Positions 1-64,000 of a DNA stretch of 64,000 bases are shown here, piece after piece. The DNA is taken from contig NZ_JAIMBY010000001.1 of the NCBI RefSeq assembly GCF_026191915.1, forward strand, positions 558,001 to 622,000. Direction: 5' to 3'. The number at the start of each line of letters is the position of its first letter. Position 1 is the first letter of the stretch. The position numbers and the translations under genes were made by a program. The stretch comes from Acidiphilium sp. PA (GTDB lineage Bacteria; Pseudomonadota; Alphaproteobacteria; Acetobacterales; Acetobacteraceae). The notes beneath the pieces were generated by a model. The model was not told where the DNA came from. It did no database searches and saw only the letters and a list, made by a program, of their open reading frames with translations.

Positions 1-1148
1 CAGATCGGCCGCTGGGTGCCGGGCATCTGCACTGGCGAGGGGCGGAAAAAACCCATTTTCCGTAGCCAGGTACGCTGGATTTTCCGGCCCAGAATGGTTG
101 CGATACGCGAAGCGCCGATATTCGATGAGTAGGCGAGCACTGCGGGCATCGCGAGCCAATGGTGGACGGGCTCATAATCGGTCACCGAGAATCCATCGAC
201 GGATAGCGGGTGGGTCGTATTGAACCGGTCCCAGTAGTGTATCAAACCCGACTGCAACGCCGCCGGCAGGGTCATCAGTTTCATCACACTTCCCGGCTCG
301 TAATCGCCAGAAATACAGCGATCGAACAGCGTGTCCTGCGGTGCGCGGTGAAGATTATTGGCGTTGTAATCCGGCAGGCTGACCATCGCGACGATCCGGC
401 CGGTCATGCTCTCAACAATTCCACACGCGCCGCGCGCGTGATAATCGCGCATCGCCCGCGCAACGGCCTGGTGCACGATGTCTTCGATACGCAAGTCAAT
501 CGAAAGACGCAGCGGCCGGTTCGTCGCCCTGACTAACCGCTGGTTGAAATAGGCTTCGACGCCGGCAATGCCGCGCTGGTCCGGGGTGACGCCACCAAGA
601 ATGTGCGCGGCAAGATCGCCCTGGGGATAATGGCGGACCCAGGTCGGTTGAAAATAGATCCCTGGCATTCCAAGCCTGTTCACGGCGACCTCCTGCCCGG
701 CCGTGAGCGATCGATCGAGATAGACAAAGCGCTCGCGGGCCTGCCCCAACCGACGCGCAAGTGTGGCGCGGTTGAGCATCGGCAACACGTTCGCAAGCCT
801 CCTGGCATCGCGACCTGGATGCGTGATTTGTTGGGGATCCGCGTACAACGCAGCGCCCGGGAGTGACACGGCCAGCAAACGGCCGCGCCGATCGAGGATC
901 GGTGCGCGGTCGGGTGAAGGGAGCATCGTCCGAAAGTCGGGGCGCTGCGCCGCCAGGACTGCAGGGTTTGGCAGAACCGGCCTGATTATTGTGGCGTCGA
1001 TCAGCTTGATCGCCAATACGCCGTATAGCGTCGCGAATCCGACGATCCCTAGGCTCGTCCGCCCACGAAAACGACGCCGCCACCGCCGGATATCGGCAGG
1101 CGCGATGTCCTGGGCTGTTGCCGGATGAGGCTTATGCTCCAATGCCAT
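1..1148 (-). CDS. ftsI: FtsI-type class B penicillin-binding protein (3' part outside window)
   Basis: Peptidoglycan transpeptidase of the septal FtsI/PBP3 family. 382 codons are visible from the ATG at 1148; the gene runs off the left edge. The protein has a cytoplasmic N-terminus, one membrane segment (about residues 30-50), a dimerisation region, then LSIDLRIE and MVSLPDYNAN typical of FtsI. The transpeptidase motifs seen are SxxK as GSVMKL and SxN as YSSN; the KTG motif lies outside. In the usual dcw cluster mraW and ftsL precede ftsI. Here the upstream neighbour is a divergent lipoprotein gene, so this may be a relocated or second copy. Confidence 0.88.
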   Translation of the reverse strand, partial: MALEHKPHPATAQDIAPADIRRWRRRFRGRTSLGIVGFATLYGVLAIKLIDATIIRPVLPNPAVLAAQRPDFRTMLPSPDRAPILDRRGRLLAVSLPGAALYADPQQITHPGRDARRLANVLPMLNRATLARRLGQARERFVYLDRSLTAGQEVAVNRLGMPGIYFQPTWVRHYPQGDLAAHILGGVTPDQRGIAGVEAYFNQRLVRATNRPLRLSIDLRIEDIVHQAVARAMRDYHARGACGIVESMTGRIVAMVSLPDYNANNLHRAPQDTLFDRCISGDYEPGSVMKLMTLPAALQSGLIHYWDRFNTTHPLSVDGFSVTDYEPVHHWLAMPAVLAYSSNIGASRIATILGRKIQRTWLRKMGFFRPSPVQMPGTQRPI

Positions 1149-1158
1149 GACATTGAAT

Positions 1159-1209
1159 TAACATAAAGCCTGCACGTCGTTGTATAAGCCGCTGAAAAAC
1201 TTTATGTTA
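1159..1209. promoter_or_regulatory. Inverted repeat between divergent genes
   Basis: TAACATAAAG (1159-1168) and CTTTATGTTA (1200-1209) form a perfect 10-bp inverted repeat with a 31-bp centre. It fills most of the gap between the penicillin-binding protein gene and the lipoprotein gene at 1272. It looks like a paired operator or divergent promoter region. No regulator is assigned. Confidence 0.4.
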
Positions 1210-1271
1210 CCACAATTCGCGCCTACAAATTCCACCGGCGCGGGTCAAGCCGTTCATCATGGGAGCCGATC

Positions 1272-1709
1272 ATGCCGGGATCGAAAGTGCGTTTTCTCAA
1301 GCGTTGGCTGTTACTGCTCAGCTTCGCGGGCACGCTGAGCGGCTGCGGCACCAATGCGCCGCACCGAATGGGCACCGGTACCGCCAGCGGTGCAGCGACT
1401 GGGGCCGCGTTTGGCCTGATCGGAGGACCAATCGGTGTTGTGATCGGAGGCGCGATCGGCGGCGGCATCGGCGCGCTTACGGCTTCGACCACGACGCCGC
1501 AGCAAATCAACCTGGATAATATCGGCAAAACCGGTACCGGACCCGGTGCAACGCCGCAGCAGCCGAGCACCACCTCCGCGCAGCCGGGATTACGCGACCA
1601 GATCAATTCGTATCGGTCTCAACCACAGTCCCTCACCCCAGCCGCGCCGCCTGCAGGCTATAACGCAAGCGTCCAGGCGCAACCGCTGGCGCCCCCCGCC
1701 ACCCAGTAG
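1272..1709 (+). CDS. Glycine-zipper lipoprotein (paralogue 1)
   Basis: A 145-residue predicted lipoprotein. The signal peptide ends in a lipobox TLSGC near residue 25. It is followed by a glycine-zipper hydrophobic segment (GAATGAAFGLIGGPIGVV, then GGAIGGGIG) and a Pro/Gln-rich tail. GGGAG upstream of the ATG is a good ribosome site. The segment resembles the glycine-zipper region of small outer-membrane lipoproteins such as SlyB and OsmB. The motif TTPQQINL recurs in the next gene (1902-2198), pointing to duplication. Exact function unknown. Confidence 0.75.
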   Translation: MPGSKVRFLKRWLLLLSFAGTLSGCGTNAPHRMGTGTASGAATGAAFGLIGGPIGVVIGGAIGGGIGALTASTTTPQQINLDNIGKTGTGPGATPQQPSTTSAQPGLRDQINSYRSQPQSLTPAAPPAGYNASVQAQPLAPPATQ

Positions 1710-1901
1710 TGCGGATCACTGCGCTCAGCTGTATGCGCGCATACCCAAGTCCAGATGAGCGGCGCTATAAACTTCGTCCATGCATGACTTGACTCGGGTT
1801 GATCGGCCCGATCGCCATGCCCACCATATCGGTCCGTCAACGGTCCTATGCTCGGGACGACGACAGGTTGGCTCAATACGATCTCGGAAAGGAATACCGA
1901 T

Positions 1902-2198
1902 ATGACCCTCAAGAAAACCATGATTGCAGCGCCCGTTGCCTTGGGCATGGCTCTCGCCCTGGCCGGCTGCGGTACGTCGCAACCGGAGCGCGCTCAAGGC
2001 GGGGCCGCCGGTGGGGCTGCCGCCGGCGCTGCGGTTGGGGCAGTTGGCGGCCCGATAGGAGCGCTTGCGGGTGCGGGCATTGGCGCTGTCGGTGGTGCCG
2101 TTGCGGGCTCGCAGACAACCCCGCAGCAGGTCAATTTGGGCGCCCCTCCGAAAGTCAAACTACCGGGCACGTCCTCGGATAGTTCCAGCAGTCAGTAA
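1902..2198 (+). CDS. Glycine-zipper lipoprotein (paralogue 2)
   Basis: A 98-residue lipoprotein. The start at 1902 is preferred over an upstream start because AAAGGAAT lies just before it and a complete lipoprotein signal begins there (MTLKKT...LALAGC). After the cysteine comes an Ala/Gly zipper, then TTPQQVNL, shared with the gene at 1272 (TTPQQINL). It is shorter than that paralogue and ends in a Ser-rich tail. Probably a small envelope lipoprotein. A 190-bp gap separates the two genes, so each may have its own promoter. Confidence 0.75.
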   Translation: MTLKKTMIAAPVALGMALALAGCGTSQPERAQGGAAGGAAAGAAVGAVGGPIGALAGAGIGAVGGAVAGSQTTPQQVNLGAPPKVKLPGTSSDSSSSQ

Positions 2199-2210
2199 CG
2201 CAGCTCACGT

Positions 2211-2240
2211 AAAATCGCAGGCGGACCGCGGTCCGCCTGC
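2211..2240 (-). terminator. Rho-independent-type terminator of the CBS gene
   Basis: A perfect 24-bp GC-rich palindrome (2217-2240) is followed, reading the minus strand, by GATTTT. It lies just past the stop of the minus-strand CBS gene and between convergent genes, so it may also stop the lipoprotein transcript from the left. Confidence 0.65.
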
Positions 2241-2285
2241 GGCCCTGCCTCGCATCAATTGTTGTCGCCGTAAGCGGCAAGAAAA

Positions 2286-2729
2286 TTATACAGCGCTGCC
2301 CGTCACGTAGTCGCGCAAGCTCCGTACTTCCTGAGCCTGCTCATCCATCAATCCAGCAACCACGTCGCCAATGCTGACGACGCCAATTAGTTTGCCACCG
2401 TCCACGATCGGCAGATGACGGAAACGCCCCTCGGTCATCAAGGTTTCGGCCTCGAAAATCGATGTCGAGGGTGTGGCGGTGGTCGGCGCACGCGTCATCA
2501 GTTGGCTCGCCACCATATCGACAGTGCCAGTTCCATTCGCGGCCAGGCTGCGCACGACATCACGTTCCGAGAGGATTCCAAGCAAATCGTTTTCAGACGA
2601 TTGCACAACAACCGCACCGATCCGCTTTTCAGCAAGAACCATGACCACATCGCGGATCTTGGTATCGGGCGTGACAGAAATCAGTGCCGCGGGTTTCCGT
2701 TTCAACAAAGCAGCCATCGTCGTCATCAT
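2286..2729 (-). CDS. CBS-pair domain protein
   Basis: A 147-residue protein made almost entirely of two CBS domains (about residues 10-70 and 78-137). Characteristic pieces are IGAVVVQ, GILSERDVV, RFRHLPIVDGGKLIGVVSIGDVV. Such stand-alone pairs bind adenosyl nucleotides or NADH and sense energy state; the partner here is unknown. GGGAGG precedes the double ATG. It is monocistronic, with a terminator downstream. Confidence 0.88.
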   Translation of the reverse strand: MMTTMAALLKRKPAALISVTPDTKIRDVVMVLAEKRIGAVVVQSSENDLLGILSERDVVRSLAANGTGTVDMVASQLMTRAPTTATPSTSIFEAETLMTEGRFRHLPIVDGGKLIGVVSIGDVVAGLMDEQAQEVRSLRDYVTGSAV

Positions 2730-2860
2730 AATCCTCCCGAGGATTGTGCGCCCGTTGATCCGGGCCGGCGCCTGGGCGTTTGCCTCAAGCAGACATTAGA
2801 CGATGAACATATGTCATCGGACTGCATCAAATCAATAAAATTACCAGCGACTCCCGGTTT

Positions 2861-3691
2861 TCATTTCGCCCGCGCCCCTGACGCTGCCGCCACCCACTCA
2901 TCCTGGCCACTCACGATGGCGAGCTCGTCGCCCGCCGCCCGCACCGTGGCCTCAAGCAGCGCGGCGCTCGCAGCACACGCGGACTCCATCGCCGCCAGCG
3001 CATCGCGATCGTGCAGATAACGCGCCATGAACAATGCGGCGAACGCATCGCCCGCACCGGAGAACGCACGATCGAGCCTCACCACAGGGATGAAGTGTCG
3101 CGTATCGGGCGTGACCACTAGAACGTCGAGCGAGCCAGGCACCGTGTCCGCGCCGGTAAAGCCGGTGAGCACCACGATCGGCGGCCCGAGCGCCGCCATT
3201 GCCGCGAAGGCGCTCGCGCGATCCGCCAGCGCCCAGCCCGTCAGAATTTCGAGTTCGAACGGGTTGGGAAACGCGATATCGGCCAGCGGCAGCAGGACAT
3301 CGCGGAACGCGGCGACCAGCGCCGGCGGCACATAGACCCGCCCGGCATCGCCGATCACCGGATCGCACGCATAGAGCGCAGCCGGATGCGCCGCGCGTGC
3401 GCGTGCCACCGCATCGCACACCACCGGCACCGCCGTCGCCGCGCCGAGATAGCCCGATGTCACCGCGGCACAGCGCGCGAACGCACCGCGCGCGGCAAGG
3501 CCCTGGATCAGGGCCGCCATTAACGCCGGCGCCACGGGGCCGCCTTCGGTGCCGCCGTGGCCCGGATGGTGCGAGAGCAACGTGGTTGGCAGCGGCCAGA
3601 CCTCATGACCGAGCCGCGCATAGATGAATGCCGCACCCGTGTTGCCGACGCTGCCGTTCAGGACCTGGGATTGGATCGATAAAATCGCCAT
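2861..3691 (-). CDS. pdxY: Pyridoxal kinase
   Basis: Phosphorylates pyridoxal to pyridoxal 5'-phosphate in the B6 salvage pathway (ribokinase-like fold, cytosolic). 276 residues, the normal length. The start MAILSIQSQVLNGSVGNTGA carries the family's N-terminal substrate loop. CDPVIGD is in the middle, and the catalytic anion-hole motif FSGAGDAF lies near the C-terminus. It is divergent from the Old Yellow Enzyme gene, with about 100 bp between them if that gene starts at 3793. Confidence 0.92.
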   Translation of the reverse strand: MAILSIQSQVLNGSVGNTGAAFIYARLGHEVWPLPTTLLSHHPGHGGTEGGPVAPALMAALIQGLAARGAFARCAAVTSGYLGAATAVPVVCDAVARARAAHPAALYACDPVIGDAGRVYVPPALVAAFRDVLLPLADIAFPNPFELEILTGWALADRASAFAAMAALGPPIVVLTGFTGADTVPGSLDVLVVTPDTRHFIPVVRLDRAFSGAGDAFAALFMARYLHDRDALAAMESACAASAALLEATVRAAGDELAIVSGQDEWVAAASGARAK

Positions 3692-3792
3692 CGCACCACT
3701 TGGCGCGGTTGGCCTTTCGCTGGCAAGCTGGGCGCATCGCCGCTAATGGCACGCTGCGGTATCGCCACCGCTCGTATCCAAGGAGAGTTCCC

Positions 3793-4881
3793 CTGTCACG
3801 CATTCCGAAATTATTGCAACCGATCAGCTTCCGCGCGGTCACCGCAAAGAACCGGATCGTCGTCTCGCCGATGTGCCAATACAGCGCGGTCGACGGGCTA
3901 GGTCAGGACTGGCATATCCAGACGCTCGGTGCCAAGGCGATGGGCGGTGCAGGCATTGTCTTCACCGAAGCGACACACATAGCGCCCGAAGCCCGCATCA
4001 CGCCCTATTGCCTCGGCCTTTGGAACGATGCGCAGGAAGCGTTCATGACCAGGCTTGCGACCCTGATCAGCTACGGCGGCGCCATCCCGGCGATCCAGAT
4101 CGCCCACGCCGGGCGCAAGGCCAGCACGGTGGCGCCATGGGAGGGCGAACGGCACATCGCGCCCGATGCGCCAGGCGGCTGGCTGCCCGCCGCACCCAGC
4201 CCGATCCCCTACGCACCGGATCGGCCCGCGCCGCACGCCATGACCGCGCGCGACATCGCAACCACCATCCGCCAGTTCGCCGACACCGCCGCACGGGCCT
4301 ACCGCGCCGGGTTCAAGATCGTCGAACTCCACGCCGCCCACGGCTATCTGCTGCATGAATTTATCTCGCCGATCGCCAATCACCGCACCGATCGCTACGG
4401 CGGCGACCTGGCAGCGCGTGCGCGCATGCTGATGGAGGTGCTGGATGCGGTCCGCGCGGTCTGGCCGGCTGATCTGCCGCTGTTCGTCCGCCTTTCCTGC
4501 ACGGACTGGATCGAGGGTGGCCACACGATCGAGGATTCCGTGACACTGGCCCGCTGGCTGCGCGACCGTGGTGACGTCGACCTGATCGATTGCTCAAGCG
4601 CCGGTATCGCGCCGCAACAGAAGATCGCCTCGGTCCACCCCGGCTATCAGGTGCCGTTTGCCGAACGTATCCGCCGCGATGCCGGTATTGCCACGGGTGC
4701 GGTCGGCATGATCCGCGAACCGGAACTCGCGGCCGAAATCATCGCCAACGAGCGGGCGGATCTCGTGTTTCTGGCCCGCGCTCTGTTGGCGAACCCGGCA
4801 TGGCCAAACCATGCCGCCAGTCATTTCGGTATCAAACCCGAGTTAGTACCGCAATATCAGCGTGCGTTAATCTCGCCATGA
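3793..4881 (+). CDS. Old Yellow Enzyme family NADH:flavin oxidoreductase (YqjM-like)
   Basis: FMN-dependent ene-reductase of about 362 residues. Cys28 in SPMCQYS is the YqjM-class active-site cysteine; His180/His183 in HAAHGY bind substrate; AHAGRKA and HRTDRYGG are family landmarks. The best start is a CTG at 3793: AAGGAG at 3780-3785 is correctly spaced, and family similarity begins there (SRIPKLLQP). The nearest upstream in-frame ATG (3628) would add 55 unrelated residues and run across the 5' end of pdxY. Substrate unknown; the class reduces alpha,beta-unsaturated carbonyls. Confidence 0.85.
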   Translation: MSRIPKLLQPISFRAVTAKNRIVVSPMCQYSAVDGLGQDWHIQTLGAKAMGGAGIVFTEATHIAPEARITPYCLGLWNDAQEAFMTRLATLISYGGAIPAIQIAHAGRKASTVAPWEGERHIAPDAPGGWLPAAPSPIPYAPDRPAPHAMTARDIATTIRQFADTAARAYRAGFKIVELHAAHGYLLHEFISPIANHRTDRYGGDLAARARMLMEVLDAVRAVWPADLPLFVRLSCTDWIEGGHTIEDSVTLARWLRDRGDVDLIDCSSAGIAPQQKIASVHPGYQVPFAERIRRDAGIATGAVGMIREPELAAEIIANERADLVFLARALLANPAWPNHAASHFGIKPELVPQYQRALISP

Positions 4882-4975
4882 CGATGTGACGCCCAGCGCC
4901 AAAACGGGAACAAAACGCGATTATTCCGGCAATACCCCCTTGACGCGGCGCGGAATCGCTCCCTAGAACATCATG

Positions 4976-4990
4976 TTAGCGCTTTGTTCT
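4976..4990 (+). promoter_or_regulatory. LexA (SOS) box and promoter of lexA
   Basis: GTTA-N7-GTTC at 4976-4990 is one mismatch from the alphaproteobacterial SOS box GTTC-N7-GTTC. It lies just downstream of a candidate promoter, TTGACG (4941-4946) and TAGAAC (4965-4970, 18-bp spacing), and about 70 bp before the lexA ATG. This placement fits autorepression. Confidence 0.6.
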
Positions 4991-5061
4991 ATAACGCGCC
5001 GGCGCCTATTGTCCCAACCCCGCCGCCACAATGGCCGGCCTCAGACCGAAACGAGGGCTCG

Positions 5062-5787
5062 ATGCTTACCCGCAAGCAATATGAACTGCTGGTGTTTATC
5101 GACCAGCATCTGCGCCGTACCGGTTGCTCGCCGAGCTTCGAAGAGATGAAGGAGGGGCTCGATCTGAAGTCGAAATCCGGCATTCATCGTCTGATCGGTG
5201 CGCTGGAGGAACGCGGGTTTCTGCGCCGGCACAAGCATCGTGCGCGCGCGCTCGAAGTGATCCGCTTGCCCTTAGACAGCGTACCCCATGAACGCGCCCC
5301 TGAAAATGCGCCCGAGCGCGTTAGCGACCAGAAATTCGCACCCAACGTCATCCGCGGGGATTTTTCCGCCCGCTTTCAAGGGGCGCGCGCTGCCGCCGAG
5401 GTCGCGGCGATCAGCCTGCCGCTCTATGGCCGGATCGCCGCGGGTCAGCCGATCGAGGCTTTGCGCGAGCATCAGACCGAAATCGAGGTTCCGATCGCGC
5501 TGATCGGCCAGGGCGATCACTACGCGCTGGAGGTTACCGGCGATTCGATGATCGAGGCCGGCATTCTCGACGGCGACACGGCGATCATCCGCAAGGGCGA
5601 AACCGCCGAAAACGGACAGATCGTTGTGGCGCTGGTCGATGATAACGAAGTCACGCTGAAGCGCTTGCGACGGCGCGGCAACTCGACCGCGCTGGAACCC
5701 GCCAACGCACGGCATGAAACCCGCATTTTTCCCGCCGAACGGGTTAAGGTGCAGGGGCGCCTCGTTGCGCTGATGCGGCGATATTAG
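5062..5787 (+). CDS. lexA: LexA repressor / autoprotease
   Basis: SOS master repressor, 241 residues from the ATG at 5062; an earlier in-frame ATG at 4984 lies inside the operator region and is unlikely. The N-terminal winged helix (about 1-70) starts [10 protein letters not shown]. The self-cleavage site is Ala127-Gly128, and the catalytic Ser162 (GDSM) and Lys200 (TLKRL) are present. The linker between domains is longer than in enterobacteria, common in alphaproteobacteria. In many relatives lexA follows moeA; here moeA is 23 kb away. Confidence 0.95.
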
Positions 5788-5835
5788 TCACGCGGAGCGG
5801 GTTACCCCTTTGACCTGACGGCCCTGCCACCCGAT

Positions 5836-6618
5836 ATGGGACGAATGGCGGTATGGGGTAAGGTTATCGGCGGCGTTGCCGGCTTCGCGTTCGGCGGCCC
5901 GATCGGGGCGATCGCGGGCGCAGCACTCGGCCACGCGGCTGACACCGGCGATCTCGGATCGCTGGGCGCGCGGGTCGGTCGGGTGCTGCCTCTCGATTCT
6001 GCGCGGTTCGCAGCCCTGCTCGGCAGGCGTGAACAGGTATTTGCGATCGCCGTTACCGTACTCGCCGCAAAGCTCGCTAAATGTGACGGCCCTGTCAATC
6101 GGGCCGAGATCGATGCGTTCAAGCGCCAGTTCCGCATTGAAGACGCGGCGGTGCCGATGATCGGGCGGCTATTCGACCAGGCGCGCGACGACGCCTCCGG
6201 CTTCGAGCCCTATGCGCGACAGTTGGCCGAAAGCTTCGCTGACAATCGGCTTGCCCTTGAACAGGTATTCGGCGCCCTCCACGCGATCGCCCGCGCCGAT
6301 GCGCCGCTCAACGGCCGGGAGGCCGATGTACTGACTCGGATCGGCGTCGCTTTCGGTCTTGACGAAGCCGCCCGGAACCGCGCCGCCAACCCCTCATCCT
6401 TCGCCCAATCCGACGGCGATCCCTATGAAGTACTCGGCATCGCCAAGACCTCGAGCAACGAAACCATCCGCGCCCATTGGAAACAGCTGATGCGCGAAAA
6501 TCACCCCGACCAGCTGGCTGCCCGGGGCGTGCCGGCGGAATTCGCCGCGCGCGCGACCGATCGTGTCGCCCGGATCAATGCTGCCTGGGACGATATCAAG
6601 CGCGAGCGGGGCCTGTGA
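5836..6618 (+). CDS. TerB/DjlA-like co-chaperone with C-terminal J domain
   Basis: 260 residues. It has an N-terminal hydrophobic glycine-rich segment (about 5-35, possible membrane anchor), a central TerB-like helical domain (about 65-180, with acidic CDGPVNRAE), and a C-terminal J domain (about 195-260) with the HPD motif at 223-225 in ENHPDQL. This matches the DjlA-type membrane DnaJ layout, which recruits DnaK. A slightly later ATG at 5845 is also possible. The stop overlaps the GTG of ampD by 4 bp, so the pair is translationally coupled. Confidence 0.85.
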   Translation: MGRMAVWGKVIGGVAGFAFGGPIGAIAGAALGHAADTGDLGSLGARVGRVLPLDSARFAALLGRREQVFAIAVTVLAAKLAKCDGPVNRAEIDAFKRQFRIEDAAVPMIGRLFDQARDDASGFEPYARQLAESFADNRLALEQVFGALHAIARADAPLNGREADVLTRIGVAFGLDEAARNRAANPSSFAQSDGDPYEVLGIAKTSSNETIRAHWKQLMRENHPDQLAARGVPAEFAARATDRVARINAAWDDIKRERGL

Positions 6619-7268
6619 TCTCACCCAACCAGGACGACCGTCCGCCCGGCGCGCCGGTCGATCATCTGGTACTCCACTACACCGGGATGCGCAGTGCTGC
6701 GGATGCCATTGCGCGGCTCTGCGACCCTGCCGCCAAGGTTTCCTCGCATTACGTCATCGAGGAAGATGGCACCGTCCACCAGCTCGTGCCGGAAACACGC
6801 CGCGCCTGGCACGCCGGCATCAGTTTCTGGCGCGGGCGGCGCAATTTGAACGATTGCTCGATCGGCATCGAAATCGTCAACCCGGGCCATGAATGGGGCT
6901 ATCGCTCCTTCCCCCCCGCGCAGATCGCCGCCGTCATCACGCTCGCCCAGGGCATCCTGGCGCGCCACCCGATCCCGGGCGCGCACATCGTCGGGCATTC
7001 CGACATCGCGGCCGATCGCAAGCAGGACCCTGGTGAATTATTCCCCTGGCGGCACCTCGCCGCGCACGGGATCGGCCTGTGGACCGACGAATTCGCCGCG
7101 CCGTCCGACCCGCTCGGGGCACTGACCGCGATCGGGTATGATCCGGGGCTTGATCCGGTTGTTTCGATCACCGCGTTTCAACGGCGATTCTGGCCGTCAC
7201 GCTGCGATGGCGTGATGGATGAGGCGACGGCCGGGCGGATTGGGGCGGTTGCTGGAGTGTTGGCTTAG
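6615..7268 (+). CDS. ampD: N-acetylmuramoyl-L-alanine amidase, AmpD family with peptidoglycan-binding tail
   Basis: Zinc amidase that removes the peptide from anhydro-muropeptides in wall recycling; 217 residues from a GTG that overlaps the upstream stop (GTGA). Amidase_2 domain: zinc ligands His21 (LVLHYTG), His128 (GHSDIA) and Asp138, and Glu86. The C-terminal stretch (about 160-215, ITAFQRRFWPSRCDG) is a peptidoglycan-binding repeat like that of AmiD/AmpD homologues. No signal peptide, so cytosolic action is likely. Confidence 0.9.
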   Translation: MISPNQDDRPPGAPVDHLVLHYTGMRSAADAIARLCDPAAKVSSHYVIEEDGTVHQLVPETRRAWHAGISFWRGRRNLNDCSIGIEIVNPGHEWGYRSFPPAQIAAVITLAQGILARHPIPGAHIVGHSDIAADRKQDPGELFPWRHLAAHGIGLWTDEFAAPSDPLGALTAIGYDPGLDPVVSITAFQRRFWPSRCDGVMDEATAGRIGAVAGVLA

Positions 7269-7283
7269 GGAAGGTAAGGAAGC

Positions 7284-7403
7284 GCTTCTTTTTTGAAAAA
7301 AAGAAGCAAAAAACTTTCTGACTCTGGGGCACGGGCGTTTTCACGGGCACGGGCCCAAATTAACAAAGTTTTTTTGCTTCTTTTTTGTTCACAAAAAAGA
7401 AGA
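7284..7403 (+). repeat. Dispersed hairpin repeat, copy A
   Basis: About 120 bp: an A/T-rich hairpin GCTTCTTTTTT/AAAAAAGAAGC, a GC-rich middle (CTCTGGGGCACGGGCG), then a second hairpin TTGCTTCTTTTTTG/CAAAAAAGAAG. The same order recurs at 53790-53910 and, reversed, at 60631-60750; half a copy is at 37745-37792. Each hairpin ends in a T run on one strand, so the unit could work as a two-way terminator behind ampD. Confidence 0.8.
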
Positions 7404-7456
7404 TTCTTCCCTGACCTTCCCTACCCTACCCTCCCATCCCCCCAAACCTTGCATTT

Positions 7457-7478
7457 CTATATAAAAACTATATAAAAA
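7457..7478 (+). repeat. Tandem 11-bp direct repeat upstream of RHH gene
   Basis: CTATATAAAAA occurs twice head to tail, 22 bp before the ATG at 7501. The 11-bp period puts both copies on one DNA face. It may be an operator for the ribbon-helix-helix protein, or simply an AT-rich promoter. Confidence 0.5.
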
Positions 7479-7500
7479 CTCTGAAATCCGGAGCACACCT

Positions 7501-7704
7501 ATGGCCGTCACCAGTTTCGAGGTCGACCAGCATACCGCCGAAGCGATATCGGAATTGCGCGGCCTGTTCGGGGTCAAGACCAATGCCGCGGTGATCCGGC
7601 GGGCGCTTGCACTTGCTCAGGTCATCGGCCGCGAGGCCGCGCCGGACCATACCATTACGGTGAGCGGCCGGGCTGAGCCGGTCCGCATCGTCCTCAACGG
7701 GTAG
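7501..7704 (+). CDS. Small ribbon-helix-helix-like protein
   Basis: 67 residues. A short beta strand (TSFEVD) then two helices (TAEAISELRGLF and NAAVIRRALALAQVIG) give the pattern of CopG/MetJ-type DNA-binding proteins. CCGGAG precedes the ATG. It is followed 14 bp later by a two-span membrane protein gene, so the two may be co-transcribed. An antitoxin role is possible in principle, but no recognisable toxin is adjacent. Confidence 0.7.
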   Translation: MAVTSFEVDQHTAEAISELRGLFGVKTNAAVIRRALALAQVIGREAAPDHTITVSGRAEPVRIVLNG

Positions 7705-7718
7705 GCGCGGCGCCGGGC

Positions 7719-8087
7719 ATGAGCGGTGCGACGCCACGATTGTCGCCGGCGGTCCAGCTTGAGGATGTCGAACGCGGCCTATCGGTCAAGGATCGGATCG
7801 CGCTCGGCGATGCGTCGATCCGGCGGCAGATCGCGATCGTGATCATGGCGCTGTTCGCGATCACCAACGTGCTCTCGGTCATCTTCATCGGCGTGCTTTA
7901 TTATTTCGATCAGCGCGACATCGCCGATCACCTGATTCCAGCGACCGCGCGGGTGATTACGCCATCGGTCGTGATGAGCCTGCTCGGTGCGACGACCGTG
8001 CAGCTCGGCGCCATCGCGGTGATCATGGCGCGCGGCATTTTCAACGTCCCCATTGACCAGCCCTACCCGATCGTCGAAGAGACCTGA
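7719..8087 (+). CDS. Small membrane protein of unknown function
   Basis: 122 residues with two predicted membrane helices (about 38-62 IAIVIMALFAITNVLSVIFI and about 85-107 VVMSLLGATTVQLGAIAVIM) and a soluble, charged N-terminal 35 residues. No family recognised. Its stop codon abuts the first base of RNase P RNA, so the rnpB promoter must lie inside this gene or transcription reads through it. Confidence 0.6.
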   Translation: MSGATPRLSPAVQLEDVERGLSVKDRIALGDASIRRQIAIVIMALFAITNVLSVIFIGVLYYFDQRDIADHLIPATARVITPSVVMSLLGATTVQLGAIAVIMARGIFNVPIDQPYPIVEET

Positions 8088-8480
8088 GCCAGACGGTTGG
8101 ACGGCCGCCGTTCCGGGCAACCGGGGCGGAGGAAAGTCCGGGCTCCACGGAAACACGGTGCCGGTTAACGACCGGCGGGGGCGACCCCAGGGATAGTGCC
8201 ACAGAAAACAAACCGCCCGCGCGTGCAAACCCGCGGGCAAGGGTGAAACGGTGCGGTAAGAGCGCACCGCGCGCTCGGTAACGAGGGCGGCAGGGTAAAC
8301 CCCACCGGGAGCAAGACCGAATAGGGGTGGCCGGCGGCGTGAGCGATCATGGCCGCAGGGATGTTTTCGACCCGTCACCCGGGTTGGTCGCGCGAGGCGC
8401 GCAGCAATGCGCGTCCCAGACGAATGGCCGTCCACCATCCGCGAGGATGCGGACAGAACCCGGCTTACAGACCGTCTGGC
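8088..8480 (+). ncRNA. rnpB: RNase P RNA, bacterial class A
   Basis: Catalytic RNA that matures tRNA 5' ends. Ends are set by the P1 helix: GCCAGACGG at 8088-8096 pairs with CCGTCTGGC at 8472-8480. Conserved core pieces are GGAGGAAAGTCCGGGCTCC near the 5' end and ACAGAACCCGGCTTA near the 3' end. The length of 393 nt fits class A. Two tRNA genes follow closely. Confidence 0.95.
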
Positions 8481-8512
8481 ATCTATATCGATAAGAAGAA
8501 GCGGGCGCGTGG

Positions 8513-8584
8513 TGCCGGGTGAGGGATTTGAACCCCCGACCTTCGGTTTACAAAACCGCTGCACTACCACTGTGCTAACCCGGC
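8513..8584 (-). tRNA. tRNA-Thr (anticodon TGT)
   Basis: On the minus strand the acceptor GCCGGGT pairs with ACCCGGC. The anticodon stem/loop reads GCGGTTTTGTAAACCG with anticodon TGT, and the T loop is GGTTCAAATCC. The discriminator base is A and no CCA is encoded. It is opposite in direction to rnpB and tRNA-Ala. Confidence 0.95.
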
Positions 8585-8672
8585 CGCGCTACCAACGTCT
8601 TATCACGAGCGCGCCGGGTTTCCACCCCTTGCCTGCCCCCGCCACCCGGTTTATACGCCCCCAACGATCGGT

Positions 8673-8748
8673 GGGGCCATAGCTCAGTTGGGAGAGCGCC
8701 TGAATGGCATTCAGGAGGTCGGCGGTTCGATTCCGCTTGGCTCCACCA
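8673..8748 (+). tRNA. tRNA-Ala (anticodon GGC), element integration site
   Basis: Complete cloverleaf with acceptor GGGGCCA/TGGCTCC, D loop AGCTCAGTTGGGAGAGC, anticodon stem CCTGA/TCAGG with GGC, T loop GGTTCGATTCC, and encoded CCA. Its 3' part from the anticodon loop onward is duplicated at 16479-16526. The integrated element therefore restores the tRNA at its left end. Confidence 0.97.
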
Positions 8749-8749
8749 A
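8702..8749 (+). repeat. attL, 48-bp direct repeat
   Basis: From GAATGGCATTCAGG (anticodon arm) to CCACCAA just past the tRNA end. It is identical over 48 bp to 16479-16526 and is the left attachment site, inside the intact tRNA-Ala. Confidence 0.93.
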
Positions 8750-8771
8750 TCGTTTCAATGGGTTGCGCGAC

Positions 8772-8780
8772 TTATCCACA
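8772..8780 (+). promoter_or_regulatory. Perfect DnaA box
   Basis: TTATCCACA matches the DnaA consensus exactly. It lies 22 bp inside the element's left end, flanked by short CGCG-rich arms. Only one copy was found, so a role in replication is uncertain. The rest of 8750-8976 shows no convincing gene. Confidence 0.4.
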
Positions 8781-8976
8781 ACGCGCGATTTTTCCCGGAT
8801 ACCAAGCGGATCACAGTTGGCCTAGATTTCGACCCATCTGGTCGGCTCCTTCACGGTTGTGTGATTGCCGAATAGATGCTGGTCGAGGTCGAGGGCCGGC
8901 CTATGCGGCGTCGAGGGTGTCACGCGACATTGTGTGAATCTGTCTTTTATCGGTAAAATAACACGCGCGCGACGGG

Positions 8977-9237
8977 TCAGCGGGTGCGGTCTGGCTTTTC
9001 TGCCGTGACAGGCGCAACATAACCCCTCACTCGCCCGCCATCCTGACGCCACTGTGCGGGCTTCCAGGCGGTGTCTTTCATGAGCCGCCCGAGATCATGC
9101 GCCGATAAATCACGTAGTGCTGATAGGGTATGGCAACCGGCAAGCAAGTCATTCACCGCAACCCGGCGCGATCGGGTTGCTGCAACGATCACGGCGGCGA
9201 TCATCGCTACGGCGCGTTGTCGAGGGTCATCCGGCAT
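8977..9237 (-). CDS. Small protein of the mobile element, unknown
   Basis: 86 residues, no recognised family. An Ala-rich N-terminal helix is followed by a basic, mixed C-terminal half (KDTAWKPAQWRQDGGRVRGY). Its ATG overlaps the 3' end of the gene at 9227-9457 by 11 bp, suggesting coupled translation. It is the last gene of the element's left-hand operon. Confidence 0.5.
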   Translation of the reverse strand: MPDDPRQRAVAMIAAVIVAATRSRRVAVNDLLAGCHTLSALRDLSAHDLGRLMKDTAWKPAQWRQDGGRVRGYVAPVTAEKPDRTR

Positions 9238-9457
9238 CGGCGTCGAGGTCAGGGAACGCTTCGTAGGCAGCGAGCACCGGATTCGCCCGGCGCTTCATTT
9301 CGGCAAGATCGCGGCAGGACCGGGCGGCATCGATCTGTTGAATGCCGATGTAGAGCCGATCGCGCGCGGCCTTCATCTTGGCTTTGAGGTCGAGCAGTTC
9401 GGCTTTCTCGGATTCTGGCAGGCCACGGCCGGCCATCTTGTTCGCGACGAAACTCAT
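9227..9457 (-). CDS. Small helical protein of the mobile element, unknown
   Basis: 76 residues, probably largely helical (SEKAELLDLKAKMKAARDRL). A strong ribosome site, AGGAGGA, stands before the ATG at 9457, with a stable hairpin (9479-9509) just upstream. No family recognised. Confidence 0.6.
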   Translation of the reverse strand: MSFVANKMAGRGLPESEKAELLDLKAKMKAARDRLYIGIQQIDAARSCRDLAEMKRRANPVLAAYEAFPDLDADAG

Positions 9458-9478
9458 TTCAGAATCCTCCTACGGGAT

Positions 9479-9509
9479 GCCCGCCAGTGCCGTGGGAACA
9501 CTGGCGGGC
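9479..9509. repeat. 11-bp stem hairpin before element gene
   Basis: GCCCGCCAGTG (9479-9489) and CACTGGCGGGC (9499-9509) form a perfect stem with a 9-nt loop, between the genes at 9556 and 9457. It is not followed by T residues on the minus strand. It may protect the upstream message's 3' end or tune translation of the next gene. Confidence 0.5.
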
Positions 9510-9555
9510 GGGGCCGCGCGACGGGGTATCAAGTCGCCGCGCGGTTTTCGGTCTA

Positions 9556-10128
9556 TCAGGCCACCTTCGCCGTTTTCACGTTGTGCAGGGCGCGTTCTAC
9601 ATCGGCTAGGCTCGCGATCGGCGCGATCGCCCAATGGTCAGCCGGGGGCGCTTGTCGGCTAAGCCGAAGCGCATACTTTTGCGCGAAGTCGAGGCCGGCA
9701 TCTCTCGCTTCCGCACCGGCCTGATCCAGTTCGGCCAGCGCCGCGCGGGCTTCGGTCAGCGCAGCATCGACGCGGGCGGCGGCTTCGATACGCCTCGCGA
9801 TGGCGGCGGTAAGACGATCGGCGCGGTCGAGGCGATCGGCTTCATGGGCTTTTGCGGCCAGTTCGGCTTCGCGTAGCTTGGCCGCTTCATTGATCGCCGT
9901 CGCCAACTCCAGAGCCGCCTCGGCATCCGTGATCATGCGGCTGGCATTGACCAGATCGGCCGCGGGGATTTTGCTGCCTTCGGCGGCGCGCTCCACCAGT
10001 TCGGTCCGCTCAGCTTTCGCGCGGGCGAGCCTGCCCATTTCGGTCGCGACTGCGGTACGGGCGGCGGTGGTGCGGGCCTGCGCATCGGCGCGTTCGGCTC
10101 GGGCCTTGGTGCGTTCATCGGGTGTCAT
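9556..10128 (-). CDS. Coiled-coil protein of the mobile element, unknown
   Basis: 190 residues, Ala/Glu/Arg-rich, with long heptad-like helices through residues 1-150 (TEMGRLARAKAERTELVERA and similar) and a compact C-terminal end (HWAIAPIASLADVERALHNV). The ATG overlaps the upstream gene's stop by 4 bp. Scaffold-like or regulatory roles are possible; nothing in the sequence decides it. Confidence 0.6.
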   Translation of the reverse strand: MTPDERTKARAERADAQARTTAARTAVATEMGRLARAKAERTELVERAAEGSKIPAADLVNASRMITDAEAALELATAINEAAKLREAELAAKAHEADRLDRADRLTAAIARRIEAAARVDAALTEARAALAELDQAGAEARDAGLDFAQKYALRLSRQAPPADHWAIAPIASLADVERALHNVKTAKVA

Positions 10129-10391
10129 TTTGGGTCTTTCATTTGGTGAATGGGACGGGCGGCGATGCGGTTCATCGCGGCGCGTTCGGTGCGGATTCGA
10201 TCCATTTTCCGCGCGAAGTCAGACCACGCGGATTTTGCGGCGCGAAACTCTGCGGGCGACAATTTACGAGCATCAACCGGCGCGGGTGGTTCGGGATCAC
10301 CGTCTTGCCAATCGGCCGGCATGCCTCGTGCGAGCAGATCGCGATTGCGTTGTTTTTCGTCGTCGGTCATCGCGCTGAACGGCTTTCCCAT
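10125..10391 (-). CDS. Small protein of the mobile element, unknown
   Basis: 88 residues, charged (FSAMTDDEKQRNRDLLARGM; a helical segment in the second half). It overlaps its upstream neighbour by 25 bp and its downstream neighbour by 4 bp, as in tightly packed phage-type operons. No family recognised. Confidence 0.58.
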   Translation of the reverse strand: MGKPFSAMTDDEKQRNRDLLARGMPADWQDGDPEPPAPVDARKLSPAEFRAAKSAWSDFARKMDRIRTERAAMNRIAARPIHQMKDPK

Positions 10392-10528
10392 TTTTTGTAA
10401 TCCTTCGCTCCCGGCTTCATCTTTTCCGATTCGACAAATCGCCGGACGGAGTATTGCGTGGTCGTAATTGAACGGCGCACTGCCGTCATTTCACGTGGTA
10501 ATGGGCAACCTTTGTGCTTGTTCGCCAT
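10367..10528 (-). CDS. Small basic protein of the mobile element, unknown
   Basis: 53 residues from the ATG at 10528, chosen because GAGGAA stands about 10 bp before it; an in-frame TTG further upstream is less likely. Strongly basic (MANKHKGCPLPREMTAVRRS...), suggesting nucleic-acid binding. First gene of the left-hand operon, directly downstream of the iteron/AT-rich promoter region. Confidence 0.5.
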   Translation of the reverse strand: MANKHKGCPLPREMTAVRRSITTTQYSVRRFVESEKMKPGAKDYKKWESRSAR

Positions 10529-10600
10529 AAGTCGTGATTCCTCTATCAACTTTGGTAATCATAGCAAAATATGGGGATAGGACACAATATATATTTAATA

Positions 10601-10660
10601 CGTCACTTCGCGTCACTGCGCGTCAATGATGTATATTGGTGTATTTACGTAGAACTACGT
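10601..10660. promoter_or_regulatory. 10-bp tandem iterons, AT-rich tract and inverted repeat
   Basis: Three 10-bp units, CGTCACTTCG, CGTCACTGCG and CGTCAATGAT, run from 10601 to 10630, next to an AT-rich tract (10577-10600). An inverted repeat ACGTAG-AA-CTACGT follows at 10647-10660. On the minus strand the units read as repeated GTGACG/TTGACG, so they overlap possible -35 boxes for the operon starting at 10528. The layout suits an operator, or a secondary replication origin. Confidence 0.5.
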
Positions 10661-10750
10661 TATGATGACTGGCTTCGCTAGGCGGTAGGGCTGCAACTAC
10701 GGCATGGTGGGAAAAGGAAAGATCTGACCGTCGCCGGTCACTTTCAACGA

Positions 10751-11077
10751 TCACGCTACTCTCTTTCTTTCTAACAATTCCGCCCCTTCTGTTTGTATCG
10801 CGAACCGTTCGTCTCGCTCGTATTTCCAATCTGGCGAGCACGTCGAGCACGTCCATCCTGCGGGATTTTCGATGGCGACGAACCGCTGCGATCCGCCGCA
10901 CCTAGCGCACAAGACGATGATGGTCGGGTCCACCAATTCGCGGATGATCTCGGTCTCTTGAGCGCGGATCGCTGCCCTAATTTCCGGTTGCAATTTGTCG
11001 GCACCCTCCACCCACAGGCGGGCGCGGAGTGTCGCCCCCGCGCCTTGTGCCGACCGGATCAGATCGGCCCCGGTCAT
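10751..11077 (-). CDS. TubC_N-like docking domain fused to a zinc ribbon
   Basis: 108 residues from an ATG overlapping the ATPase stop (ATGA). Residues 1-48 (TGADLIRSAQGAGATLRARL then LQPEIRAAIRAQETEIIREL) match the pattern of TubC N-terminal docking-like domains, known from PKS/NRPS docking and common as short mobile-element proteins. Cys57-x2-Cys60 and Cys77-x2-Cys80 form a likely zinc ribbon. Its position after primase and ATPase suggests a replication accessory role; that is inference. Confidence 0.65.
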   Translation of the reverse strand: MTGADLIRSAQGAGATLRARLWVEGADKLQPEIRAAIRAQETEIIRELVDPTIIVLCARCGGSQRFVAIENPAGWTCSTCSPDWKYERDERFAIQTEGAELLERKRVA

Positions 11078-12711
11078 GCCCATTCACCCCCCTCAAAACC
11101 CGTATCTGTGCCGTTTCCGTCCGCTACACCCCCTGAAACCGCTACACCGCTACAATCGGCAGGCGACTGCGATTTTTCGGGTGTTTCGTATCCGCTACAT
11201 ACATGAGGGTGTAGCGGTTCTAAATCATCGTTTTGGCCAGGATTTCCTTCACTTGTAGCGGTGTAGCGGTTTGAATCCCCCCCACTAGGCGCGGGGTCGA
11301 GGTAACGGGCGAATGCGTCGTCAAACTGGTCGATCTGATAGGCTTTCAGAACCCGGTCGATTGCTCCCCCGAATCTGGCGTTGTGGGGCCTGATCCTGAA
11401 TGGTGACAGAGCACGCGAAAGTTGCGCTGCCGTCATCGGCTTGCCCTGCCTCCACTCTGCCCATGGCCTGTCCTCCATGCTCCCCAGGCGGTTCGCGAGG
11501 TCGGTTGATGCAAGGCGATTCTGGCCTGCATCCTTAAACGCGGTTCGGATATCGGAGAGCAGCATTGCACCGGTTCCACCACTGTCCTGATCGTTAGCGC
11601 GGTCACCAAATAGGGTTAGCAACGCGCGCCGACCACGTGCTGCCCAGGCGGCTCCAGCGGCATCCGCGATAGAAAAGATGGGCACAGAGATATCACCCTC
11701 ACGGTCATTCAGCGCGGCGGGGATTTCCGGGTTTTCGTCGAGTTTATCGGCTTCGTCTTTCGCCCATCGAGCAAGTTTACTACCGATCGTCGCGATCTTG
11801 TTCCGCGCTCCACGATCACGCATTTTCGCAACACGCTGTGCGGCGCTTTTGCGCTCAAGCCTGATTGGGATCGCGCGATCTTCCAACGTGCCGGGCAGGC
11901 TCTTGATGGCAGCGAGCGCGACGGGTGCAAAGGTGGCAAATTGTACCGGAACAAACGCGCCAGAGATTTCGACCACCCTGATCACGTTGCCTGATCGCTC
12001 GAAGCCAGAATTGAGCACCCCCCTCAATTCCTCTGCGTTCTCTTTCAGGTGCGTGTCGGCTTCGTCGATCAGCAGTGACAGCGGAGCCAAGGCTTCGATG
12101 GTCCTGAATACCGACGACGAGCTGATGTTGTCGGCTTTGAGTGGCGACAAGCATGTGGATCGCAGCACGTCGAGCAGGGTGGACTTTCCACAGCGTTTTT
12201 CCGGGCTGGTGATTGCCAGGCGCGGCGTATGCTGAAACCGCGCGTAGCACCACGTATGGGCGATCCAGAGCACGGTTGCATCGCGGGCGGCGGGCGAGAG
12301 GATGACGTGACGGTCCAGAGCAGAAGCCAAGTCATCGAGCAGCGTAGCAAGGTTGACCGGCTCAGGGTGCGGCTCATGCGTTTTGAATGACAAGCGCCGT
12401 CCGTGCGTCGGCTCGTTCGTATCGCCGCGCGCCTTCCTGACTTCGTCGTCGAGGGTCGAGCACCTGATTTTGAGGCGCTTTGCCTCATCCTCTCTTATCT
12501 GATCGTAGTTGATCGCAGACAATTTCGCGAGGCGGGCGATCGCTTGCTCAGCAGTCTCCGGCGCGGCCTCATGCTCAGTGAAACCGTCGTCTTGCGGCGC
12601 GTCATGGGAGGCGCTGGCCGCGTTCGGCTTGGTGACGGTCTCGCCCATCACGGTATCGCCCATAAGAGCCTCAGCGGCCCGCAAATCGGCGCGGCGGATA
12701 GGGCGGCTCAT
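11074..12711 (-). CDS. DUF3631-domain ATPase, replication helicase-like
   Basis: 545 residues. Walker A is at about 169-178 (SPEKRCGKST) and Walker B at 213-219 (LLIDEAD); the DUF3631 core continues to about residue 430 (RPWAEWRQGKPMTAAQLSRALS). DUF3631 proteins accompany Toprim primases in phage-like and island elements and are thought to serve as the helicase partner. It overlaps the primase stop by 4 bp. The C-terminal 80 residues look unstructured; their DNA (11121-11269) holds seven iterons, see separate entry. Confidence 0.85.
   Translation of the reverse strand: MSRPIRRADLRAAEALMGDTVMGETVTKPNAASASHDAPQDDGFTEHEAAPETAEQAIARLAKLSAINYDQIREDEAKRLKIRCSTLDDEVRKARGDTNEPTHGRRLSFKTHEPHPEPVNLATLLDDLASALDRHVILSPAARDATVLWIAHTWCYARFQHTPRLAITSPEKRCGKSTLLDVLRSTCLSPLKADNISSSSVFRTIEALAPLSLLIDEADTHLKENAEELRGVLNSGFERSGNVIRVVEISGAFVPVQFATFAPVALAAIKSLPGTLEDRAIPIRLERKSAAQRVAKMRDRGARNKIATIGSKLARWAKDEADKLDENPEIPAALNDREGDISVPIFSIADAAGAAWAARGRRALLTLFGDRANDQDSGGTGAMLLSDIRTAFKDAGQNRLASTDLANRLGSMEDRPWAEWRQGKPMTAAQLSRALSPFRIRPHNARFGGAIDRVLKAYQIDQFDDAFARYLDPAPSGGDSNRYTATSEGNPGQNDDLEPLHPHVCSGYETPEKSQSPADCSGVAVSGGVADGNGTDTGFEGGEWA
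11121..11272. repeat. Seven TGTAGCGG iterons, putative origin inside coding DNA
   Basis: The 8-mer occurs as CCGCTACA at 11121, 11139, 11147 and 11192, and as TGTAGCGG at 11210, 11254 and 11262. AAACCGCTACACCGCTACAA (11136-11155) and its exact complement at 11253-11272 form a 20-bp inverted repeat. The copies are read in different phases (RYT/TAT, PLH, CSG, GVA), so selection acts on the DNA and not on the peptide. They lie within the 3' end of the ATPase gene. Confidence 0.85.
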
Positions 12712-13577
12712 GCTTCACCCCCGGCGCGGCGGATGAGCACGTCGTTGAAGTCGTCGCCCCGCAAATTCGGTTTCACGATGCGGACTGTGCGGCCTTCCGA
12801 TTTCCAGCGCCGGAGTGCGGCCTCGGCAGATTCGATGCCGGGTTTGTCATGGTCGGCGGCGATCACCACGGACTTCACGTCTGGGGGCAGCAGCAAACCC
12901 TTGGCCAAGTTCCCAGCCGAAACCGCTGACCAGGCAGGAAGGTCGAGCAGGATGCCGGCGGCGATGGCGGTTTCCGGCCCCTCGGCAACCACGATGTCGG
13001 CACCCAGGCCAAACCGGATTGCACCGCCCCAAATTGGCCCCTTGAACGCCTTGGCCGGGTCGAGCGCGGCCTTGCGGCCATCGTCGGCAAGGTAAATCCG
13101 CTGCACCCCGATCTGGTTGCCATTTACGTCGTCGATCCGGCAGATCAGCGCGGGGTAGCGGCGATTGTCCAGGTGGCGAGTGTCGGCACGAAACCGGAGT
13201 GCGGGATTGCCGATCGCCTGATCGAGGCGGCGGCGGCGGAGGTAAATCGAGGCTAGGCAGTTGCCGGTCAGGGTCTCACTGCTACCCCAGAGTGCTACAG
13301 CCTGTTCCTGCTTCTTGGCGCGGCCCTCAGCGGCCTTGGTGGAGGCGATGGCGTCGTCGGAGCGGTCAATCCGCGCACCCGCTCCAGCGTCCATCACAGC
13401 AGCCCAGATCGCATCCCGATCATTGCACGACACGCAAGACGCGGAGATTTTCCCGCGCTTGGATTTCAGCAGGAGCGTCGGCACCGTGTAGTTGCAGGCC
13501 GGGCAGGTGCAGCGCCAGTGATTCCCAGTCTTGAATGCTCCCAGGTTGGAAGCGATAGTTTCGATTGTTGCAGTCAT
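12708..13577 (-). CDS. Toprim-domain DNA primase of the mobile element
   Basis: 289 residues. The N-terminal zinc finger has Cys23, Cys25, Cys28, Cys48 and Cys51. A middle region (about 90-185) resembles phage/plasmid-type primases (PALICRIDD, GVQRIYL). The C-terminal Toprim fold has AEGPET around Glu199 and ADHD (Asp242, Asp244), the metal-binding set. Synthesises primers, presumably at the element's own origin, together with the overlapping DUF3631 ATPase. The gap upstream to alpA carries a candidate opposite-strand RNA. Confidence 0.9.
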   Translation of the reverse strand: MTATIETIASNLGAFKTGNHWRCTCPACNYTVPTLLLKSKRGKISASCVSCNDRDAIWAAVMDAGAGARIDRSDDAIASTKAAEGRAKKQEQAVALWGSSETLTGNCLASIYLRRRRLDQAIGNPALRFRADTRHLDNRRYPALICRIDDVNGNQIGVQRIYLADDGRKAALDPAKAFKGPIWGGAIRFGLGADIVVAEGPETAIAAGILLDLPAWSAVSAGNLAKGLLLPPDVKSVVIAADHDKPGIESAEAALRRWKSEGRTVRIVKPNLRGDDFNDVLIRRAGGEA

Positions 13578-13645
13578 GGCATGAAACTTTCATTCATGCC
13601 GCTTCGGATATCGCTTGACGTAGAGCAGAAACTTTCGATATATGG

Positions 13646-13701
13646 GCTTGCGCGTCTATCGAGTTTCCGCCCCGTCCGCTTGCCAGAGCGGCGGGGTTTT
13701 T
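13646..13701 (+). ncRNA. Candidate small RNA opposite the primase leader
   Basis: On the plus strand, against all neighbouring genes, TTGACG (13615-13620) and TATATG (13639-13644) have 18-bp spacing. About 50 bp on is a strong terminator (13670-13701). The RNA would be about 50-55 nt and complementary to the primase mRNA leader. P4 uses a short RNA to control its replication operon; the parallel is inference. Confidence 0.35.
13670..13701 (+). terminator. Rho-independent terminator, plus strand
   Basis: Stem CCCCG-t-CCGCT / AGCGG-CGGGG with a 6-nt loop, followed by TTTTT. It is oriented to stop plus-strand transcription, though both flanking genes read minus. Confidence 0.7.
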
Positions 13702-13704
13702 CGT

Positions 13705-13890
13705 TTAGGCGGCGGTGCGGACTTCGGCCCGGCTGGCGATGTAGTTGGCCAGATCGGAGCGGCGGAAAAAAATCTTCCTGTCACCAATCTTTATGCGCGG
13801 GATTTCCGGGATGCGGTCGAGCGTCCGATCAGAAACATGAAGGAAATTTGCGGCCTGCTTGCGGTCGAGCAGTTCATCGGAATGAGACAT
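13705..13890 (-). CDS. AlpA/Xis-like helix-turn-helix protein
   Basis: 61 residues, winged-helix MerR/AlpA type: LLDRKQAANFLHVSDRTLDR is the HTH and RIKIGDRKIFFRRSDLANYI the wing and follow-on helix. Such proteins act as excisionase or as activators of integrase/replication genes in P4-like elements. It heads the alpA-primase-ATPase operon, and a 20-bp palindrome lies 35 bp before its ATG. Confidence 0.85.
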   Translation of the reverse strand: MSHSDELLDRKQAANFLHVSDRTLDRIPEIPRIKIGDRKIFFRRSDLANYIASRAEVRTAA

Positions 13891-13925
13891 AAATCACCTT
13901 GTTTGTTGTGGTGACTGTCCAAATA

Positions 13926-13945
13926 CACATACGTGCACGTATGTG
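13926..13945. promoter_or_regulatory. 20-bp perfect palindrome, candidate operator of alpA operon
   Basis: CACATACGTGCACGTATGTG is fully self-complementary. It lies between alpA (start 13890) and the end of the gene at 13968, where the alpA promoter must be, so a dimeric repressor or activator site is the simplest reading. Confidence 0.6.
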
Positions 13946-13967
13946 CAGCAATAGACTTCTCTCATTT

Positions 13968-14591
13968 TCAGGGGGTGAAAATGGTCTTGATTGAACGTGC
14001 GTCGCGTTTTCGGGCGGCTTTGATGCCGATAAACTTAAGGCCAGTTTTTATATGCCGGCGCATCTGGGCTTCCGATAATTTAGCGCGACGAGCCATAAAC
14101 CTAATTATGTCATCGGACTTCATCGCCGGGTTCGCGTGGCAATTTTCGAGATAGGCTTGCGCTGCCTTGTATCCGAGCGACTGATCCCGATACCGGGCGA
14201 ACGGGTTGCTCCCTTTTGTTTTTCCGCTCTTGAATCCGAATGAATCGGCAAGCGCCTTACTGCCATCCGCAAGCTTCCAGGCTTTTTCATCGAACGTCGC
14301 GAATCCGGCTATTTGCTCGATGAAAGTAGACGCGCTGGCAACCACGTAGCCGGCCAAGTCATCAGGCAGAGGATTAGATCGGTCCCAAGTCGCCAGCGCC
14401 TCCATCGCACCTATCGGGTTGCCGTCCGTCCGCCATGATCTCAGAGCGTCCGCATGGCGCACGGCGCGCGTTTGGGCCATGAGTGCTGGAGCAATTTGCT
14501 CGTTGCGTTTGGTCACTTCCTCCAGCACCGCGTTCACCCAATCGGCGTAGATGGGCGGGGTTTCACCCCCGCCGTTGTCATCGCCGATCAC
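13968..14591 (-). CDS. Mobile-element protein of unknown function
   Basis: 207 residues from a GTG overlapping the upstream stop (GTGA). This start is preferred to an upstream in-frame one at 14750, which would overlap the upstream gene by more than 150 bp. Mostly helical; the C-terminal part (DDIIRFMARRAKLSEAQMRRHIKTGLKFIGI) looks like a DNA-binding helical bundle with a basic tail. No family recognised. Last gene of a three-gene coupled operon. Confidence 0.6.
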   Translation of the reverse strand: MIGDDNGGGETPPIYADWVNAVLEEVTKRNEQIAPALMAQTRAVRHADALRSWRTDGNPIGAMEALATWDRSNPLPDDLAGYVVASASTFIEQIAGFATFDEKAWKLADGSKALADSFGFKSGKTKGSNPFARYRDQSLGYKAAQAYLENCHANPAMKSDDIIRFMARRAKLSEAQMRRHIKTGLKFIGIKAARKRDARSIKTIFTP

Positions 14592-14830
14592 GATTTTGCC
14601 CCAAGACGCTCCACCGCTTCCAGCGCCTTCACGTCGGCGTCCGGGTCGCCATTGGCGAGCAGAAAAGCCAGCGCGGCCTTGCGCACCCCACTCCGCCGGA
14701 CAATCGCGCGGAAAAAATTTAGAAAGAGTGGTTGCGCTTCCGGGGAGCATGAGCGGTACGCCTGAAGGACACGGAGTTCGTTGTCGGTTATGGCCATTGT
14801 CGGCTGCTCAGCCGGTTGTTTCGCGTTCAT
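14588..14830 (-). CDS. Small helical mobile-element protein, unknown
   Basis: 80 residues from the ATG at 14830 with GGAG upstream. Helical, with one long amphipathic run (AQPLFLNFFRAIVRRSGVRKAA split by short loops) and an acidic C-terminal segment. It overlaps both neighbours by 4 bp (ATGA upstream, GTGA downstream). No family recognised. Confidence 0.6.
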   Translation of the reverse strand: MNAKQPAEQPTMAITDNELRVLQAYRSCSPEAQPLFLNFFRAIVRRSGVRKAALAFLLANGDPDADVKALEAVERLGAKS

Positions 14831-15039
14831 GACTGCGACTCCGCGAAAGTCCGCCGGAACGACGCCAGCGTCATTTTGGCGATCAGCTCGCGCTCGGACG
14901 GGCTGGTCGCCATTCTCGCCAGCTTCAACATCGCGGTGTCGGCGGTTCGCACCACGTCCACCACGCGCGGGCTTGTGGCGCGGCGGGCAACGGTTGTGGT
15001 ATCGGTTGATCGGTCCTGTTTCATCTGGTTTGTCTCCAT
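14827..15039 (-). CDS. Small mobile-element protein, unknown
   Basis: 70 residues from the ATG at 15039 (METNQMKQDRS); two earlier in-frame starts give a proline-rich extension that looks non-coding. The second half is helical and basic (TASPS-type ERELIAKMTLASFRRTF). It sits about 80 bp after the integrase stop and is coupled to the next gene. Confidence 0.5.
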   Translation of the reverse strand: METNQMKQDRSTDTTTVARRATSPRVVDVVRTADTAMLKLARMATSPSERELIAKMTLASFRRTFAESQS

Positions 15040-15121
15040 TGGCGGGATCATCGGCGGCGGGTGTCTCACCACCCGTCGCCATCCCGTTCATGCTGCCGGC
15101 CGGGCAGCGCGGTATCTTCCA

Positions 15122-16333
15122 TCACCTGGGCTTGCGCCTCGGGTTCGGGTTGATTTCGACAATCTCAGCCTTGCTACCGCCGCCCATCATTGCGGCGATG
15201 CGCGCGCCGGTCCGATCCGCCGCCGCCTTGGCCGGATCATCGGCCAGATGGGCGTAGCGTTCTGTAGTGACTGATTTCTTGTGGCCTAGAAGCTTGCCGA
15301 CGATGTAGAGGGCATCGCCCCCTCCGATGGCGGCGCTGGCGAAAGAATGCCTCAGATCATGCAAGTGAACGTCCAGAATGCCGGCAGCGGCGCGGATGCG
15401 CTCCCAGGGCTTCGCCACCCCAACGAACGGCGCGGCAGGACGATCGCCCGGCAGCACGTAGGGATTGCCGGCCAGGCGCGGCAGGCCAGCGAGCAGTTCC
15501 AGCGCCGGCGCGGACAGGAAGATGTTGCGCGCGCCGGTTTTGGATTCAGGCAGGCGGGCGATGCCGGTTTGCATGTCGATCCACTCCCACTTGAGGGTCA
15601 GGATTTCAGATCGGCGCGCACCGGAGAACAGCAGCAACCGGATAGCGGCGATTGCGCGCCAATCTGCCAGACCAGCAGCCTCGGCAGTCATGAGGGCATC
15701 CCCCAGGCGGGCGAGTTCATCGGCTGATAGGTAGCGTTCTCTCGGTTTTTCTTTGTTCTTCTCGATGTTCCGGCAGGGATTGGAGTTGTCCGGGCGTTCG
15801 CCAATCCGTTCGGCCCATCCCAGTATGCTCGAAACCAGTGCTAGGGCGCGGTTCGCCGCGACTGGCGTGTCTCTCATGGAATGGTGGAGGCGCTGGATAT
15901 CGGCCTTGGTGATCTCTGGCAGCCTCAATTTGCCGATCGCCGGCAGTATACGCTGGTCTAAGAGCCGCTTGTCCTCCGCGACGGTCCTCAGTTTCTTATG
16001 CGGGGTGGCGTATTCCGTGATGTAGCGTTCGGTGAAAGCGGCGAACGTGATGGCACCCTTGGCCCGCCTGCGTTCATCGGCGGGGTCGCGTCCATCACGG
16101 ATTAGACCAAGAATGCGGATGGCTTCGCGCCGGGCAGATTCCGCCCCGTAGGCACCCTTGCCGTGCCGACCGATCGTGTAGAGCACCTGCCGGCCCTTCA
16201 CGCGCGTCTTGACGCAGTAGGTGGCATCGCGGCCCCGCTTGCGGATGCCAAACCCCCGGCACTCCGTATCCCAGACCTGATCGCCCTCAGCCATGTGTTC
16301 GACGATCTCGGCAGTGATGCGCTTGGTTGCCAT
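15122..16333 (-). CDS. Tyrosine-recombinase integrase
   Basis: 403 residues, P4/CP4-type layout. There is an N-terminal DUF4102-like arm-binding region (about 1-90), a SAM-like core-binding domain (about 95-180) and the catalytic domain with Arg240 (SGARRSE), Lys265, His325-x2-Arg328 (HDLRHS), His351 and Tyr360 (ERYAHL). All catalytic residues are present, so it is probably active. It should recombine the 48-bp tRNA-Ala repeats. It reads away from attR, which is 145 bp upstream. Confidence 0.95.
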   Translation of the reverse strand: MATKRITAEIVEHMAEGDQVWDTECRGFGIRKRGRDATYCVKTRVKGRQVLYTIGRHGKGAYGAESARREAIRILGLIRDGRDPADERRRAKGAITFAAFTERYITEYATPHKKLRTVAEDKRLLDQRILPAIGKLRLPEITKADIQRLHHSMRDTPVAANRALALVSSILGWAERIGERPDNSNPCRNIEKNKEKPRERYLSADELARLGDALMTAEAAGLADWRAIAAIRLLLFSGARRSEILTLKWEWIDMQTGIARLPESKTGARNIFLSAPALELLAGLPRLAGNPYVLPGDRPAAPFVGVAKPWERIRAAAGILDVHLHDLRHSFASAAIGGGDALYIVGKLLGHKKSVTTERYAHLADDPAKAAADRTGARIAAMMGGGSKAEIVEINPNPRRKPR

Positions 16334-16478
16334 CGCAGTATCCTATGGTGACCGGGATATCCTTGGTTCACCCCCGGATACCGCGTCATGCAAAGACACG
16401 CAAGAAAATAACGCGCCATAGGTGAGGGTTTGTCTCACTCTGTCATCCCGTTTTCACCCCTGTCTAGGTCGATACACA

Positions 16479-16526
16479 GAATGGCATTCAGGAGGTCGGC
16501 GGTTCGATTCCGCTTGGCTCCACCAA
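16479..16526 (+). repeat. attR, 48-bp direct repeat (partial tRNA-Ala)
   Basis: Identical to 8702-8749. It holds only the anticodon arm to CCA part of tRNA-Ala and lacks the D arm and 5' acceptor strand, so it is not a functional tRNA. It marks the right end of the element. Confidence 0.93.
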
Positions 16527-17072
16527 ATCGACGTTTCCTGACGCACTTGGCCACAATGCCGCATTTCACGGCACGGTTGCCTCGGATCAAGGCGCAGTTC
16601 CAGGCGATCATCCAAGTGCAGTCACGATTGAGTGGCACATGGCATCTTACGCCGCTCGGATGGGCCGTTTGTGCTGTCGCAGCCCGCCCGTTACCGCTTC
16701 GCAACATATCAGATACTCTGCCGGACAACGAGCGACTGCGATGCCCAGACTTACCCTCGAACCCTCGTTTGCTTTGTTTCTGTTTGACGTGCGCGGCGGC
16801 GACCGGCGCAGCTGCCAGTCGCGTAATGCCGGGCCCCGCATGACCAATGACTTGATCAACTCGGGCATGCGTGCCGTGCTCGCCTGTGTACTGCCCGATG
16901 ACAGCTTCAGGCTGGCAAGTCTCATTTCCGATCGGCAATACCCTCTGTTCCTGCCGATTCACGCCAGTCGAGATCTCTTCCCTCTTGTTGTCACGCGAGC
17001 TTCACTGATATGCCATCGCCCTGTCATCAAGCCGCGTTAACCGGCACGGGTTTTCAACAAGGGGATTTTTCC
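16527..17072. other. Intergenic stretch, no supported gene
   Basis: About 545 bp of chromosome between attR and ugpB. Open frames exist on both strands, but none has a ribosome site, recognisable domain or natural composition. It should hold the ugpB promoter. I see no clear repeat. Confidence 0.6.
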
Positions 17073-18401
17073 ATGAAACGCCGCCTCCTGATCGCCGCAG
17101 CGCCGGTAACTGCGCTCGCCGCCGCCACCGCCCGCGCCGCCGCACCCGTGACCATCACGCTCTGGCACGCCATGGCCGGCGCGCTCGGCCAGAAACTCCA
17201 GGCGACCGTCGATGCGTTTAACAAGGGCCAGACCGCCTATCAGGTGGATGCCGTCTATAAAGGCACCTACCCCCAGGTGCTGACCGCAACCATCGCCGCC
17301 TGGCGTGCCGGCAAAGCCCCCTCGATCGCGCAGGTGTTCGACGTCGGCACGGCCGACATGCTTGGCGCGGGCCGCGCCGTGGTCGATGTCTACAAACTCG
17401 CGGCCATGACGGGCGTCGCCATCGACCCCGCCACCTACATCCCCGCCGTGCGCGGCTACTACAGTCTCAATGACGGCAAGATGGGCGCCGCACCCTTCAA
17501 TTCCTCCACCGCAACGATGTGGATCAACGAAGACGTCTTCGAGAAAGCCGGCCTCGACCCAAAAATGTCGCTCGCCACCTGGGACGACGTGATCAAAGCC
17601 GCCCGCGCCATCAAAGCCAAGAACGCCGCCCCCATCCCGGTGATGACCTCCTGGCCGACCTGGGTGCATTTCGAGCAGTTCGCCGCCATCCACAATGTCG
17701 AATACGCAACGCTGAACGATGGCTTCGGCGGCCCGAAACCCACGCTGACGATCGATAGCGCCCCCTTCGTCAAAAACCTCGGCACCATCCTGTCGATGCA
17801 GAAGGAAGGCCTGTTCAAATACCAGGGCCGCGACGGCGCCCCCAGCCCGATCTTCTACGCCGGGAAAGCCGGAATCACCTTCGATTCGTCCTCGATCTAC
17901 GGGCAGCTCAAACAAAGCGCAAAATTCAAGTTCAACGATACCTACTTGCCCTACCACCCCTCGATCATCAAATCACCGATCAACTCCATCATCGGCGGCG
18001 CCGCCTTCTGGGCCATGACCGCACCCGATCGCAGCAAACCCGAATACACGGCGGTGGCGCATTTCTTCAACTTCATCAGCCAGCCCGGCAACGATTCCGG
18101 TTGGTCCGAAGCCACCGGCTATATCCCCGTCACCACCGCCGGTAACGCACTGATCACCAAACAAGGTTTCTACACCGCCAACCCCGGCACCAATATCGCG
18201 GTCGAACAACTCACCCGCACCCAACCCACCAAATTCTCCCGCGGCATCCGCCTCGGCGGCATGCCCGAAGTGCGCGTCATCATCGAAGAAGAATGGGAAC
18301 GCGCCATCCAGAATAACACACCAGCCAAAACCGCCCTCGCCACCGCCCAACACCGCGCCCAAGCCGTGATCGACCGGTTCGCCCAATCCATCCACGCCTG
18401 A
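17073..18401 (+). CDS. ugpB: Glycerol-3-phosphate ABC transporter, substrate-binding protein
   Basis: Periplasmic sn-glycerol-3-phosphate binding protein, 442 residues from the ATG at 17073 with AAGGGG upstream. A signal peptide ends near ATARA-AAP, followed by ITLWHAMAGALGQ. Family features include NSSTATMWINEDVFEKAGLDP and the C-terminal ALATAQHRAQAVIDRF. Part of ugpBAEC; the gap to ugpA is unusually long (about 270 bp) and holds a palindromic repeat, which may lower downstream expression. Confidence 0.93.
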   Translation: MKRRLLIAAAPVTALAAATARAAAPVTITLWHAMAGALGQKLQATVDAFNKGQTAYQVDAVYKGTYPQVLTATIAAWRAGKAPSIAQVFDVGTADMLGAGRAVVDVYKLAAMTGVAIDPATYIPAVRGYYSLNDGKMGAAPFNSSTATMWINEDVFEKAGLDPKMSLATWDDVIKAARAIKAKNAAPIPVMTSWPTWVHFEQFAAIHNVEYATLNDGFGGPKPTLTIDSAPFVKNLGTILSMQKEGLFKYQGRDGAPSPIFYAGKAGITFDSSSIYGQLKQSAKFKFNDTYLPYHPSIIKSPINSIIGGAAFWAMTAPDRSKPEYTAVAHFFNFISQPGNDSGWSEATGYIPVTTAGNALITKQGFYTANPGTNIAVEQLTRTQPTKFSRGIRLGGMPEVRVIIEEEWERAIQNNTPAKTALATAQHRAQAVIDRFAQSIHA

Positions 18402-18439
18402 TGCCGGGGGGTGGGGGTGACGTGCTGGAAGGAAAGAAA

Positions 18440-18628
18440 GGCCAGGGGGCTTTGCCCCTTGGACCCCCACTAAGGGCGGAGCCCTTAGAACCCGCTAGTT
18501 TTAGGCAAGGGGAGGGCGCTGCCTCGGACTTTCCACTGATCTGGCCTATGTCGCCCTCCCCTTGCCTAAAACTAATGGATTTTAAAGGCTCCGCCTTTAA
18601 CGGGGTCCAGGGGCAGAGCCCCTGGCCT
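18440..18628 (+). repeat. Palindromic intergenic repeat, copy 1 (ugpB-ugpA gap)
   Basis: About 190 bp that folds on itself. TAGTTTTAGGCAAGGGGAGG pairs with CCTCCCCTTGCCTAAAACTA, and shorter hairpins CTAAGGGCGGAGCCCTTAG, TAAAGGCTCCGCCTTTA and CCAGGGGCAGAGCCCCTGG flank it. A related copy in reverse orientation is at 21481-21727. Resembles REP/BIME or MITE-type elements. Confidence 0.8.
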
Positions 18629-18673
18629 TCCTTGCTTCCAACACCCCACCCCCACACCCCGGCATAGGCGCCG

Positions 18674-19552
18674 ATGGAGCGGCGCACGTTGTTCGCGGGT
18701 TGGTTGCTGCCGGCGGTGCTGGTGGCGCCGCAGTTGGCGATTACGGTGCTGTTTTTTTTGTTGCCGGCCTGGCGGGCGTTTGGCGAGAGTGTACGCGCGA
18801 CGGATGCATTCGGGCTGAACACAAGTTTTGTCGGCCTCGCTAATTTCACTGAATTGTTCCAATCATCGACCTATCAGGCGGCGTTGGTGCGCACGTTCGT
18901 GTTCTGTATTGCGGTCACGTGTCTGGCGATGGGATTTGGTCTTCTGCTCGCGAGTTTCGCCAATCGCGCAATCCGTGGCGCCCGGGTCTACCGGATTTTG
19001 CTCATCTGGCCTTATGCCATCGCGCCCGCGATCGCTTCGGTGATTTTCGTATTCCTGCTGCAGCCGCAGATCGGTCTGCTGACCAATCTGTTTGGGCGTT
19101 TCGGTCTCGATTTCAATTACGCCACCCATGCCGACCAAGCGTTTCTGCTGGTGATCGTCATCGCCGCCTGGAAGCAGGTGAGCTATAATTTCATTTTCTA
19201 TCTTGCCGGACTGCAATCGGTGCCGCGCTCGGTGATCGAGGCGGCGACGCTCGATGGTGCACGGGGTTTCTATCGGTTTCGCACCATGATCTTTCCGCTG
19301 CTGGCGCCGACGACGTTTTTTCTGATCATCGTCAACATCGTCTATGCCGCGTTTGACACCTTCGCCCTGATCTTCGCGCTCACTGCCGGCGGCCCGGGCA
19401 CCGCGACCGAGACGCTCGTGGTCAAGGTCTATCGTGATGGGATTCTGAACCTCGATATCGGCGGTTCGGCGGCGCAGTCGATCATTCTGATGTTGATCAT
19501 CATCGCGCTCACCACCATCCAGTTCCGTTACACAGGGAAACGCGCCGGATGA
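18674..19552 (+). CDS. ugpA: Glycerol-3-phosphate ABC transporter permease
   Basis: 292 residues, about six membrane helices. The cytoplasmic EAA loop EAATLDGARGFYRFRTMIFP (about residue 193) contacts the ATPase. Pairs with UgpE; overlaps it by 4 bp (ATGA). Inner-membrane half of the importer. Confidence 0.93.
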   Translation: MERRTLFAGWLLPAVLVAPQLAITVLFFLLPAWRAFGESVRATDAFGLNTSFVGLANFTELFQSSTYQAALVRTFVFCIAVTCLAMGFGLLLASFANRAIRGARVYRILLIWPYAIAPAIASVIFVFLLQPQIGLLTNLFGRFGLDFNYATHADQAFLLVIVIAAWKQVSYNFIFYLAGLQSVPRSVIEAATLDGARGFYRFRTMIFPLLAPTTFFLIIVNIVYAAFDTFALIFALTAGGPGTATETLVVKVYRDGILNLDIGGSAAQSIILMLIIIALTTIQFRYTGKRAG

Positions 19553-20385
19553 ACCGCAAGCCCGATTATCTGGCCCATGCGGTGCTGCTGCTTGGGGTGG
19601 TGATTTTCATCTTCCCGCTCTGGGTCGCCTTTGCGGGGGCCACGCAATCGGCCGCGGCGATCAACCGGGGCGACATCTCGCTGATCCCCCGCCTCGCCGG
19701 GCTGAAGATTTTCATCACGGCGTTCGGCTTCGGCAACGCGGCCAAGGGCGGCGTACCGGTCTGGCACATGCTGCTGGTCAGCCTTGGCATGGCGTTGGTC
19801 ATAGCGATCGGCAAGATCGTTATCTCCGCCTTGTCCGCCTTCGCCATCGCCTTCTTCCGGTTTCCCTTTCGCATGACAGCGTTCTGGCTGATCTTCATCA
19901 CGCTGATGCTGCCCGTCGAGGTGCGCATCATCCCGACCTATGCGGTGATGTCGGATTTCCATTTGATCAACAGCTTCACCGGCCTGACCATGCCGCTGAT
20001 CGCCTCGGCCACCGCGACCTTGCTGTTCCGCCAGGTGTTTCTCGCCATCCCTGACGAACTGGTCGAAGCCGCTAAACTCGATGGCGCCGGGCCGATGCGC
20101 TTCTTTTTCGACATCCTGCTGCCCGTGTCGGCGCCCAACCTCGCCGCCTTGTTCGTCATTCTGTTCGTCTACGGCTGGAACCAGTATCTCTGGCCCCTGC
20201 TGGTCGCGACCAACGGCAAACTCGACCCGATCGTGCTCGGCATCGTGCAGATGATCACCACCGACCAGATCCCTCAATGGAACCTCGTCATGGCCGCCAC
20301 CATCCTCGCCATCATTCCCCCCGTCCTCGTAGTAGTCGCGATGCAGCGCTGGTTCATTGGCGGCCTGACCGAAGTGGATAAATGA
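19549..20385 (+). CDS. ugpE: Glycerol-3-phosphate ABC transporter permease
   Basis: 278 residues, six predicted helices, with the EAA loop EAAKLDGAGPMRFFFDILLP near residue 180. MalG-like partner of UgpA. It overlaps ugpA by 4 bp and ugpC by 4 bp, indicating coupled synthesis of the three parts. Confidence 0.93.
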   Translation: MNRKPDYLAHAVLLLGVVIFIFPLWVAFAGATQSAAAINRGDISLIPRLAGLKIFITAFGFGNAAKGGVPVWHMLLVSLGMALVIAIGKIVISALSAFAIAFFRFPFRMTAFWLIFITLMLPVEVRIIPTYAVMSDFHLINSFTGLTMPLIASATATLLFRQVFLAIPDELVEAAKLDGAGPMRFFFDILLPVSAPNLAALFVILFVYGWNQYLWPLLVATNGKLDPIVLGIVQMITTDQIPQWNLVMAATILAIIPPVLVVVAMQRWFIGGLTEVDK

Positions 20386-21458
20386 TGGCGACGCTCGAAC
20401 TCCAATCCCTGCAAAAAACCTTCGGCGCCACCACCGTGCTGCACGGGATCGATCTCGCGCTGGCCGATGGCGAAATGCTGGTGATCGTCGGCGCGTCCGG
20501 CTGCGGCAAATCCACCCTGCTCCGCCTGGTCGCCGGCCTTGAATCCCCAAGCGCCGGGCGCATCCTGCTCGACGGCGCGGATATCACCGACCGCGATCCC
20601 TCGCGTCGCGACATCGCCATGGTGTTCCAGAATTACGCGCTGTATCCGCACATGTCGGTATTCGACAACATGGGCTACGGGCTGAAACTGAAAGGTCTCG
20701 ACCGCGCCACGATCAAATCGAAAATCGAAATCGCCGCAGAAACGCTGGGATTGACCCCCTTGCTCGCCCGCAAGCCACGCGAACTCTCCGGCGGCCAGCG
20801 CCAGCGTGTCGCCATGGGCCGCGCCATCGTGCGTGAGCCGAAATTATTCCTGTTCGACGAACCGCTGTCCAACCTCGATGCCAAACTCCGCGTCCAGGTT
20901 CGCGCCGATATCCGCAAGCTGCAGAAACGCCTGAATATCACGAGCCTCTACGTGACCCACGACCAGGTCGAAGCCATGACCCTGGCCGACCGGCTGATCG
21001 TGATGCACCAGGGCCGCGCCGCGCAGATCGCCACGCCGATCGAAGTGTTCGACCGCCCGGCGACCATGTACGTCGCAAGCTTCATCGGCGAGCCGGCGAT
21101 GAATTTCTGCCCCGCCACAATCACCCGCAACGGCCGCGCCGCTAAACTCGACGCCGGCCCCGAACTCACCTTCACCGATGGCCCCCGCACCGCGCCAGAT
21201 GGCACAGCCATCACACTTGGCATCCGCGCCCAACACGCCACCATCGCATCCGGGCCCAACAGCATCCCCCTCGCCGTCGAATTCGCCGAACCGCTGGGCT
21301 CGGAAACCCTGCTGCACGGCACCCTGCCCGATACCACCCCCTTTATCCTCCGCGTCACCAGCCCCGCACCAATCGACCACATAATTCCCATCGAAATCCC
21401 GCCCCACCACATCCACGTCTTCGACCCCACAACAGGCACCCGCATGGACCCGGCATAG
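20382..21458 (+). CDS. ugpC: Glycerol-3-phosphate ABC transporter ATPase
   Basis: 358 residues, MalK/UgpC family. Walker A GASGCGKST (37-45), Q loop FQNYALYPH (82-90), signature LSGGQ (135-139), Walker B LFLFDEP (155-161), H loop YVTHDQ. A C-terminal regulatory OB-type domain follows (about 240-358). Powers uptake through UgpA/UgpE. Last gene of the cluster; a palindromic repeat fills the gap to convergent tpiA. Confidence 0.94.
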   Translation: MMATLELQSLQKTFGATTVLHGIDLALADGEMLVIVGASGCGKSTLLRLVAGLESPSAGRILLDGADITDRDPSRRDIAMVFQNYALYPHMSVFDNMGYGLKLKGLDRATIKSKIEIAAETLGLTPLLARKPRELSGGQRQRVAMGRAIVREPKLFLFDEPLSNLDAKLRVQVRADIRKLQKRLNITSLYVTHDQVEAMTLADRLIVMHQGRAAQIATPIEVFDRPATMYVASFIGEPAMNFCPATITRNGRAAKLDAGPELTFTDGPRTAPDGTAITLGIRAQHATIASGPNSIPLAVEFAEPLGSETLLHGTLPDTTPFILRVTSPAPIDHIIPIEIPPHHIHVFDPTTGTRMDPA

Positions 21459-21480
21459 CGGTGGCGGCACGGCGAAAAGC

Positions 21481-21727
21481 AAGGCCAGGGGCTCTCCCTC
21501 CGGAGCCATTCCAGCGATGAAGAGCATCGCTGGAACCTTCGGCTCCTCCGCCCCTGGACCCCGTTAAAGGCGGAGCCTTTAAAATCCATTAGTTTTAGGC
21601 AAGGGGCGGGCGACCCAGGCCAGATCGACGGAACCACCGAGGCAGCGCCCTCCCTTGCCTAAAACTAGCGGGTTCTAAGGGCTCCGCCCTTAGTGGGGGT
21701 CCAGGGGGCAAAGCCTCCCGCCTGGCT
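21481..21727 (-). repeat. Palindromic intergenic repeat, copy 2 (ugpC-tpiA gap)
   Basis: Related to 18440-18628 but reversed, and longer because an extra hairpin (TTCCAGCGATG ... CATCGCTGGAA) interrupts one arm. It spans almost the entire gap between the ends of two convergent genes and touches the tpiA stop. It may also act as a two-way terminator. Confidence 0.8.
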
Positions 21728-22452
21728 TACCTTCGCGCCGCCTCGGCTATGGCCATGAAATCAGTCGCGGTCAGGCTGGCGCCGCCGACCAGGGCGCCGC
21801 CGACCTCCGATGTGGCGAGCAGGGATGCGGCGTTGGTGGGTTTCACGGAGCCGCCGTACAGGATGAGCATGGTTTCGCCTGGTTCGCCGAGTTGTTTTTT
21901 GAGGGCGGCGCGGATGGTGGCGTGCATGGCTTGCACGTCGGTTTCGGTTGCGGTTTTGCCGGTGCCGATCGCCCAGACCGGTTCATAGGCGACCAGCCCG
22001 GTGAAGCCATCCGGCAGGCTGCCGGCGAGTTGGGCGCGGACCACGGTTTCGGCTTCGCCGGCCTCGCGTTCGGCGAGGGTTTCGCCGACGCAGATGATGG
22101 GGGTCAACCCGGCAGCGATGGCGGTGCGGGATTTGTCGCGCACCAGGGCGGATCGCTCGTTGTGATCGGCCCGGCGTTCGGAGTGACCGAGAATGACATG
22201 GCTGGCGCCGATTTCAGCCAGCAGGCCGGCCGCCACGTCGCCGGTATGGGCGCCGGATTGTTCGACCGCACAATCCTGCGCGCCGACCGCGATGCCTGGC
22301 GCGCAGGCGGCGCGCAGCGGCCCGATCAGCGGGTAAGGCGGGCAGATCAGCAAATCGACGCCTGCGACCCCCTGCCCCAGCGCCGCCGCGTAGGCGGCGA
22401 TGCCGGCGAGCGTGCCGTTCATTTTCCAGTTTCCCGCAATCATCTGTCGCAT
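21727..22452 (-). CDS. tpiA: Triosephosphate isomerase
   Basis: Interconverts dihydroxyacetone phosphate and glyceraldehyde 3-phosphate; 241 residues, normal length. Catalytic Lys10 (AGNWKMNG), His91 (GHSERR) and Glu158 (AYEPVWAIGTGK) are present. It is convergent with ugpC: glycerol-3-phosphate brought in by Ugp would reach glycolysis through dihydroxyacetone phosphate and this enzyme. Divergent from ppiD with about 150 bp between. Confidence 0.96.
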   Translation of the reverse strand: MRQMIAGNWKMNGTLAGIAAYAAALGQGVAGVDLLICPPYPLIGPLRAACAPGIAVGAQDCAVEQSGAHTGDVAAGLLAEIGASHVILGHSERRADHNERSALVRDKSRTAIAAGLTPIICVGETLAEREAGEAETVVRAQLAGSLPDGFTGLVAYEPVWAIGTGKTATETDVQAMHATIRAALKKQLGEPGETMLILYGGSVKPTNAASLLATSEVGGALVGGASLTATDFMAIAEAARR

Positions 22453-22599
22453 CGATCTTATCCCTACCGCGTGAAAAATCTTCGCCTCGTTCAGTCGGGA
22501 ACGAAGGTGTCGGGTTCCCTAGCCCTACCCGGCACCGGGTGGCAATCGGCCGCGCGCGTGGTAAAGACCCGGCTTTCCGTTGGATGAGGTTGGAACCGG

Positions 22600-24489
22600 A
22601 TGCTCTCGACGATCCGCAAACTGCTCGATAACTGGCTGGTCCGCGCGTTTTTCATGCTGCTGATTGCCGTGTTTATTTTCTGGGGTGTGTCCAGCGTGGT
22701 GACCAACCACGCGTCCAGCACCGCGGTCGCGACCGTCGGCGGTCACGCAATCGAGGCGGGCACGGTCAACACCGGCTATCAGCAGCAGATCACGGCCTAT
22801 GCGCAGCAGCATAACGGTGCCTCGCCGAGCAAGGGTGAGCGGCGCCTTTATGCGGGCAATGCGCTGGGTCAGGCGATCGACCGGACGGCGCTGGCGCTCG
22901 ATGCCAGGCGTCTTGGCGTTACCGCGCCGCCAGAGGCCCTGCGCCAGCAGATTTTCGGGATCAGCGCATTCAACGGGCCGAACGGCAAGTTCGACAAGAC
23001 CACATTCAACCAGGTGCTTTCGCAGCACGGGCTGACGCCGGCGGCGTTCATGGCGGATATTGCGCGCGGGCTGAACGCCAGCCAGATCGTCCAGGCAATC
23101 ACGGTGGGTGCGGCAGCGCCCAAACCCTTGGTTCAGCAGATTTTCGACTATGTCGGCCAGGAACGCACGATCCAGTACGCGCAACTGCCGTTTGCCGCTG
23201 CAACGCCGCCGCCGCCGCCGCCGGCACCTGCCGTGCTGCGGCGGTTCTGGCGCAATCATCCGGAGCGGTTCTCGACCCCGGCGCTGCGCAAGGCTCAGAT
23301 CATAATCCTCTCGCCCGCGCTGCTGGCGCAAGATCAGGTTGTGACCCAAGCGGAAATCGCCAACGAATACGAGGCGGAGAAATCCAAGTTCGCGCGTACC
23401 GCCAGCCGTTCGGTGCACATCATTACCGCCGAGGATGCCGCGAGTGCCGCCAAGCTGGCCGCCTTATGGCGCAAGGGCACCAGCTGGCCGGCGATGCAGC
23501 AGGCCGCCGCCGCCGCGACCGCGACGGGTGTGAGTTTCAAGAACGCCCAGCCCGATCAATTCCCCTCCGGCCGGCTCGCGAAGGCGGTATTTGCGGCCAC
23601 TCCCGGCACGATCTCCGACCCGGTTAAGGGTGCACTGGGCACGTATGTGTTCAAGGTGACCCACGCCAATCCGGGCGGCACCACGCCGATGGCGCAAGTC
23701 GAACCGGAGCTCAAGGCCGCCGTGCAGCAGCGCAAGGCGCGTGAACTGGTCGATGGCACGGTTTCGAAATTCCAGGACGCGTTGGCCGGCAATACATCCC
23801 TTGATCATCTGCCCGGCACCCTGCATCTCGCTGCGGTCGAAGGTACGCTCGATGCGCAGGGGCTCGAGGCCGATGGTAAACCGGCACCGATCCCGGGCGG
23901 CAAAGCCTTGCGCGCTGCGATCATCAAGACGATCTTTACGACGGCGCCGGGTGCCTCACCGCGTGCGGTGACCGGACCGGATGACAGTTATTATGCGGTC
24001 AGCGTACAGAAACTCATCCCGCCGGCGCTGAAACCCTATGATCAGGTCAAGCATGACGTCCTGCTCGACTGGACCGGCAACCAAGTGAAGCGTCAGGAGG
24101 AAATGGCCGCCGCGGGGCTGATCGGTGCGGTAAAATCGGGCAAGACCTTCGCACAGGCCGCCAACGCCGCCGGCCAGCCGATCACCACCAGCCCGCCGAT
24201 GACCCGCGCGAAACCCGCGCCGGGCATTCCCGCGAAGCTGCTCCCGATCCTGTTCACCCTGAAAATCGGCGAGCCGACCATGGTAGAGACCAATTCCGAA
24301 TTCGTGGTCGGTGTGGTCACCGCGATCACCGAGCCGAAACCCGGCAGCGATCCGGCGATGCTTAAGCGGATCCAGACCGCACTGAACGCCGCGATGCAGA
24401 CCGATATTCTGCAAACTTACGCAACCGCCCTGCGGTCGCGCTACCATGTCACCGTCAATGAAAAAAAACTGCAACAGATCAGCGATTAA
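22600..24489 (+). CDS. ppiD: PpiD/SurA-type periplasmic peptidyl-prolyl isomerase
   Basis: 629 residues. A short cytoplasmic N-terminus, one membrane anchor (about 15-37, AFFMLLIAVFIFWGVSSVV), then a SurA_N-like chaperone region (about 45-210), a proline run (PPPPPPAP) and a parvulin-like region (about 250-400). It assists folding of outer-membrane and secreted proteins from the inner membrane. First gene of an operon with trpE (9-bp gap), a common alphaproteobacterial arrangement. Confidence 0.88.
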   Translation: MLSTIRKLLDNWLVRAFFMLLIAVFIFWGVSSVVTNHASSTAVATVGGHAIEAGTVNTGYQQQITAYAQQHNGASPSKGERRLYAGNALGQAIDRTALALDARRLGVTAPPEALRQQIFGISAFNGPNGKFDKTTFNQVLSQHGLTPAAFMADIARGLNASQIVQAITVGAAAPKPLVQQIFDYVGQERTIQYAQLPFAAATPPPPPPAPAVLRRFWRNHPERFSTPALRKAQIIILSPALLAQDQVVTQAEIANEYEAEKSKFARTASRSVHIITAEDAASAAKLAALWRKGTSWPAMQQAAAAATATGVSFKNAQPDQFPSGRLAKAVFAATPGTISDPVKGALGTYVFKVTHANPGGTTPMAQVEPELKAAVQQRKARELVDGTVSKFQDALAGNTSLDHLPGTLHLAAVEGTLDAQGLEADGKPAPIPGGKALRAAIIKTIFTTAPGASPRAVTGPDDSYYAVSVQKLIPPALKPYDQVKHDVLLDWTGNQVKRQEEMAAAGLIGAVKSGKTFAQAANAAGQPITTSPPMTRAKPAPGIPAKLLPILFTLKIGEPTMVETNSEFVVGVVTAITEPKPGSDPAMLKRIQTALNAAMQTDILQTYATALRSRYHVTVNEKKLQQISD

Positions 24490-24498
24490 GGACGCACC

Positions 24499-26010
24499 AT
24501 GAACGCCGTGCCCGACCCGACCCCCCTATTCCGCACCGCTTATGAAGCAGGATCGGGCGCGTTGGTCTGGCGGGTACTCGCCGCCGATCTGATCACACCG
24601 GTCGCGGCCTTTCTCAAACTGGCGCACGGCACGCCCTATTCCCTGCTGCTCGAGAGCGTCGAGGGTGGGGCGGCGCGCGGGCGCTATTCCGTGATCGGCT
24701 TCGCCCCCGACCTGATCTGGCGCTGCGAGGGCGGCGCGGTCAGCGTCAACCGCGACGCCAGCACCGATCCCGCTGGCTTTACCGCCGACCCGCGCGACGC
24801 CTTCACCAGCCTGCGCGCCCTGATCGCGGAAACGAAGCTCGACCTGCCCGAACACCTGCCGCCGATGACCGGCGGGCTGGTCGGCTACCTCGGCTACGAC
24901 ATGGTCCGCCTGATGGAGCGCCTGCCGGCGTCAAATCCGGACGTCCTCGGCATCCCCGATGCGGTGCTGATGCGCCCCGGCATGTTCGCGATATTCGATT
25001 CCGCGAAGGACGAAATCACACTCGCCGCCCCGGCCTGGCGGCGCGAGGGAGTCTCCGCGGCCGATGCCTACCGCGCCGCGACGGCCCGGATCGAAGCCGC
25101 CGAAGCCGCGCTCGATCGGCCCACTCCGCACCTGACCGGCTCAATGGCAGTGGCCGGCGCGCCGGTGCCCAACATGACCGAGGCCGCGTTCAAGGCGATG
25201 GTGCTGCGCGGCAAGGACTACATCGCCGCCGGGGATGTCTTCCAGGTGGTCGCCAGCCAGCGCTTCGCCCAGAAATTTACCGCGCCGCCCTTTGCCTTCT
25301 ATCGCAGCCTGCGGCGGATCAACCCGGCGCCGTTCCTGTTTTTCCTCGATTTCGGCAGCTATCAAGCGGTCGGTTCCAGCCCTGAAATCCTCGTCCGGCT
25401 CCGCGATGGCACGGTGACCATCCGACCGCTGGCCGGCACGCGCAAGCGCGGTGCCAACCGCGCCGAGGACGAGGCGCTGGAGAGCGAATTGCTGGAAGAC
25501 CCGAAGGAGCGTGCCGAACATCTTATGCTGCTCGATCTGGCGCGCAACGACGTCGGACGAGTCGCCAAAATCGGCTCGGTTGCGGTGACCGAGAGCTTCG
25601 CGATCGAGCGGTTTTCCCATGTCATGCATATTTCATCGACCGTCGAAGGCACCATCCGCGACGACGCCGATGCGCTCGATGCGCTGATCGCAGGCTTCCC
25701 GGCCGGCACGCTCTCGGGCGCCCCCAAGGTTCGGGCGATGGAAATCATCGAGGAGTTCGAACCCTCCCGCCGCGGCCTGTACGGCGGCTGCATCGGCTAT
25801 TTCGCGGCAAACGGCACAATGGACACCTGCATCGCCTTGCGCACCGCGCTGATCAAGGATGCCACCCTCTATGTCCAGTCCGGCGTCGGCATCGTTGCGG
25901 ATTCCGACCCCGATGCCGAATATGCTGAAAGCCTGCAAAAGGCGCGTGCCCTGTTCCGTGCCGCCGAAGATGCGGTGAACTATGTGAGCGCAACCGGGAG
26001 CGCCCCATGA
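24499..26010 (+). CDS. trpE: Anthranilate synthase component I
   Basis: Converts chorismate to anthranilate with ammonia from TrpG; 503 residues. The N-terminal domain holds LLESVEGG (tryptophan feedback region). The chorismate-binding core has [16 protein letters not shown]-type [30 protein letters not shown] and [16 protein letters not shown] lies before the ATG. No leader peptide/attenuator is visible because the gene follows ppiD by 9 bp. Confidence 0.96.
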
Positions 26011-27632
26011 TCCTGATCATCGACAATTACGACAGTTTCACCTTCAACCTCGTCCATTTCTTCGGCGATCTCGGCGCCGATTGCGTGGTCCGCCGCAACG
26101 ATCGGATCACACCGGAGGAGGCGCTCGCACTGCAGCCCGAAGCCATCGTGCTGTCGCCCGGCCCGTGCACGCCGAACGAGGCGGGCATCTGCCTCGATCT
26201 GATCCACGCTGCCGCCGGCAAGGTGCCGATCCTTGGGGTCTGCCTGGGCCATCAGGCGATCGGTCAGGCGTTCGGCGGCGTCGTCAAGCGCGCACCCCAG
26301 CCGATGCATGGCAAAATGGCCGCGATCCGCCACCAGGGCAGCGATCTGTTCGCCGGCGTGCCCGACCAGTTCGAAGCCACGCGCTACCACTCCCTGATCG
26401 TCGAGCGCGAAACCCTGCCGGAAACCCTGATCCCGACCGCCTTTACCGAGGACGGTTTGATCATGGGCTTGCGCCATCGCGATCTGCCGATTTTTGGCGT
26501 GCAGTTTCATCCGGAGAGCATCGCGACCGCGCATGGCCATACGCTGCTGCGCAATTTTCTCGCCCTCGCGCGCGGCCGCAACCAGGGCTCGGCGGAGATC
26601 CTGGCCGATCTGAAGCCGGTGCTCGATCGCCTCGCGCGCGGTGACAAACTGAGCGAAGATCTATCGGAAGCTGCGTTCGGCGCGATCATCGACGGTAAAT
26701 CGAACGATGCGCAGATCGCCGGCATGTTGATGGCAATGCGGGTGCGCGGCGAAACCGTCGCGGAACTCACGGGCGCGGTGCGGGCGATGCGCGAGCGGAT
26801 GCGCGCGATCGCCGCCCCGCAGGGTGCCATCGATGTCTGTGGCACCGGCGGCGATGGCGTCGGCACGCTCAATATCTCGACCGCCGTCACCTTCGTGCTC
26901 GCCGGCCTGGGCGTACCGGTCGCCAAACACGGCAACCGCGCGCTCTCCTCGCGCGCCGGCGCGGCCGATGTGCTGGCAGCGCTGGGCGTTGCGGTCGAAC
27001 CGCCGTTCGAACGGCTTTCGGGCATCCTGCACGAGGCCGGTTGCGTCTTTTTATATGCCCCGCGCCACCACGCCGGGCTGCGCCACGCCGCTGCGGCGCG
27101 CATCACGCTCGGGACCCGCACGATCTTCAACCTGCTCGGTCCACTCGCCAACCCCGCCTCGGTACGCCGCCAGCTCATTGGCGTGTTCGATCCCGCCTGG
27201 GCGCGGCCGATGGCCGAAACCTTGGCGCAACTCGGCACCGAACGCGCGATGGTGGTGCATGGCCAGGGGCTCGATGAGCTCACGCTGGTCGGCGAAAGCC
27301 GGATCGTCTCGCTCGATCACGGTGCGATCAGCGAACTGACCATCACGCCGGAAGCCGCCGGCCTCGCCCGCGCACCGCTCGCCGCGCTCATCGGTGGCGA
27401 TGCCGCCCACAACGCGGGCCGCCTCAGTGCCCTGCTCGATGGCGAGACAAGCCCCTACCGCGACGCCGTGCTGCTGAATGCCGCTGCCGGGTTGATCGTC
27501 GCCGGCCGCACCGATGATTTCCGCACTGGTGTCAGCCTGGCCGCCTCGTCGATCGATAGCGGTGCGGCGCGCGCCAGCCTCGATCGCCTGCGCCACGCAA
27601 GTGCCGCAACAGCCCTGGAACCGGCAAGATGA
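26007..27632 (+). CDS. trpGD: Fused anthranilate synthase glutaminase and anthranilate phosphoribosyltransferase
   Basis: 541 residues joining two enzymes of the pathway. Residues 1-190 are the glutamine amidotransferase TrpG, with nucleophile Cys79 (GVCLGHQ) and His168/Glu170 (FHPES). After a short linker, residues 200-541 are TrpD, with the PRPP-binding CGTGGDG (278-284), [12 protein letters not shown] and [15 protein letters not shown]. No stop or frameshift lies between them. It overlaps trpE and trpC by 4 bp each. A trpGD fusion is well known in Escherichia coli but less usual in this class. Confidence 0.96.
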
Positions 27633-28438
27633 ACGATTCGCCCACCGATATTCTACGCAAGATCTGCGACGATACCCGCGCCGAGGTCGCCCGCCGCCAG
27701 GCCAACCATAATCTGGATGACATCCGCGCGCGCGCCAGGGATGCCGAACCGCCGCGCGGGTTCGCCCGCGCCCTGATGGACGCCGCCGCCTCCGGCCGCA
27801 CCGGGCTGATCGCCGAAATCAAGAAGGCCTCGCCCAGCGCCGGCCTGATCCGCCCCGCTTTCGACCCCGCCGCGATCGCGAAATCTTACAAGGAAGGCGG
27901 CGCTGTCTGTCTGTCGGTCCTGACCGACGCTACCTATTTTCAGGGTAGCGAAGCCGATTTCGCCGCCGCGCGCGCCGCGGTCGACCTGCCGATGCTGCGC
28001 AAGGATTTCATCCTCGACGAATGGCAAATCTACGAAAGCCGCGCGATGGGAGCCGATTGCATCCTGCTGATCATGGCCGCATTGACCGACGAACAGGCCC
28101 GCAGCTTCGAGGAACTGGCAACCGCGCTCGATATGAATGTGCTGGTCGAAGTGCATGACGAAGCCGAACTCGAACGCGCGCTGGGCCTGCGCGCCCGGCT
28201 GGTCGGCATCAACAACCGTAACCTCAAGACCATGGTCACCGATATCGCGGTATCCGAACGCATGGCCGCGCAAATCCCGCCCGAACGCTTTGTTGTCGCA
28301 GAGAGCGGCATCCGCGACTTCGCCGATATCGAACGCCTCAAGGCGGCCGGCGTACAAGGAATTCTGGTCGGCGAAAGCCTGATGCGCCAGGACGATATCA
28401 CCAAAGCCACCCGCGCCTTGCTGGGCGTCGGCGCATGA
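27629..28438 (+). CDS. trpC: Indole-3-glycerol-phosphate synthase
   Basis: 269 residues, TIM barrel. The catalytic lysines sit in AEIKKASPS and LRKDFI, the glutamates in EVHDEAEL and AESGI. Makes indole-3-glycerol phosphate, two steps after the TrpGD product. Overlaps trpGD and moaC by 4 bp. trpF, trpB and trpA are not in this window. Confidence 0.96.
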
Positions 28439-28908
28439 GCCTGACCCATATCGATGCGACCGGTGCAGCCCGCATGGTCGATGTATCGGACAAGCCAGCC
28501 ACCGTTCGCGATGCCACCGCCGCCTGCCACGTCACCATGCAAGCGAAAACCCTTGCGCTGGTTACCGCGGGAACCGCGAAAAAGGGCGATGTGCTCGCAA
28601 CCGCCCGCATTGCCGGCATCATGGCCGCTAAACGCACGTCTGACCTCATCCCGCTGTGCCACCCGCTCGCCATCGCCGCCGTCACCGTCGAACTGACACC
28701 GGATGACAAACTCCCCGGCATCCGCATCACCGCCGCGGTGCGCACCACCGGCCCGACCGGCGTCGAGATGGAAGCGCTTACCGCTGCCTCGGTCGCTGCG
28801 CTCACCATTTATGACATGTTGAAAGCCGCCGACCGCGCCATGCGGATCGAGGCGCTCCGCGTCATCGCCAAATCCGGTGGCAAATCCGGCGATTTCACCC
28901 AAGGTTGA
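28435..28908 (+). CDS. moaC: Cyclic pyranopterin monophosphate synthase
   Basis: 157 residues, molybdenum-cofactor step 1 with MoaA. Diagnostic [13 protein letters not shown] (about 62-75) and the C-terminal [12 protein letters not shown]...YDMLKAADR. Coupled to trpC by a 4-bp overlap, a conserved but metabolically puzzling pairing seen across alphaproteobacteria. Confidence 0.96.
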
Positions 28909-28911
28909 CCC

Positions 28912-30117
28912 ATGCTGAGCGTCCCTGAAGCCCGCGCGCGGATCCTGGCCCTGCTCGCGCCGACCGGCGGGGAAATCATCCCGCTGGCCGAAGCCGCCGG
29001 GCGCGTGCTGGCCGCCCCGCTCATCGCCCGCCTGACCCAGCCACCGCACGATGTCTCTGCGATGGATGGCTTCGCCCTGCGCGCGGCGGATAGTGTCATC
29101 GGCACGCGGCTGCGCATCATCGGCGCGGCCCCCGCCGGACACCCCTTCGCCGGATCGGTCGGCCCCGGTGAGGCCGTGCGCCTGTTCACCGGCAGCGTGG
29201 TACCCGCAGGGGCCGATTGCATCATCATCCAGGAGGACGCCGAATACGACGACACCACCGTCACGCTGCGCGCAAGCGGCCACGCCGGCAAGCATATCCG
29301 CGGCGCTGGACTCGACTTCGCCACTGGCGATAGGCTCCTGAGCCCCGGCCGGCACCTCACCGCGCGCGATATCGGCCTCGCCGCCGCCGCCAATCACCCC
29401 TGGATCACCGTCCACCGCAGGCCCGTCATCGCCATCCTCGCCACCGGCGATGAAATCGCGATGCCCGGTGATCCCATCCCCGCCGGTGGCATCGTCAGCT
29501 CAAATTCCCACGCGCTCGCAGCGTTCATCCGTTCCAACGGCGGTATCCCGCTCATCCTGCCGATCGCCGCCGACGACCGCACCGCCATCGCCAGCGCCGC
29601 GGCGAGCGCATCACACGCCGATCTGCTGATCACCACCGGCGGTGCCAGCGTCGGCACGCACGACCTGGTACAGGCCGGCCTGTCCGAAATCGGGCTCGAC
29701 GTCGATTTCTGGAAAATCGCGATGCGTCCGGGCAAGCCCCTTATGTTCGGCCGCCTCGGCGACCTGCCGGTACTCGGGCTGCCCGGCAACCCGGTCTCTG
29801 CCATGATCTGCGCGCTGCTCTTTGCCAAACCCGCGATCGAACGCCTCGGGGGTCTGCCCGGCAGCGCACCCCCCACCGAGTTTGCCCGCTGCACCGTCGC
29901 TTTGCCCGCCAATGATCACCGCGCCGACCATCTCCGCGCTACGATCGACCGCGACCCCGATGGACACTGGACCGTCACGCCTTTCGGCCCGCAGGACAGC
30001 TCGATGCTCCGCCGCCTCGCCCTGGCCGACGCCGTCGTCCTGCGCGCTCCCCACGCCCCCGCCGAACCCGCAGGCGCGACAGTTACCATCATCCGTCTCG
30101 CTGCGTGCGGGTTGTAG
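28912..30117 (+). CDS. moeA: Molybdopterin molybdotransferase
   Basis: 401 residues. Inserts molybdate into adenylylated molybdopterin. N-terminal SAMDGFALRA-type motif (VSAMDGFAL, about 47-55), FTGSVVPAGADCI, then the MogA-like domain with TTGGASVGTHDLV and GLPGNPVSAMI. It follows moaC by 3 bp and ends the ppiD-trp-moa operon. Confidence 0.95.
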   Translation: MLSVPEARARILALLAPTGGEIIPLAEAAGRVLAAPLIARLTQPPHDVSAMDGFALRAADSVIGTRLRIIGAAPAGHPFAGSVGPGEAVRLFTGSVVPAGADCIIIQEDAEYDDTTVTLRASGHAGKHIRGAGLDFATGDRLLSPGRHLTARDIGLAAAANHPWITVHRRPVIAILATGDEIAMPGDPIPAGGIVSSNSHALAAFIRSNGGIPLILPIAADDRTAIASAAASASHADLLITTGGASVGTHDLVQAGLSEIGLDVDFWKIAMRPGKPLMFGRLGDLPVLGLPGNPVSAMICALLFAKPAIERLGGLPGSAPPTEFARCTVALPANDHRADHLRATIDRDPDGHWTVTPFGPQDSSMLRRLALADAVVLRAPHAPAEPAGATVTIIRLAACGL

Positions 30118-30227
30118 CATGACGCGCTCCACGAAGCGGCGCCTGGGGCAGCAACACCAAGGTCTGCCGCCAGCACCATTTCAGCGACGAGGAGATCGCT
30201 GAAACGTTCAGCGCCTCCGCTGACGGA

Positions 30228-30577
30228 CCCAGATAAACGCAGAGACTTCAGATGCATGCACCTGAGATGAGTATCCCTCATTCCAACTGGTCCGTCTTGA
30301 CGCTTTGGCTATCGGTGATGACGGCACCGGGACAAGCCCCGCATCACGGCCGTCCGGGTCCTGCCTGAGCAGGTCATGGTTGATGGTTTCGCACGTGGCG
30401 TCGTCGCGTAGCCGGGCCAGCCAGCCATACGTGCTGCGCCAGGGCGGGAGGTTTTTTCTGCATCAACTGCCAGGCAATGTCGCTGCGCAGCACATAGCAG
30501 ATGTCCCTGATGCTCGCGTGTATCACATGTGCCCGCTCCACCTTTCGCACGACCACGTCACATGCGTTTCGAGACAA
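30228..30577 (-). pseudogene. Broken IS5-family transposase
   Basis: Pieces of an IS5-type transposase lie in order on the minus strand but in different frames: ICYVLRSDIAWQLM, then after a shift PPWRSTYGWLARLRDDATCE followed by INHDLLRQD, then after another shift GAVITDSQSVKTD. Both ends are missing and no inverted repeats were found. It is a decayed remnant left of the glycosyltransferase gene. The rest of 30118-30669 shows nothing else. Confidence 0.85.
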
Positions 30578-30669
30578 CCCCTATAACCTGGACAAATGAG
30601 CCGGAATTGATCCGCCCTGAACCCTCGATGAGATTCCGGATTGAAACATTCGAGGCGTGCATCTAGCAT

Positions 30670-31842
30670 TCAACTGTTGGACGTCATCCGCGCCGCCGCG
30701 CCACGCGCCAAGGTTTCGATCCGCTCAAAAACCCCACGCGCATCTGGCATCGCTGAAAGCTCCTGCTGCACCACACCAGCGCGCTCGGCAAACCTGGGCT
30801 CCTGCAGTAACCGATTAAGCGCGGTCGTTACGGCCTCAACGCTCAAATGATCACGTTGGATCGCAAGCGCGACGCCAGCCGCCACCGCACGATCAGCGTT
30901 GTCGAACTGGTCTCCAAATTGTGGCAGCAGCAACAGAGGCACTCCCCAGCCAAGTGACCCGAGCAGAGTTCCGCCCCCGCCATGCGCCAGGACACAGGCA
31001 CAATCGGCCAAGATCTCATCCTGGGCGATGAATTGATGCACCTGAACATGCGAAGGCTGCGGCCCCAGGATTTCCGGATTGGTCGCGTTGCCGACAGTTA
31101 CAATCAACGGCACCCCCACTGCAGCGGCGCCCGCTACTGCGATGCGCATCCGTTCGACAGCCGCGGGACCGGTGTTCCACAACGTTCCGAACGTGAGATA
31201 AATTTTAATCCGTTTTTGTAATGGTTGCCGCGATCCCACTCGCGCAGGCCGAATACCGGTTCGAGCGGGCAAATCCGCAACAGCCGGAATCTGCATTGCC
31301 GGCGGGCACGGATCAACATAAAGATGATGGTATAATCCAGCCCAGCGCAGTGGTTCGAGACCGTTTTCGCGCCACATGGGTGCCGCGCCTTCGGCAGCCA
31401 TATCGGCTACCTCGGGCTTCAATAAAGGTCCAAACCCCACCGTTACCCAGGGTAAACCCAGCCGGGCGCCCAGCACTGGTGCCGCAAGTTCGGCGACCTC
31501 GTGCAGAATTATGTTCGGCAGAAAATCTTTGCAGATCCGCAAGAGATCCGGTAACCGTGCCGGCGCTTCGAGCTTCGAAAACAGCGATCGAAAAGCGACA
31601 GGGCGCATCTGGGTTGCCGGAAGCCCGAAAAAATCGACCCCGCTTGCAATCAGCGCACGCATGCTCACGCCGTCCTCCTGACCAGCCTGGAAAACCACGA
31701 AACCCGCGCTGCGTGCCTGGTGGACAACTGGCTCAGCAGACGCGAACGCGACCTGATGACCAAGTTCCAAGGCGACACGCGCCAATGGAACGAGGGGCAG
31801 GAAATGTCCTGTCGTTGGGCGACAGGTGATAAGAATTTTCAT
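30670..31842 (-). CDS. GT1/MGT-family glycosyltransferase
   Basis: 390 residues, GT-B fold. The N-terminal acceptor domain begins MKILITCRPTTGHFLPLVPL. The C-terminal nucleotide-sugar domain contains TFGTLWNTG and the signature VLAHGGGGTLLGSLGWGVPL followed by PQFGDQFDNA. Related to UDP-glycosyltransferases that decorate lipids, sterols or macrolide-type products. No biosynthetic partners adjoin it, and it lies between an IS remnant and an AT-rich stretch, so lateral gain is likely. Acceptor unknown. Confidence 0.88.
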   Translation of the reverse strand: MKILITCRPTTGHFLPLVPLARVALELGHQVAFASAEPVVHQARSAGFVVFQAGQEDGVSMRALIASGVDFFGLPATQMRPVAFRSLFSKLEAPARLPDLLRICKDFLPNIILHEVAELAAPVLGARLGLPWVTVGFGPLLKPEVADMAAEGAAPMWRENGLEPLRWAGLYHHLYVDPCPPAMQIPAVADLPARTGIRPARVGSRQPLQKRIKIYLTFGTLWNTGPAAVERMRIAVAGAAAVGVPLIVTVGNATNPEILGPQPSHVQVHQFIAQDEILADCACVLAHGGGGTLLGSLGWGVPLLLLPQFGDQFDNADRAVAAGVALAIQRDHLSVEAVTTALNRLLQEPRFAERAGVVQQELSAMPDARGVFERIETLARGAAARMTSNS

Positions 31843-32054
31843 AATACGTTGCCTTGGTTATCCAACTTTCACTCCGGCATCAATACACTTTGAAAATAAA
31901 ACTACCAAGGTCGAACGCCACCCTGAGTCGAGAGCCGACCATCACGATCACGCTCACCAACGCGTTACCCCCACCGATCCGGGATCACGGCCTGGCCGCA
32001 ACAATGGCGCGCATATGTTGCCATCCGAAGAACCGCGAAAATCGATCGTTGGCC

Positions 32055-32252
32055 ATGAGCACAATGGACCGCGTCTCGATCCGCAACGGTTCCATACCTG
32101 ATGATCTCGGACCCAGGATCGTCATCGTAGCACCACCCAGCGATAACCTCCATGAATCCAATACTATTCTCGACCTCCTTGGTATTGATATTTATTACGA
32201 TAAATTTACAATAAACCCTCTCGGAGAACCGGACAAACTAGACGCCAGCTAA
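32055..32252 (+). CDS. Possible small protein in AT-rich region
   Basis: 65 residues from the ATG at 32055 (MSTMDRVSIRNGSIPDDLGP...), with in-frame starts also at 32004 and 32064. The segment RIVIVAPPSDNLHESNTILDLLGIDIYYD reads like a folded protein and codon use is AT-shifted, but no family or strong ribosome site is seen. It may be a fragment. Confidence 0.3.
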   Translation: MSTMDRVSIRNGSIPDDLGPRIVIVAPPSDNLHESNTILDLLGIDIYYDKFTINPLGEPDKLDAS

Positions 32253-32909
32253 TAAATCAAAAAATTTGTAAACTGCACTGAAATATAAGATCAAAACTTA
32301 CATTTTGAATTATAATTTATCTGTTTACCCTGAAATATTGGCATTAAAATTGTGAATTCCGATTCCTTTTCACTTTGGAATGCAATGTTTCACAAGGGCG
32401 CTTGCAGTCCCAGGGCTGCCCGCCTCTCATGAACGCACACACGTCGATGAACAAAAATCACGTCCCGTGTGATCGCACCAAACTGCACTGCCCGCGCGGT
32501 GTTCGTTGAGCGAACAACCCGCTGATCCAACCGCTGTCGCCGGCTGGCCCGGTATCGAGAGTGCCTCGCCCAGGACGTTCAACCACCCTGGCCATCGCCG
32601 GGTGGCTGCACGATCACGTGCGTAGCCTCACGCAGGTGCGCCGCGCTGCAGCCCTCCGCAGCCGTCTCGGTGCGGCGTTGCTACCGGTGTCAGACCATCG
32701 GACGTTCACCAGGGGCATCGCCAAACCCTGCATCGGGTCCGCCGCCGTCCCGGCCCAATCCTGCAACGACCGGCCATTGGGCTTCGTCTGAACGACCCCG
32801 GAGCAACGGAAGGGGGGTATAGATGAGTATTTTCTAAGACGCTGTAGTCTTTCTTGGCAAGTAAACAGACTACAGCGTCCATGAAACGCCGAAACAACCG
32901 GATGTTGGA
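32253..32909. other. AT-rich then ordinary intergenic stretch, no supported gene
   Basis: 32253-32400 is strikingly AT-rich against a GC-rich genome; 32400-32830 is normal in composition but without a credible gene. A 13-bp stem hairpin GACGCTGTAGTCT / AGACTACAGCGTC lies at 32838-32879 with a 16-nt loop. It stands past the end of the minus-strand phosphoesterase gene and may stop its transcript, though no T run follows. Confidence 0.5.
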
Positions 32910-35789
32910 TCAGCCCTGGGTGGGTTGCTTCACGCCGGTGGCGGCCTGATCGGCCTTGTGCGAGTAGTCGAGCCCGTTGCGGCCCGGATAGGGCTTGCCC
33001 GGCATCATGCCTTCCCAGAGGATATGATCATAGGCGACCGCGGGGATCTTGTCCTCGACTTTCCAGTCATAGCCTTTGGTTTTGGCCGACCACCAGGCCG
33101 CGTTGTGCACGTCGTGCCACAGTGAGTCGCGCATCGCCTGGCTGCTGATCGGCAGGGTCGTCGCGGCCAGCGGCGCGGGTTCGACGGCGTTGAACGTCCA
33201 GGTCTTGTCCTTGCGGCTGAACACATGGGCCATCGGGCGTTCATAGGCGTCGTTCAGCGTCATCGGCGCCATGCCCATCACGTCCTCGATGGTGCGGATC
33301 ATGTTGACCGTGGTGTAGCGCGCATCGACCACGGCGTGGTGCTTGACGTAGGGCCCGACGATGAAGGCCTCGCTGCGGTGCGCATCGACATGGTCGGGCC
33401 CGTCCTGCGCATCATCCTCGATCACGAAGATCAGCGTGTTCCGGGCATAGGGCGAGTGCGCCACCGCCTGGATCAGCTTGCCGACGGCATAGTCATTGTC
33501 GGCGATCTGCAGGGCCGGCGTGTTCACCCCGTCGATCGCGGTCGAGAAGCTGCCGGTATGGTCGTGCATGAAGCGCACAAATTCGATCGAGGGCAGCGTG
33601 CCGGTCTTGACGTAACCCTGGAACTCACGCGCCCACTCGGCCTCGCGGTAGTAGTCGGGCAGGGCGTTGTCGAAGCCGCGGAAATACGGGTCGGTGTATT
33701 GCGCGAGCACCGGGTTGGTGCCGAACGACACCTTGGTCTTGCTGGCATAGGGATCGGTCAGCAGCGGAATGCCGCCTTCGGCGGTGGGCAGGCCGTAGCG
33801 GTCGAGATCGATGAAGAAACCGTAGTTGCGGATGGTCAGGCCGGCGCGCAGCGCGTTGTCCCAGATGTAGCCTTGCTGGAACTGACCCTTGGGGCCATCC
33901 GGCGCCGCCACGTTGTTCTGCCCCGGCAGCAGGTTCGGATCGTTCGGGTAGAGCGGATTTTCCGCCATGCGCGCGGCGAGTGTGGGCTCGGCGACCACCA
34001 CGTTGCGGTTGTTGCCTTCCCAATCGTAGGACAGGCCGCGCCCGGCGTAATTGACCGGCAGCGCCTTGGCACCGAAATCGGATTCGCGGGCCGAGGTGCT
34101 CCATGGCCAGCCGTTGCCGCTGACTTCGCCCGTGTCGTAGAAATTGTCGAGATCGACGAAATTGCGCGCGACCGCATGGACGTTCGGCGTGATCGTTTTG
34201 CCGAATTCCGCCAGCGCCGGATCGGAATTGCCCTCACCGAGATCGCCGAGGATCTGATCGTAGGTGCGGTTTTCACGCACGATGTAGATCACGTGCTTGA
34301 TGTGATGATGCAGGAATTCCATCATCGATCTGTCGCGGCCGCTCTCGTGGAACCCGAAATTATTGTTCTGCGCCACAATATGGGTCAGCCGGTCCATCTC
34401 GGCGGCACCGGGTACGGGCATCGACAGGAAGCCCGCCTTCGAGAGCTGCAGGATATAGTCGTTGGTCAGCTGCGTCGGCGTGCATGAACCCTTGGCATCC
34501 GCCGCGATCTTGAAATTACAGGGGTTCGGTCCGGGGTTGCTCTTGCCGTTGACGATGTAGAGCATCTTGCCGTCGGCGCTGACGCTCACGCTGTTCGGGA
34601 AATAGCCGGTCGGCAGCAGGCCGATCACTTCGGGCCGGGGTGTGTTGAGCGCGATCACCGCGACCGAATTGGTGCCCCCGTTGGTGACGTACAGGCGGGT
34701 GCCGTCCGGCGACAGGGCGAGGCTGTTGGGCTCGGTGCCGTGGTAATAGGCCGGCAGGCCGACGAAATTGCCCGGCGCCGTGGTGTGGATGGTATCGACC
34801 ACCTTGTTGCTCGCGGTCGAAATCACCTGCACGTCGGCTTCATTGTCGCACGAGACGTATAGCAGCGTGCCGGCCGCGTTGAGCACCATGCGGTTGGGGT
34901 TGCCGGTCGTCTTGATCCGCGCGGTGACGGTGGGTGTGCCGCTCAACGAGACCACGTCGATCTCACGATCCCGCTCGCTCGACACATAGGCCGTGCCGTT
35001 GCCCCTGATCGCGACCCAATAGGGGTATTCGCCGCCGGCCACGCCATCCTGCGCGGGGTTGATGATGCCGGGGCGCAGCGGTACCTCGGTCACCGCACGG
35101 CTCGCCAGGTCGATCACCGAAAGACTGTCGTTATAGAAATTGGCGACCACCAGCTTGCTGCCGTCCTGCGTCACCGCGAGTCCGGCCGCCTGCGGCTTAA
35201 CCTCGAGCCCGTTGCCGCCCAGGTTCAGCGGCGGCTTGGCGAGTGCGAGATGGCCCAGCGCGATCGGCGTGCCCTGTTCGGACCAGACGCCGTTCGACAC
35301 GGCAAACGTATGGACATTGTCGGTGACACCGCCCGAGACATAGAAATGCTGGCCATCCGGCGCGAAGGCGATGCCCATGAACGTGTCGGGCACCTGCAAC
35401 ACCTGCTTCTGCACCGGCGTGCCGTTCGAAATATCATAGACGAACACGTATTCGTTCGAAGCCGACGGAATCACGTTCGCCGAAGCGTCTTCCACCAGAT
35501 TATAGCCGCTGGTCAGGATCAGCAGGGTCTTGCCATCCGGGCTGACCGTGGTGGTGACCGCCTGGCCGGCGGTGTAGGTCGGGAACGCCGCAAGCCCCGG
35601 GTTCAGCGTGCCGAATTGCGCGCCGGGTGCGACGGTCGGTGTGATGGTCTGGCCGCTCGGCGTCAGCACACCATCCAGCGGAATCCCGCGTGGCTCCTTC
35701 GCACAGCCGAGTTGAACGCTGACAAGCAACGCCGCTGAGGCGAGCAGTGTCGTCTTCAATAAAGCCTTGGCCGCCGGATTGGCGCGCAT
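32910..35789 (-). CDS. Exported phosphoesterase with N-terminal beta-propeller
   Basis: 959 residues from the ATG at 35789 (AGGGAG upstream). An export signal with hydrophobic core LLASAALLVSVQLG and a following Cys may be an imperfect lipobox. Residues about 60-480 form YVTN-type propeller repeats (LALSPDGTRLYVTNGGTNSV, SVSADGKMLYIVNG). The C-terminal half is a PF04185-type phosphoesterase (HVIYIVRENRTYDQILGD, IFVIEDDAQDGPDHVD), the fold of phospholipase C and acid phosphatases. Divergent from the type II secretion operon, with a Pho-box-like site between them; a candidate secreted substrate. Confidence 0.85.
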   Translation of the reverse strand: MRANPAAKALLKTTLLASAALLVSVQLGCAKEPRGIPLDGVLTPSGQTITPTVAPGAQFGTLNPGLAAFPTYTAGQAVTTTVSPDGKTLLILTSGYNLVEDASANVIPSASNEYVFVYDISNGTPVQKQVLQVPDTFMGIAFAPDGQHFYVSGGVTDNVHTFAVSNGVWSEQGTPIALGHLALAKPPLNLGGNGLEVKPQAAGLAVTQDGSKLVVANFYNDSLSVIDLASRAVTEVPLRPGIINPAQDGVAGGEYPYWVAIRGNGTAYVSSERDREIDVVSLSGTPTVTARIKTTGNPNRMVLNAAGTLLYVSCDNEADVQVISTASNKVVDTIHTTAPGNFVGLPAYYHGTEPNSLALSPDGTRLYVTNGGTNSVAVIALNTPRPEVIGLLPTGYFPNSVSVSADGKMLYIVNGKSNPGPNPCNFKIAADAKGSCTPTQLTNDYILQLSKAGFLSMPVPGAAEMDRLTHIVAQNNNFGFHESGRDRSMMEFLHHHIKHVIYIVRENRTYDQILGDLGEGNSDPALAEFGKTITPNVHAVARNFVDLDNFYDTGEVSGNGWPWSTSARESDFGAKALPVNYAGRGLSYDWEGNNRNVVVAEPTLAARMAENPLYPNDPNLLPGQNNVAAPDGPKGQFQQGYIWDNALRAGLTIRNYGFFIDLDRYGLPTAEGGIPLLTDPYASKTKVSFGTNPVLAQYTDPYFRGFDNALPDYYREAEWAREFQGYVKTGTLPSIEFVRFMHDHTGSFSTAIDGVNTPALQIADNDYAVGKLIQAVAHSPYARNTLIFVIEDDAQDGPDHVDAHRSEAFIVGPYVKHHAVVDARYTTVNMIRTIEDVMGMAPMTLNDAYERPMAHVFSRKDKTWTFNAVEPAPLAATTLPISSQAMRDSLWHDVHNAAWWSAKTKGYDWKVEDKIPAVAYDHILWEGMMPGKPYPGRNGLDYSHKADQAATGVKQPTQG

Positions 35790-35890
35790 CGGTATTCTCC
35801 CTGACATGCAAACATTACTGACGCATGAACGATTCATGCTGCCACCTCCGGTAGATATCCGATGTTCACTCACCTGTGTGTGATCGATTG

Positions 35891-35908
35891 CGGTCAGTTT
35901 GATGACAG
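35891..35908 (-). promoter_or_regulatory. Pho-box-like site
   Basis: On the minus strand CTGTCAT-CAAA-CTGACCG: two 7-bp units 11 bp apart, very close to the PhoB consensus CTGTCAT-N4-CTGTCAT. It is about 100 bp before the phosphoesterase start and about 120 bp before gspE, so it could serve either side. phoB itself is not in the window. Confidence 0.55.
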
Positions 35909-36028
35909 TTGCAAGTGCGGTGACCTGAAGCGTCGCGCCGCAGATTTCCCTGATTTGTCATAATCGTCCGGCTCCGGTTGGGGCAAAGGCAGCGCATAAC
36001 CCAAGCCGTCCCCACTGCGAGAAACCGA

Positions 36029-37684
36029 GTGCTCGACCACACCGCCCGACCCGACCCGCCAGATCTTGCAGCCTATCTGCGCGCGACCGGCCAGATCGAT
36101 GCCACCGGATTGGCGCGTGCCGATGCCATCGTTGCCGAAACCGGCCAGAGCCGCGCGGCGGCCCTGGTTCAGCTCGGCCTGATCGGCGAGCGCAGCCTCG
36201 CGCTGGCCTATGCGGCCATGCTCTCGCTGCGGCTGCTCGAGCCGGCCGATTACCCGGCCGCGCCAATCCTGCCCGAGCGGCTCCGCCCGCGTTTCCTGCG
36301 TGATGCGCGGGCCCTGCCGATCGCGCTCGATGCGGGGGTGCTGCATCTCGCCATGGTCGATCCCGAACGCGATTTCGTGCGCGATGCGATCGCGGCGGCA
36401 ACCGGTCTTGCGATCCGCATCGCGATCGCGGTGCCGATCGATCTCGACGCCGCGCTCGCCCGTCTCTACCCCGATGCCGCGCTGGCCGCCCCGATCGCCG
36501 AGGCCGAGGAGCCGAACGAGGCGGATGCCGAACGGCTGAAGGATCTGGCGAGCGAGGCGCCGGTGATCCGCCTGGTCAATCAGCTCATCGCCCGCGCGGT
36601 CGAGACCCAGGCGTCCGACATCCATATCGAGCCGGAGGAAGACCGCCTGCGCATCCGCTATCGCTACGACGGCGCGCTGGTCGAGGCCGAGACCCAGCCC
36701 GCCGCGATGGCGCCGGCGATCATGTCGCGCATCAAGATCATGGCCCGGCTCGACATCGCGGAGCGCCGCCTGCCGCAGGATGGGCGGATCAAGCTCGCGG
36801 TGCGCGGCCACGAGGTCGATTTCCGGGTCTCCTCGATCCCTTCGCTGCATGGCGAGACGATTTCGATCCGCGTGCTGGATCGCGGCGCGGTGCGTTTCGA
36901 TTTCGCCGCAATCGGGCTCGATCCCGCCATCACCGCGCAGTTCCGCGCGGCGCTGGCGGCACGCAACGGCATCGTGCTGGTGACCGGCCCGACCGGCAGC
37001 GGCAAGACGACGACCCTGTACACCGCCCTTGCCTCGCTCGATGGCGTGGCACGCAACATCACCACGATCGAGGACCCGATCGAGTACCAGTTGCGCGGGG
37101 TCAATCAGAGCCAGGTCAAGCCGCAGATCGGGCTCGATTTCGCGCAATTGCTGCGCGCCTTGCTGCGCCAGGACCCGGACGTGATCATGGTGGGTGAAAT
37201 CCGCGATCTGGAAACCGCGCAGATCGCCGCGCGCGCCGCGCTCACCGGGCATCTGGTGCTGTCGACGCTGCATACCAACTCGGCGGCGGCGACGGTGACA
37301 CGGCTGCGCGACATGGGGCTCGAGCCGTATCTGATCGCCTCGGTGCTGCGCGGCGTGCTGGCGCAGCGCCTGATCCGGCGGTTATGCGCGGCGTGCAAGC
37401 GCCCGGCGCGGATCGATCCGGTGTTCGCCCGGCGTTTCGCGATCGATGACGGGGCGACGGTCTTTCATCCGGTTGGCTGCGCCGCCTGCCGCGGCACCGG
37501 GTATCGGGGCCGCCGGGCGATCGCCGAGTTTCTGGTGCCGGATGCCACGATCGGCAAGCTGCTGGCCGATGGCGCGAGCGAGGCGGTGATCGCCAGCACG
37601 GCGGGCATGCGCAGCCTGGCGCTGGCCGCGGTCGACGCCGTCGTCGCCGGCGAAACGTCGATGGAAGAAAGCGCGTCATTTTGA
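36029..37684 (+). CDS. gspE: Type II secretion ATPase
   Basis: Hexameric cytoplasmic motor of the type II system, about 551 residues if the GTG at 36029 is used; a TTG at 35978 is an alternative, and neither has a strong ribosome site. N-terminal GspE_N (about 1-150). ATPase core with Walker A GPTGSGKTTTLY, Asp box TIEDPIEY, Walker B DVIMVGEIRD and His box HLVLSTLHTN. The tetracysteine zinc element is CAACK...CAACRGTG. First gene of the gsp cluster. Confidence 0.93.
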   Translation: MLDHTARPDPPDLAAYLRATGQIDATGLARADAIVAETGQSRAAALVQLGLIGERSLALAYAAMLSLRLLEPADYPAAPILPERLRPRFLRDARALPIALDAGVLHLAMVDPERDFVRDAIAAATGLAIRIAIAVPIDLDAALARLYPDAALAAPIAEAEEPNEADAERLKDLASEAPVIRLVNQLIARAVETQASDIHIEPEEDRLRIRYRYDGALVEAETQPAAMAPAIMSRIKIMARLDIAERRLPQDGRIKLAVRGHEVDFRVSSIPSLHGETISIRVLDRGAVRFDFAAIGLDPAITAQFRAALAARNGIVLVTGPTGSGKTTTLYTALASLDGVARNITTIEDPIEYQLRGVNQSQVKPQIGLDFAQLLRALLRQDPDVIMVGEIRDLETAQIAARAALTGHLVLSTLHTNSAAATVTRLRDMGLEPYLIASVLRGVLAQRLIRRLCAACKRPARIDPVFARRFAIDDGATVFHPVGCAACRGTGYRGRRAIAEFLVPDATIGKLLADGASEAVIASTAGMRSLALAAVDAVVAGETSMEESASF

Positions 37685-37744
37685 AACCCGCCGCCAAACG
37701 ATCCCCAAGCCCGATCCCCCGGCGGCGCCCGCGCCAACCCCCAT

Positions 37745-37792
37745 GCCCGGAATTAACGAAAGTTTTTTGGTTCTTTTTTCCAAAAAAGAACG
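37745..37792 (+). repeat. Half copy of the dispersed hairpin repeat
   Basis: GGAATTAACGAAAGTTTTTT followed by a GGTTCTTTTTTCC / AAAAAAGAAC hairpin matches the right half of the repeat at 7284-7403. It lies in the gspE-gspF gap, just before the gspF ATG, and could partly stop the operon transcript. Confidence 0.65.
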
Positions 37793-37802
37793 TCTTCCTG
37801 CC

Positions 37803-39020
37803 ATGCTGACCTTCACCTACCGCACCCTCGACCGCACCGGTGCCGAATCCCGCACCACGATCGAAGCCGCATCCGAACCCGATGCCATTGCCACCCTCAA
37901 GCAGCGCGGCCTGATCCTGCTCGGCCCGGATCGGCCCGGCCGGTTCGACCTCGGTGCCCTGCTGGCGACCGAGATCGGCGGTGCGCGCCTGTCGGCGAGC
38001 GAGCGGGCCGATTTCACGCGCGAACTCGCTTCGATGCTGCAAGCCGGGCTCGATCTGGAGCGATCCCTGCGCTTTGCCGGCGAGATCGCGGCGCGCGCAC
38101 GCACGCGCCGGATCATCGCGCATCTGCGCGATCAGGTGCGCGATGGTGCCTCGCTCGCGCAGGCGCTGAGCGCGGAGGCGGCGAGTTTTCCGCGCCTCTA
38201 CATCGGGCTGGTGCGGGCGGGCGAGGAATCCGGCGCGCTCGCGGGTACGCTGGAAAACCTGGCGGACCTGCTCGAAACATCCCGCGCCCTGCGCGCCTCC
38301 ATCATGGCGTCGCTGACCTATCCGGCGCTGCTGCTGATTGCGGCGATCGGGGCGATCGTGTTCCTGCTGACCGATGTGCTGCCGGAATTCGTGCCGATTT
38401 TCGCGGAAAACGGCGTGAAACTGCCGGGGTCGACCCGGCTGCTGCTGGCGCTCGGGCATGGCTGCGCGGTCGGCTGGCCCTATGCGCTGGCGTTCGCGCT
38501 CCTGGGCGGGTTGGCTGTGCGTGCCGTGCTGCGCCGGCCCGGGCCGCGCCGGTCGGTCGATGGGATGCTGCTGCGCCTGCCGGTCGCCGGTGCCTTGTTG
38601 CGCGAGGCGGTGGCGGCACGGCTGACCCGCACGCTCGGTGTGCTGCTGACCAACGGCGTCGCCCTGGTACCGGCGCTGGCGATCGTGCAGGAGGTGATCG
38701 GCAATCGCGCCGCCGCCGCGGCGATCGCCAGCGCGACCGAGGCGGCGCGGCGCGGCGCCGGCCTCGCGCGCGGGCTGGAAACCGCGGGCCTGCTGCCGAT
38801 CCGCGCGATCCACCTGCTGCGGCTCGGCGAGGAGACCGGCCAACTCGGCCCGATGGCGCTGCGCGCCGCGGCGATTCACGAGGAACGCACCAGGCTCGGC
38901 GTCGAAAAATGCGTCGCACTGCTGGTGCCCGCGATCACCGTGGCGATGGGTGCGGCAATCGGCTTCATCGTGTCCTCGCTGCTGCTCGCCATGCTGGGGC
39001 TCGACCAGCTTGCGCGCTGA
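37803..39020 (+). CDS. gspF: Type II secretion inner-membrane platform protein
   Basis: 405 residues from the ATG at 37803 (MLTFTYRTLDRTG); the in-frame ATG at 37743 would translate the repeat and is unlikely. Two T2SSF domains (about 65-190 and 270-390), each with conserved patterns (ADFTRELASMLQAGLDLERSL; LTRTLGVLLTNGVALVPAL), and three membrane helices. Anchors the pseudopilus machinery. Confidence 0.93.
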   Translation: MLTFTYRTLDRTGAESRTTIEAASEPDAIATLKQRGLILLGPDRPGRFDLGALLATEIGGARLSASERADFTRELASMLQAGLDLERSLRFAGEIAARARTRRIIAHLRDQVRDGASLAQALSAEAASFPRLYIGLVRAGEESGALAGTLENLADLLETSRALRASIMASLTYPALLLIAAIGAIVFLLTDVLPEFVPIFAENGVKLPGSTRLLLALGHGCAVGWPYALAFALLGGLAVRAVLRRPGPRRSVDGMLLRLPVAGALLREAVAARLTRTLGVLLTNGVALVPALAIVQEVIGNRAAAAAIASATEAARRGAGLARGLETAGLLPIRAIHLLRLGEETGQLGPMALRAAAIHEERTRLGVEKCVALLVPAITVAMGAAIGFIVSSLLLAMLGLDQLAR

Positions 39021-39468
39021 GGTCGATGCCGGGTTCACCCTGCTCGAAGTGATCGTGGTGGTCGTGATCCTCGGGCTGGTGCTCGGCATGGTGGCCGCCA
39101 ATGGGCCGCTGCGCAGCCCGCGCCTCGCCCAGGCGGCGGCGGTGCGCGACATCCGCCAGAGCCTGCAGGATGCCGCGGCGCGGGCCATCGCACAGGATCG
39201 CACGACGGTGTTCCGCCTCGATCCTGCCCGCGGCATCTGGCGCGAAGGCGGCCGCACCGGCACGCTACCCGCCGGTACCCAGGTGATCTTTCGCGGTGTC
39301 ACCGGCGTTGCCGCGCGCAAGGCTCCGGTCGGCATGGTGTTTTTCGCGCCCGATGGCAGCGCCAGCGGCGGGCGCATCAGCCTCGCCGGTCCGGGCGGTG
39401 TGCGGATCATCGCGATCGACTGGCTGACCGGGCGGATCAAAATCGATGCGCCAGGCCCCCGACGATAG
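39010..39468 (+). CDS. gspH: Type II secretion minor pseudopilin, GspH/FimT-like
   Basis: 152 residues from a TTG inside the end of gspF (11-bp overlap). The prepilin motif is AEVDA-GFTLLEVIVVVVILGLVLGMV with Glu5 after cleavage. The C-terminal domain looks GspH-like and lacks the calcium-loop pattern of GspG, the major pseudopilin. No other GspG candidate is in the cluster, so this protein could conceivably fill that role. Confidence 0.8.
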   Translation: MRAEVDAGFTLLEVIVVVVILGLVLGMVAANGPLRSPRLAQAAAVRDIRQSLQDAAARAIAQDRTTVFRLDPARGIWREGGRTGTLPAGTQVIFRGVTGVAARKAPVGMVFFAPDGSASGGRISLAGPGGVRIIAIDWLTGRIKIDAPGPRR

Positions 39469-39823
39469 CGGCTTCCTGCTGCTGGAAACGCTGATCGCCT
39501 TCGTCATCGCGGCGCTGGCGCTGGCGGTGCTGTATCGTGCCGCGTTCGACGGCGCGGCCTCGGTTGCGGTGTCGCGCCGGGAAACCGCGGCGATCGACCG
39601 CGCGCAGTCGCGCCTCGCCGCCTTGCGGGTGATGGCGCCGGCGCATCGCTACGTGCATGCCGGGCCGGACGGTGGAGGGTTTTTCTACCGCGAAACCGCG
39701 ACCCGGCTGGCCGCACCGCATGGTGCCGCGCTGGTTGCGGTGCGGATCAGCGTGACCGAGCGCTGGGGGGCGGCCGGCCGCGCGGTGACACTGACCAGCC
39801 TGGTCGCGGTGCCGGCGCAATGA
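39446..39823 (+). CDS. gspI: Type II secretion minor pseudopilin, GspI-like
   Basis: 125 residues. The prepilin peptide SGFLLLETLIAFVIAALALAVL has Leu where Thr is usual (GFLLLE). It is followed by a small GspI-type domain (GGFFYRETATRL, VAVRISVTERWG). Overlaps gspH by 23 bp and gspJ by 4 bp. Confidence 0.82.
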   Translation: MRQAPDDSGFLLLETLIAFVIAALALAVLYRAAFDGAASVAVSRRETAAIDRAQSRLAALRVMAPAHRYVHAGPDGGGFFYRETATRLAAPHGAALVAVRISVTERWGAAGRAVTLTSLVAVPAQ

Positions 39824-40410
39824 GGCGCGAGGCCGGCTTCACCCTGCTGGAAATGATGGTGGCGCTGGTCGTGCTCGGCCTGTTGCTGGTCGGTCTGGCC
39901 CAGGGGGTCGGTTTCGGACTGGGCAGCTATGCGCGGCAATCCGCCGTGCTCGCCCAGGCCGGGCGGCGGGTCGCGGTCGATCGGGCGTTGCGCCGGCTGA
40001 TCACCGAGGCACGGCCGGGGCAGGCGGCGGGGGGCGCCCATGTACTGCATCTGATCACGTTGCTGCCGGAGGCGGTTGCCGGCGAGGACCGCTGGATCGA
40101 TGCGACGATCGTGGTCGATCGGCGGCACGATCTGATCCTGGTCTGGTCGCCGCATCGCGCCGGTGTGGCGCTGCGCCCGGCCGCACCGCCCAGGGTCGAG
40201 CGTCTCGCGCGTGCCGTGCAGCGGCTCGATGTCGGCTACTGGTGGCCGCGCACGGTGTTCGGCGCACCGGTGTGGCGGACGCGCGGGCCGGCCGGCGGCC
40301 TGCCGCGGCTGATCCGGCTGCGCATCGTCGGCATCGGCCATCATCACCGGTCCGCGCCGGTGCGGTGGCCCGCTCTGATCGCCGCGCCGGCGCTCGCCAC
40401 CGCGCACTGA
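39820..40410 (+). CDS. gspJ: Type II secretion minor pseudopilin, GspJ-like
   Basis: 196 residues. Prepilin motif REA-GFTLLEMMVALVVLGLLLVGL; the rest fits GspJ size and position (LERLARAVQRLDVGYW). With GspI and GspK it forms the tip of the pseudopilus. Overlaps gspI by ATGA; a 49-bp gap follows. Confidence 0.85.
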   Translation: MRREAGFTLLEMMVALVVLGLLLVGLAQGVGFGLGSYARQSAVLAQAGRRVAVDRALRRLITEARPGQAAGGAHVLHLITLLPEAVAGEDRWIDATIVVDRRHDLILVWSPHRAGVALRPAAPPRVERLARAVQRLDVGYWWPRTVFGAPVWRTRGPAGGLPRLIRLRIVGIGHHHRSAPVRWPALIAAPALATAH

Positions 40411-40459
40411 CATGAAAGCTTCATTTTTCAAAACCCTGTCAGCACGTCACTAGGGCGCA

Positions 40460-41473
40460 ATGGAATTGTTCCGCTGGTATGGCGCCATGCTGGGATCGTT
40501 GCTGCCCGCATGGCTGCGCGCCATGATGGGCGGCGGCGCGCCCGCGCTGGTCGTGACCGCCGATCCCGCCGCACCCGGGCGGGCGATGGTCGCGTTGCGC
40601 GCGCGCGGCGGGCTGCGCGACCTCGGCCCGCTCGGCGCGCTGCCCAGCCTGTCGCCCGCGCTGCGCCGCGCGGTGACGCTGATACTCGCCGCGCCGGCCC
40701 GGCTGATCCTGACCACCACCATCACGCTGCCGCTGGCGGCGGAACGGCATCTGGCGACGGCGGTCGCCTTCGAGATGGATCGGCTCACCCCGTTCGATCC
40801 CGAGGAAATCTGGTTCGGCACCGAAATCCTGCGGCGCGACCGTGCTGCCGGGCTGCTGGCGCTGCGCCTCGCTGTTCTGCCGCGTCAGAGCGTGGCCCCG
40901 CTGCTCGATGCGCTGGCCGCCGCCGGGCTGCACGCGACGCGCATCGAAGACCCCACGCGCGATGGCATGACGGCGCTGACGCTCGACCACGCCGCACCGC
41001 CCGCGCGGCGGCTCGATCGGGTATTGGCCACCCTGTGCGGGCTGCTGGCGCTGGCGTGTCTGATCACGCCGCTGGCGCGCCAGCAGAGCGCGCTCGCCGC
41101 TCTCGCCGCGCAGCACAGCGCGCTCGCCCCGCGTCTGCACGAGGCGGAGGTGCTGCGCGCGCGCCTCGCCGCCGCGAGCCAGGGCGCTGCGACCCTCGCG
41201 CGCGAACAGGCGCGTGAGGGCGATGCGCTGGCGGCGCTGGCCGCAATCACCACGGCACTGCCGGATCGCAGTTTCCTGACCGATTTTTCGTTCCGCCACG
41301 GCGTCGCGACGCTTGATGGCGAGTCGCCGAACGCGGCCGGTCTGGTCGCGGCGCTGTCGGCCGATCACCGCTTCGCCGATCCCGCCTTCGCCGCACCGGT
41401 CACCCGCGCGCTCAACGAACACGCCGATATTTTCTCGATCAGGGTGAAAGTCCGCCAGCATGGCCCGCGCTAG
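40460..41473 (+). CDS. gspL: Type II secretion assembly protein GspL-like
   Basis: 337 residues. The cytoplasmic part (about 1-185) has the PilM/GspL-like pattern LPLAAERHLATAVAFEMDRLTPF. One membrane helix (about 192-212, LATLCGLLALACLITPLA) is followed by a coiled coil and a periplasmic PilN-like domain (SFLTDFSFRHGVATLDG). Links the ATPase to GspM. Overlaps gspM by 14 bp. Confidence 0.85.
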   Translation: MELFRWYGAMLGSLLPAWLRAMMGGGAPALVVTADPAAPGRAMVALRARGGLRDLGPLGALPSLSPALRRAVTLILAAPARLILTTTITLPLAAERHLATAVAFEMDRLTPFDPEEIWFGTEILRRDRAAGLLALRLAVLPRQSVAPLLDALAAAGLHATRIEDPTRDGMTALTLDHAAPPARRLDRVLATLCGLLALACLITPLARQQSALAALAAQHSALAPRLHEAEVLRARLAAASQGAATLAREQAREGDALAALAAITTALPDRSFLTDFSFRHGVATLDGESPNAAGLVAALSADHRFADPAFAAPVTRALNEHADIFSIRVKVRQHGPR

Positions 41474-42059
41474 GCTGATCGACGGTGCACGGCCCGATCT
41501 GCCGACTGGCCGCGCCGGCCAGGGGGCTGCGCTCGGGCTGACGCTGGCGGGTCTGCTGGTGGTGTGGTTCGGCCTGATCGCCCCCGGCCTTGCGTGGTAT
41601 GATGCACGGGCGCGAAGCATCGCCGAACGCCGCCTGATGATCGCCCATGAGCGCGCCCTGATCGCTGCCCTGCCCGAATTGCGGCGGCGCATCGCGGGGT
41701 TGCGGGGCGGTGATATCGCGGCGACCGCCCTGCTCACCGGCGGCTCGGATGCGGTAGCGGGTGCCGCGCTGCAGGGCGATGTGCAGGCGCTGGCGGCGCG
41801 GCACGCGATAACCCTCGATTCCGCCGAGATTCTCACAACGGTGAAAACCGGCACGATGCGGCGGATTCCGCTGCGGATCAGCCTGACCACGGACTATCCC
41901 CGGCTGATCGCGCTGCTGGGCGCGATCGGGGCCGCCGCGCCGCGCATGCTGGTCGATGACGTCTCGCTGCACGCGACCGGCCTGCCCGATCCGGGGCGCG
42001 ATCTGCCCCTTCGCGCGCGCTTCACCATCTCGGCGTTCCGCGCCGCGCAACCCCGATGA
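41460..42059 (+). CDS. gspM: Type II secretion protein GspM-like
   Basis: 199 residues with one N-terminal membrane helix (about 24-45, LGLTLAGLLVVWFGLIAPGL), a short coiled coil and a ferredoxin-like periplasmic domain (about 110-195). Partner of GspL. Assigned mainly by position, size and topology, since GspM is poorly conserved. Confidence 0.8.
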   Translation: MARARLIDGARPDLPTGRAGQGAALGLTLAGLLVVWFGLIAPGLAWYDARARSIAERRLMIAHERALIAALPELRRRIAGLRGGDIAATALLTGGSDAVAGAALQGDVQALAARHAITLDSAEILTTVKTGTMRRIPLRISLTTDYPRLIALLGAIGAAAPRMLVDDVSLHATGLPDPGRDLPLRARFTISAFRAAQPR

Positions 42060-42565
42060 TCACCCTGCGCCGCGCCGCCCTGGTCGTGCTTGCCGCGGCC
42101 CTCGCCCTGGTCTGTATGACTGAAATCACCGCGCAACCGCCGCCGCCGCACCAGCCGGTCCCGCTCCTGCCGCCGCACCCGGCAGCACCGCCGCGCGGGG
42201 ATGCGACCGGCGCGATCACCACGATCCTGGCGCGCCCCCTGTTCCGGCCGGATCGCCGGCCGGTCGCTGTCGCGGCACGGGGCGACACCGCGCTGCCGCG
42301 CCTGTCCGGCATTCTGATCGGCCCGTCGCTGCGTCTGGCGATTTTCACCCCGGCGGGCGGGCCGACACGGCTGGTCAAGCAGGGCGGGCGCATCGGCGCC
42401 TATCGGGTCAGCACGATCGCCGCGACCGCGGTGACGCTGACGGCACCGGGTGTGCGGCTCGTGCTGACCCCGCGTTTCGCCGGCGTACCGGATGGGCCGC
42501 CGCCCGCGGGCCCGCCGCTGCGGCCACAGGGCCTGCCACCCATCCATACGCCTGGAAGACACTAG
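42056..42565 (+). CDS. Type II secretion GspC/GspN-like protein
   Basis: 169 residues. N-terminal membrane helix, proline-rich linker (about 27-48), then a small all-beta domain (LPRLSGILIGPSLRLAIFTP, RLVKQGGRIGAYRV) that resembles the homology region by which GspC binds the secretin. No PDZ domain follows, so it is a short GspC or a GspN. Overlaps gspM by 4 bp and abuts gspD. Confidence 0.72.
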   Translation: MITLRRAALVVLAAALALVCMTEITAQPPPPHQPVPLLPPHPAAPPRGDATGAITTILARPLFRPDRRPVAVAARGDTALPRLSGILIGPSLRLAIFTPAGGPTRLVKQGGRIGAYRVSTIAATAVTLTAPGVRLVLTPRFAGVPDGPPPAGPPLRPQGLPPIHTPGRH

Positions 42566-44863
42566 ATGCGCCTGACGCCACCCCGCGTGACCCGCCTGCT
42601 GCCGACCCTGCTGCTGCCCGCCGCGATGCTGGCCGGTTGCGCGCCGAAGCCGTTGCCGCCCGATGCGCCGATCACGGCGCAGGGTGGCGCATCGCTCCGG
42701 GCGGCCAGGCTGGCGCCCTTGTCGATGCCGCCGCAAAGCGGCACCATCGTCGCCGCCCGGCCGGAGGCCGTCACCGCAAGCTACGGCGCGCAGACGCCGC
42801 TGCCGGGTGCCGGCACGCCACCGCCGGGCGCGGCGGGCGGCGCGGTCTCGCTCGATTTCGCCGATACCGATATCCGCGCCGTGGTCGCGCAGATCCTCGG
42901 CAATATCCTGCACGTGACGTATACGATCGACCCGGCGGTGCATGGCAAAGCGACGCTGCATACCGCCCATCCGCTGCCGATGGCCGATCTGATCCCGACG
43001 CTGCAGACCCTGCTCGGGCAGAACCGGGCCGAGCTGGTGGAAAGCCACGGCATCTACCGCGTCATACCGGTCGCCGCCGCCGGTCCGGCGATGGCGGGGA
43101 GCGACGCGCTGGCCGGGGCGACGGTGGTGCCGTTGCGCTATGTCGATGCCGCGCATCTGGCCGCCGTGCTGCAACCCTATGTCGGCAAGGGCGGCCGGGT
43201 GGTCGCCGCGCCGGGGCGCAACGCCCTGATCGTCGATGGCGATCCGCAGACCCGCGATACGCTGATCCAGCTGATTTCGGCGTTCGATGTCGATGCGCTG
43301 GCCGGCCAATCCTACATCCTGTTTCCCGCCGGCGGCGGCGGGGCGAAGGATTTCGCCACCGCCTTCACCGCCGCGCTGCACGCCGGCAAGACGACCGGAT
43401 CGATCCGGGTGGTGCCGCTCGAGCGGATCGGCGCGGTCATGGTGATCGCGCCCAGCCTCGCCCAGATCGTCCAGGCCAACCGGGTCTATACAGTGCTCTC
43501 CCGCCAGGACGCGGCGACGCGGCGCGTCTGGCACGTCTATTATCTGCATAACAGCAGCGCCGGGGCGGTCGCGCATGTGTTGCAGGAAGCCTTCACCCCG
43601 AACGACGTGACGGCGCCATCGAGCGGCAACGAGGGGCAGACCGTGCCCGGACTGGCGGCACAGACCCTGTCCGGCATGCCGGGGGCCAATGCCGGTGCCA
43701 CCGCTGTGTCCCCGCTCGGCACCACGGCGGGGGGCATCAGCGTCGGCGGAGCGGGCGGTGCCAATGCGGGCGGTGTCAGCGCGGGCAGCAGTCCCGGCGG
43801 TGGCCTGGGCAGCGCACCGGCGGCATCGGCGCCCGCCGCCGACAATCCCCTGCTCGGGCCGCTGAGCGGCGGTTCGCTTGGGGGCGCCGGCACCGGCGAG
43901 ACCGGCGATGGCACGCGCATCATCGCAGCACCGCAGCAGAACGCCGTGCTGGTCTACGCGACCGAGGCGACCGATGCGACGATCCACGCCATGCTGCGCA
44001 AGATCGACATCGAACCGCTCGAAGTCGAGATCGACGCCACCATCGCCGAGGTCGATCTGACCGGCGCGCTGCAATACGGCACCCAGTTCTTCTTCAAATC
44101 GGGCGGCATCAACGGCGTGCTCAGCCAGGGCACGACATCGAGCCTGGTGCAGAATTTCCCCGGCTTCGTGCTGTCGGGCTATGGCGCGGATGCCGCACCG
44201 CTCGCGATCTCGGCGCTGCAATCGGTCACCAAGGTCAGGATCCTGTCCTCACCGCAATTGATGGTGCAGAACGACCGCACCGCCAATCTGCTGGTCGGCA
44301 ATCTGGTGCCCTACCTGTCGCAGACCTCGCAGAGCACCATCACCACCGGCGCACCGGTGATCAACTCGATCAATTACCAGGAGACCGGCGTGATCCTGCA
44401 GATCACGCCGCGCATTTCCAACGACGGGCTGGTGGCGCTCACGATCTCGCAACAGGTCAGCGGCGTCGCACCGACCGTGACGACGCAGGGAATCAACTCG
44501 CCTACCTTCTCCGAGCGCGCGGTCTCATCGAGCGTTGTGGTGCACGACGGCCAGACCATCGGCCTCGCCGGGCTGATCAGCGACACTGACCAGCGGCAGA
44601 ATTCCGGCGTGCCGTTTCTCAAGGACGTGCCGGTGCTGGGCGCCCTGTTCGCCAGCCAGAACAACACCCGCACGCGGGAGGAATTGCTGGTGCTGATCAC
44701 CCCGCACGTCGTGCACAACCAGACCGACGCCGCGTCATTGACCGCGGATCTACGCCAGGAACTGCCCGGCCCCGCCGCGGTGCCGGACGAGCTGAACGGA
44801 CTGCCCGCCGATGGTTCGGCCGACCCCAACGCGCGGTTGCGGGCAAGGCTCGGCCTGCATTGA
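42566..44863 (+). CDS. gspD: Type II secretion outer-membrane secretin, lipoprotein type
   Basis: 765 residues. A lipoprotein signal with perfect lipobox LAGC (Cys25) suggests self-targeting without a pilotin, as in HxcQ of Pseudomonas. N0/N1-type domains occupy about 95-350 (VSLDFADTDIRAVVAQILG). A Gly/Ala-rich insert (about 390-440) follows, then N3 and the secretin domain (about 450-735) with VPYLSQTS, GVILQITPRIS, GLISDTDQRQNSGVPFLKDV and ELLVLITPHVV. Confidence 0.94.
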   Translation: MRLTPPRVTRLLPTLLLPAAMLAGCAPKPLPPDAPITAQGGASLRAARLAPLSMPPQSGTIVAARPEAVTASYGAQTPLPGAGTPPPGAAGGAVSLDFADTDIRAVVAQILGNILHVTYTIDPAVHGKATLHTAHPLPMADLIPTLQTLLGQNRAELVESHGIYRVIPVAAAGPAMAGSDALAGATVVPLRYVDAAHLAAVLQPYVGKGGRVVAAPGRNALIVDGDPQTRDTLIQLISAFDVDALAGQSYILFPAGGGGAKDFATAFTAALHAGKTTGSIRVVPLERIGAVMVIAPSLAQIVQANRVYTVLSRQDAATRRVWHVYYLHNSSAGAVAHVLQEAFTPNDVTAPSSGNEGQTVPGLAAQTLSGMPGANAGATAVSPLGTTAGGISVGGAGGANAGGVSAGSSPGGGLGSAPAASAPAADNPLLGPLSGGSLGGAGTGETGDGTRIIAAPQQNAVLVYATEATDATIHAMLRKIDIEPLEVEIDATIAEVDLTGALQYGTQFFFKSGGINGVLSQGTTSSLVQNFPGFVLSGYGADAAPLAISALQSVTKVRILSSPQLMVQNDRTANLLVGNLVPYLSQTSQSTITTGAPVINSINYQETGVILQITPRISNDGLVALTISQQVSGVAPTVTTQGINSPTFSERAVSSSVVVHDGQTIGLAGLISDTDQRQNSGVPFLKDVPVLGALFASQNNTRTREELLVLITPHVVHNQTDAASLTADLRQELPGPAAVPDELNGLPADGSADPNARLRARLGLH

Positions 44864-45675
44864 CCCGGTCCGCAGCCGCTCCCGACGACCATGGCACGTC
44901 CGATCGGGGCTTCGCTCTGCTGATCGTGCTGTTCGTGCTGGTGCTGCTGGCGTTTCTGATCACCCAGTTTCTCGGCGCGGCGCGAATGCAGTTGACCATC
45001 GCGGGCAATCTGCGCGGCGCGGCGATGGCCGATGCCGCGGCGGATGGCGGCATTGCCCGCGCCATCGTGGACCTCGCGGACGGCGACGCGCTCGTCCCCA
45101 CACGAATCGGTGCCAGCACGGTCCGTCTCACGGCGCACAGCATCGCCGGGCGGATCAACCCGAACGTCGCACCCGCCGTGCTGCTGGCAGCCCTGCTGCG
45201 TGTGGCGGGTGCCGGACCGGCGCAGGCACAGAGCATCGCGGATGCGATCGTCGCCTGGCGCAGCCCCGCCGCATCCCCCACCGCGCAAGCAGCGCTCGAT
45301 GCCGCCTATCGCGCAGCGGGCCATGCCAGCGGCCCGAATGGCGAGGGGTTTGCCGCGATCGGCGATCTGGCCGGGGTGATGGGCATGACGCCGGCGCTGT
45401 TCACCGCGATCGCGCCGCATCTTTCGCGATTCGCGCCACCGCTGCCGGTCGCCGCGGTGGCCGATCCGGTGGTGCAGGCGGCCCTCCGCCTCGCGGGCAA
45501 GATCGATCTGCCGGGCGGTGCGGTGGAGGGGCCACGGATCGTCGAGATCGCCGCGGTCGCCTCAGGCCCCGGCCGCGCCCGCGCGGCACGCTGCGCGGTG
45601 GTCCGGCTGAGCCCGTCCAACATCGAGACGCCCTACCGCATCCTGCGCTGGCGCCCGCACGCCTGTGGCCAGTGA
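44860..45675 (+). CDS. gspK: Type II secretion minor pseudopilin GspK-like
   Basis: 271 residues from a TTG overlapping the gspD stop (TTGA). Prepilin region DRGFALLIVLFVLVLLAFLI; here GFALLI lacks the Glu at position 5, which is normal for GspK. It has the large globular domain with helical SAM-like parts (AQSIADAIVAWRSP). Caps the pseudopilus with GspI/J. Last gene of the gsp cluster; no gspO peptidase follows. Confidence 0.88.
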   Translation: MTRSAAAPDDHGTSDRGFALLIVLFVLVLLAFLITQFLGAARMQLTIAGNLRGAAMADAAADGGIARAIVDLADGDALVPTRIGASTVRLTAHSIAGRINPNVAPAVLLAALLRVAGAGPAQAQSIADAIVAWRSPAASPTAQAALDAAYRAAGHASGPNGEGFAAIGDLAGVMGMTPALFTAIAPHLSRFAPPLPVAAVADPVVQAALRLAGKIDLPGGAVEGPRIVEIAAVASGPGRARAARCAVVRLSPSNIETPYRILRWRPHACGQ

Positions 45676-45804
45676 CGCCCGAGGGACTATCGACCAACCA
45701 TATCGGGGCGATGCGCCCGCGGGCGAGGCAAATGACATGGAACTATCATGCACAACGGATTAAAATTTGATTATTCCGGTATCAATAACAACCCGGAGAT
45801 AATC

Positions 45805-47823
45805 ATGAGACGTGCCATATTGATGGCATGTTCGGCGCTTTGCGCGCTGAGCATCACCAGCCAACCCATTCTCGCCGCCGCAACGCCGGTTTCGGCCATG
45901 GTCGTTGCTCAACCCGATGCGACCGGCGTGGTAAAATCGGTGATGGCCCGCCGGCCGCATCTGAACCTGTCCGACGCGCAGATGATCCAGCTCGTCAAGA
46001 AAAAGATCAAATATGTCTTCGTGATCTACCAGGAAAACCGCTCGTTCGATTCCTATTTCGGCACATTCCCCGGTGCGGACGGCATTTATTCGAAGCCGCC
46101 GTCGCAGACCCCCGGCTTTTACCAGGAACTCATCACCCCGACCGGCAAAAAGACCACCATCGCGCCGTTCCGCATCGGGCCGAAGCAATACGCCTGGGAC
46201 ACCGATGATATCGACCACTCGCACGCCCGCATCGTGGCCAAGGAAGACGTGGTCAACGGCAAGCCGCGGATGGACAAGTTCGCGATCACCGAAGAGCTGA
46301 AGTATTCACCTTCCGGCAATCCCTCACTCAAGGCCGAGCAATATGGCGAGCTTGCCATGGCGCATGAGGATTGCGACACCATTCCGTTCCTCTGGCAATA
46401 TGCGTCGCGCTTCGTGCTGTTCGATCATGTGTTCCAGAACATCACCGGTCCCTCGACCCCGGGCAATCTGTCGATCTTCGCGGCCCAGACCGGCCTGACC
46501 CAATGGGCGCTGCATCCCTCCGAAGCCTTCGTCTCGCCGAACGGCACGCCGTTCACCGGCATCAGCGGCACCAACAAAGCCGGCGGTACCGTGACGGAGG
46601 TCGGCGCCGGCGAACCGGTGATGGACGACAACGACCCGTTCTGGGGCTCGCCGCTCGATCCGGCGTTTGGCCAGCCGGGCACCGTGCCGCTCAACCCGGG
46701 TGAGCTCCAGGGTACCGGCGGCGGCAGCGTCGCGATCAACCAGACCTACGCCTCGCTCGCGCTGACCACCGGCGGCCGCGACGCGAAAATGATCGCGCGG
46801 CAGGATACCAATCCCGGTATCGACCTCGCCGACATCAATGACGACGTCAGCTACCTGCGCGCGCATGGCCAGAAGCCGGTCGACTGGGCCTGGTTCCAGG
46901 AAGGTTACGATCATGAGCCGACCGATCCGGCCAACCCGGTCGATGCCAGCGGCACCCATGCCTCCTACATCACGCACCACAACGGGCCGCAGTATTTCGG
47001 CTATATCGCGAACAATCCCGCGCAGAAGGACAACCTGCACGGGCTGGAAGATTTCTTCACCGCGATGAAGACCGGCGGCCTGCCGAGCGCGGGCGGCGTG
47101 TTCTACCTCAAGGGCGGCTACCAGAATATTTTCGGCCTCAAACTGGATAACCCCGCCGCCGGGGCGAAGACGAACTTCGTGGGTGACGACGATCACCCCG
47201 GCTACTCCGACGCACAGATCTCCGAGGCCCTGGTCGCCAAGGAAGTCAACGCGATCGCGAGAAGCCCGTACTGGAAACACGCCGCGATCATCATCACCTG
47301 GGACGATTCGGAAGGGGATTACGATCACGTACCGCCGCCGATCGTGGCCGACGGGCCGGATCATCTGGCGTTCGATTTTGGTCCGCGCGTGCCGCTGATG
47401 GTCATCTCGCCCTACGCCCGCGTGCATGCGATTTCGCATGAACCGGGCAGCCAGGCCTCGGTGGTGAAATTCGTCGACGAGGTGTTCGGCCTCACACCGC
47501 TCGCCCTGCTGCCGGATGAACTAAAGGGCCGCAAACTGGGCCAGCAGGAATTCGGCCAGCCGAACATCGGTCCGGCCGACGCGCTGACGCCCGACGTCGG
47601 CGACCTGATGTCCGCCTTCGATCCGCACCGTCTGAAGGGCCAGATCGCGCCGCTGCCGCCGAGCTACGCGATCATCCCGAACAAGGTGATCATGCATCTG
47701 CCGCAGGACAACGGGCTGGGCTGCGACGCCGATGGCATCGTGCCCACCGATATCGCCAAGGGAATCAGGAACCACATCCCGAGCGACTTCAACCCGCTGC
47801 CCTCGACCAACCCCTCAACCTGA
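45805..47823 (+). CDS. Secreted phosphoesterase (phospholipase C / acid phosphatase type)
   Basis: 672 residues from the ATG at 45805 (GGAG upstream). Signal peptide ends about ILAAA. PF04185 fold: YVFVIYQENRSFDSYFGTFP (metal-site Asn/Glu region), DHVFQNITGPSTPGNLSIFA, ITWDDSEGDYDHVPPP near the C-terminus. Directly follows the type II secretion operon and ends at a clear terminator. It is a likely substrate of that system; the true phosphoester is not predictable. Confidence 0.9.
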   Translation: MRRAILMACSALCALSITSQPILAAATPVSAMVVAQPDATGVVKSVMARRPHLNLSDAQMIQLVKKKIKYVFVIYQENRSFDSYFGTFPGADGIYSKPPSQTPGFYQELITPTGKKTTIAPFRIGPKQYAWDTDDIDHSHARIVAKEDVVNGKPRMDKFAITEELKYSPSGNPSLKAEQYGELAMAHEDCDTIPFLWQYASRFVLFDHVFQNITGPSTPGNLSIFAAQTGLTQWALHPSEAFVSPNGTPFTGISGTNKAGGTVTEVGAGEPVMDDNDPFWGSPLDPAFGQPGTVPLNPGELQGTGGGSVAINQTYASLALTTGGRDAKMIARQDTNPGIDLADINDDVSYLRAHGQKPVDWAWFQEGYDHEPTDPANPVDASGTHASYITHHNGPQYFGYIANNPAQKDNLHGLEDFFTAMKTGGLPSAGGVFYLKGGYQNIFGLKLDNPAAGAKTNFVGDDDHPGYSDAQISEALVAKEVNAIARSPYWKHAAIIITWDDSEGDYDHVPPPIVADGPDHLAFDFGPRVPLMVISPYARVHAISHEPGSQASVVKFVDEVFGLTPLALLPDELKGRKLGQQEFGQPNIGPADALTPDVGDLMSAFDPHRLKGQIAPLPPSYAIIPNKVIMHLPQDNGLGCDADGIVPTDIAKGIRNHIPSDFNPLPSTNPST

Positions 47824-47858
47824 GCCACGGCATTTCAGAGGCCTATATTTGACAGGAG

Positions 47859-47892
47859 CGCCAGCATGCAGCCGCATGCTGGCGTATTTTTT
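47859..47892 (+). terminator. Rho-independent terminator
   Basis: Perfect 11-bp stem CGCCAGCATGC / GCATGCTGGCG with a 4-nt loop, followed by TATTTTTT. It ends the phosphoesterase transcript 28 bp before the next ATG, so the receptor promoter overlaps or read-through feeds it. Confidence 0.88.
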
Positions 47893-47919
47893 CCGGCTTC
47901 CCAACTGTCAAGGATAACA

Positions 47920-50265
47920 ATGCGTCTGCACCACGGACTCGCCGCACTGTTGCTCGCTTCAACCACGACCCGCGCCCTCGCGCAGACCGCGCCCGTCAAC
48001 GCCGGCACCGTCTCGGCCGCATCCGGCGAAACCACGGCCGAAGCCGCGGCGCGCACCAGAAATTTCAAATCCGGCCAGGCGGTGCGCGTGCTCGACCGCG
48101 CGCTGTTGGACGCCGCCGGCCCGGTCGGCGGTGCCGCCCAGGCACTGGCCTATGCACCCGGCGTCGCCATCAATTCCTACGCCACCAGCGGTGCGGGCAA
48201 GAGCATCATCACCCTCAACGGGGTCAACCAGGGCTGGTCCGGCCTGAACGGCAACGCCCAGGACGGCGCGGTGGCCGTAACCTTCGATGGCATCCCGATC
48301 GCCGATCCCGTCACCGGCCTCTGGCAGGCGCCGACCATCCCCTTCCTCGCGATGATCGGTTCGACCAGCGTGGCCTATGGCCCCGGCAACCCCGCGCATC
48401 GCTGGTACGACAGCCTCGCCGGCACGGTAGGGTTCAACCCGGTGCAACCCACCGCCAGACCAGGCGGCCGCATCGCCATGACCTATGGCAGCTTCAACCA
48501 GAAATCCCTGACCTTCGATGTCCGCACCGGCCTGTACGATGGCTGGTCGAGCATCCTCGCCGGCGGCGTCGGTAACGGCCATTCCTATCGCCAGGGCAAC
48601 GGCTTTGACAATCCGAACAGCGACGAGGCGATTTTTCTCAAGACGCGGCACGATTTCACCAACGGCGCCCTCAGCTTCGGCGCCTACGACGTGCGCAGCC
48701 AGGGATTTCGGCCGACCTATATTCCGCAATCGGCCAATCCCGCCATCACCATCAACGGCCTGAACCCGCAGGGCCAGCCGAACCCCGGCCCGCTCTACAG
48801 CCAGGCGACGGCGGGCTACTACGGCTCCCCGCCGTTCGCGACGTACGACAAGAACGATGCCAACGCGATGTATTTGCTCTATGCGAAGCAAACGCTCGAT
48901 CTCGGCGGCGGCACCACCCTGCATAACCAGGCCTGGTACCTGCACATCAAGCGCACCCACTCGCGCATCACCGATAACTGGACCCAGGGGCCAACGCAGG
49001 ATCGGCTGCTGCAACCCCATACCAACACGATCGGCGACAAGCTCTGGTTCAGCCATGATTTCGCCTGGAACACGCTGACCTTCGGTGCCTACGCGCTGCA
49101 CAGTTATTATAACAACAAGGCCAATTTCTATAACCCCGCGGATGGCGGCGGCCCCGACGTCATCAACCCCGGCGGCACCGCGCGCGATGGCGCATTCACC
49201 CTCGATCATCAGGCCGTCTTCATCCAGGACGATCTGAAACCGCTGCCCGGCCTGACCATCACCCCGGGCCTGCGGTTCTCCCGCGACCGCCTGGCATTTC
49301 ATCAGGACATCGCCTCGGGCTTCCTGTTCGCAGGCGGGGCGGCCGGGCATTTCACCGCGCAGGATGTCCTGCCGGCGCAGGCCGAAATCCGCAGCGGCGT
49401 CGAACCCTCGCTCGCCGCCAATTATCGCCCGGTCCCCTGGCTCGCGCTGTACGTGAGCTACGCGCAAGCCCTGAAATCACCCGAAGTCGGCGGCGGCGGC
49501 GGCCTGTTCCAGCAGATCGCCGGGGCCGACTACCGGCTCGAGCGCGGCCAGTACACCCAGGCCGGCATCAAGCTCGACATCGGGCACGCCGGCCCGCTCG
49601 GCAGCCTGCGCGCCGGCGCCGACTTCTATCATCTGCGCTACGGCAGCCAGACCATTCCGATCACCCTGAACAACGCGAGCGAGGTCGGCATCAGCGGCAC
49701 CTCGCAATATCGCGGCGTGAATATGTATGCGGATGCGAACCCGCTCTACAATCTGCATCTGTTCGCGAACGCCAGCCTGCAAGGCGCCGATTATCAGAAT
49801 TACACCGTTGAAAACGGCGGGCCGCCGGCGTCCTACAACGGCTATCCGGTCTCCTACGTGCCCGCCCGCACGATGAACCTGGGTGCCGACTACATCGCCG
49901 CGATCGGCACCGCGACGATCGCGCCGCGCGCCTGGGTCCAGTACATCGGCCCCGAACACATCTACAACGGCATCACCACCGCGCCGGACTATCGCTCGAT
50001 GCCCGGCTATCAGACGTTCAACGCCAGCCTGAAACTGACCATGCCGCTGCCCGTCGCCTCGCTGCGGGCGCGCCGGATCGCCTTTACGATCACCGCGCTG
50101 AACATTCTCAACCGGCACTACGACAGCTATGAATATATCTCATCGGGCGGCTATTTCGGCACCGCCGGGCTTGCCGGCCTCGCACCGCACTATGCCGCGA
50201 ACTACATCAACGCCTATCCCGGTGCACCGATGAGCATCTACGGCACGGTGTCGATCACGTTCTGA
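47920..50265 (+). CDS. TonB-dependent outer-membrane receptor
   Basis: 781 residues from the ATG at 47920 (AAGGATA upstream). Signal peptide ends near RALAQ. Plug domain about 55-180 (RVLDRALLDAAGPVGG, ITLNGVNQGW, DGIPIADPVTG). The 22-strand barrel extends to a C-terminal aromatic, ITF. Internal features include SYAQALKSPEVGGGGG and YRGVNMYADANPLYN. The ligand is unknown; its place after a phosphoesterase suggests uptake of a released product or metal complex, which is inference. Confidence 0.9.
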   Translation: MRLHHGLAALLLASTTTRALAQTAPVNAGTVSAASGETTAEAAARTRNFKSGQAVRVLDRALLDAAGPVGGAAQALAYAPGVAINSYATSGAGKSIITLNGVNQGWSGLNGNAQDGAVAVTFDGIPIADPVTGLWQAPTIPFLAMIGSTSVAYGPGNPAHRWYDSLAGTVGFNPVQPTARPGGRIAMTYGSFNQKSLTFDVRTGLYDGWSSILAGGVGNGHSYRQGNGFDNPNSDEAIFLKTRHDFTNGALSFGAYDVRSQGFRPTYIPQSANPAITINGLNPQGQPNPGPLYSQATAGYYGSPPFATYDKNDANAMYLLYAKQTLDLGGGTTLHNQAWYLHIKRTHSRITDNWTQGPTQDRLLQPHTNTIGDKLWFSHDFAWNTLTFGAYALHSYYNNKANFYNPADGGGPDVINPGGTARDGAFTLDHQAVFIQDDLKPLPGLTITPGLRFSRDRLAFHQDIASGFLFAGGAAGHFTAQDVLPAQAEIRSGVEPSLAANYRPVPWLALYVSYAQALKSPEVGGGGGLFQQIAGADYRLERGQYTQAGIKLDIGHAGPLGSLRAGADFYHLRYGSQTIPITLNNASEVGISGTSQYRGVNMYADANPLYNLHLFANASLQGADYQNYTVENGGPPASYNGYPVSYVPARTMNLGADYIAAIGTATIAPRAWVQYIGPEHIYNGITTAPDYRSMPGYQTFNASLKLTMPLPVASLRARRIAFTITALNILNRHYDSYEYISSGGYFGTAGLAGLAPHYAANYINAYPGAPMSIYGTVSITF

Positions 50266-50278
50266 TCCTGCGGGAAAT

Positions 50279-50306
50279 CCGGCCGGCGGAATAATCCGCC
50301 GGCCGG
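50279..50306. terminator. Two-way hairpin terminator between convergent genes
   Basis: CCGGCCGGCGGA and TCCGCCGGCCGG form a perfect 12-bp stem with a 4-nt ATAA loop, between the receptor gene and the convergent PEP-CTERM gene. No T run follows on either strand. Confidence 0.6.
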
Positions 50307-50315
50307 CAATGCCGT

Positions 50316-50858
50316 TCAGACCGCGCGACGCCGCGCGACCAGGCCCAGCCCGACCAGGCCAGTGCCGAGCAGAAGCAGGCTGCCAGGCTCAGGCACCGGC
50401 AGGGCAGCCGGCGTAATGGTGAGCGTTCCCGATGAAACGGTGCAGCTGCCCGTGAGAACCGAACAGGTGCGCGCCCCGAATATCACACCCGCGTCACTGA
50501 ACAGGTTGATGAACTGGTTCGCGGAATCTTTGAACGAAATGCCATTGGTATCGAACGGACTATAAAAATCGGCCCCATTCGCAAAATCGGCGAAGAACAG
50601 ATTGTCATTGCCCTGAAATTTGTTGACGGCAAGCAGCGTCGTAATGGCGGAATTGTCGAAACGGCCGGTAACGCCGGTGACCCGATAACCACCGCCCGAT
50701 TGCCTCACAGGTTTCAGAGCGGTCGTGAAACTGCCCGTGATATTGTTGTTCCCGAACCCTCCCTGATAACTGAAGTCATAGGTCCCCGCTGAAGCCGTCG
50801 CGACGCCCGCCACAGCGAGTGTGGCCAGCGCGATACCGATTCGTCGAATGATCGTCAT
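50316..50858 (-). CDS. PEP-CTERM sorting-signal exported protein
   Basis: 180 residues. N-terminal signal peptide (to about ATASA), a Gly/Asn/Phe-rich beta body (YDFSYQGGFGNNNITGSF), and the C-terminal tripartite sorting signal PVPEPGSLLLLGTGLVGLGL then RRR. Such proteins are processed by exosortase and are often linked to exopolysaccharide or biofilm. No exosortase gene is in this window. Confidence 0.88.
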   Translation of the reverse strand: MTIIRRIGIALATLAVAGVATASAGTYDFSYQGGFGNNNITGSFTTALKPVRQSGGGYRVTGVTGRFDNSAITTLLAVNKFQGNDNLFFADFANGADFYSPFDTNGISFKDSANQFINLFSDAGVIFGARTCSVLTGSCTVSSGTLTITPAALPVPEPGSLLLLGTGLVGLGLVARRRAV

Positions 50859-51655
50859 GCGTGTTTCCTGCTCTTCAAAAATGTTGCGATATCAGCAAAT
50901 AAACTATACTTGCGTGACATATTATAAGGGAGCAAGTCTTGTGCCAATTTTTATCTCATTGATTTCAATCAATAAAAAATATTACAAGATTATGACTGTA
51001 AAAATTCCTGACTCGGAGAGTCCGTCTCAAATCGTCGCGCCAACGATCCGGCCGTCCGAGACTCAGGGTGGAGCAAGCCCGATAGGGACAGGCTTCAGCC
51101 CAGGCGATCGGGCCTTCCGACGTGCGCCCGATCGCACCGCGGATCGATCTGGCCGATGCAAGCCGCGCTCCCTGATGTCCCAGCCCCAACACCATGATGT
51201 CATACGCGTTCCGAAACAGCGTCCAACCTCAAAAACATGGCGCGCCGTGACCAAAACCGACCGAAAGTCCACCGCACCAAACGCCTGACCCGATCGAGCC
51301 GGTTGACGCGCAGGCCCGTTCGGTCAGACTGCCGGACATGACCGAAGGGCTCTTTCAACCGGACCAGATATCGATCCCCGGCGTGCCGGTGCCCGATCGT
51401 AAAGGTCGCACCGACATCTGTGGCCCGCGCCATGCGCTGGAATACGGCTATCTGAACCGGGTCCAGGTCAGCACGCGGCGCATCGTCGACTCCCTCGGCC
51501 GCCCCGCACCAGCCGCGGCTCGCAATCGGCAATAGCGAATCCGAAGGGGAAAGCTCCGTTCCGGGCCATACGAGCGATCGCTGCATTTGCATCGCTGCAC
51601 GAAGCATGGCCAACCTGCCAATCCGTCGATCCCCAGCACGCGAGTGAGCTTGATC
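50859..51655. other. Intergenic stretch, no supported gene
   Basis: About 800 bp. 50890-51010 is AT-rich and should hold the PEP-CTERM promoter. 51010-51600 has open frames on both strands, including a 65-codon plus-strand one at 51338, but none has a ribosome site or recognisable family. It could contain decayed gene remnants. Confidence 0.5.
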
Positions 51656-52465
51656 ATGGCAAACCATCCCACACATCCCCAACGCCTTGCCGGGCAGCGC
51701 GCCCTGATCACCGGTGGCACCACCGGCATCGGCCGCGCCGTCGCCGAGCGACTCGCCGCCGAGGGGTGCGGCGTCACCATCACGCATCTGAACGACCCCG
51801 ACGGTGCGGCCGCCACACTCGATACCCTGCGCGCCATCAACCCCGCCGGTGCCCATGGCACCGAGGCGGCGGACGCCGCCGATCATGACGCGATGGACGC
51901 CGTGGTGGCGCGCGCGATCGCACTGACCGGCCGGCTCGATCATCTGGTGAACAACGCCGGCATTCAGTACGAGCAACCGGGCGATCAGTTCGATCCGGTA
52001 CGCTTCGCCCGGGTCATCGCAGTCAATCTGATCGCGGTGGCACAGGTTTCATCACGCGTGCTGGCGCATATGGTCGAGCACGGCAGCGGCAGCATCGTAA
52101 CCATCAGCAGCGTGCATGAAACCGTGCCCAAACCGGGATTCCTCTCCTATTCGGCGAGCAAGGGGGCGGTCGGCAACATCACCCGCACCCTCGCGCTGGA
52201 ATTCGCCCACCGCGGCATCCGGGTCAATGCGGTGGCGCCAGGTGCCACGATCACGCCGATGAACGCATCCTGGACCGGTGATGCCGCGCGCAGACGCGCG
52301 GTCGAAGACCATATCCCGATCGGGCGCGCCGCCCAGCCGGCCGAAATCGCCGCGGCGGTGGCGTTCCTGGCCTCGGGCGATGCCAGCTACATCACCGGCC
52401 AGACACTGTATGTCTGTGGCGGCCTGTCGCTGCACACCGAGTTCGCCCGCAACTGGACGACCTGA
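51656..52465 (+). CDS. SDR-family oxidoreductase (glucose-1-dehydrogenase-like)
   Basis: 269 residues from the ATG at 51656. Rossmann motif TGGTTGIG (19-26), NNAG (99-102), catalytic Ser151/152, Tyr165 and Lys169 (YSASK). The N-terminal TGGTTGIG plus HxxHL pattern suggests NADP preference, by inference. Closest by pattern to glucose/ribitol-type dehydrogenases. It precedes a LacI regulator and a sugar importer, so a sugar or polyol substrate is plausible. Confidence 0.88.
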   Translation: MANHPTHPQRLAGQRALITGGTTGIGRAVAERLAAEGCGVTITHLNDPDGAAATLDTLRAINPAGAHGTEAADAADHDAMDAVVARAIALTGRLDHLVNNAGIQYEQPGDQFDPVRFARVIAVNLIAVAQVSSRVLAHMVEHGSGSIVTISSVHETVPKPGFLSYSASKGAVGNITRTLALEFAHRGIRVNAVAPGATITPMNASWTGDAARRRAVEDHIPIGRAAQPAEIAAAVAFLASGDASYITGQTLYVCGGLSLHTEFARNWTT

Positions 52466-52528
52466 ACCGGACGGATTTCACCGAAAATTGTGCTTGCGAT
52501 CGTTCGCGCGTTCGCTTAGAGAAAATCC

Positions 52529-52556
52529 ACGCAAACGTTTTCGGAATACGTTTGCG
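52529..52556. promoter_or_regulatory. LacI-family operator pair before lacI-type gene
   Basis: ACGCAAACGTTTTCGG (52529-52544) is very close to the PurR operator. CGCAAACGT (52530-52538) and ACGTTTGCG (52548-52556) form a second, wider symmetry. They lie 14 bp before the regulator's ATG, in the expected place for autorepression. Confidence 0.65.
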
Positions 52557-52569
52557 GCGGAGAGGAAAC

Positions 52570-53706
52570 ATGAAGGTCAGGCGAACGCCGGCCCCCAAAG
52601 CAGCGCAGGCGCCCCGCGTGGCCCGCCAAAGCGAACGCCCCCTGGCGAACACGCCCGCCCTCCGCGCCCGCCTGCCCGATGCCGGCCCTGCCACGATGCG
52701 CGATGTCGCCGCCCTCGCCGGTGTTTCGATCTCGACCATCTCCCACGTGCTCAACCGCACCCGCGCCGTGCCGGACGCCACCCGCGACCGCGTAATGCAG
52801 GCGGTCGCCACCGCCGGCTACACCCCCAATTCGGTCGCCCGCTCGCTCAAGCGCGCGGAAACCCGTACCATCGGCATCGCGATCGGCGACATCACCAACC
52901 CCCATTTCACCGCCGTGGTCGATGCGATCGAAACCTCCGCGCGCGAGCAGGGCTATACCGTCATCCTCGTCGGCATCAGCGAATCCGCCGATCGCGAGAT
53001 CGAGGCGCTCGACGCGCTGCTCGGCCGCCGGGTCGATGGGCTGATATTGGCCCCCTCCGCCGATGGGGGCGCCGCCGTGCTGGACCGCGTGGCACGCCAT
53101 AACATTCCCGTCGTGCAGATCGATCGGGTCGCGAGCCCCGCCTGCGATGCCGTCGTGGTCGCCAATGCCGATGGCGCCCGCCGCCTCGTGCGCCACCTCG
53201 CCGCCTGCGGCCACCGGCGGATCGGTATGCTGACCGGCCTGCCCGGCCTGAGTTCGACGCGCGAACGCATCGCCGGCTATCGGGCCGGTCTGCGCGATGC
53301 CGGCATCCCCTACGATGCGAAGCTGCTGGCCTGCGGCGAATACAGCGCCGAACCGGCCCGCCGCGCCACCGAGGCACTGCTCGCGCTGGCCGCACCACCC
53401 ACCGCCCTCTTCGCCTCGAACAATCTGATGACCCTGGGCACAATGCAGGCCCTGGCCGACCATGACCTCGCCGTGCCCGACGATATCGCCCTGGTCGCGT
53501 TCGACGATTTCGCCTGGACCGATCTGTTCAAGCCGCATCTGACCACCGTGGCACAGCCATGCCGCGAAATCGGCATCACCGCGGTGCGCCTGCTGCTCGA
53601 ACGCCTGGCGGAACCGGGCCTGCGGCCACGCCTTACGCGCCTGCCGGTCACGATCCGGCACCGCCGCTCATGCGGCTGTGCGGCGGATGCGGGCGCGATC
53701 GCATGA
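52570..53706 (+). CDS. LacI-family transcriptional regulator
   Basis: 378 residues from the ATG at 52570 with GGAGAGG before it; an unusual 40-residue basic tail precedes the HTH. HTH ATMRDVAALAGVSISTISHVLN (41-62), hinge PNSVARSLKR, then a periplasmic-binding-protein-like ligand domain (TIGIAIGDITNPHF...VPDDIALVAFDDF...). Probably controls the frcBCA-type importer that follows and itself; the inducer is likely a sugar. Confidence 0.92.
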   Translation: MKVRRTPAPKAAQAPRVARQSERPLANTPALRARLPDAGPATMRDVAALAGVSISTISHVLNRTRAVPDATRDRVMQAVATAGYTPNSVARSLKRAETRTIGIAIGDITNPHFTAVVDAIETSAREQGYTVILVGISESADREIEALDALLGRRVDGLILAPSADGGAAVLDRVARHNIPVVQIDRVASPACDAVVVANADGARRLVRHLAACGHRRIGMLTGLPGLSSTRERIAGYRAGLRDAGIPYDAKLLACGEYSAEPARRATEALLALAAPPTALFASNNLMTLGTMQALADHDLAVPDDIALVAFDDFAWTDLFKPHLTTVAQPCREIGITAVRLLLERLAEPGLRPRLTRLPVTIRHRRSCGCAADAGAIA

Positions 53707-53789
53707 AATCTTCAACTGAAAGGGAGGCTGGATCATCGAGACGACGGATATCGCAAGGGGTTTATGCGGGGAAGAATAAGCAAAGTAAG

Positions 53790-53910
53790 GCTTCTTTTTT
53801 GTAAAAAAGAAGCAAAAAACTTTTTGACTTTGGGGCCACGGGCGCTTTCACAGCCGCAGTCCTAAATTACTAAAGTTTTTTTTGCTTCTTTTTTGTTCAC
53901 AAAAAAGAAG
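53790..53910 (+). repeat. Dispersed hairpin repeat, copy B
   Basis: Same order and direction as 7284-7403: GCTTCTTTTTTG / AAAAAAGAAGC hairpin, TTTGGGGCCACGGGCG middle, TTGCTTCTTTTTTG / CAAAAAAGAAG hairpin. It lies between the LacI-type gene and the sugar-binding-protein gene and probably terminates the regulator transcript. Confidence 0.8.
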
Positions 53911-54018
53911 AACTTGCTTCCCTCACCTTTCCCTTCACCAACCAAGAATTTCATTGACCCGAGGCGCAAAAACGCCCTCAATCATCGAAAACGACGCAAG
54001 ACCAACCAGGAGAGAAAC

Positions 54019-55053
54019 ATGACCATCCACAAAAAAATCGCGAGCCGCGCCATTCTTGCGCTCGCCGCCGCCACGGCCCTCGGTGCCGCGACCGCCCAGG
54101 CCGCGCCGATCAAGGCCTGCCTGATCACCAAGACCGATTCCAACCCGTATTTCGTCACCATGCGCACCGGCGCGCTCGCCGAAGCCAGGAAACTCGGCGT
54201 CGATCTGAAAACCTATGCCGGCAAATACGACGGCGACAATCAATCCCAGGTCTCCGCGATCGAAACCTGCATCGCCGATGGTGCCAAGGGCATTCTGATC
54301 ACACCGTCCGACACCAAGGCGATCGTGCCGACCGTGGAAAAGGCCCGCAAGGCCGGCCTGCTGGTGATCGCGCTCGATACCGCGCTCGACCCCACCAGCG
54401 CCGCCGACATGACCTTCGCCACCGATAATTTCGAGGCCGGCAAGCTGATCGGCGAATGGGCCAAGGCGAAACTCGGTGCCAAGGCGAAGGACGCCAAGAT
54501 CGCCATGCTCGACCTGTCGATCTCGCATCCGACCGTCGATATCGACCGCGATCACGGCTTCCTCGCCGGCTTCGGCGTACCGATCAAGGACCCCAACACG
54601 TTCGACGTGCCGGATCCCCAGATCGTCGGCCACGCAGAGACCGGCGGTTCGGAAGAAGGCGGCCAGAAAGGCATGGAGACGCTGCTGGCCCGCAACCCCA
54701 ACATCAACCTGGTCTACGCGATCAACGAGCCGGCGGCATTCGGCGCCTATCAGGCGCTGAAATCGGTCGGCAAGACCAAGGACGTCACGATCGTGGCGAT
54801 CGATGGCAGCTGTTCGGGCGTGGCCGGCGTCAAGGCCGGGATCATCGGTGCTGATTCGCAGCAATATCCGCTGAAAATGGCCTCGCTGGGCATCGCCGCC
54901 ATCGTGAAATTCGCTAAGGACGGCACCAAGCCCGCCGCCAGCGCCGGCAAGGATTTCTACAACACCGGCACCCAGCTGATCACGGCGCACCCCGTGCCCG
55001 GCGTCCCCTCGATCACCCCGGCCCAGGGCGCCAAGCTCTGCTGGGGCAAATAA
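54019..55053 (+). CDS. frcB: Sugar ABC transporter substrate-binding protein (FrcB-like)
   Basis: 344 residues from the ATG at 54019 with AGGAGAG upstream. Signal peptide ends ATAQA. Ribose/fructose-binding fold: [55 protein letters not shown]. Closest by pattern to the fructose-binding FrcB of rhizobia. A stem-loop follows, then the permease and ATPase. The symbol is by similarity of the gene set. Confidence 0.88.
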
Positions 55054-55072
55054 AAGCTAAAAAACGAGCAAC

Positions 55073-55097
55073 GGGAGCGGCGCGCGCCGCCGCTCCC
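55073..55097. terminator. Intercistronic stem-loop after frcB
   Basis: GGGAGCGGCG and CGCCGCTCCC pair around a 5-nt loop, with no T run. Such loops after binding-protein genes usually stabilise that part of the mRNA so more binding protein than permease is made. Confidence 0.65.
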
Positions 55098-55141
55098 TTC
55101 ATCACCGCGCGAAACAATCACGCGGTCCTGGAGGGGAAGAC

Positions 55142-56236
55142 ATGTCGACCATTTCACCGGGCCCACAGGGCTTCGAGGCCGCAATCAAACCCGCCGGCAC
55201 CGACCAGGTGGCCGAGTTCGTCCACCGCAAATCGGCGCTCGAACGGATGCAGCACATCCTGCACGAAACGCCGTGGCTCGCACCGCTGCTGGTGCTGATC
55301 GCCTCGCTGATCGGCTTCGGCATTGCGGTCGGCGCGCGGTTCTTTTCGGCCTATGCGCTGACGCTGATCCTTCAGCAGGTGACCATCACCGGCATCGTCG
55401 GCGTGGCCCAATCGCTGGTCATTCTCACCGCCGGGATCGATCTGTCGGTCGGTGCCATCATGGTGTTCTCCTCGGTGCTGATGGGCCAATGCACCTTCGT
55501 CTACGGCCTGCCGGCGCCGATTTCGATTCTGTGCGGTTTCGCCTTCGGCGCCGCGGTCGGTTATCTGAACGGCACACTGGTCGCGCGGATGAAACTGCCG
55601 CCCTTCATCGTCACCCTCGGCATGTGGCAGATCGTGCTGGCCGCGAACTATCTGTATTCCAATAACCAGACGATCGGCGCCACCCAGATCGAGCTGAAAG
55701 CCCCGCTGCTGCAATATCTCGGCAACACCTTCGTGATCGGCGCCAACGCGGCGGGCAACGGCGGTGCCACCTTCACCTACGGCGTCATTCTGATGCTCGC
55801 CCTGGTCCTGCTGTTCGCCTACGTGCTGCGCCACACCGCCTGGGGGCGGCATGTCTATGCGGTCGGTGACGATCCGGACGCGGCGGCACTCGCCGGCGTG
55901 CAGGTGAAGCGCATGTTGATCGGCGTCTATACCTTGTCCGGCCTGGTCTGTGCTGTGGCCGGCTGGGCGTTGATCGGCCGCATCGGCGCCATTTCACCGA
56001 ATTCGGGCCAGTTCGAAAACATCAACTCGATCACTGCGGTCGTGATCGGCGGCATTTCGCTGTTCGGCGGACGGGGCTCGATTCTCGGCATGATTTTCGG
56101 TGCCATGATCGTCGGCGTGTTCACCCTCGGCCTCAACATGTACGGCACCGACCCGCAATGGACCTATCTGCTGATCGGCGCGCTCATCATCGTCGCCGTC
56201 GGGGTCGATCAATGGATCAGAAAGGCAGCCGTGTAA
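55142..56236 (+). CDS. frcC: Sugar ABC transporter permease (FrcC-like)
   Basis: 364 residues, BPD_transp_2 type with about nine to ten membrane helices. Landmarks: LTAGIDLSVGAIMVFSSVLM, PPFIVTLGMWQIV, VGDDPDAAALAGVQVKRML and GGISLFGGRGSILGMIFGAM. GGAGGGG precedes the ATG. The stop shares one base with the frcA ATG (TAATG). Confidence 0.92.
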   Translation: MSTISPGPQGFEAAIKPAGTDQVAEFVHRKSALERMQHILHETPWLAPLLVLIASLIGFGIAVGARFFSAYALTLILQQVTITGIVGVAQSLVILTAGIDLSVGAIMVFSSVLMGQCTFVYGLPAPISILCGFAFGAAVGYLNGTLVARMKLPPFIVTLGMWQIVLAANYLYSNNQTIGATQIELKAPLLQYLGNTFVIGANAAGNGGATFTYGVILMLALVLLFAYVLRHTAWGRHVYAVGDDPDAAALAGVQVKRMLIGVYTLSGLVCAVAGWALIGRIGAISPNSGQFENINSITAVVIGGISLFGGRGSILGMIFGAMIVGVFTLGLNMYGTDPQWTYLLIGALIIVAVGVDQWIRKAAV

Positions 56237-57009
56237 TGGAACCGATTCTCACAGGCCGTAACCTCGTCAAGCGCTACGGACGCGTCACCGCGCTCGATAA
56301 TTGCGATTTCGACCTCTATCCAGGCGAGATCCTCGCCGTGATCGGCGACAACGGCGCGGGCAAATCCTCGCTCATCAAAGCGATCTCCGGCGCGGTACAG
56401 CTCGATGAGGGGGAAATCACCCTCGAAGGCCGCAAGGTGCGCTTCGCCTCGCCCATCGCGGCCCGCGCCGCCGGCATCGAAACCGTATACCAGACGCTCG
56501 CGATGTCACCCGGCCTGTCGATCGCGGACAACATGTTCATGGGCCGCGAAATTCGCAAACCGGGCATTCTCGGCAGCGTGTTCCGCAAGCTCGACCACGC
56601 GGAGATGCAGCGCATCGCACGCCAGAAACTCAGCGAGCTTGGCCTGATGACGATCCAGAACATCAACCAGGCGGTCGAGACGCTCTCGGGCGGCCAGCGC
56701 CAGGGCGTCGCGGTGGCCCGGGCGGCGGCGTTCGGCTCGAAAGTCATCATCCTCGATGAACCGACGGCGGCGCTGGGCGTCAAGGAATCCCGCCGCGTGC
56801 TCGAACTCATCCTCGACGTCCGCTCCCGCGGCATTCCGATCATTCTGATCAGCCACAACATGCCCCATGTGTTCGAAGTGGCGGACCGCATCCACGTCCA
56901 CCGCCTCGGCCGCCGCCTCTGCCTGATCGATCCGAAAGAGCACAGCATGTCCGACGCGGTCGCCTACATGACCGGCGCAAAAGTGCCGGATCAGGCGCTC
57001 GCCGCATGA
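56236..57009 (+). CDS. frcA: Sugar ABC transporter ATPase (FrcA-like)
   Basis: 257 residues, a single ATPase domain, unlike the double-domain RbsA/XylG type. Walker A GDNGAGKSS (37-45), Q loop YQTLAMSPG, signature LSGGQ (150-154), Walker B VIILDEP (170-176), H loop ISHNM. Coupled to frcC. The single-domain form is typical of the fructose Frc system. Confidence 0.92.
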   Translation: MEPILTGRNLVKRYGRVTALDNCDFDLYPGEILAVIGDNGAGKSSLIKAISGAVQLDEGEITLEGRKVRFASPIAARAAGIETVYQTLAMSPGLSIADNMFMGREIRKPGILGSVFRKLDHAEMQRIARQKLSELGLMTIQNINQAVETLSGGQRQGVAVARAAAFGSKVIILDEPTAALGVKESRRVLELILDVRSRGIPIILISHNMPHVFEVADRIHVHRLGRRLCLIDPKEHSMSDAVAYMTGAKVPDQALAA

Positions 57010-57193
57010 AGGCACACGGGCGGGCGGTCCGCAAATCCGACCGGCATATTCATTCGGAAACGCCCACCTCTTCGCTGCTCCCGCCTCGCTAATCTCTTAA
57101 TTTGAGATTTAATATCAAAAACTACAAAACTTCTTGTCAAACACATCTTTGTCGCAGTATCGTAATGTCTCGCATGATGGGTGACCATCCGTT

Positions 57194-57226
57194 GCAGCGC
57201 CGGTCGGGCTTCCCGACCGGCGCTGC
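57194..57226. promoter_or_regulatory. Strong leader hairpin before ferritin-like gene
   Basis: A perfect 15-bp stem (57194-57208 with 57212-57226) with a 3-nt loop, no T run. Upstream, TTGTCA and TATCGT with 18-bp spacing (about 57136-57165) could be a promoter, placing the hairpin in the 5' leader. Alternatively it ends the frc transcript. Confidence 0.5.
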
Positions 57227-57263
57227 CAGCGGTCGCATCCGTCAATCAACCAAATCGCGCGGC

Positions 57264-58232
57264 ATGCTCGACATCCGAATGACAGGGAACCAGACAGTGG
57301 ACGAACAGGTCGTTTTAAACGGCGCCGATACACGATCGACCAACCCGGGACGGCGCCATATCATGCGCTTTGGCAGCAGGGGCGCCGCGGGTCTCGCCGC
57401 ACTGGCAGGACTGAAGATCGCGGATGCGACGGCGGCCGCCAGCGGCACACCGCAGACCCCAGCCATCACCACGAATGATTATTACAGCCTCGCCCTCATC
57501 CAGAACATCCAGTATCTCGAGGCAACCTACTATCTCTACGCCGTCACGGGCCAAGGCTTGTCAGCCGCCGACACCGCCGGCATCGGTACCCCCGGCACCG
57601 TGACGGGCGGCAGTGCCGTACCGTTCCAGACCTCGATCATCCAGCAATATGCAAGCGACATCGCGGCCGACGAGTTGACCCATGTCAGAAACATCCACGC
57701 TGAATCGATCTTGAACGGTTTCGCCATGCCGGATATCGACATGCAGACCGCCTGGACCACAATGGCGATCGCCGCGGGGCTCATCGTGCCCGGACAGATT
57801 TTCAACCCGTTCGCGGACGAGACCAGCTTTCTGCTAGGCGCTTTTTTCCTCGAGGACATCGCCACGGCCGCGTTGGGCTTTGCAATCCAATCCCTCAGCT
57901 ACCACACCAACCTGACCTATCTGGGGGCGCTGTTAGGCGCGGAATCCTACCACGCCGGCACCATCCGCACCCTGCTTGCCAAGATCGGCGGTGGTGCGGC
58001 GGCCAACAAGATCGCGGTCCTGCGCGCCTCGCTGTCAGGCGCCAATGACGACAGCGGCATCCTGCAACCGAACGGCGACGTCAATATCGGCCCGTTCGGT
58101 TCCCAGGCGCTGCTGTTCCGCCGCAGCTACGCCCAGACCCTCAACATCCTGTTCCTCTCGTCCGGCGCCACGGCCGGCGGCTTCTTTCCGAACGGTGTCA
58201 GCCCCGCGTTTCTGCCCATGGCACTGGGATAG
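57264..58232 (+). CDS. Exported ferritin-like domain protein
   Basis: About 322 residues if the ATG at 57264 is used; 57282 is also possible and neither has a good ribosome site. RRHIM then RFGSRGAAGLAALAGL resembles a Tat-type signal. The four-helix ferritin_2 domain carries likely metal ligands in YLEATYYL, DELTHVRNIH, LEDIATAAL and ESYHAGTIRTLL (Glu, Glu/His, Glu, Glu/His). Related to desiccation- and stress-associated ferritin-like proteins; substrate unknown. Confidence 0.82.
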   Translation: MLDIRMTGNQTVDEQVVLNGADTRSTNPGRRHIMRFGSRGAAGLAALAGLKIADATAAASGTPQTPAITTNDYYSLALIQNIQYLEATYYLYAVTGQGLSAADTAGIGTPGTVTGGSAVPFQTSIIQQYASDIAADELTHVRNIHAESILNGFAMPDIDMQTAWTTMAIAAGLIVPGQIFNPFADETSFLLGAFFLEDIATAALGFAIQSLSYHTNLTYLGALLGAESYHAGTIRTLLAKIGGGAAANKIAVLRASLSGANDDSGILQPNGDVNIGPFGSQALLFRRSYAQTLNILFLSSGATAGGFFPNGVSPAFLPMALG

Positions 58233-58308
58233 TCCGGCCCCGGCAGCGACTGGCGGCGCGCCCCGCTCTGTGCGACGCTCTTCAGACAATCGTTCGGAGG
58301 CATCGATC

Positions 58309-58875
58309 ATGGCAGATCACGAAGTGACCGCGGCGTGGGACCTCGAAGCCCTGTGGGAAGAGCATTGCCGCTACGAATTCGAGACGCGCGATGTGGACGC
58401 CACCATGGCCACCATGGTGGCGTCGCCCTACGTCAATCACATCCCCACCATGACCGGCGGCGTCGGCCATGACCAGCTCAAACGCTTCTACAAATACCAT
58501 TTCATCGGCGGCAATCCGCCCGACACGGCCATGATCCCGGTCAGCCGCACGGTCGGGGCGGATCGCATCGTCGACGAAATGATCTTCCGCTTCACCCACA
58601 CCTCGTCGGTCGACTGGATGCTGCCCGGCGTGCCGCCGACCGGGCGCACCGTCGAAATCCCCCTCGTCGCCATCGTGCAATTCCACGATGGGCGGCTGGC
58701 CCATGAACACATCTACTGGGATCAGGCGTCGGTCCTGGTCCAGATCGGCCTGCTCGACCCGGCCGGGTTGCCGGTCGCCGGCGCCGAAACCGCACGTAAA
58801 GTGCTCGACCCGACACAACCCAGCAACCGCCTGATGGGCGAAGCCTGGGCGAGCAGCGCCGACCGCCCGGTCTGA
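58309..58875 (+). CDS. NTF2/SnoaL-like protein
   Basis: 188 residues from the ATG at 58309 with CGGAGG upstream. Cone-shaped NTF2-like fold: an N-terminal helix with RDVDATMATMV, then VNHIPTMTGGVGHDQLKRFY and the strand pattern DEMIFRFTHTSSVDWMLPG...FHDGRLAHEHIYWDQAS. Family members are small hydrolases, isomerases or ligand binders. Convergent with the FNR gene, 15 bp away. Confidence 0.8.
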   Translation: MADHEVTAAWDLEALWEEHCRYEFETRDVDATMATMVASPYVNHIPTMTGGVGHDQLKRFYKYHFIGGNPPDTAMIPVSRTVGADRIVDEMIFRFTHTSSVDWMLPGVPPTGRTVEIPLVAIVQFHDGRLAHEHIYWDQASVLVQIGLLDPAGLPVAGAETARKVLDPTQPSNRLMGEAWASSADRPV

Positions 58876-58890
58876 CCCGCAAGGACGGCG

Positions 58891-59652
58891 CTACGCCGCC
58901 GCCCCGATCGCGATGCCGGTGAGCCCCGTGCAATCGACGATCGTGATTTCCTGTTCGGTCGAAATCGCGATCAGCCCGCGCTGCCTGAGAATCGTGAAAT
59001 TGCGCGAAACCGTCTCGATCGTCAGGCCCAGATAATCCGCGATATCCCCGCGCCCCATTGGCAGCCGGGTGCCGGTCAGGCGCGCCGGCTCGATCCATGC
59101 CAACAGGAACGAGGCCAGGCGCTCCAGCGCGCTCTTGCGGCCGAGCAACAGCATCTGCGCCTGTGCGATCAGCAGTTCATTGCCCGTGGCGACCAACAAT
59201 GTCCGCTCCAGTGAGGGAAACGTCACGAACAGCGCGCGCAGCGCCGCCCGGTCGAACCGGCACAGCCGCACATCCTCCACCGCCTCGACCGAGGCGCTGT
59301 AATCCGCCGCCATGCCGAGCCCGACGAAATATCCCGCGGTCACGAAACCGGTGATCTGGCGCCGTCCATCCGGCAGGTCGCGGTAAACCTTGGCGGTGCC
59401 GTGGTTGATGTTGAAAAAATATCGTGCCGGATCGCCCTCGGTCATCAACAGCGCGCCGCGGCGGATGGTGCGCCACTGCGCCGCGGCCGCCAGTTCCGGC
59501 AGATCGCGATCCGCCAGCGCATCGCACAGCCCGGTGTGGCGCGCGGCACACCCCGCGCAATGCGTGCCAGCACCCTGCTCGGCGATCGGGCGATATGGCA
59601 TCGCAGCGATCGCAAGCCCGACCGGGACGGGCATCACGCCATGATTGACCAT
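58891..59652 (-). CDS. FNR-type oxygen-sensing regulator
   Basis: Crp/Fnr family, 253 residues from the ATG at 59652, one base after the stomatin stop. Cys32-x2-Cys35-x7-Cys43 (HCAGCAARHTGLC) and Cys131 (VRLCRF) are the four ligands expected for a [4Fe-4S] oxygen sensor. HTH: DIADYLGLTIETVSRNFTIL, whose ETVSR recognition helix binds TTGAT half-sites. A perfect site lies at 62570-62583 before the haem-porin gene, so local control is likely. Confidence 0.92.
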   Translation of the reverse strand: MVNHGVMPVPVGLAIAAMPYRPIAEQGAGTHCAGCAARHTGLCDALADRDLPELAAAAQWRTIRRGALLMTEGDPARYFFNINHGTAKVYRDLPDGRRQITGFVTAGYFVGLGMAADYSASVEAVEDVRLCRFDRAALRALFVTFPSLERTLLVATGNELLIAQAQMLLLGRKSALERLASFLLAWIEPARLTGTRLPMGRGDIADYLGLTIETVSRNFTILRQRGLIAISTEQEITIVDCTGLTGIAIGAAA

Positions 59653-59653
59653 G

Positions 59654-60487
59654 TCATGGAATGGCATGGATGCCGACCGGCAAAGCGATGGCGGGCGGCG
59701 GGGCAGTTTTGGTTTCGAGCAAGGCGAGCAATGGCTTGATGACATCGAGCGGCATCGGGAAAATCACCGTCGAGTTCTGTTCGGCGCCGATCTCGGTCAG
59801 CGTCTGCAGGTAGCGCAACTGCATCGCCGCCGGCACGCTCGCAATAATCGTCGCCGCATCCACCAGCGTCTGCGCCGCCTGAAACTCGGCCTCGGCGTGA
59901 ATGATCTTGGCCCGCCGATCACGTTCGGCTTCGGCCTGCTTGGCAATCGCGCGGATCATATTATCGGTCAGCTCGCCGGTGCGGATCTCGACATTGCTGA
60001 TCTTGATGCCCCAAACCTCGGTCTGGCCTTCCAGGATCACCTGCAGATCGAGGCTGAGCTTCTTGCGCTCGGACAGCATTTCGTCGAGCGGATGCTGCCC
60101 CAGCACGGCGCGCAGCGTGGTCTGCGCCAGCATGACCGTGGCCGGCAGATAGTGCTGCACCTTGATGATCGCGTGCTCAGGATCGACGACATTGAAATAC
60201 AGCACCGCATCGACCTTCATCGAAACGTTGTCGCGCGAAATCACGTCCTGGGCCGGGATTTCGATCACCTGGATCCGCAGATCGACACGAACCATTTCCT
60301 GCACGAACGGGATCAGCACGATCAGTCCGGGACCCTTGACCGTCTGAAACCGGCCCAGCGTGAAGATCACGCCACGCTCGTACTCGCGCAGAATTTTCAC
60401 CGTCGCGCGCACCAGCACGCTCAGCACGATGAAAATCACGATCACGACTAGAATGGTGGTGACAAAGTCTTGCAAGGCGAATGTCAT
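59654..60487 (-). CDS. Stomatin-like SPFH (slipin) membrane protein
   Basis: 277 residues from the ATG at 60487 (GAGGAGG upstream). One membrane segment (about 8-30, VTTILVVIVIFIVLSVLV), SPFH domain (EYERGVIFTLGRFQTVKGPGL, VDAVLYFNVVDPEHAI) and a C-terminal coiled coil rich in Ala/Glu. Forms scaffold oligomers at membrane microdomains. Usually paired with an NfeD-type protein, which is absent; instead it is tightly coupled to the FNR gene. Confidence 0.93.
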   Translation of the reverse strand: MTFALQDFVTTILVVIVIFIVLSVLVRATVKILREYERGVIFTLGRFQTVKGPGLIVLIPFVQEMVRVDLRIQVIEIPAQDVISRDNVSMKVDAVLYFNVVDPEHAIIKVQHYLPATVMLAQTTLRAVLGQHPLDEMLSERKKLSLDLQVILEGQTEVWGIKISNVEIRTGELTDNMIRAIAKQAEAERDRRAKIIHAEAEFQAAQTLVDAATIIASVPAAMQLRYLQTLTEIGAEQNSTVIFPMPLDVIKPLLALLETKTAPPPAIALPVGIHAIP

Positions 60488-60630
60488 GAGACCCTCCTCG
60501 CGCGTGACCGGACCGTCAGGGCTGCGCCGGGCCATGCAGGCGGCGCAGTTACGGACCCTAGACGATGTCAGACAATCCCGGCAGACTCGGAGACTACGTA
60601 GAGGCCAGATCGGCGAGGAAAAAGGGAAGT

Positions 60631-60750
60631 CTTCTTTTTTGTGAACAAAAAAGAAGCAAAAAAAACTTCGTTAATTCGAGCCCGTACCCGTTCAAACGCC
60701 CATGCCCCAGAGTAAAAAAGTTTTTTGCTTCTTTTTTCCAAAAAAGAAGC
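60631..60750 (-). repeat. Dispersed hairpin repeat, copy C (inverted)
   Basis: Reverse complement of copy A: CTTCTTTTTTGTGAACAAAA hairpin first, then the middle CATGCCCCAGAG, then TTGCTTCTTTTTTCC / AAAAAAGAAGC. It lies between the cytochrome gene end and the stomatin start, both minus strand. Confidence 0.8.
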
Positions 60751-60774
60751 CTGCCCTTCCCTCTCTTTTTTACT

Positions 60775-61152
60775 TCAACGCGCCTTCAGACTTGCCAGAT
60801 ACGCAATCACATCGGCGCGATCCGTCGCGCGCGGCAGACCCATATACGGCATCTTGCTACCAGTCACATCGCCTTGCGGATCGGCCAGAAATTTGTCCAG
60901 CGCGGCGTCGGTCCACACAATATGCGCCGCCTTCAGCGCGGGCGAAAAATCGAACCCTTGGGTCGATGCCGCCGGCTTGCCATAGATGCCGGCCAGACTG
61001 GGCCCGATGCCGTTCTGCCCCGGCGTGGCGCTATGGCAGGAGGCGCATTGATCGGCGAAAATCGCCTTGCCGTGCGCGGCATTGCCCGCCTGCGCACACC
61101 CCGTCCACAACAATCCACCAGCGAGCACCATGCCCAGCACGATCGGTTTCAT
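60775..61152 (-). CDS. Class I c-type cytochrome
   Basis: 125 residues from the ATG at 61152 (an ATG at 61170 is possible). Signal peptide ends about AQA; haem site Cys36-Ala-Ser-Cys39-His40; distal Met likely in GSKMPYMG. A mono-haem periplasmic electron carrier of the cytochrome c2/c550 type. Directly follows the haem-porin gene (20-bp gap), so it is a natural electron partner. Confidence 0.92.
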   Translation of the reverse strand: MKPIVLGMVLAGGLLWTGCAQAGNAAHGKAIFADQCASCHSATPGQNGIGPSLAGIYGKPAASTQGFDFSPALKAAHIVWTDAALDKFLADPQGDVTGSKMPYMGLPRATDRADVIAYLASLKAR

Positions 61153-61172
61153 CCTGGATTTTCCTTTCATGA

Positions 61173-62516
61173 TCAGAACGCCAGCCAGATGCCGGTGAAG
61201 AACGTATCGTTCGCCTGGGCGTTGGTGCCCGCCCCGTCATAATTGCGCGCCAGCCCGTTGAACGTCGGATAGAGCGTGTTCTCGACAAAGATTTTCGCAT
61301 TCAGCCACGGCAACCATTTCGGTCCGCCATTGTTGAACGGATAGTAATCGAGTTCGGTGGTCCAGCTGTCGGTGTTCGGCTTGCCGTTCGCATTGCCATA
61401 AAGCGCGGGGTCCGAACTGCCATAGATCGTGTTGAACGATTCCGTGACGCCGTATTTCTGAAACAGCAATTCCGACGCCGTCAGCGTCGCGGTGTTGAGC
61501 GTATCGGCACGATTGCTCGCAAGGCCGAGCGGAAAACTCGCCTGCCAGCTCTGCGACTCATGCGTGAAATTCGCCTGCACCGAAAACGCCTGCTTGCCGG
61601 TGATGTACTGAAACTGCGAATCCGCCGCCACATCCAGAAACTGATCGGTCGGGCCGTTGATCGTCCCCGCCGCATAGGGCCGGTCCATCAACGCATAGGT
61701 GCCGATTTCGAGCGATGAGCTGCCCCATTGATGCTGCAATGCAACCCGCGCGTAGGGGATCACCGATTCCACCTGCGTCGCCGGCCCGACGCCGAGCGCA
61801 TAGCTCATCCGGTTCGGCAGCGCCTTGTACAGATCGAACTCGGTATAGAGCATGTTCTCCGAATTCAGATTGAGCGCGTTATAGGCGCCGACGCCATAAA
61901 CCCCCTGCGCCAGCGCCTGGATCTGCTGTTGCGCCGCCGGGCCGTTCGCGAGTCCCGAAGGGATATATGGATACCCCCAGCTCGGCGGCGAATTCCACAA
62001 ATCGGTCACGGTCGGCGCATTGTTGAACGTGATGCCCCAGAACAGCGACTTGCCGAACACCCGGCCAGGCCGCGCGATCCGGATATCGATATTATCCCAA
62101 TGCCATTGCTTGGCGATCCCGTCGTAGGTCACCTGAATGAACGCGCCGAGCCCCGCACTCGCATCGAGCGCACCGCCGAAAAACAGGCTGGTCTGCTGGG
62201 CCGCCCAGGCATCGTTCGATTTAAAGCCCGGCGCGAGCCCGCCGGGCACCTTGTCGTGCTGGGTGGTAAACCCGATCTGCGACATCAGCGCGAAGTTTTT
62301 CCAGGTCGGAAACGTGCCCCCCGCAACATACCCTTCCAGCTTGAATGCCCGGCCATAGGCGGTGAGTTGCGGAAACCCGATATGGCAAGCCGAACATTCC
62401 TCACCCGTCTGCGCCGCAAACGCGGGAATCGCCTGCGCCGTGGCAGGCGCCAAAGCAAGCAGTCCCAGCCCCAGGACGGCCGCCGTGGTGCGATTGGGCG
62501 TCGATCTGAACATCAT
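61173..62516 (-). CDS. Outer-membrane protein with N-terminal CxxCH haem motif (Cyc2-like layout)
   Basis: 447 residues from the ATG at 62516 (AGAGGGG upstream). Signal peptide ends about ATAQA; residues 31-60 carry one haem motif, Cys41-Ser-Ala-Cys44-His45, in a segment GFPQLTAYGRAFKLEGY. The remaining 390 residues look like a 14-18-strand barrel with many aromatic girdle residues and a C-terminal LAF. Fused cytochrome-porins of this plan (Cyc2) move electrons across the outer membrane in iron oxidisers. The assignment by layout is inference. Confidence 0.72.
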   Translation of the reverse strand: MMFRSTPNRTTAAVLGLGLLALAPATAQAIPAFAAQTGEECSACHIGFPQLTAYGRAFKLEGYVAGGTFPTWKNFALMSQIGFTTQHDKVPGGLAPGFKSNDAWAAQQTSLFFGGALDASAGLGAFIQVTYDGIAKQWHWDNIDIRIARPGRVFGKSLFWGITFNNAPTVTDLWNSPPSWGYPYIPSGLANGPAAQQQIQALAQGVYGVGAYNALNLNSENMLYTEFDLYKALPNRMSYALGVGPATQVESVIPYARVALQHQWGSSSLEIGTYALMDRPYAAGTINGPTDQFLDVAADSQFQYITGKQAFSVQANFTHESQSWQASFPLGLASNRADTLNTATLTASELLFQKYGVTESFNTIYGSSDPALYGNANGKPNTDSWTTELDYYPFNNGGPKWLPWLNAKIFVENTLYPTFNGLARNYDGAGTNAQANDTFFTGIWLAF

Positions 62517-62569
62517 AGGAAGAACCCCTCTTTTGCAGCGCACAATGCGCGCGCGCGGGCTCTCCGTCA

Positions 62570-62583
62570 TTGATCCAGATCAA
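62570..62583. promoter_or_regulatory. Perfect FNR box
   Basis: TTGATCCAGATCAA matches TTGAT-N4-ATCAA in every position. It is 54 bp before the haem-porin start, about where activation at -41.5 would need it. The FNR gene is 3 kb downstream on the same strand. Confidence 0.8.
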
Positions 62584-62681
62584 GCGCCCCAGATGAAACG
62601 ACGGCCCTGCCCGCCGCCCCGGCGCGCATGTCAGGCGTCCATTCTCCCAAAAACCGTGCGCCTGCCCCCGATCGCGCCGCC

Positions 62682-64000
62682 TCAGGTCAGGAACCGCAGA
62701 ACCAGCTTGATCATGCGCCGCACCCCGCGCGCGTAGGGCGGAAACAGCATCGGTGCCGCGCTGAACCGGTCCGTCAACACCGCACGCTCATGCGAAAACG
62801 CCCGAAAACCATAATGGCCATGCGCGCTGCCGATCCCCGAATTATTGATGCCACCGAACGGCAGGTTGGCGTGCAGATACTGCGCCATCACCGCATTCAC
62901 GCACGACCCGCCGGCCGCGGTTTGCGCCATGATCCGCTCGACGGCCGCCGTATCGCGCGAGAATACATACAGCGCCAGCGGTTTCGGCTGCGTATTGATC
63001 GCGCGGATCGGCTCGCCGATGTCGTCAAACGGCACGATCGGCAGCACAGGGCCAAAAATCTCCTCCTGCATGATCAAGGCATCCGCCGGCACGCCGGACA
63101 GCAGGGTCGGCGCGATGAATTTGTCAGCCGCGTCATACACGCCACCGGCATGTACAATTGCCCCCCGGCCACGCGCATCCTCGATCAGCCGCCTGATCCG
63201 CTCGAAATGCTGCGGCGTGACGATCCGGCAGTAATCCGGGCCGCGACCGCCCTCGCCATACATCGCGGTCATGTGCCGCAGCACCGCCTCGATGAACGGC
63301 GCCATGCAGTCCCGCTGCACATAGGCATGATCGGGGGCGATGCAGGTCTGCCCGTTATTGGCGAACTTGCCCCACGCGATGCTGCGCGCCGCTTTGTCCA
63401 GATCAGCGCTCCGCTCCACGATCACCGGGCTCTTGCCACCCAGTTCCAGCGTAACCGAGGCAAGATGCCGCGCGGCGGCCGCCATCACAATCTTGCCGAC
63501 CGCCGGACTGCCCGTAAAGAAAACATGATCGAACGGCAGCTCGAGCAGCGCAGTCGCCAGTGCGGCATCCCCCTCGAACAGGGCGACCTCATCGGTCTCG
63601 AAACACGCCGCGACGATGGCGCCGATCAGCGCAGCCGTCCGCGGCGCGAATTCCGAGGGTTTGATGACCGCGGTACACCCTGCCGCGATCGCCGAAACCA
63701 GCGGGCCGAGCGCGAGATTGAACGGATAATTCCACGGCGCGATGATCAGAGCGACCCCGCGCGGTTGGGCGCGCACGCTGGCCCTGGTTCCCAGCATCAC
63801 CCGCGTCGGGCGCACCCGGCGCGGCGCCATCCAGCCCGCCAGATGCCGGCACGCATGTCGGATCTCCTGGATCACCGGCATCAATTCGGCCAGATCGACC
63901 TCAGCCTCCGGCTTGCGCAGATCGTCGTGCAACGCCGCATACAAGGCAGAACGCCTGCGAAAAATCTCCGCCTCCAGCCGGCGCAGCGTCGCGATCCGCG
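62682..64000 (-). CDS. Aldehyde dehydrogenase, class 3/coniferyl type (5' end outside window)
   Basis: At least 439 residues; the frame is open to the right edge (RIATLRRLEAEIFRRRSALY before the first internal Met). NAD(P)-dependent. Key motifs: IIAPWNYPFNL, VFFTGSPAVGK, Glu in LELGGKSPV, catalytic Cys in NNGQTCIAPD, EEIFGPVLPI. The C-terminal hydrophobic basic tail (RMIKLVLRFL) resembles the membrane-anchoring end of class 3 fatty-aldehyde dehydrogenases. Substrate not certain. Confidence 0.92.
   Translation of the reverse strand, partial: RIATLRRLEAEIFRRRSALYAALHDDLRKPEAEVDLAELMPVIQEIRHACRHLAGWMAPRRVRPTRVMLGTRASVRAQPRGVALIIAPWNYPFNLALGPLVSAIAAGCTAVIKPSEFAPRTAALIGAIVAACFETDEVALFEGDAALATALLELPFDHVFFTGSPAVGKIVMAAAARHLASVTLELGGKSPVIVERSADLDKAARSIAWGKFANNGQTCIAPDHAYVQRDCMAPFIEAVLRHMTAMYGEGGRGPDYCRIVTPQHFERIRRLIEDARGRGAIVHAGGVYDAADKFIAPTLLSGVPADALIMQEEIFGPVLPIVPFDDIGEPIRAINTQPKPLALYVFSRDTAAVERIMAQTAAGGSCVNAVMAQYLHANLPFGGINNSGIGSAHGHYGFRAFSHERAVLTDRFSAAPMLFPPYARGVRRMIKLVLRFLT

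Follow-up and report, generated by a model that had tools for sequence, protein, structure and literature searches.

A DUF3631-encoding island in a tRNA-Ala gene of Acidiphilium sp. PA with a candidate iteron origin inside its putative initiator helicase gene

Introduction

P4-like satellites unite primase, helicase and origin-binding functions in one alpha protein and encode an AlpA-like regulator. In the Gram-negative PICIs, the genes for integrase, AlpA, primase and initiator (the last two split or fused) run in one direction, replication starts from an origin 3' of the initiator gene, where an AT-rich region is enclosed by two sets of iterons, and terS and genes for capsid morphogenesis or interference do not occur in every PICI (PMC6092414, sections consulted). 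SaPI Rep and SCCmec Cch2 are described in the consulted part of PMC7581432 as self-loading initiator helicases whose C-terminal domain binds short iterons beside their own gene. RepAM/DUF3631, the initiator family of actinobacterial AICE replicons, was called a predicted rolling-circle initiator because putative nick sites resemble that of pC194 (PMC3218068, section 7). Here we describe a DUF3631-encoding element of Acidiphilium sp. PA which can be compared with all of these systems.

Results

The window, i.e. the whole analysed stretch of 64 kb, contains a 7.8-kb element which is bounded by exact 48-bp repeats and whose target is tRNA-Ala(GGC) (Table 1). The left repeat is the 3' part of this tRNA gene from the anticodon arm onward and an integrase gene lies inside, as expected of a tRNA-targeted integrative element. 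Perfect end repeats and an intact tRNA at the left end had been claimed in a first-pass annotation of this DNA; the repeats proved to be exact and the tRNA was confirmed by both ARAGORN and Rfam. By the same annotation, an empty site would be expected in a close relative. The tRNA-Ala locus was read in six of 12 relatives of the genus (G003, G005, G006, G010, G011 and G012), and in the 5–10 kb fetched beyond the tRNA all six have a single copy of the core and none of the element proteins. The element is thus missing at 6/6 loci, but none of them is a scarless empty site, as different DNA follows the tRNA there; the joined flanks were matched across the junction in the window itself only. A nucleotide search with the element among 50,697 phage records matched two records, solely via the tRNA.

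Table 1 Features of the element and its target (positions in the window)
Feature	Position	Strand	Basis
tRNA-Ala(GGC), intact target gene	8673..8748	+	ARAGORN, Rfam RF00005
attL core, 48 bp	8702..8749	+	perfect direct repeat
86-aa protein	8977..9237	-	41% identical in G001 sister element
76-aa protein	9227..9457	-	58% identical in G001 sister element
190-aa protein	9556..10128	-	56% identical copy on contig C20
88-aa protein	10125..10391	-	67% identical copy (66 aa) near terminase gene, contig C20
110-aa protein, at the position of TubC_N-like genes of some relatives	10751..11083	-	
DUF3631, 545 aa, putative initiator helicase	11074..12711	-	PF12307 2.6e-38, AAA+ fold matches
Iteron array, proposed origin	11121..11272	.	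perfect repeats, homologous arrays in relatives
CCGCTACA copies	11121, 11139, 11147, 11192	+	
CCGCTACA copies	11210, 11254, 11262	-	
20-bp perfect inverted arms	11136-11155 / 11253-11272		
Codons of predicted wing, residues 443-459 (covarying 444, 454, 455, 456)	11335..11385	-	
Toprim primase, 289 aa	12708..13577	-	DUF7146 6e-21, Toprim_3 1e-13, phrog_510 2e-34
AlpA/excisionase-like HTH, 61 aa	13705..13890	-	HTH_17 7.7e-6, phrog_66 2.1e-6
260-aa ORF	13968..14750	-	no family match (Pfam, PHROGs, NCBIfam, PADLOC)
167-aa ORF	14588..15091	-	no family match (Pfam, PHROGs, NCBIfam, PADLOC)
Tyrosine integrase, 403 aa, at end distant from tRNA	15122..16333	-	PF00589 2.9e-18, phrog_1 2.4e-62
attR core, 48 bp	16479..16526	+	perfect direct repeat

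The minus strand carries all 12 ORFs taken as genes, in agreement with the first-pass annotation, and the integrase, AlpA, primase and Rep genes follow each other in one direction, which is the order demanded of a Gram-negative PICI. The four families reported earlier were recovered, with the HTH_17 match of the AlpA-like protein slightly below the cut-off (26.5 against 27 bits), and PF12307 (2.6e-38) assigns the largest protein to the DUF3631 initiator family of RepAM replicons. The reading as an integrative element equipped for its own replication is well supported. The same genome encodes, on contig C6, an integrase 72% identical to that of the element.

Eight of the 12 ORFs were left without a family assignment. 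Capsid, packaging, transfer and defence families gave no match in the ORFs scanned (Pfam and NCBIfam, 9/12 each plus an 81-aa ORF that overlaps the 167-aa ORF in another frame; PHROGs and PADLOC, 10/12 each; a 60-aa ORF lay outside all four scans), just as no capsid, packaging or transfer gene had been seen before. An FtsK/SpoIIIE-type transfer protein was not matched among the nine ORFs compared with Pfam; the other three ORFs, of 60, 76 and 86 aa, would be too small to encode one. One NCBIfam match to a defence HTH model had an E-value above 0.05 and was far below the cut-off of the model. No phage homologues were found for the 190-aa protein, which occurred in one of 150 genomes of the family, the window's own, on two contigs; the 88-aa protein had no homologues among viral contigs. 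The label TubC_N was not borne out for the 110-aa protein, which gave no TubC_N match up to E 0.1. Genes of that family are present in relatives (3/74 ORFs), and the gene after DUF3631 in locus L029 is TubC_N with a match below the cut-off (8.7e-4).

The sequence CCGCTACA is present seven times within 200 bp at the 3' end of the DUF3631 gene, all copies lying inside 11121-11269, and nowhere else in the 64 kb; seven copies were reached in 0/100 shuffles. The last six copies are symmetric about 11204.5 and form a 3+3 array. The array, which occupies 11121-11272 inside the gene, went unnoticed in the first-pass annotation. Rfam gave no match apart from tRNAs. The strict pattern ACACCGnnACAA...TTGTnnCGGTGT was rejected for a census as too narrow, since it was found in one of 385 genomes of the class, the window's own.

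The array is conserved as DNA at the DUF3631 3' ends of several bacterial groups. Similar arrays with other iteron sequences (score >=19, near the stop codon) were found at 75 of 132 loci, which comprise the window and the members of L027-L159 with a DUF3631 tblastn match (132 of 134 tried) and represent some elements more than once (L028/L078, L030/L079, L032/L120 and others); the 75 strict arrays correspond to 70 non-identical arrays and to 66 proteins under 90% identity. The control regions contained an array in 0/131 cases upstream and 1/114 downstream. Used by itself, the DNA pattern recovered two viral contigs, in both at the DUF3631 3' end. Neither a strict array nor at least six clustered inverted 6-mers were detected at 37 of the 132 loci, and the closest relative, G001, has 11 CGCTAC copies without a strict array. 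At the equivalent place, the Streptomyces loci L158 and L159 have CCGCTAC repeats with a period of 9 bp as judged by eye.

Bases 4 and 5 agree between mirrored copies in 60 and 62 of the 70 arrays, respectively, and in 13% between arrays. As the arrays were chosen by their mirrored arms, this agreement is partly built in and the inner copies, which played no part in the selection, provide the fair test. They matched the outer consensus at seven or more of eight bases in both directions in 50/70 arrays; the corresponding figures were 1/3500 for shuffled loops and 308/4216 for trials with a foreign consensus. The arrays occur in all three reading phases (38/13/10, with L034, L041 and L146 excluded from the count) and some lie after the stop codon (six, plus L034 and L041), which indicates that the array acts as DNA. 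AT-richness in the gaps is only mild, with bins reaching 0.59 where the loci have 0.41, so that no clear melting element is apparent. The array has two opposite iteron sets, comparable to those of a PICI origin, but they lie inside rep and in DNA of this mild AT-richness.

Among 402 columns, residue 454 showed the strongest covariation with iteron base 5 (z 12.9), followed by residue 444, and base 4 covaried most strongly with residue 455, again followed by 444. At <=60% motor identity (43 sequences), 454 remained at the top for base 5 (z 8.5) and the base-4 signal lost its distinctness; at <=50% (18 sequences) both signals were indistinct. A simple residue-base rule, V with T and T with A or C, holds at 15 of 17 further loci, of which L098 and L111 share one wing and four (L027, L039, L158 and L159) had C-termini already known before the test, and is broken at two, L052 and L102. 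These loci come from the 21 of 57 without a strict array that were listed by repeated 6-mer form before the wings were inspected; L147, L151, L156 and L069 were dropped as no V, T or N was found at the position. The 17 loci contain no N, and N at 454 was paired with G in just 4/9. In the predicted structure, residues 443-447 and 453-459 are strands after the helix 428-438, and the array-encoded tail 480-545 is predicted to be disordered (pLDDT <50). The covariation of these predicted wing residues with iteron bases makes the C-terminal DUF3631 domain a candidate iteron-specific reader.

The modelled DUF3631 motor resembles replicative AAA+ helicases, which are its best Foldseek matches, although with low TM-scores (0.18-0.31 of the query); the structure matches thus point to the AAA+ helicase fold of self-loading initiator helicases. 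Among the best matches is PriRep1 with dsDNA (PDB 7pds), which we take to be of the same kind as SaPI Rep and Cch2. The VIA structural table covers residues 105-373, with the wing domain outside, and lists MCM proteins. A search of the DUF3631 profile against PDB sequences gave no match up to E 0.1. Toprim-DUF3631 fusions were found in 6/10 relatives scanned.

Some relatives are islands flanked by tRNA and others apparently circular contigs. All 20 tRNA-end repeat pairs found enclose DUF3631, and terminal repeats of the kind expected from circular molecules were present in five of the 36 whole contigs, one apparent circle being 4.5 kb long. The array is present on three of the five (L048, L140 and L161); L065 and L098 are without a strict array. 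A search for attP fragments in all five revealed tRNA fragments of 17-22 nt in L161 and L065, 74 and 138 nt beyond the integrase genes, with scores equalled in 4 and 8 of 20 shuffled controls. From 12 bounded elements tried, nine were recovered and 74/83 of their ORFs were scanned. PHROGs tail and tail-fibre families matched two of the 74 ORFs and were discounted as tail genes because Pfam sees collagen repeats in 2/74. L048 encodes a GpA terminase and Phage_capsid_4, and L146 Phage_capsid. In the circular Streptomyces plasmids L158 and L159, DUF3631, primase, HTH and integrase make up the replication/integration part.

Discussion

We propose, with a probability of about 0.8, that the element is an integrative, possibly satellite-like island which replicates after excision and whose DUF3631 protein is an iteron-reading initiator helicase with the origin in its own gene. 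The proposal draws on computed features: the att repeats, an array that is conserved as DNA and covaries with residues of DUF3631, the AAA+ fold, the fused versions and the apparently circular relatives. The integrase and the AlpA-like protein would excise the island, and replication would then start at its own origin. A winged-helix-like C-terminal domain of DUF3631 would read 8-bp iterons of the general form N[C/G/T]GnnACA, which are placed in the 3' end of its gene as two opposed sets of three, each a tandem pair plus one. The AAA+ domain would then assemble on the DNA once it is open, perhaps in two rings set head to head, and the Toprim primase encoded next to it would begin synthesis, so that the two proteins would be a split counterpart of fused primase-helicase-initiators. 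Replication after excision had already been suggested in the first-pass annotation; it is strengthened by the array, the DUF3631 covariation and the apparently circular relatives, the circles being seen in relatives only.

According to the RepAM prediction (PMC3218068, section 7), DUF3631 would be a rolling-circle initiator and the array would belong to a double-strand origin that contains a nick site. This seems improbable to us, as no Rep nuclease domain was found in the window's DUF3631 protein by Pfam or PHROGs, the best structural matches are AAA+ helicases, the pairing or fusion with primases suits unwinding and priming, and two symmetric iteron sets speak against it. It seems equally improbable that the array is an operator or an RNA structure that controls the expression of DUF3631 or of downstream genes. 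Its position at a gene border within an operon and its palindromic arms, which could form a stem, would fit such a role, but a stem would not need six copies of one 8-mer, tandem and single. The lack of an Rfam match besides tRNAs and the covariation of array bases with DUF3631 residues also argue against this reading; moreover, the array accompanies DUF3631 from one operon context to another and on three of the apparent circles. A bound initiator could autoregulate too, so the operator and origin readings are not mutually exclusive.

How the island moves is a separate matter. Packaging via a phage in the same host, as in PICI/P4-type satellites, is compatible with our proposal of an initiator helicase and its own origin, and we give it slightly better than even odds. 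The evidence in its favour is indirect: the unidirectional int-AlpA-pri-rep order is that of Gram-negative PICIs (PMC6092414, sections consulted), head genes are present in the relatives L048 and L146, and the 88- and 190-aa genes recur in a terminase-bearing element on contig C20 of the same genome. Against this, terminase, capsid and capsid-redirecting families gave no match in the element ORFs scanned (Pfam, PHROGs), no helper phage was identified, and other carriers could move the island. An integrative mobilisable or conjugative element, akin to actinobacterial AICEs and with its transfer gene lost, appears rather unlikely: L158 and L159 use the same DUF3631-primase-HTH-integrase set and bear CCGCTA repeats at the place of the array, but no FtsK/TraB or relaxase was matched in the element ORFs scanned with Pfam, and the integrase and AlpA match phage families (PHROGs).

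As proposed, the replicon would fall with those of the PICI/SaPI type. It shares with the Gram-negative PICIs described in the consulted sections of PMC6092414 the one-direction gene set and, in its candidate origin, two iteron sets at the initiator 3' side, and differs in the DUF3631 initiator, the array within the coding 3' end with its recurrent 3+3 geometry, the tRNA-Ala target and the lack of a recognised terS or capsid-redirecting gene. DUF3631 is predicted to be, like SaPI Rep and Cch2 (PMC7581432, part consulted), a helicase with a C-terminal reader of short iterons; initiators of that kind belong to different Pfam families (DUF927, Primase_Cterm), and the iterons of the element are 8-bp, palindromically arranged and intragenic. 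AICE replicons have the protein family and the placement of the repeats in common with the element, and excised circular forms are described for them; they differ in the FtsK/TraB transfer genes and the predicted rolling-circle replication (PMC3218068, part consulted), as do the L158/L159 repeats in their period. PICMI satellites resemble the element in the minimal set of int, AlpA (PF05930/PF12728) and primase without capsid-remodelling genes, but lie beside fis and encode DUF3987/DUF5906 primases, whereas the element lies in tRNA-Ala and encodes DUF7146/Toprim_3 and DUF3631 (PMC10803314, part consulted). The P4-like functions, of which helicase and origin binding are predicted here, are present together with an AlpA-like regulator; two genes replace the fused alpha protein and the P4 capsid/decoration genes were not recognised by Pfam or PHROGs.

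It is fairly probable, in our opinion, that across several bacterial phyla the DUF3631 proteins and their origins make up a single system with a readable code, in which wing residues 454/455 set bases 5/4 and the origin is a recurrent 3+3 palindromic array in the DNA coding for the disordered tail. Such a portable module would drive AICE-type plasmids and very small free circles as well as satellites, and RepAM would be seen as loading two helicase rings in a theta-type mode instead of replicating by rolling circle. If this is true, a mechanism would be assigned to 'domain of unknown function' 3631 outside Actinobacteria, the published guess on RepAM replication would be corrected, and a likely origin would be indicated in many unannotated islands, as one scan of other stretches listed at least 524 relatives of DUF3631. 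The matching of initiators and origins, and hence which elements can share a cell, would become predictable, and bacteria would offer a simple model in which initiator and helicase are one protein.

Results

The element and its insertion site

The element in tRNA-Ala(GGC) is real, and the small islands to which it belongs are a large class. The first-pass annotation had described perfect 48-bp end repeats beside an intact left-hand tRNA, with integrase, AlpA, primase and DUF3631 genes on one strand, and this description was confirmed. The repeat scan of the window returned exact repeats bounding the integrative element; the left repeat is formed by the 3′ part of the intact tRNA. Family models recognized the integrase, an AlpA-like HTH protein, a Toprim primase and DUF3631. 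All 12 ORFs taken as element genes are on the minus strand, with the integrase gene at the end distant from the tRNA; the remaining eight gave no family match in the scans made (a 60-aa ORF was outside these scans).

The left flank or the tRNA was matched in all 13 genus genomes (own genome counted). The tRNA-Ala locus was examined in six of the 12 relatives: over the stretch retrieved, each has a single core copy and nothing matching the element proteins, and none of the six has a scarless empty site. In the relative G006, identity is 95.8% over the left flank as far as the tRNA end and 94% over the right flank from window position 16926 onwards; between the two lie different genes, judged by eye to include arginine-deiminase type. 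Since these relatives' loci are without the element and the G006 flanks are conserved around other genes, the insertion is polymorphic. G006 lacks, at the corresponding place, the approximately 400 bp that follow attR on its right side, and a part of them matches another stretch of the G006 locus.

Features of the window, related elements of the own genome and apparent circles
Feature	Position or length	Content	Array
Left 48-bp repeat	8702-8749	3′ part of tRNA
tRNA-Ala(GGC)	8673-8748	intact
Right 48-bp repeat	16479-16526	exact copy of left repeat
CCGCTACA copies	11121-11269	four forward, then three reversed	present
Right of attR	16527-16925	no counterpart at same place in G006
Part of the preceding stretch	16744-16824	matches another stretch of G006 locus
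8-kb G+C-rich stretch	36001-44000	68-74% G+C, higher than most of window
Sister element, contig C6	~41.5-48 kb (L042:6513-12958)	integrase sharing 72% identity with that of the window, HTH_17, Toprim primase, VapE-like helicase in place of DUF3631
Element, contig C20	19.8-31.4 kb (L196)	integrase, sigma factor, DUF5906 helicase, terminase large subunit, tape-measure-like gene
L048	10.6 kb	GpA terminase, phage capsid protein	present
L065	10.3 kb	integrase	no strict array
L161	11.7 kb	integrase	present
L098	7.3 kb	integrase, Toprim primase, DUF3631	no strict array
L140	4.5 kb	775-aa DUF3631 protein, two smaller ORFs	present

An iteron array at the 3′ end of the DUF3631 gene

The repeat scan also found a 20-bp perfect inverted repeat within the DUF3631 gene, composed of the 8-mer CCGCTACA. 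All seven copies of this 8-mer in the 64-kb window fall inside the array, and six of them are symmetric about 11204.5 as a tandem pair, a single copy, a mirrored single copy and a mirrored tandem pair.

DUF3631 relatives were sampled from genomes and from IMG/VR (31 loci), phage (1) and plasmid (3) records, three of the four phage and plasmid records being fetched; at least 524 relatives were confirmed in species genomes, where 79 loci were kept. An array score of at least 19 (strict array) was reached between −450 and +400 of the DUF3631 stop in 75 of 132 loci. Control regions of 850 bases reached it in 0 of 131 cases on the upstream side and in 1 of 114 on the downstream side. According to their record titles, the strict-array loci, mostly MAGs, come from alpha-, beta-, gamma- and deltaproteobacteria, Verrucomicrobia, Acidobacteria, Actinomycetes, Anaerolineales and Acetothermia. 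The iteron sequence varies from element to element, natural types including CCGCTACA, CCGTCACA and CCGTTACA.

Arrays were selected for mirrored arms, which weakens the argument from the mirrored copies; the inner copies played no part in selection. In 50 of 70 arrays, each of the two inner copies agreed with the outer consensus at no fewer than 7 of its 8 bases; among controls, shuffled loops did so in 1 of 3500 cases and a foreign consensus in 308 of 4216 trials. The arrays are distributed over the three reading phases (38, 13 and 10, three miscalled stops excluded), and six lie 3′ of the DUF3631 stop, as do those of L034 and L041, after the true stop. Because it occurs in all phases and sometimes after the stop, the array is conserved as DNA. 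A DNA pattern used without protein information matched two IMG/VR contigs, both at the DUF3631 3′ end. When a looser cluster (at least six clustered 6-mers in both directions) was also accepted, 95 of 132 loci were positive and 37 had neither. Two circular Streptomyces plasmids with DUF3631 carry 12 and 13 CCGCTA copies in the same place as the arrays, with a 9-bp rhythm (by eye).

Several further observations were made on these loci. In the 55 arrays with 95-100-nt loops, a motif resembling GAAacCc...GggTTGT recurs ahead of the right arm, as do C or G runs some 20 bp beyond the arms. IMG/VR dataset 3300047160 was the source of nine of the 31 IMG/VR loci. The sole phage record matching DUF3631, Pseudomonas phage Phipami28 (L157, PV029746), has a CCGCGACA-type array in the 3′ end of the gene, and neighbouring ABC transporter and Rhs genes; the record also contains Mu-like head genes.

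Covariation of the DUF3631 protein with its iteron

Iteron bases were compared by mutual information with 402 protein columns in 66 proteins, array-encoded residues being left out. For base 5, residue 454 ranked first (z 12.9; column mean 0.48, sd 1.48), followed by 444; for base 4, the top residues were 455 (7.4) and 444 (6.8). At residue 454, V occurs with T in 15 of 17 cases, and all 31 proteins with T have A or C; N occurs with G in 4 of 9, which weakens this part of the candidate code. Among motors at most 60% identical (43 sequences), base 5 was still led by 454 (8.5), then 444 and 443, and base 4 gave no distinct signal, 444 and 455 being second and third (3.3 and 3.2). At 50% or less (18 sequences), neither base gave a distinct signal. 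Of 17 further loci, all but L052 and L102 obeyed the V/T rule (15 of 17; permutation p 0.0035) in a check that was not fully blind.

In the AlphaFold2 model (pLDDT 82.7), residues 443-447 and 453-459 form two strands following helix 428-438, in a winged-helix-like arrangement. As residues 480-545, within which the array is encoded, have pLDDT below 50, the DNA array occupies a protein tail that is apparently free to vary. The Walker A lysine of the protein is K176.

Carriers and related elements

In 20 of 132 loci, a tRNA 3′ end has a second copy at a distance of 5.6-14.4 kb (19 distinct elements; strict array in 16 of the 20 rows), and every pair encloses DUF3631. Nine bounded elements (74 of 83 ORFs scanned) gave nine integrases and nine DUF3631 genes. 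A Phage_capsid gene is present in L146, and Abi_2 and Ymh genes in L108. Five of 36 whole contigs have terminal repeats, 90-127 nt long, of the kind that assembly leaves on circular DNA, from which we infer that L048, L065, L161, L098 and L140 are probably circular. L140 looks like a near-minimal replicon.

Around the C6 sister element, a search of L042 3000-19901 gave no direct repeat of at least 22 nt, and L042 as a whole has no tRNA. The C20 element, satellite- or prophage-like and cut by the contig end, has copies of the 88-aa (67% identical) and 190-aa (56% identical) genes of the window between its terminase and tape-measure-like genes. Since both elements share genes with the window element and their replication helicases differ, replication modules seem, from these gene comparisons, to be swapped among such islands.

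Discussion

We take PriRep1 to be one of the staphylococcal island initiators, its PDB title giving the name only and none of the papers listed for it containing the name. In Gram-negative PICIs, the genes int, alpA, pri and rep all point in a single direction, and the origin, with two iteron sets, lies immediately 3′ of rep (PMC6092414); the C-terminal domain of SaPI Rep and Cch2 binds iterons, Rep apparently forming two hexamers (PMC7581432). DUF3631 corresponds to RepAM of pMEA300, predicted to be rolling-circle (PMC3218068), and PICMIs are described in PMC10803314. DUF3631 is mentioned in a single paper of the literature searched, and no link between it and iterons was found there, subscription papers, including that on RepAM, being outside its scope.

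The sharing of genes with the C20 element, which bears packaging genes, is a hint of a satellite life for the window element, and its dependence on a helper phage is plausible but unproven. The best reading of the element is a PICI/SaPI-type replicon, which differs from the known ones in having another initiator family and a putative origin built into the initiator gene. The covariation code between this initiator and its iterons is the most novel and most readily testable part of these findings.
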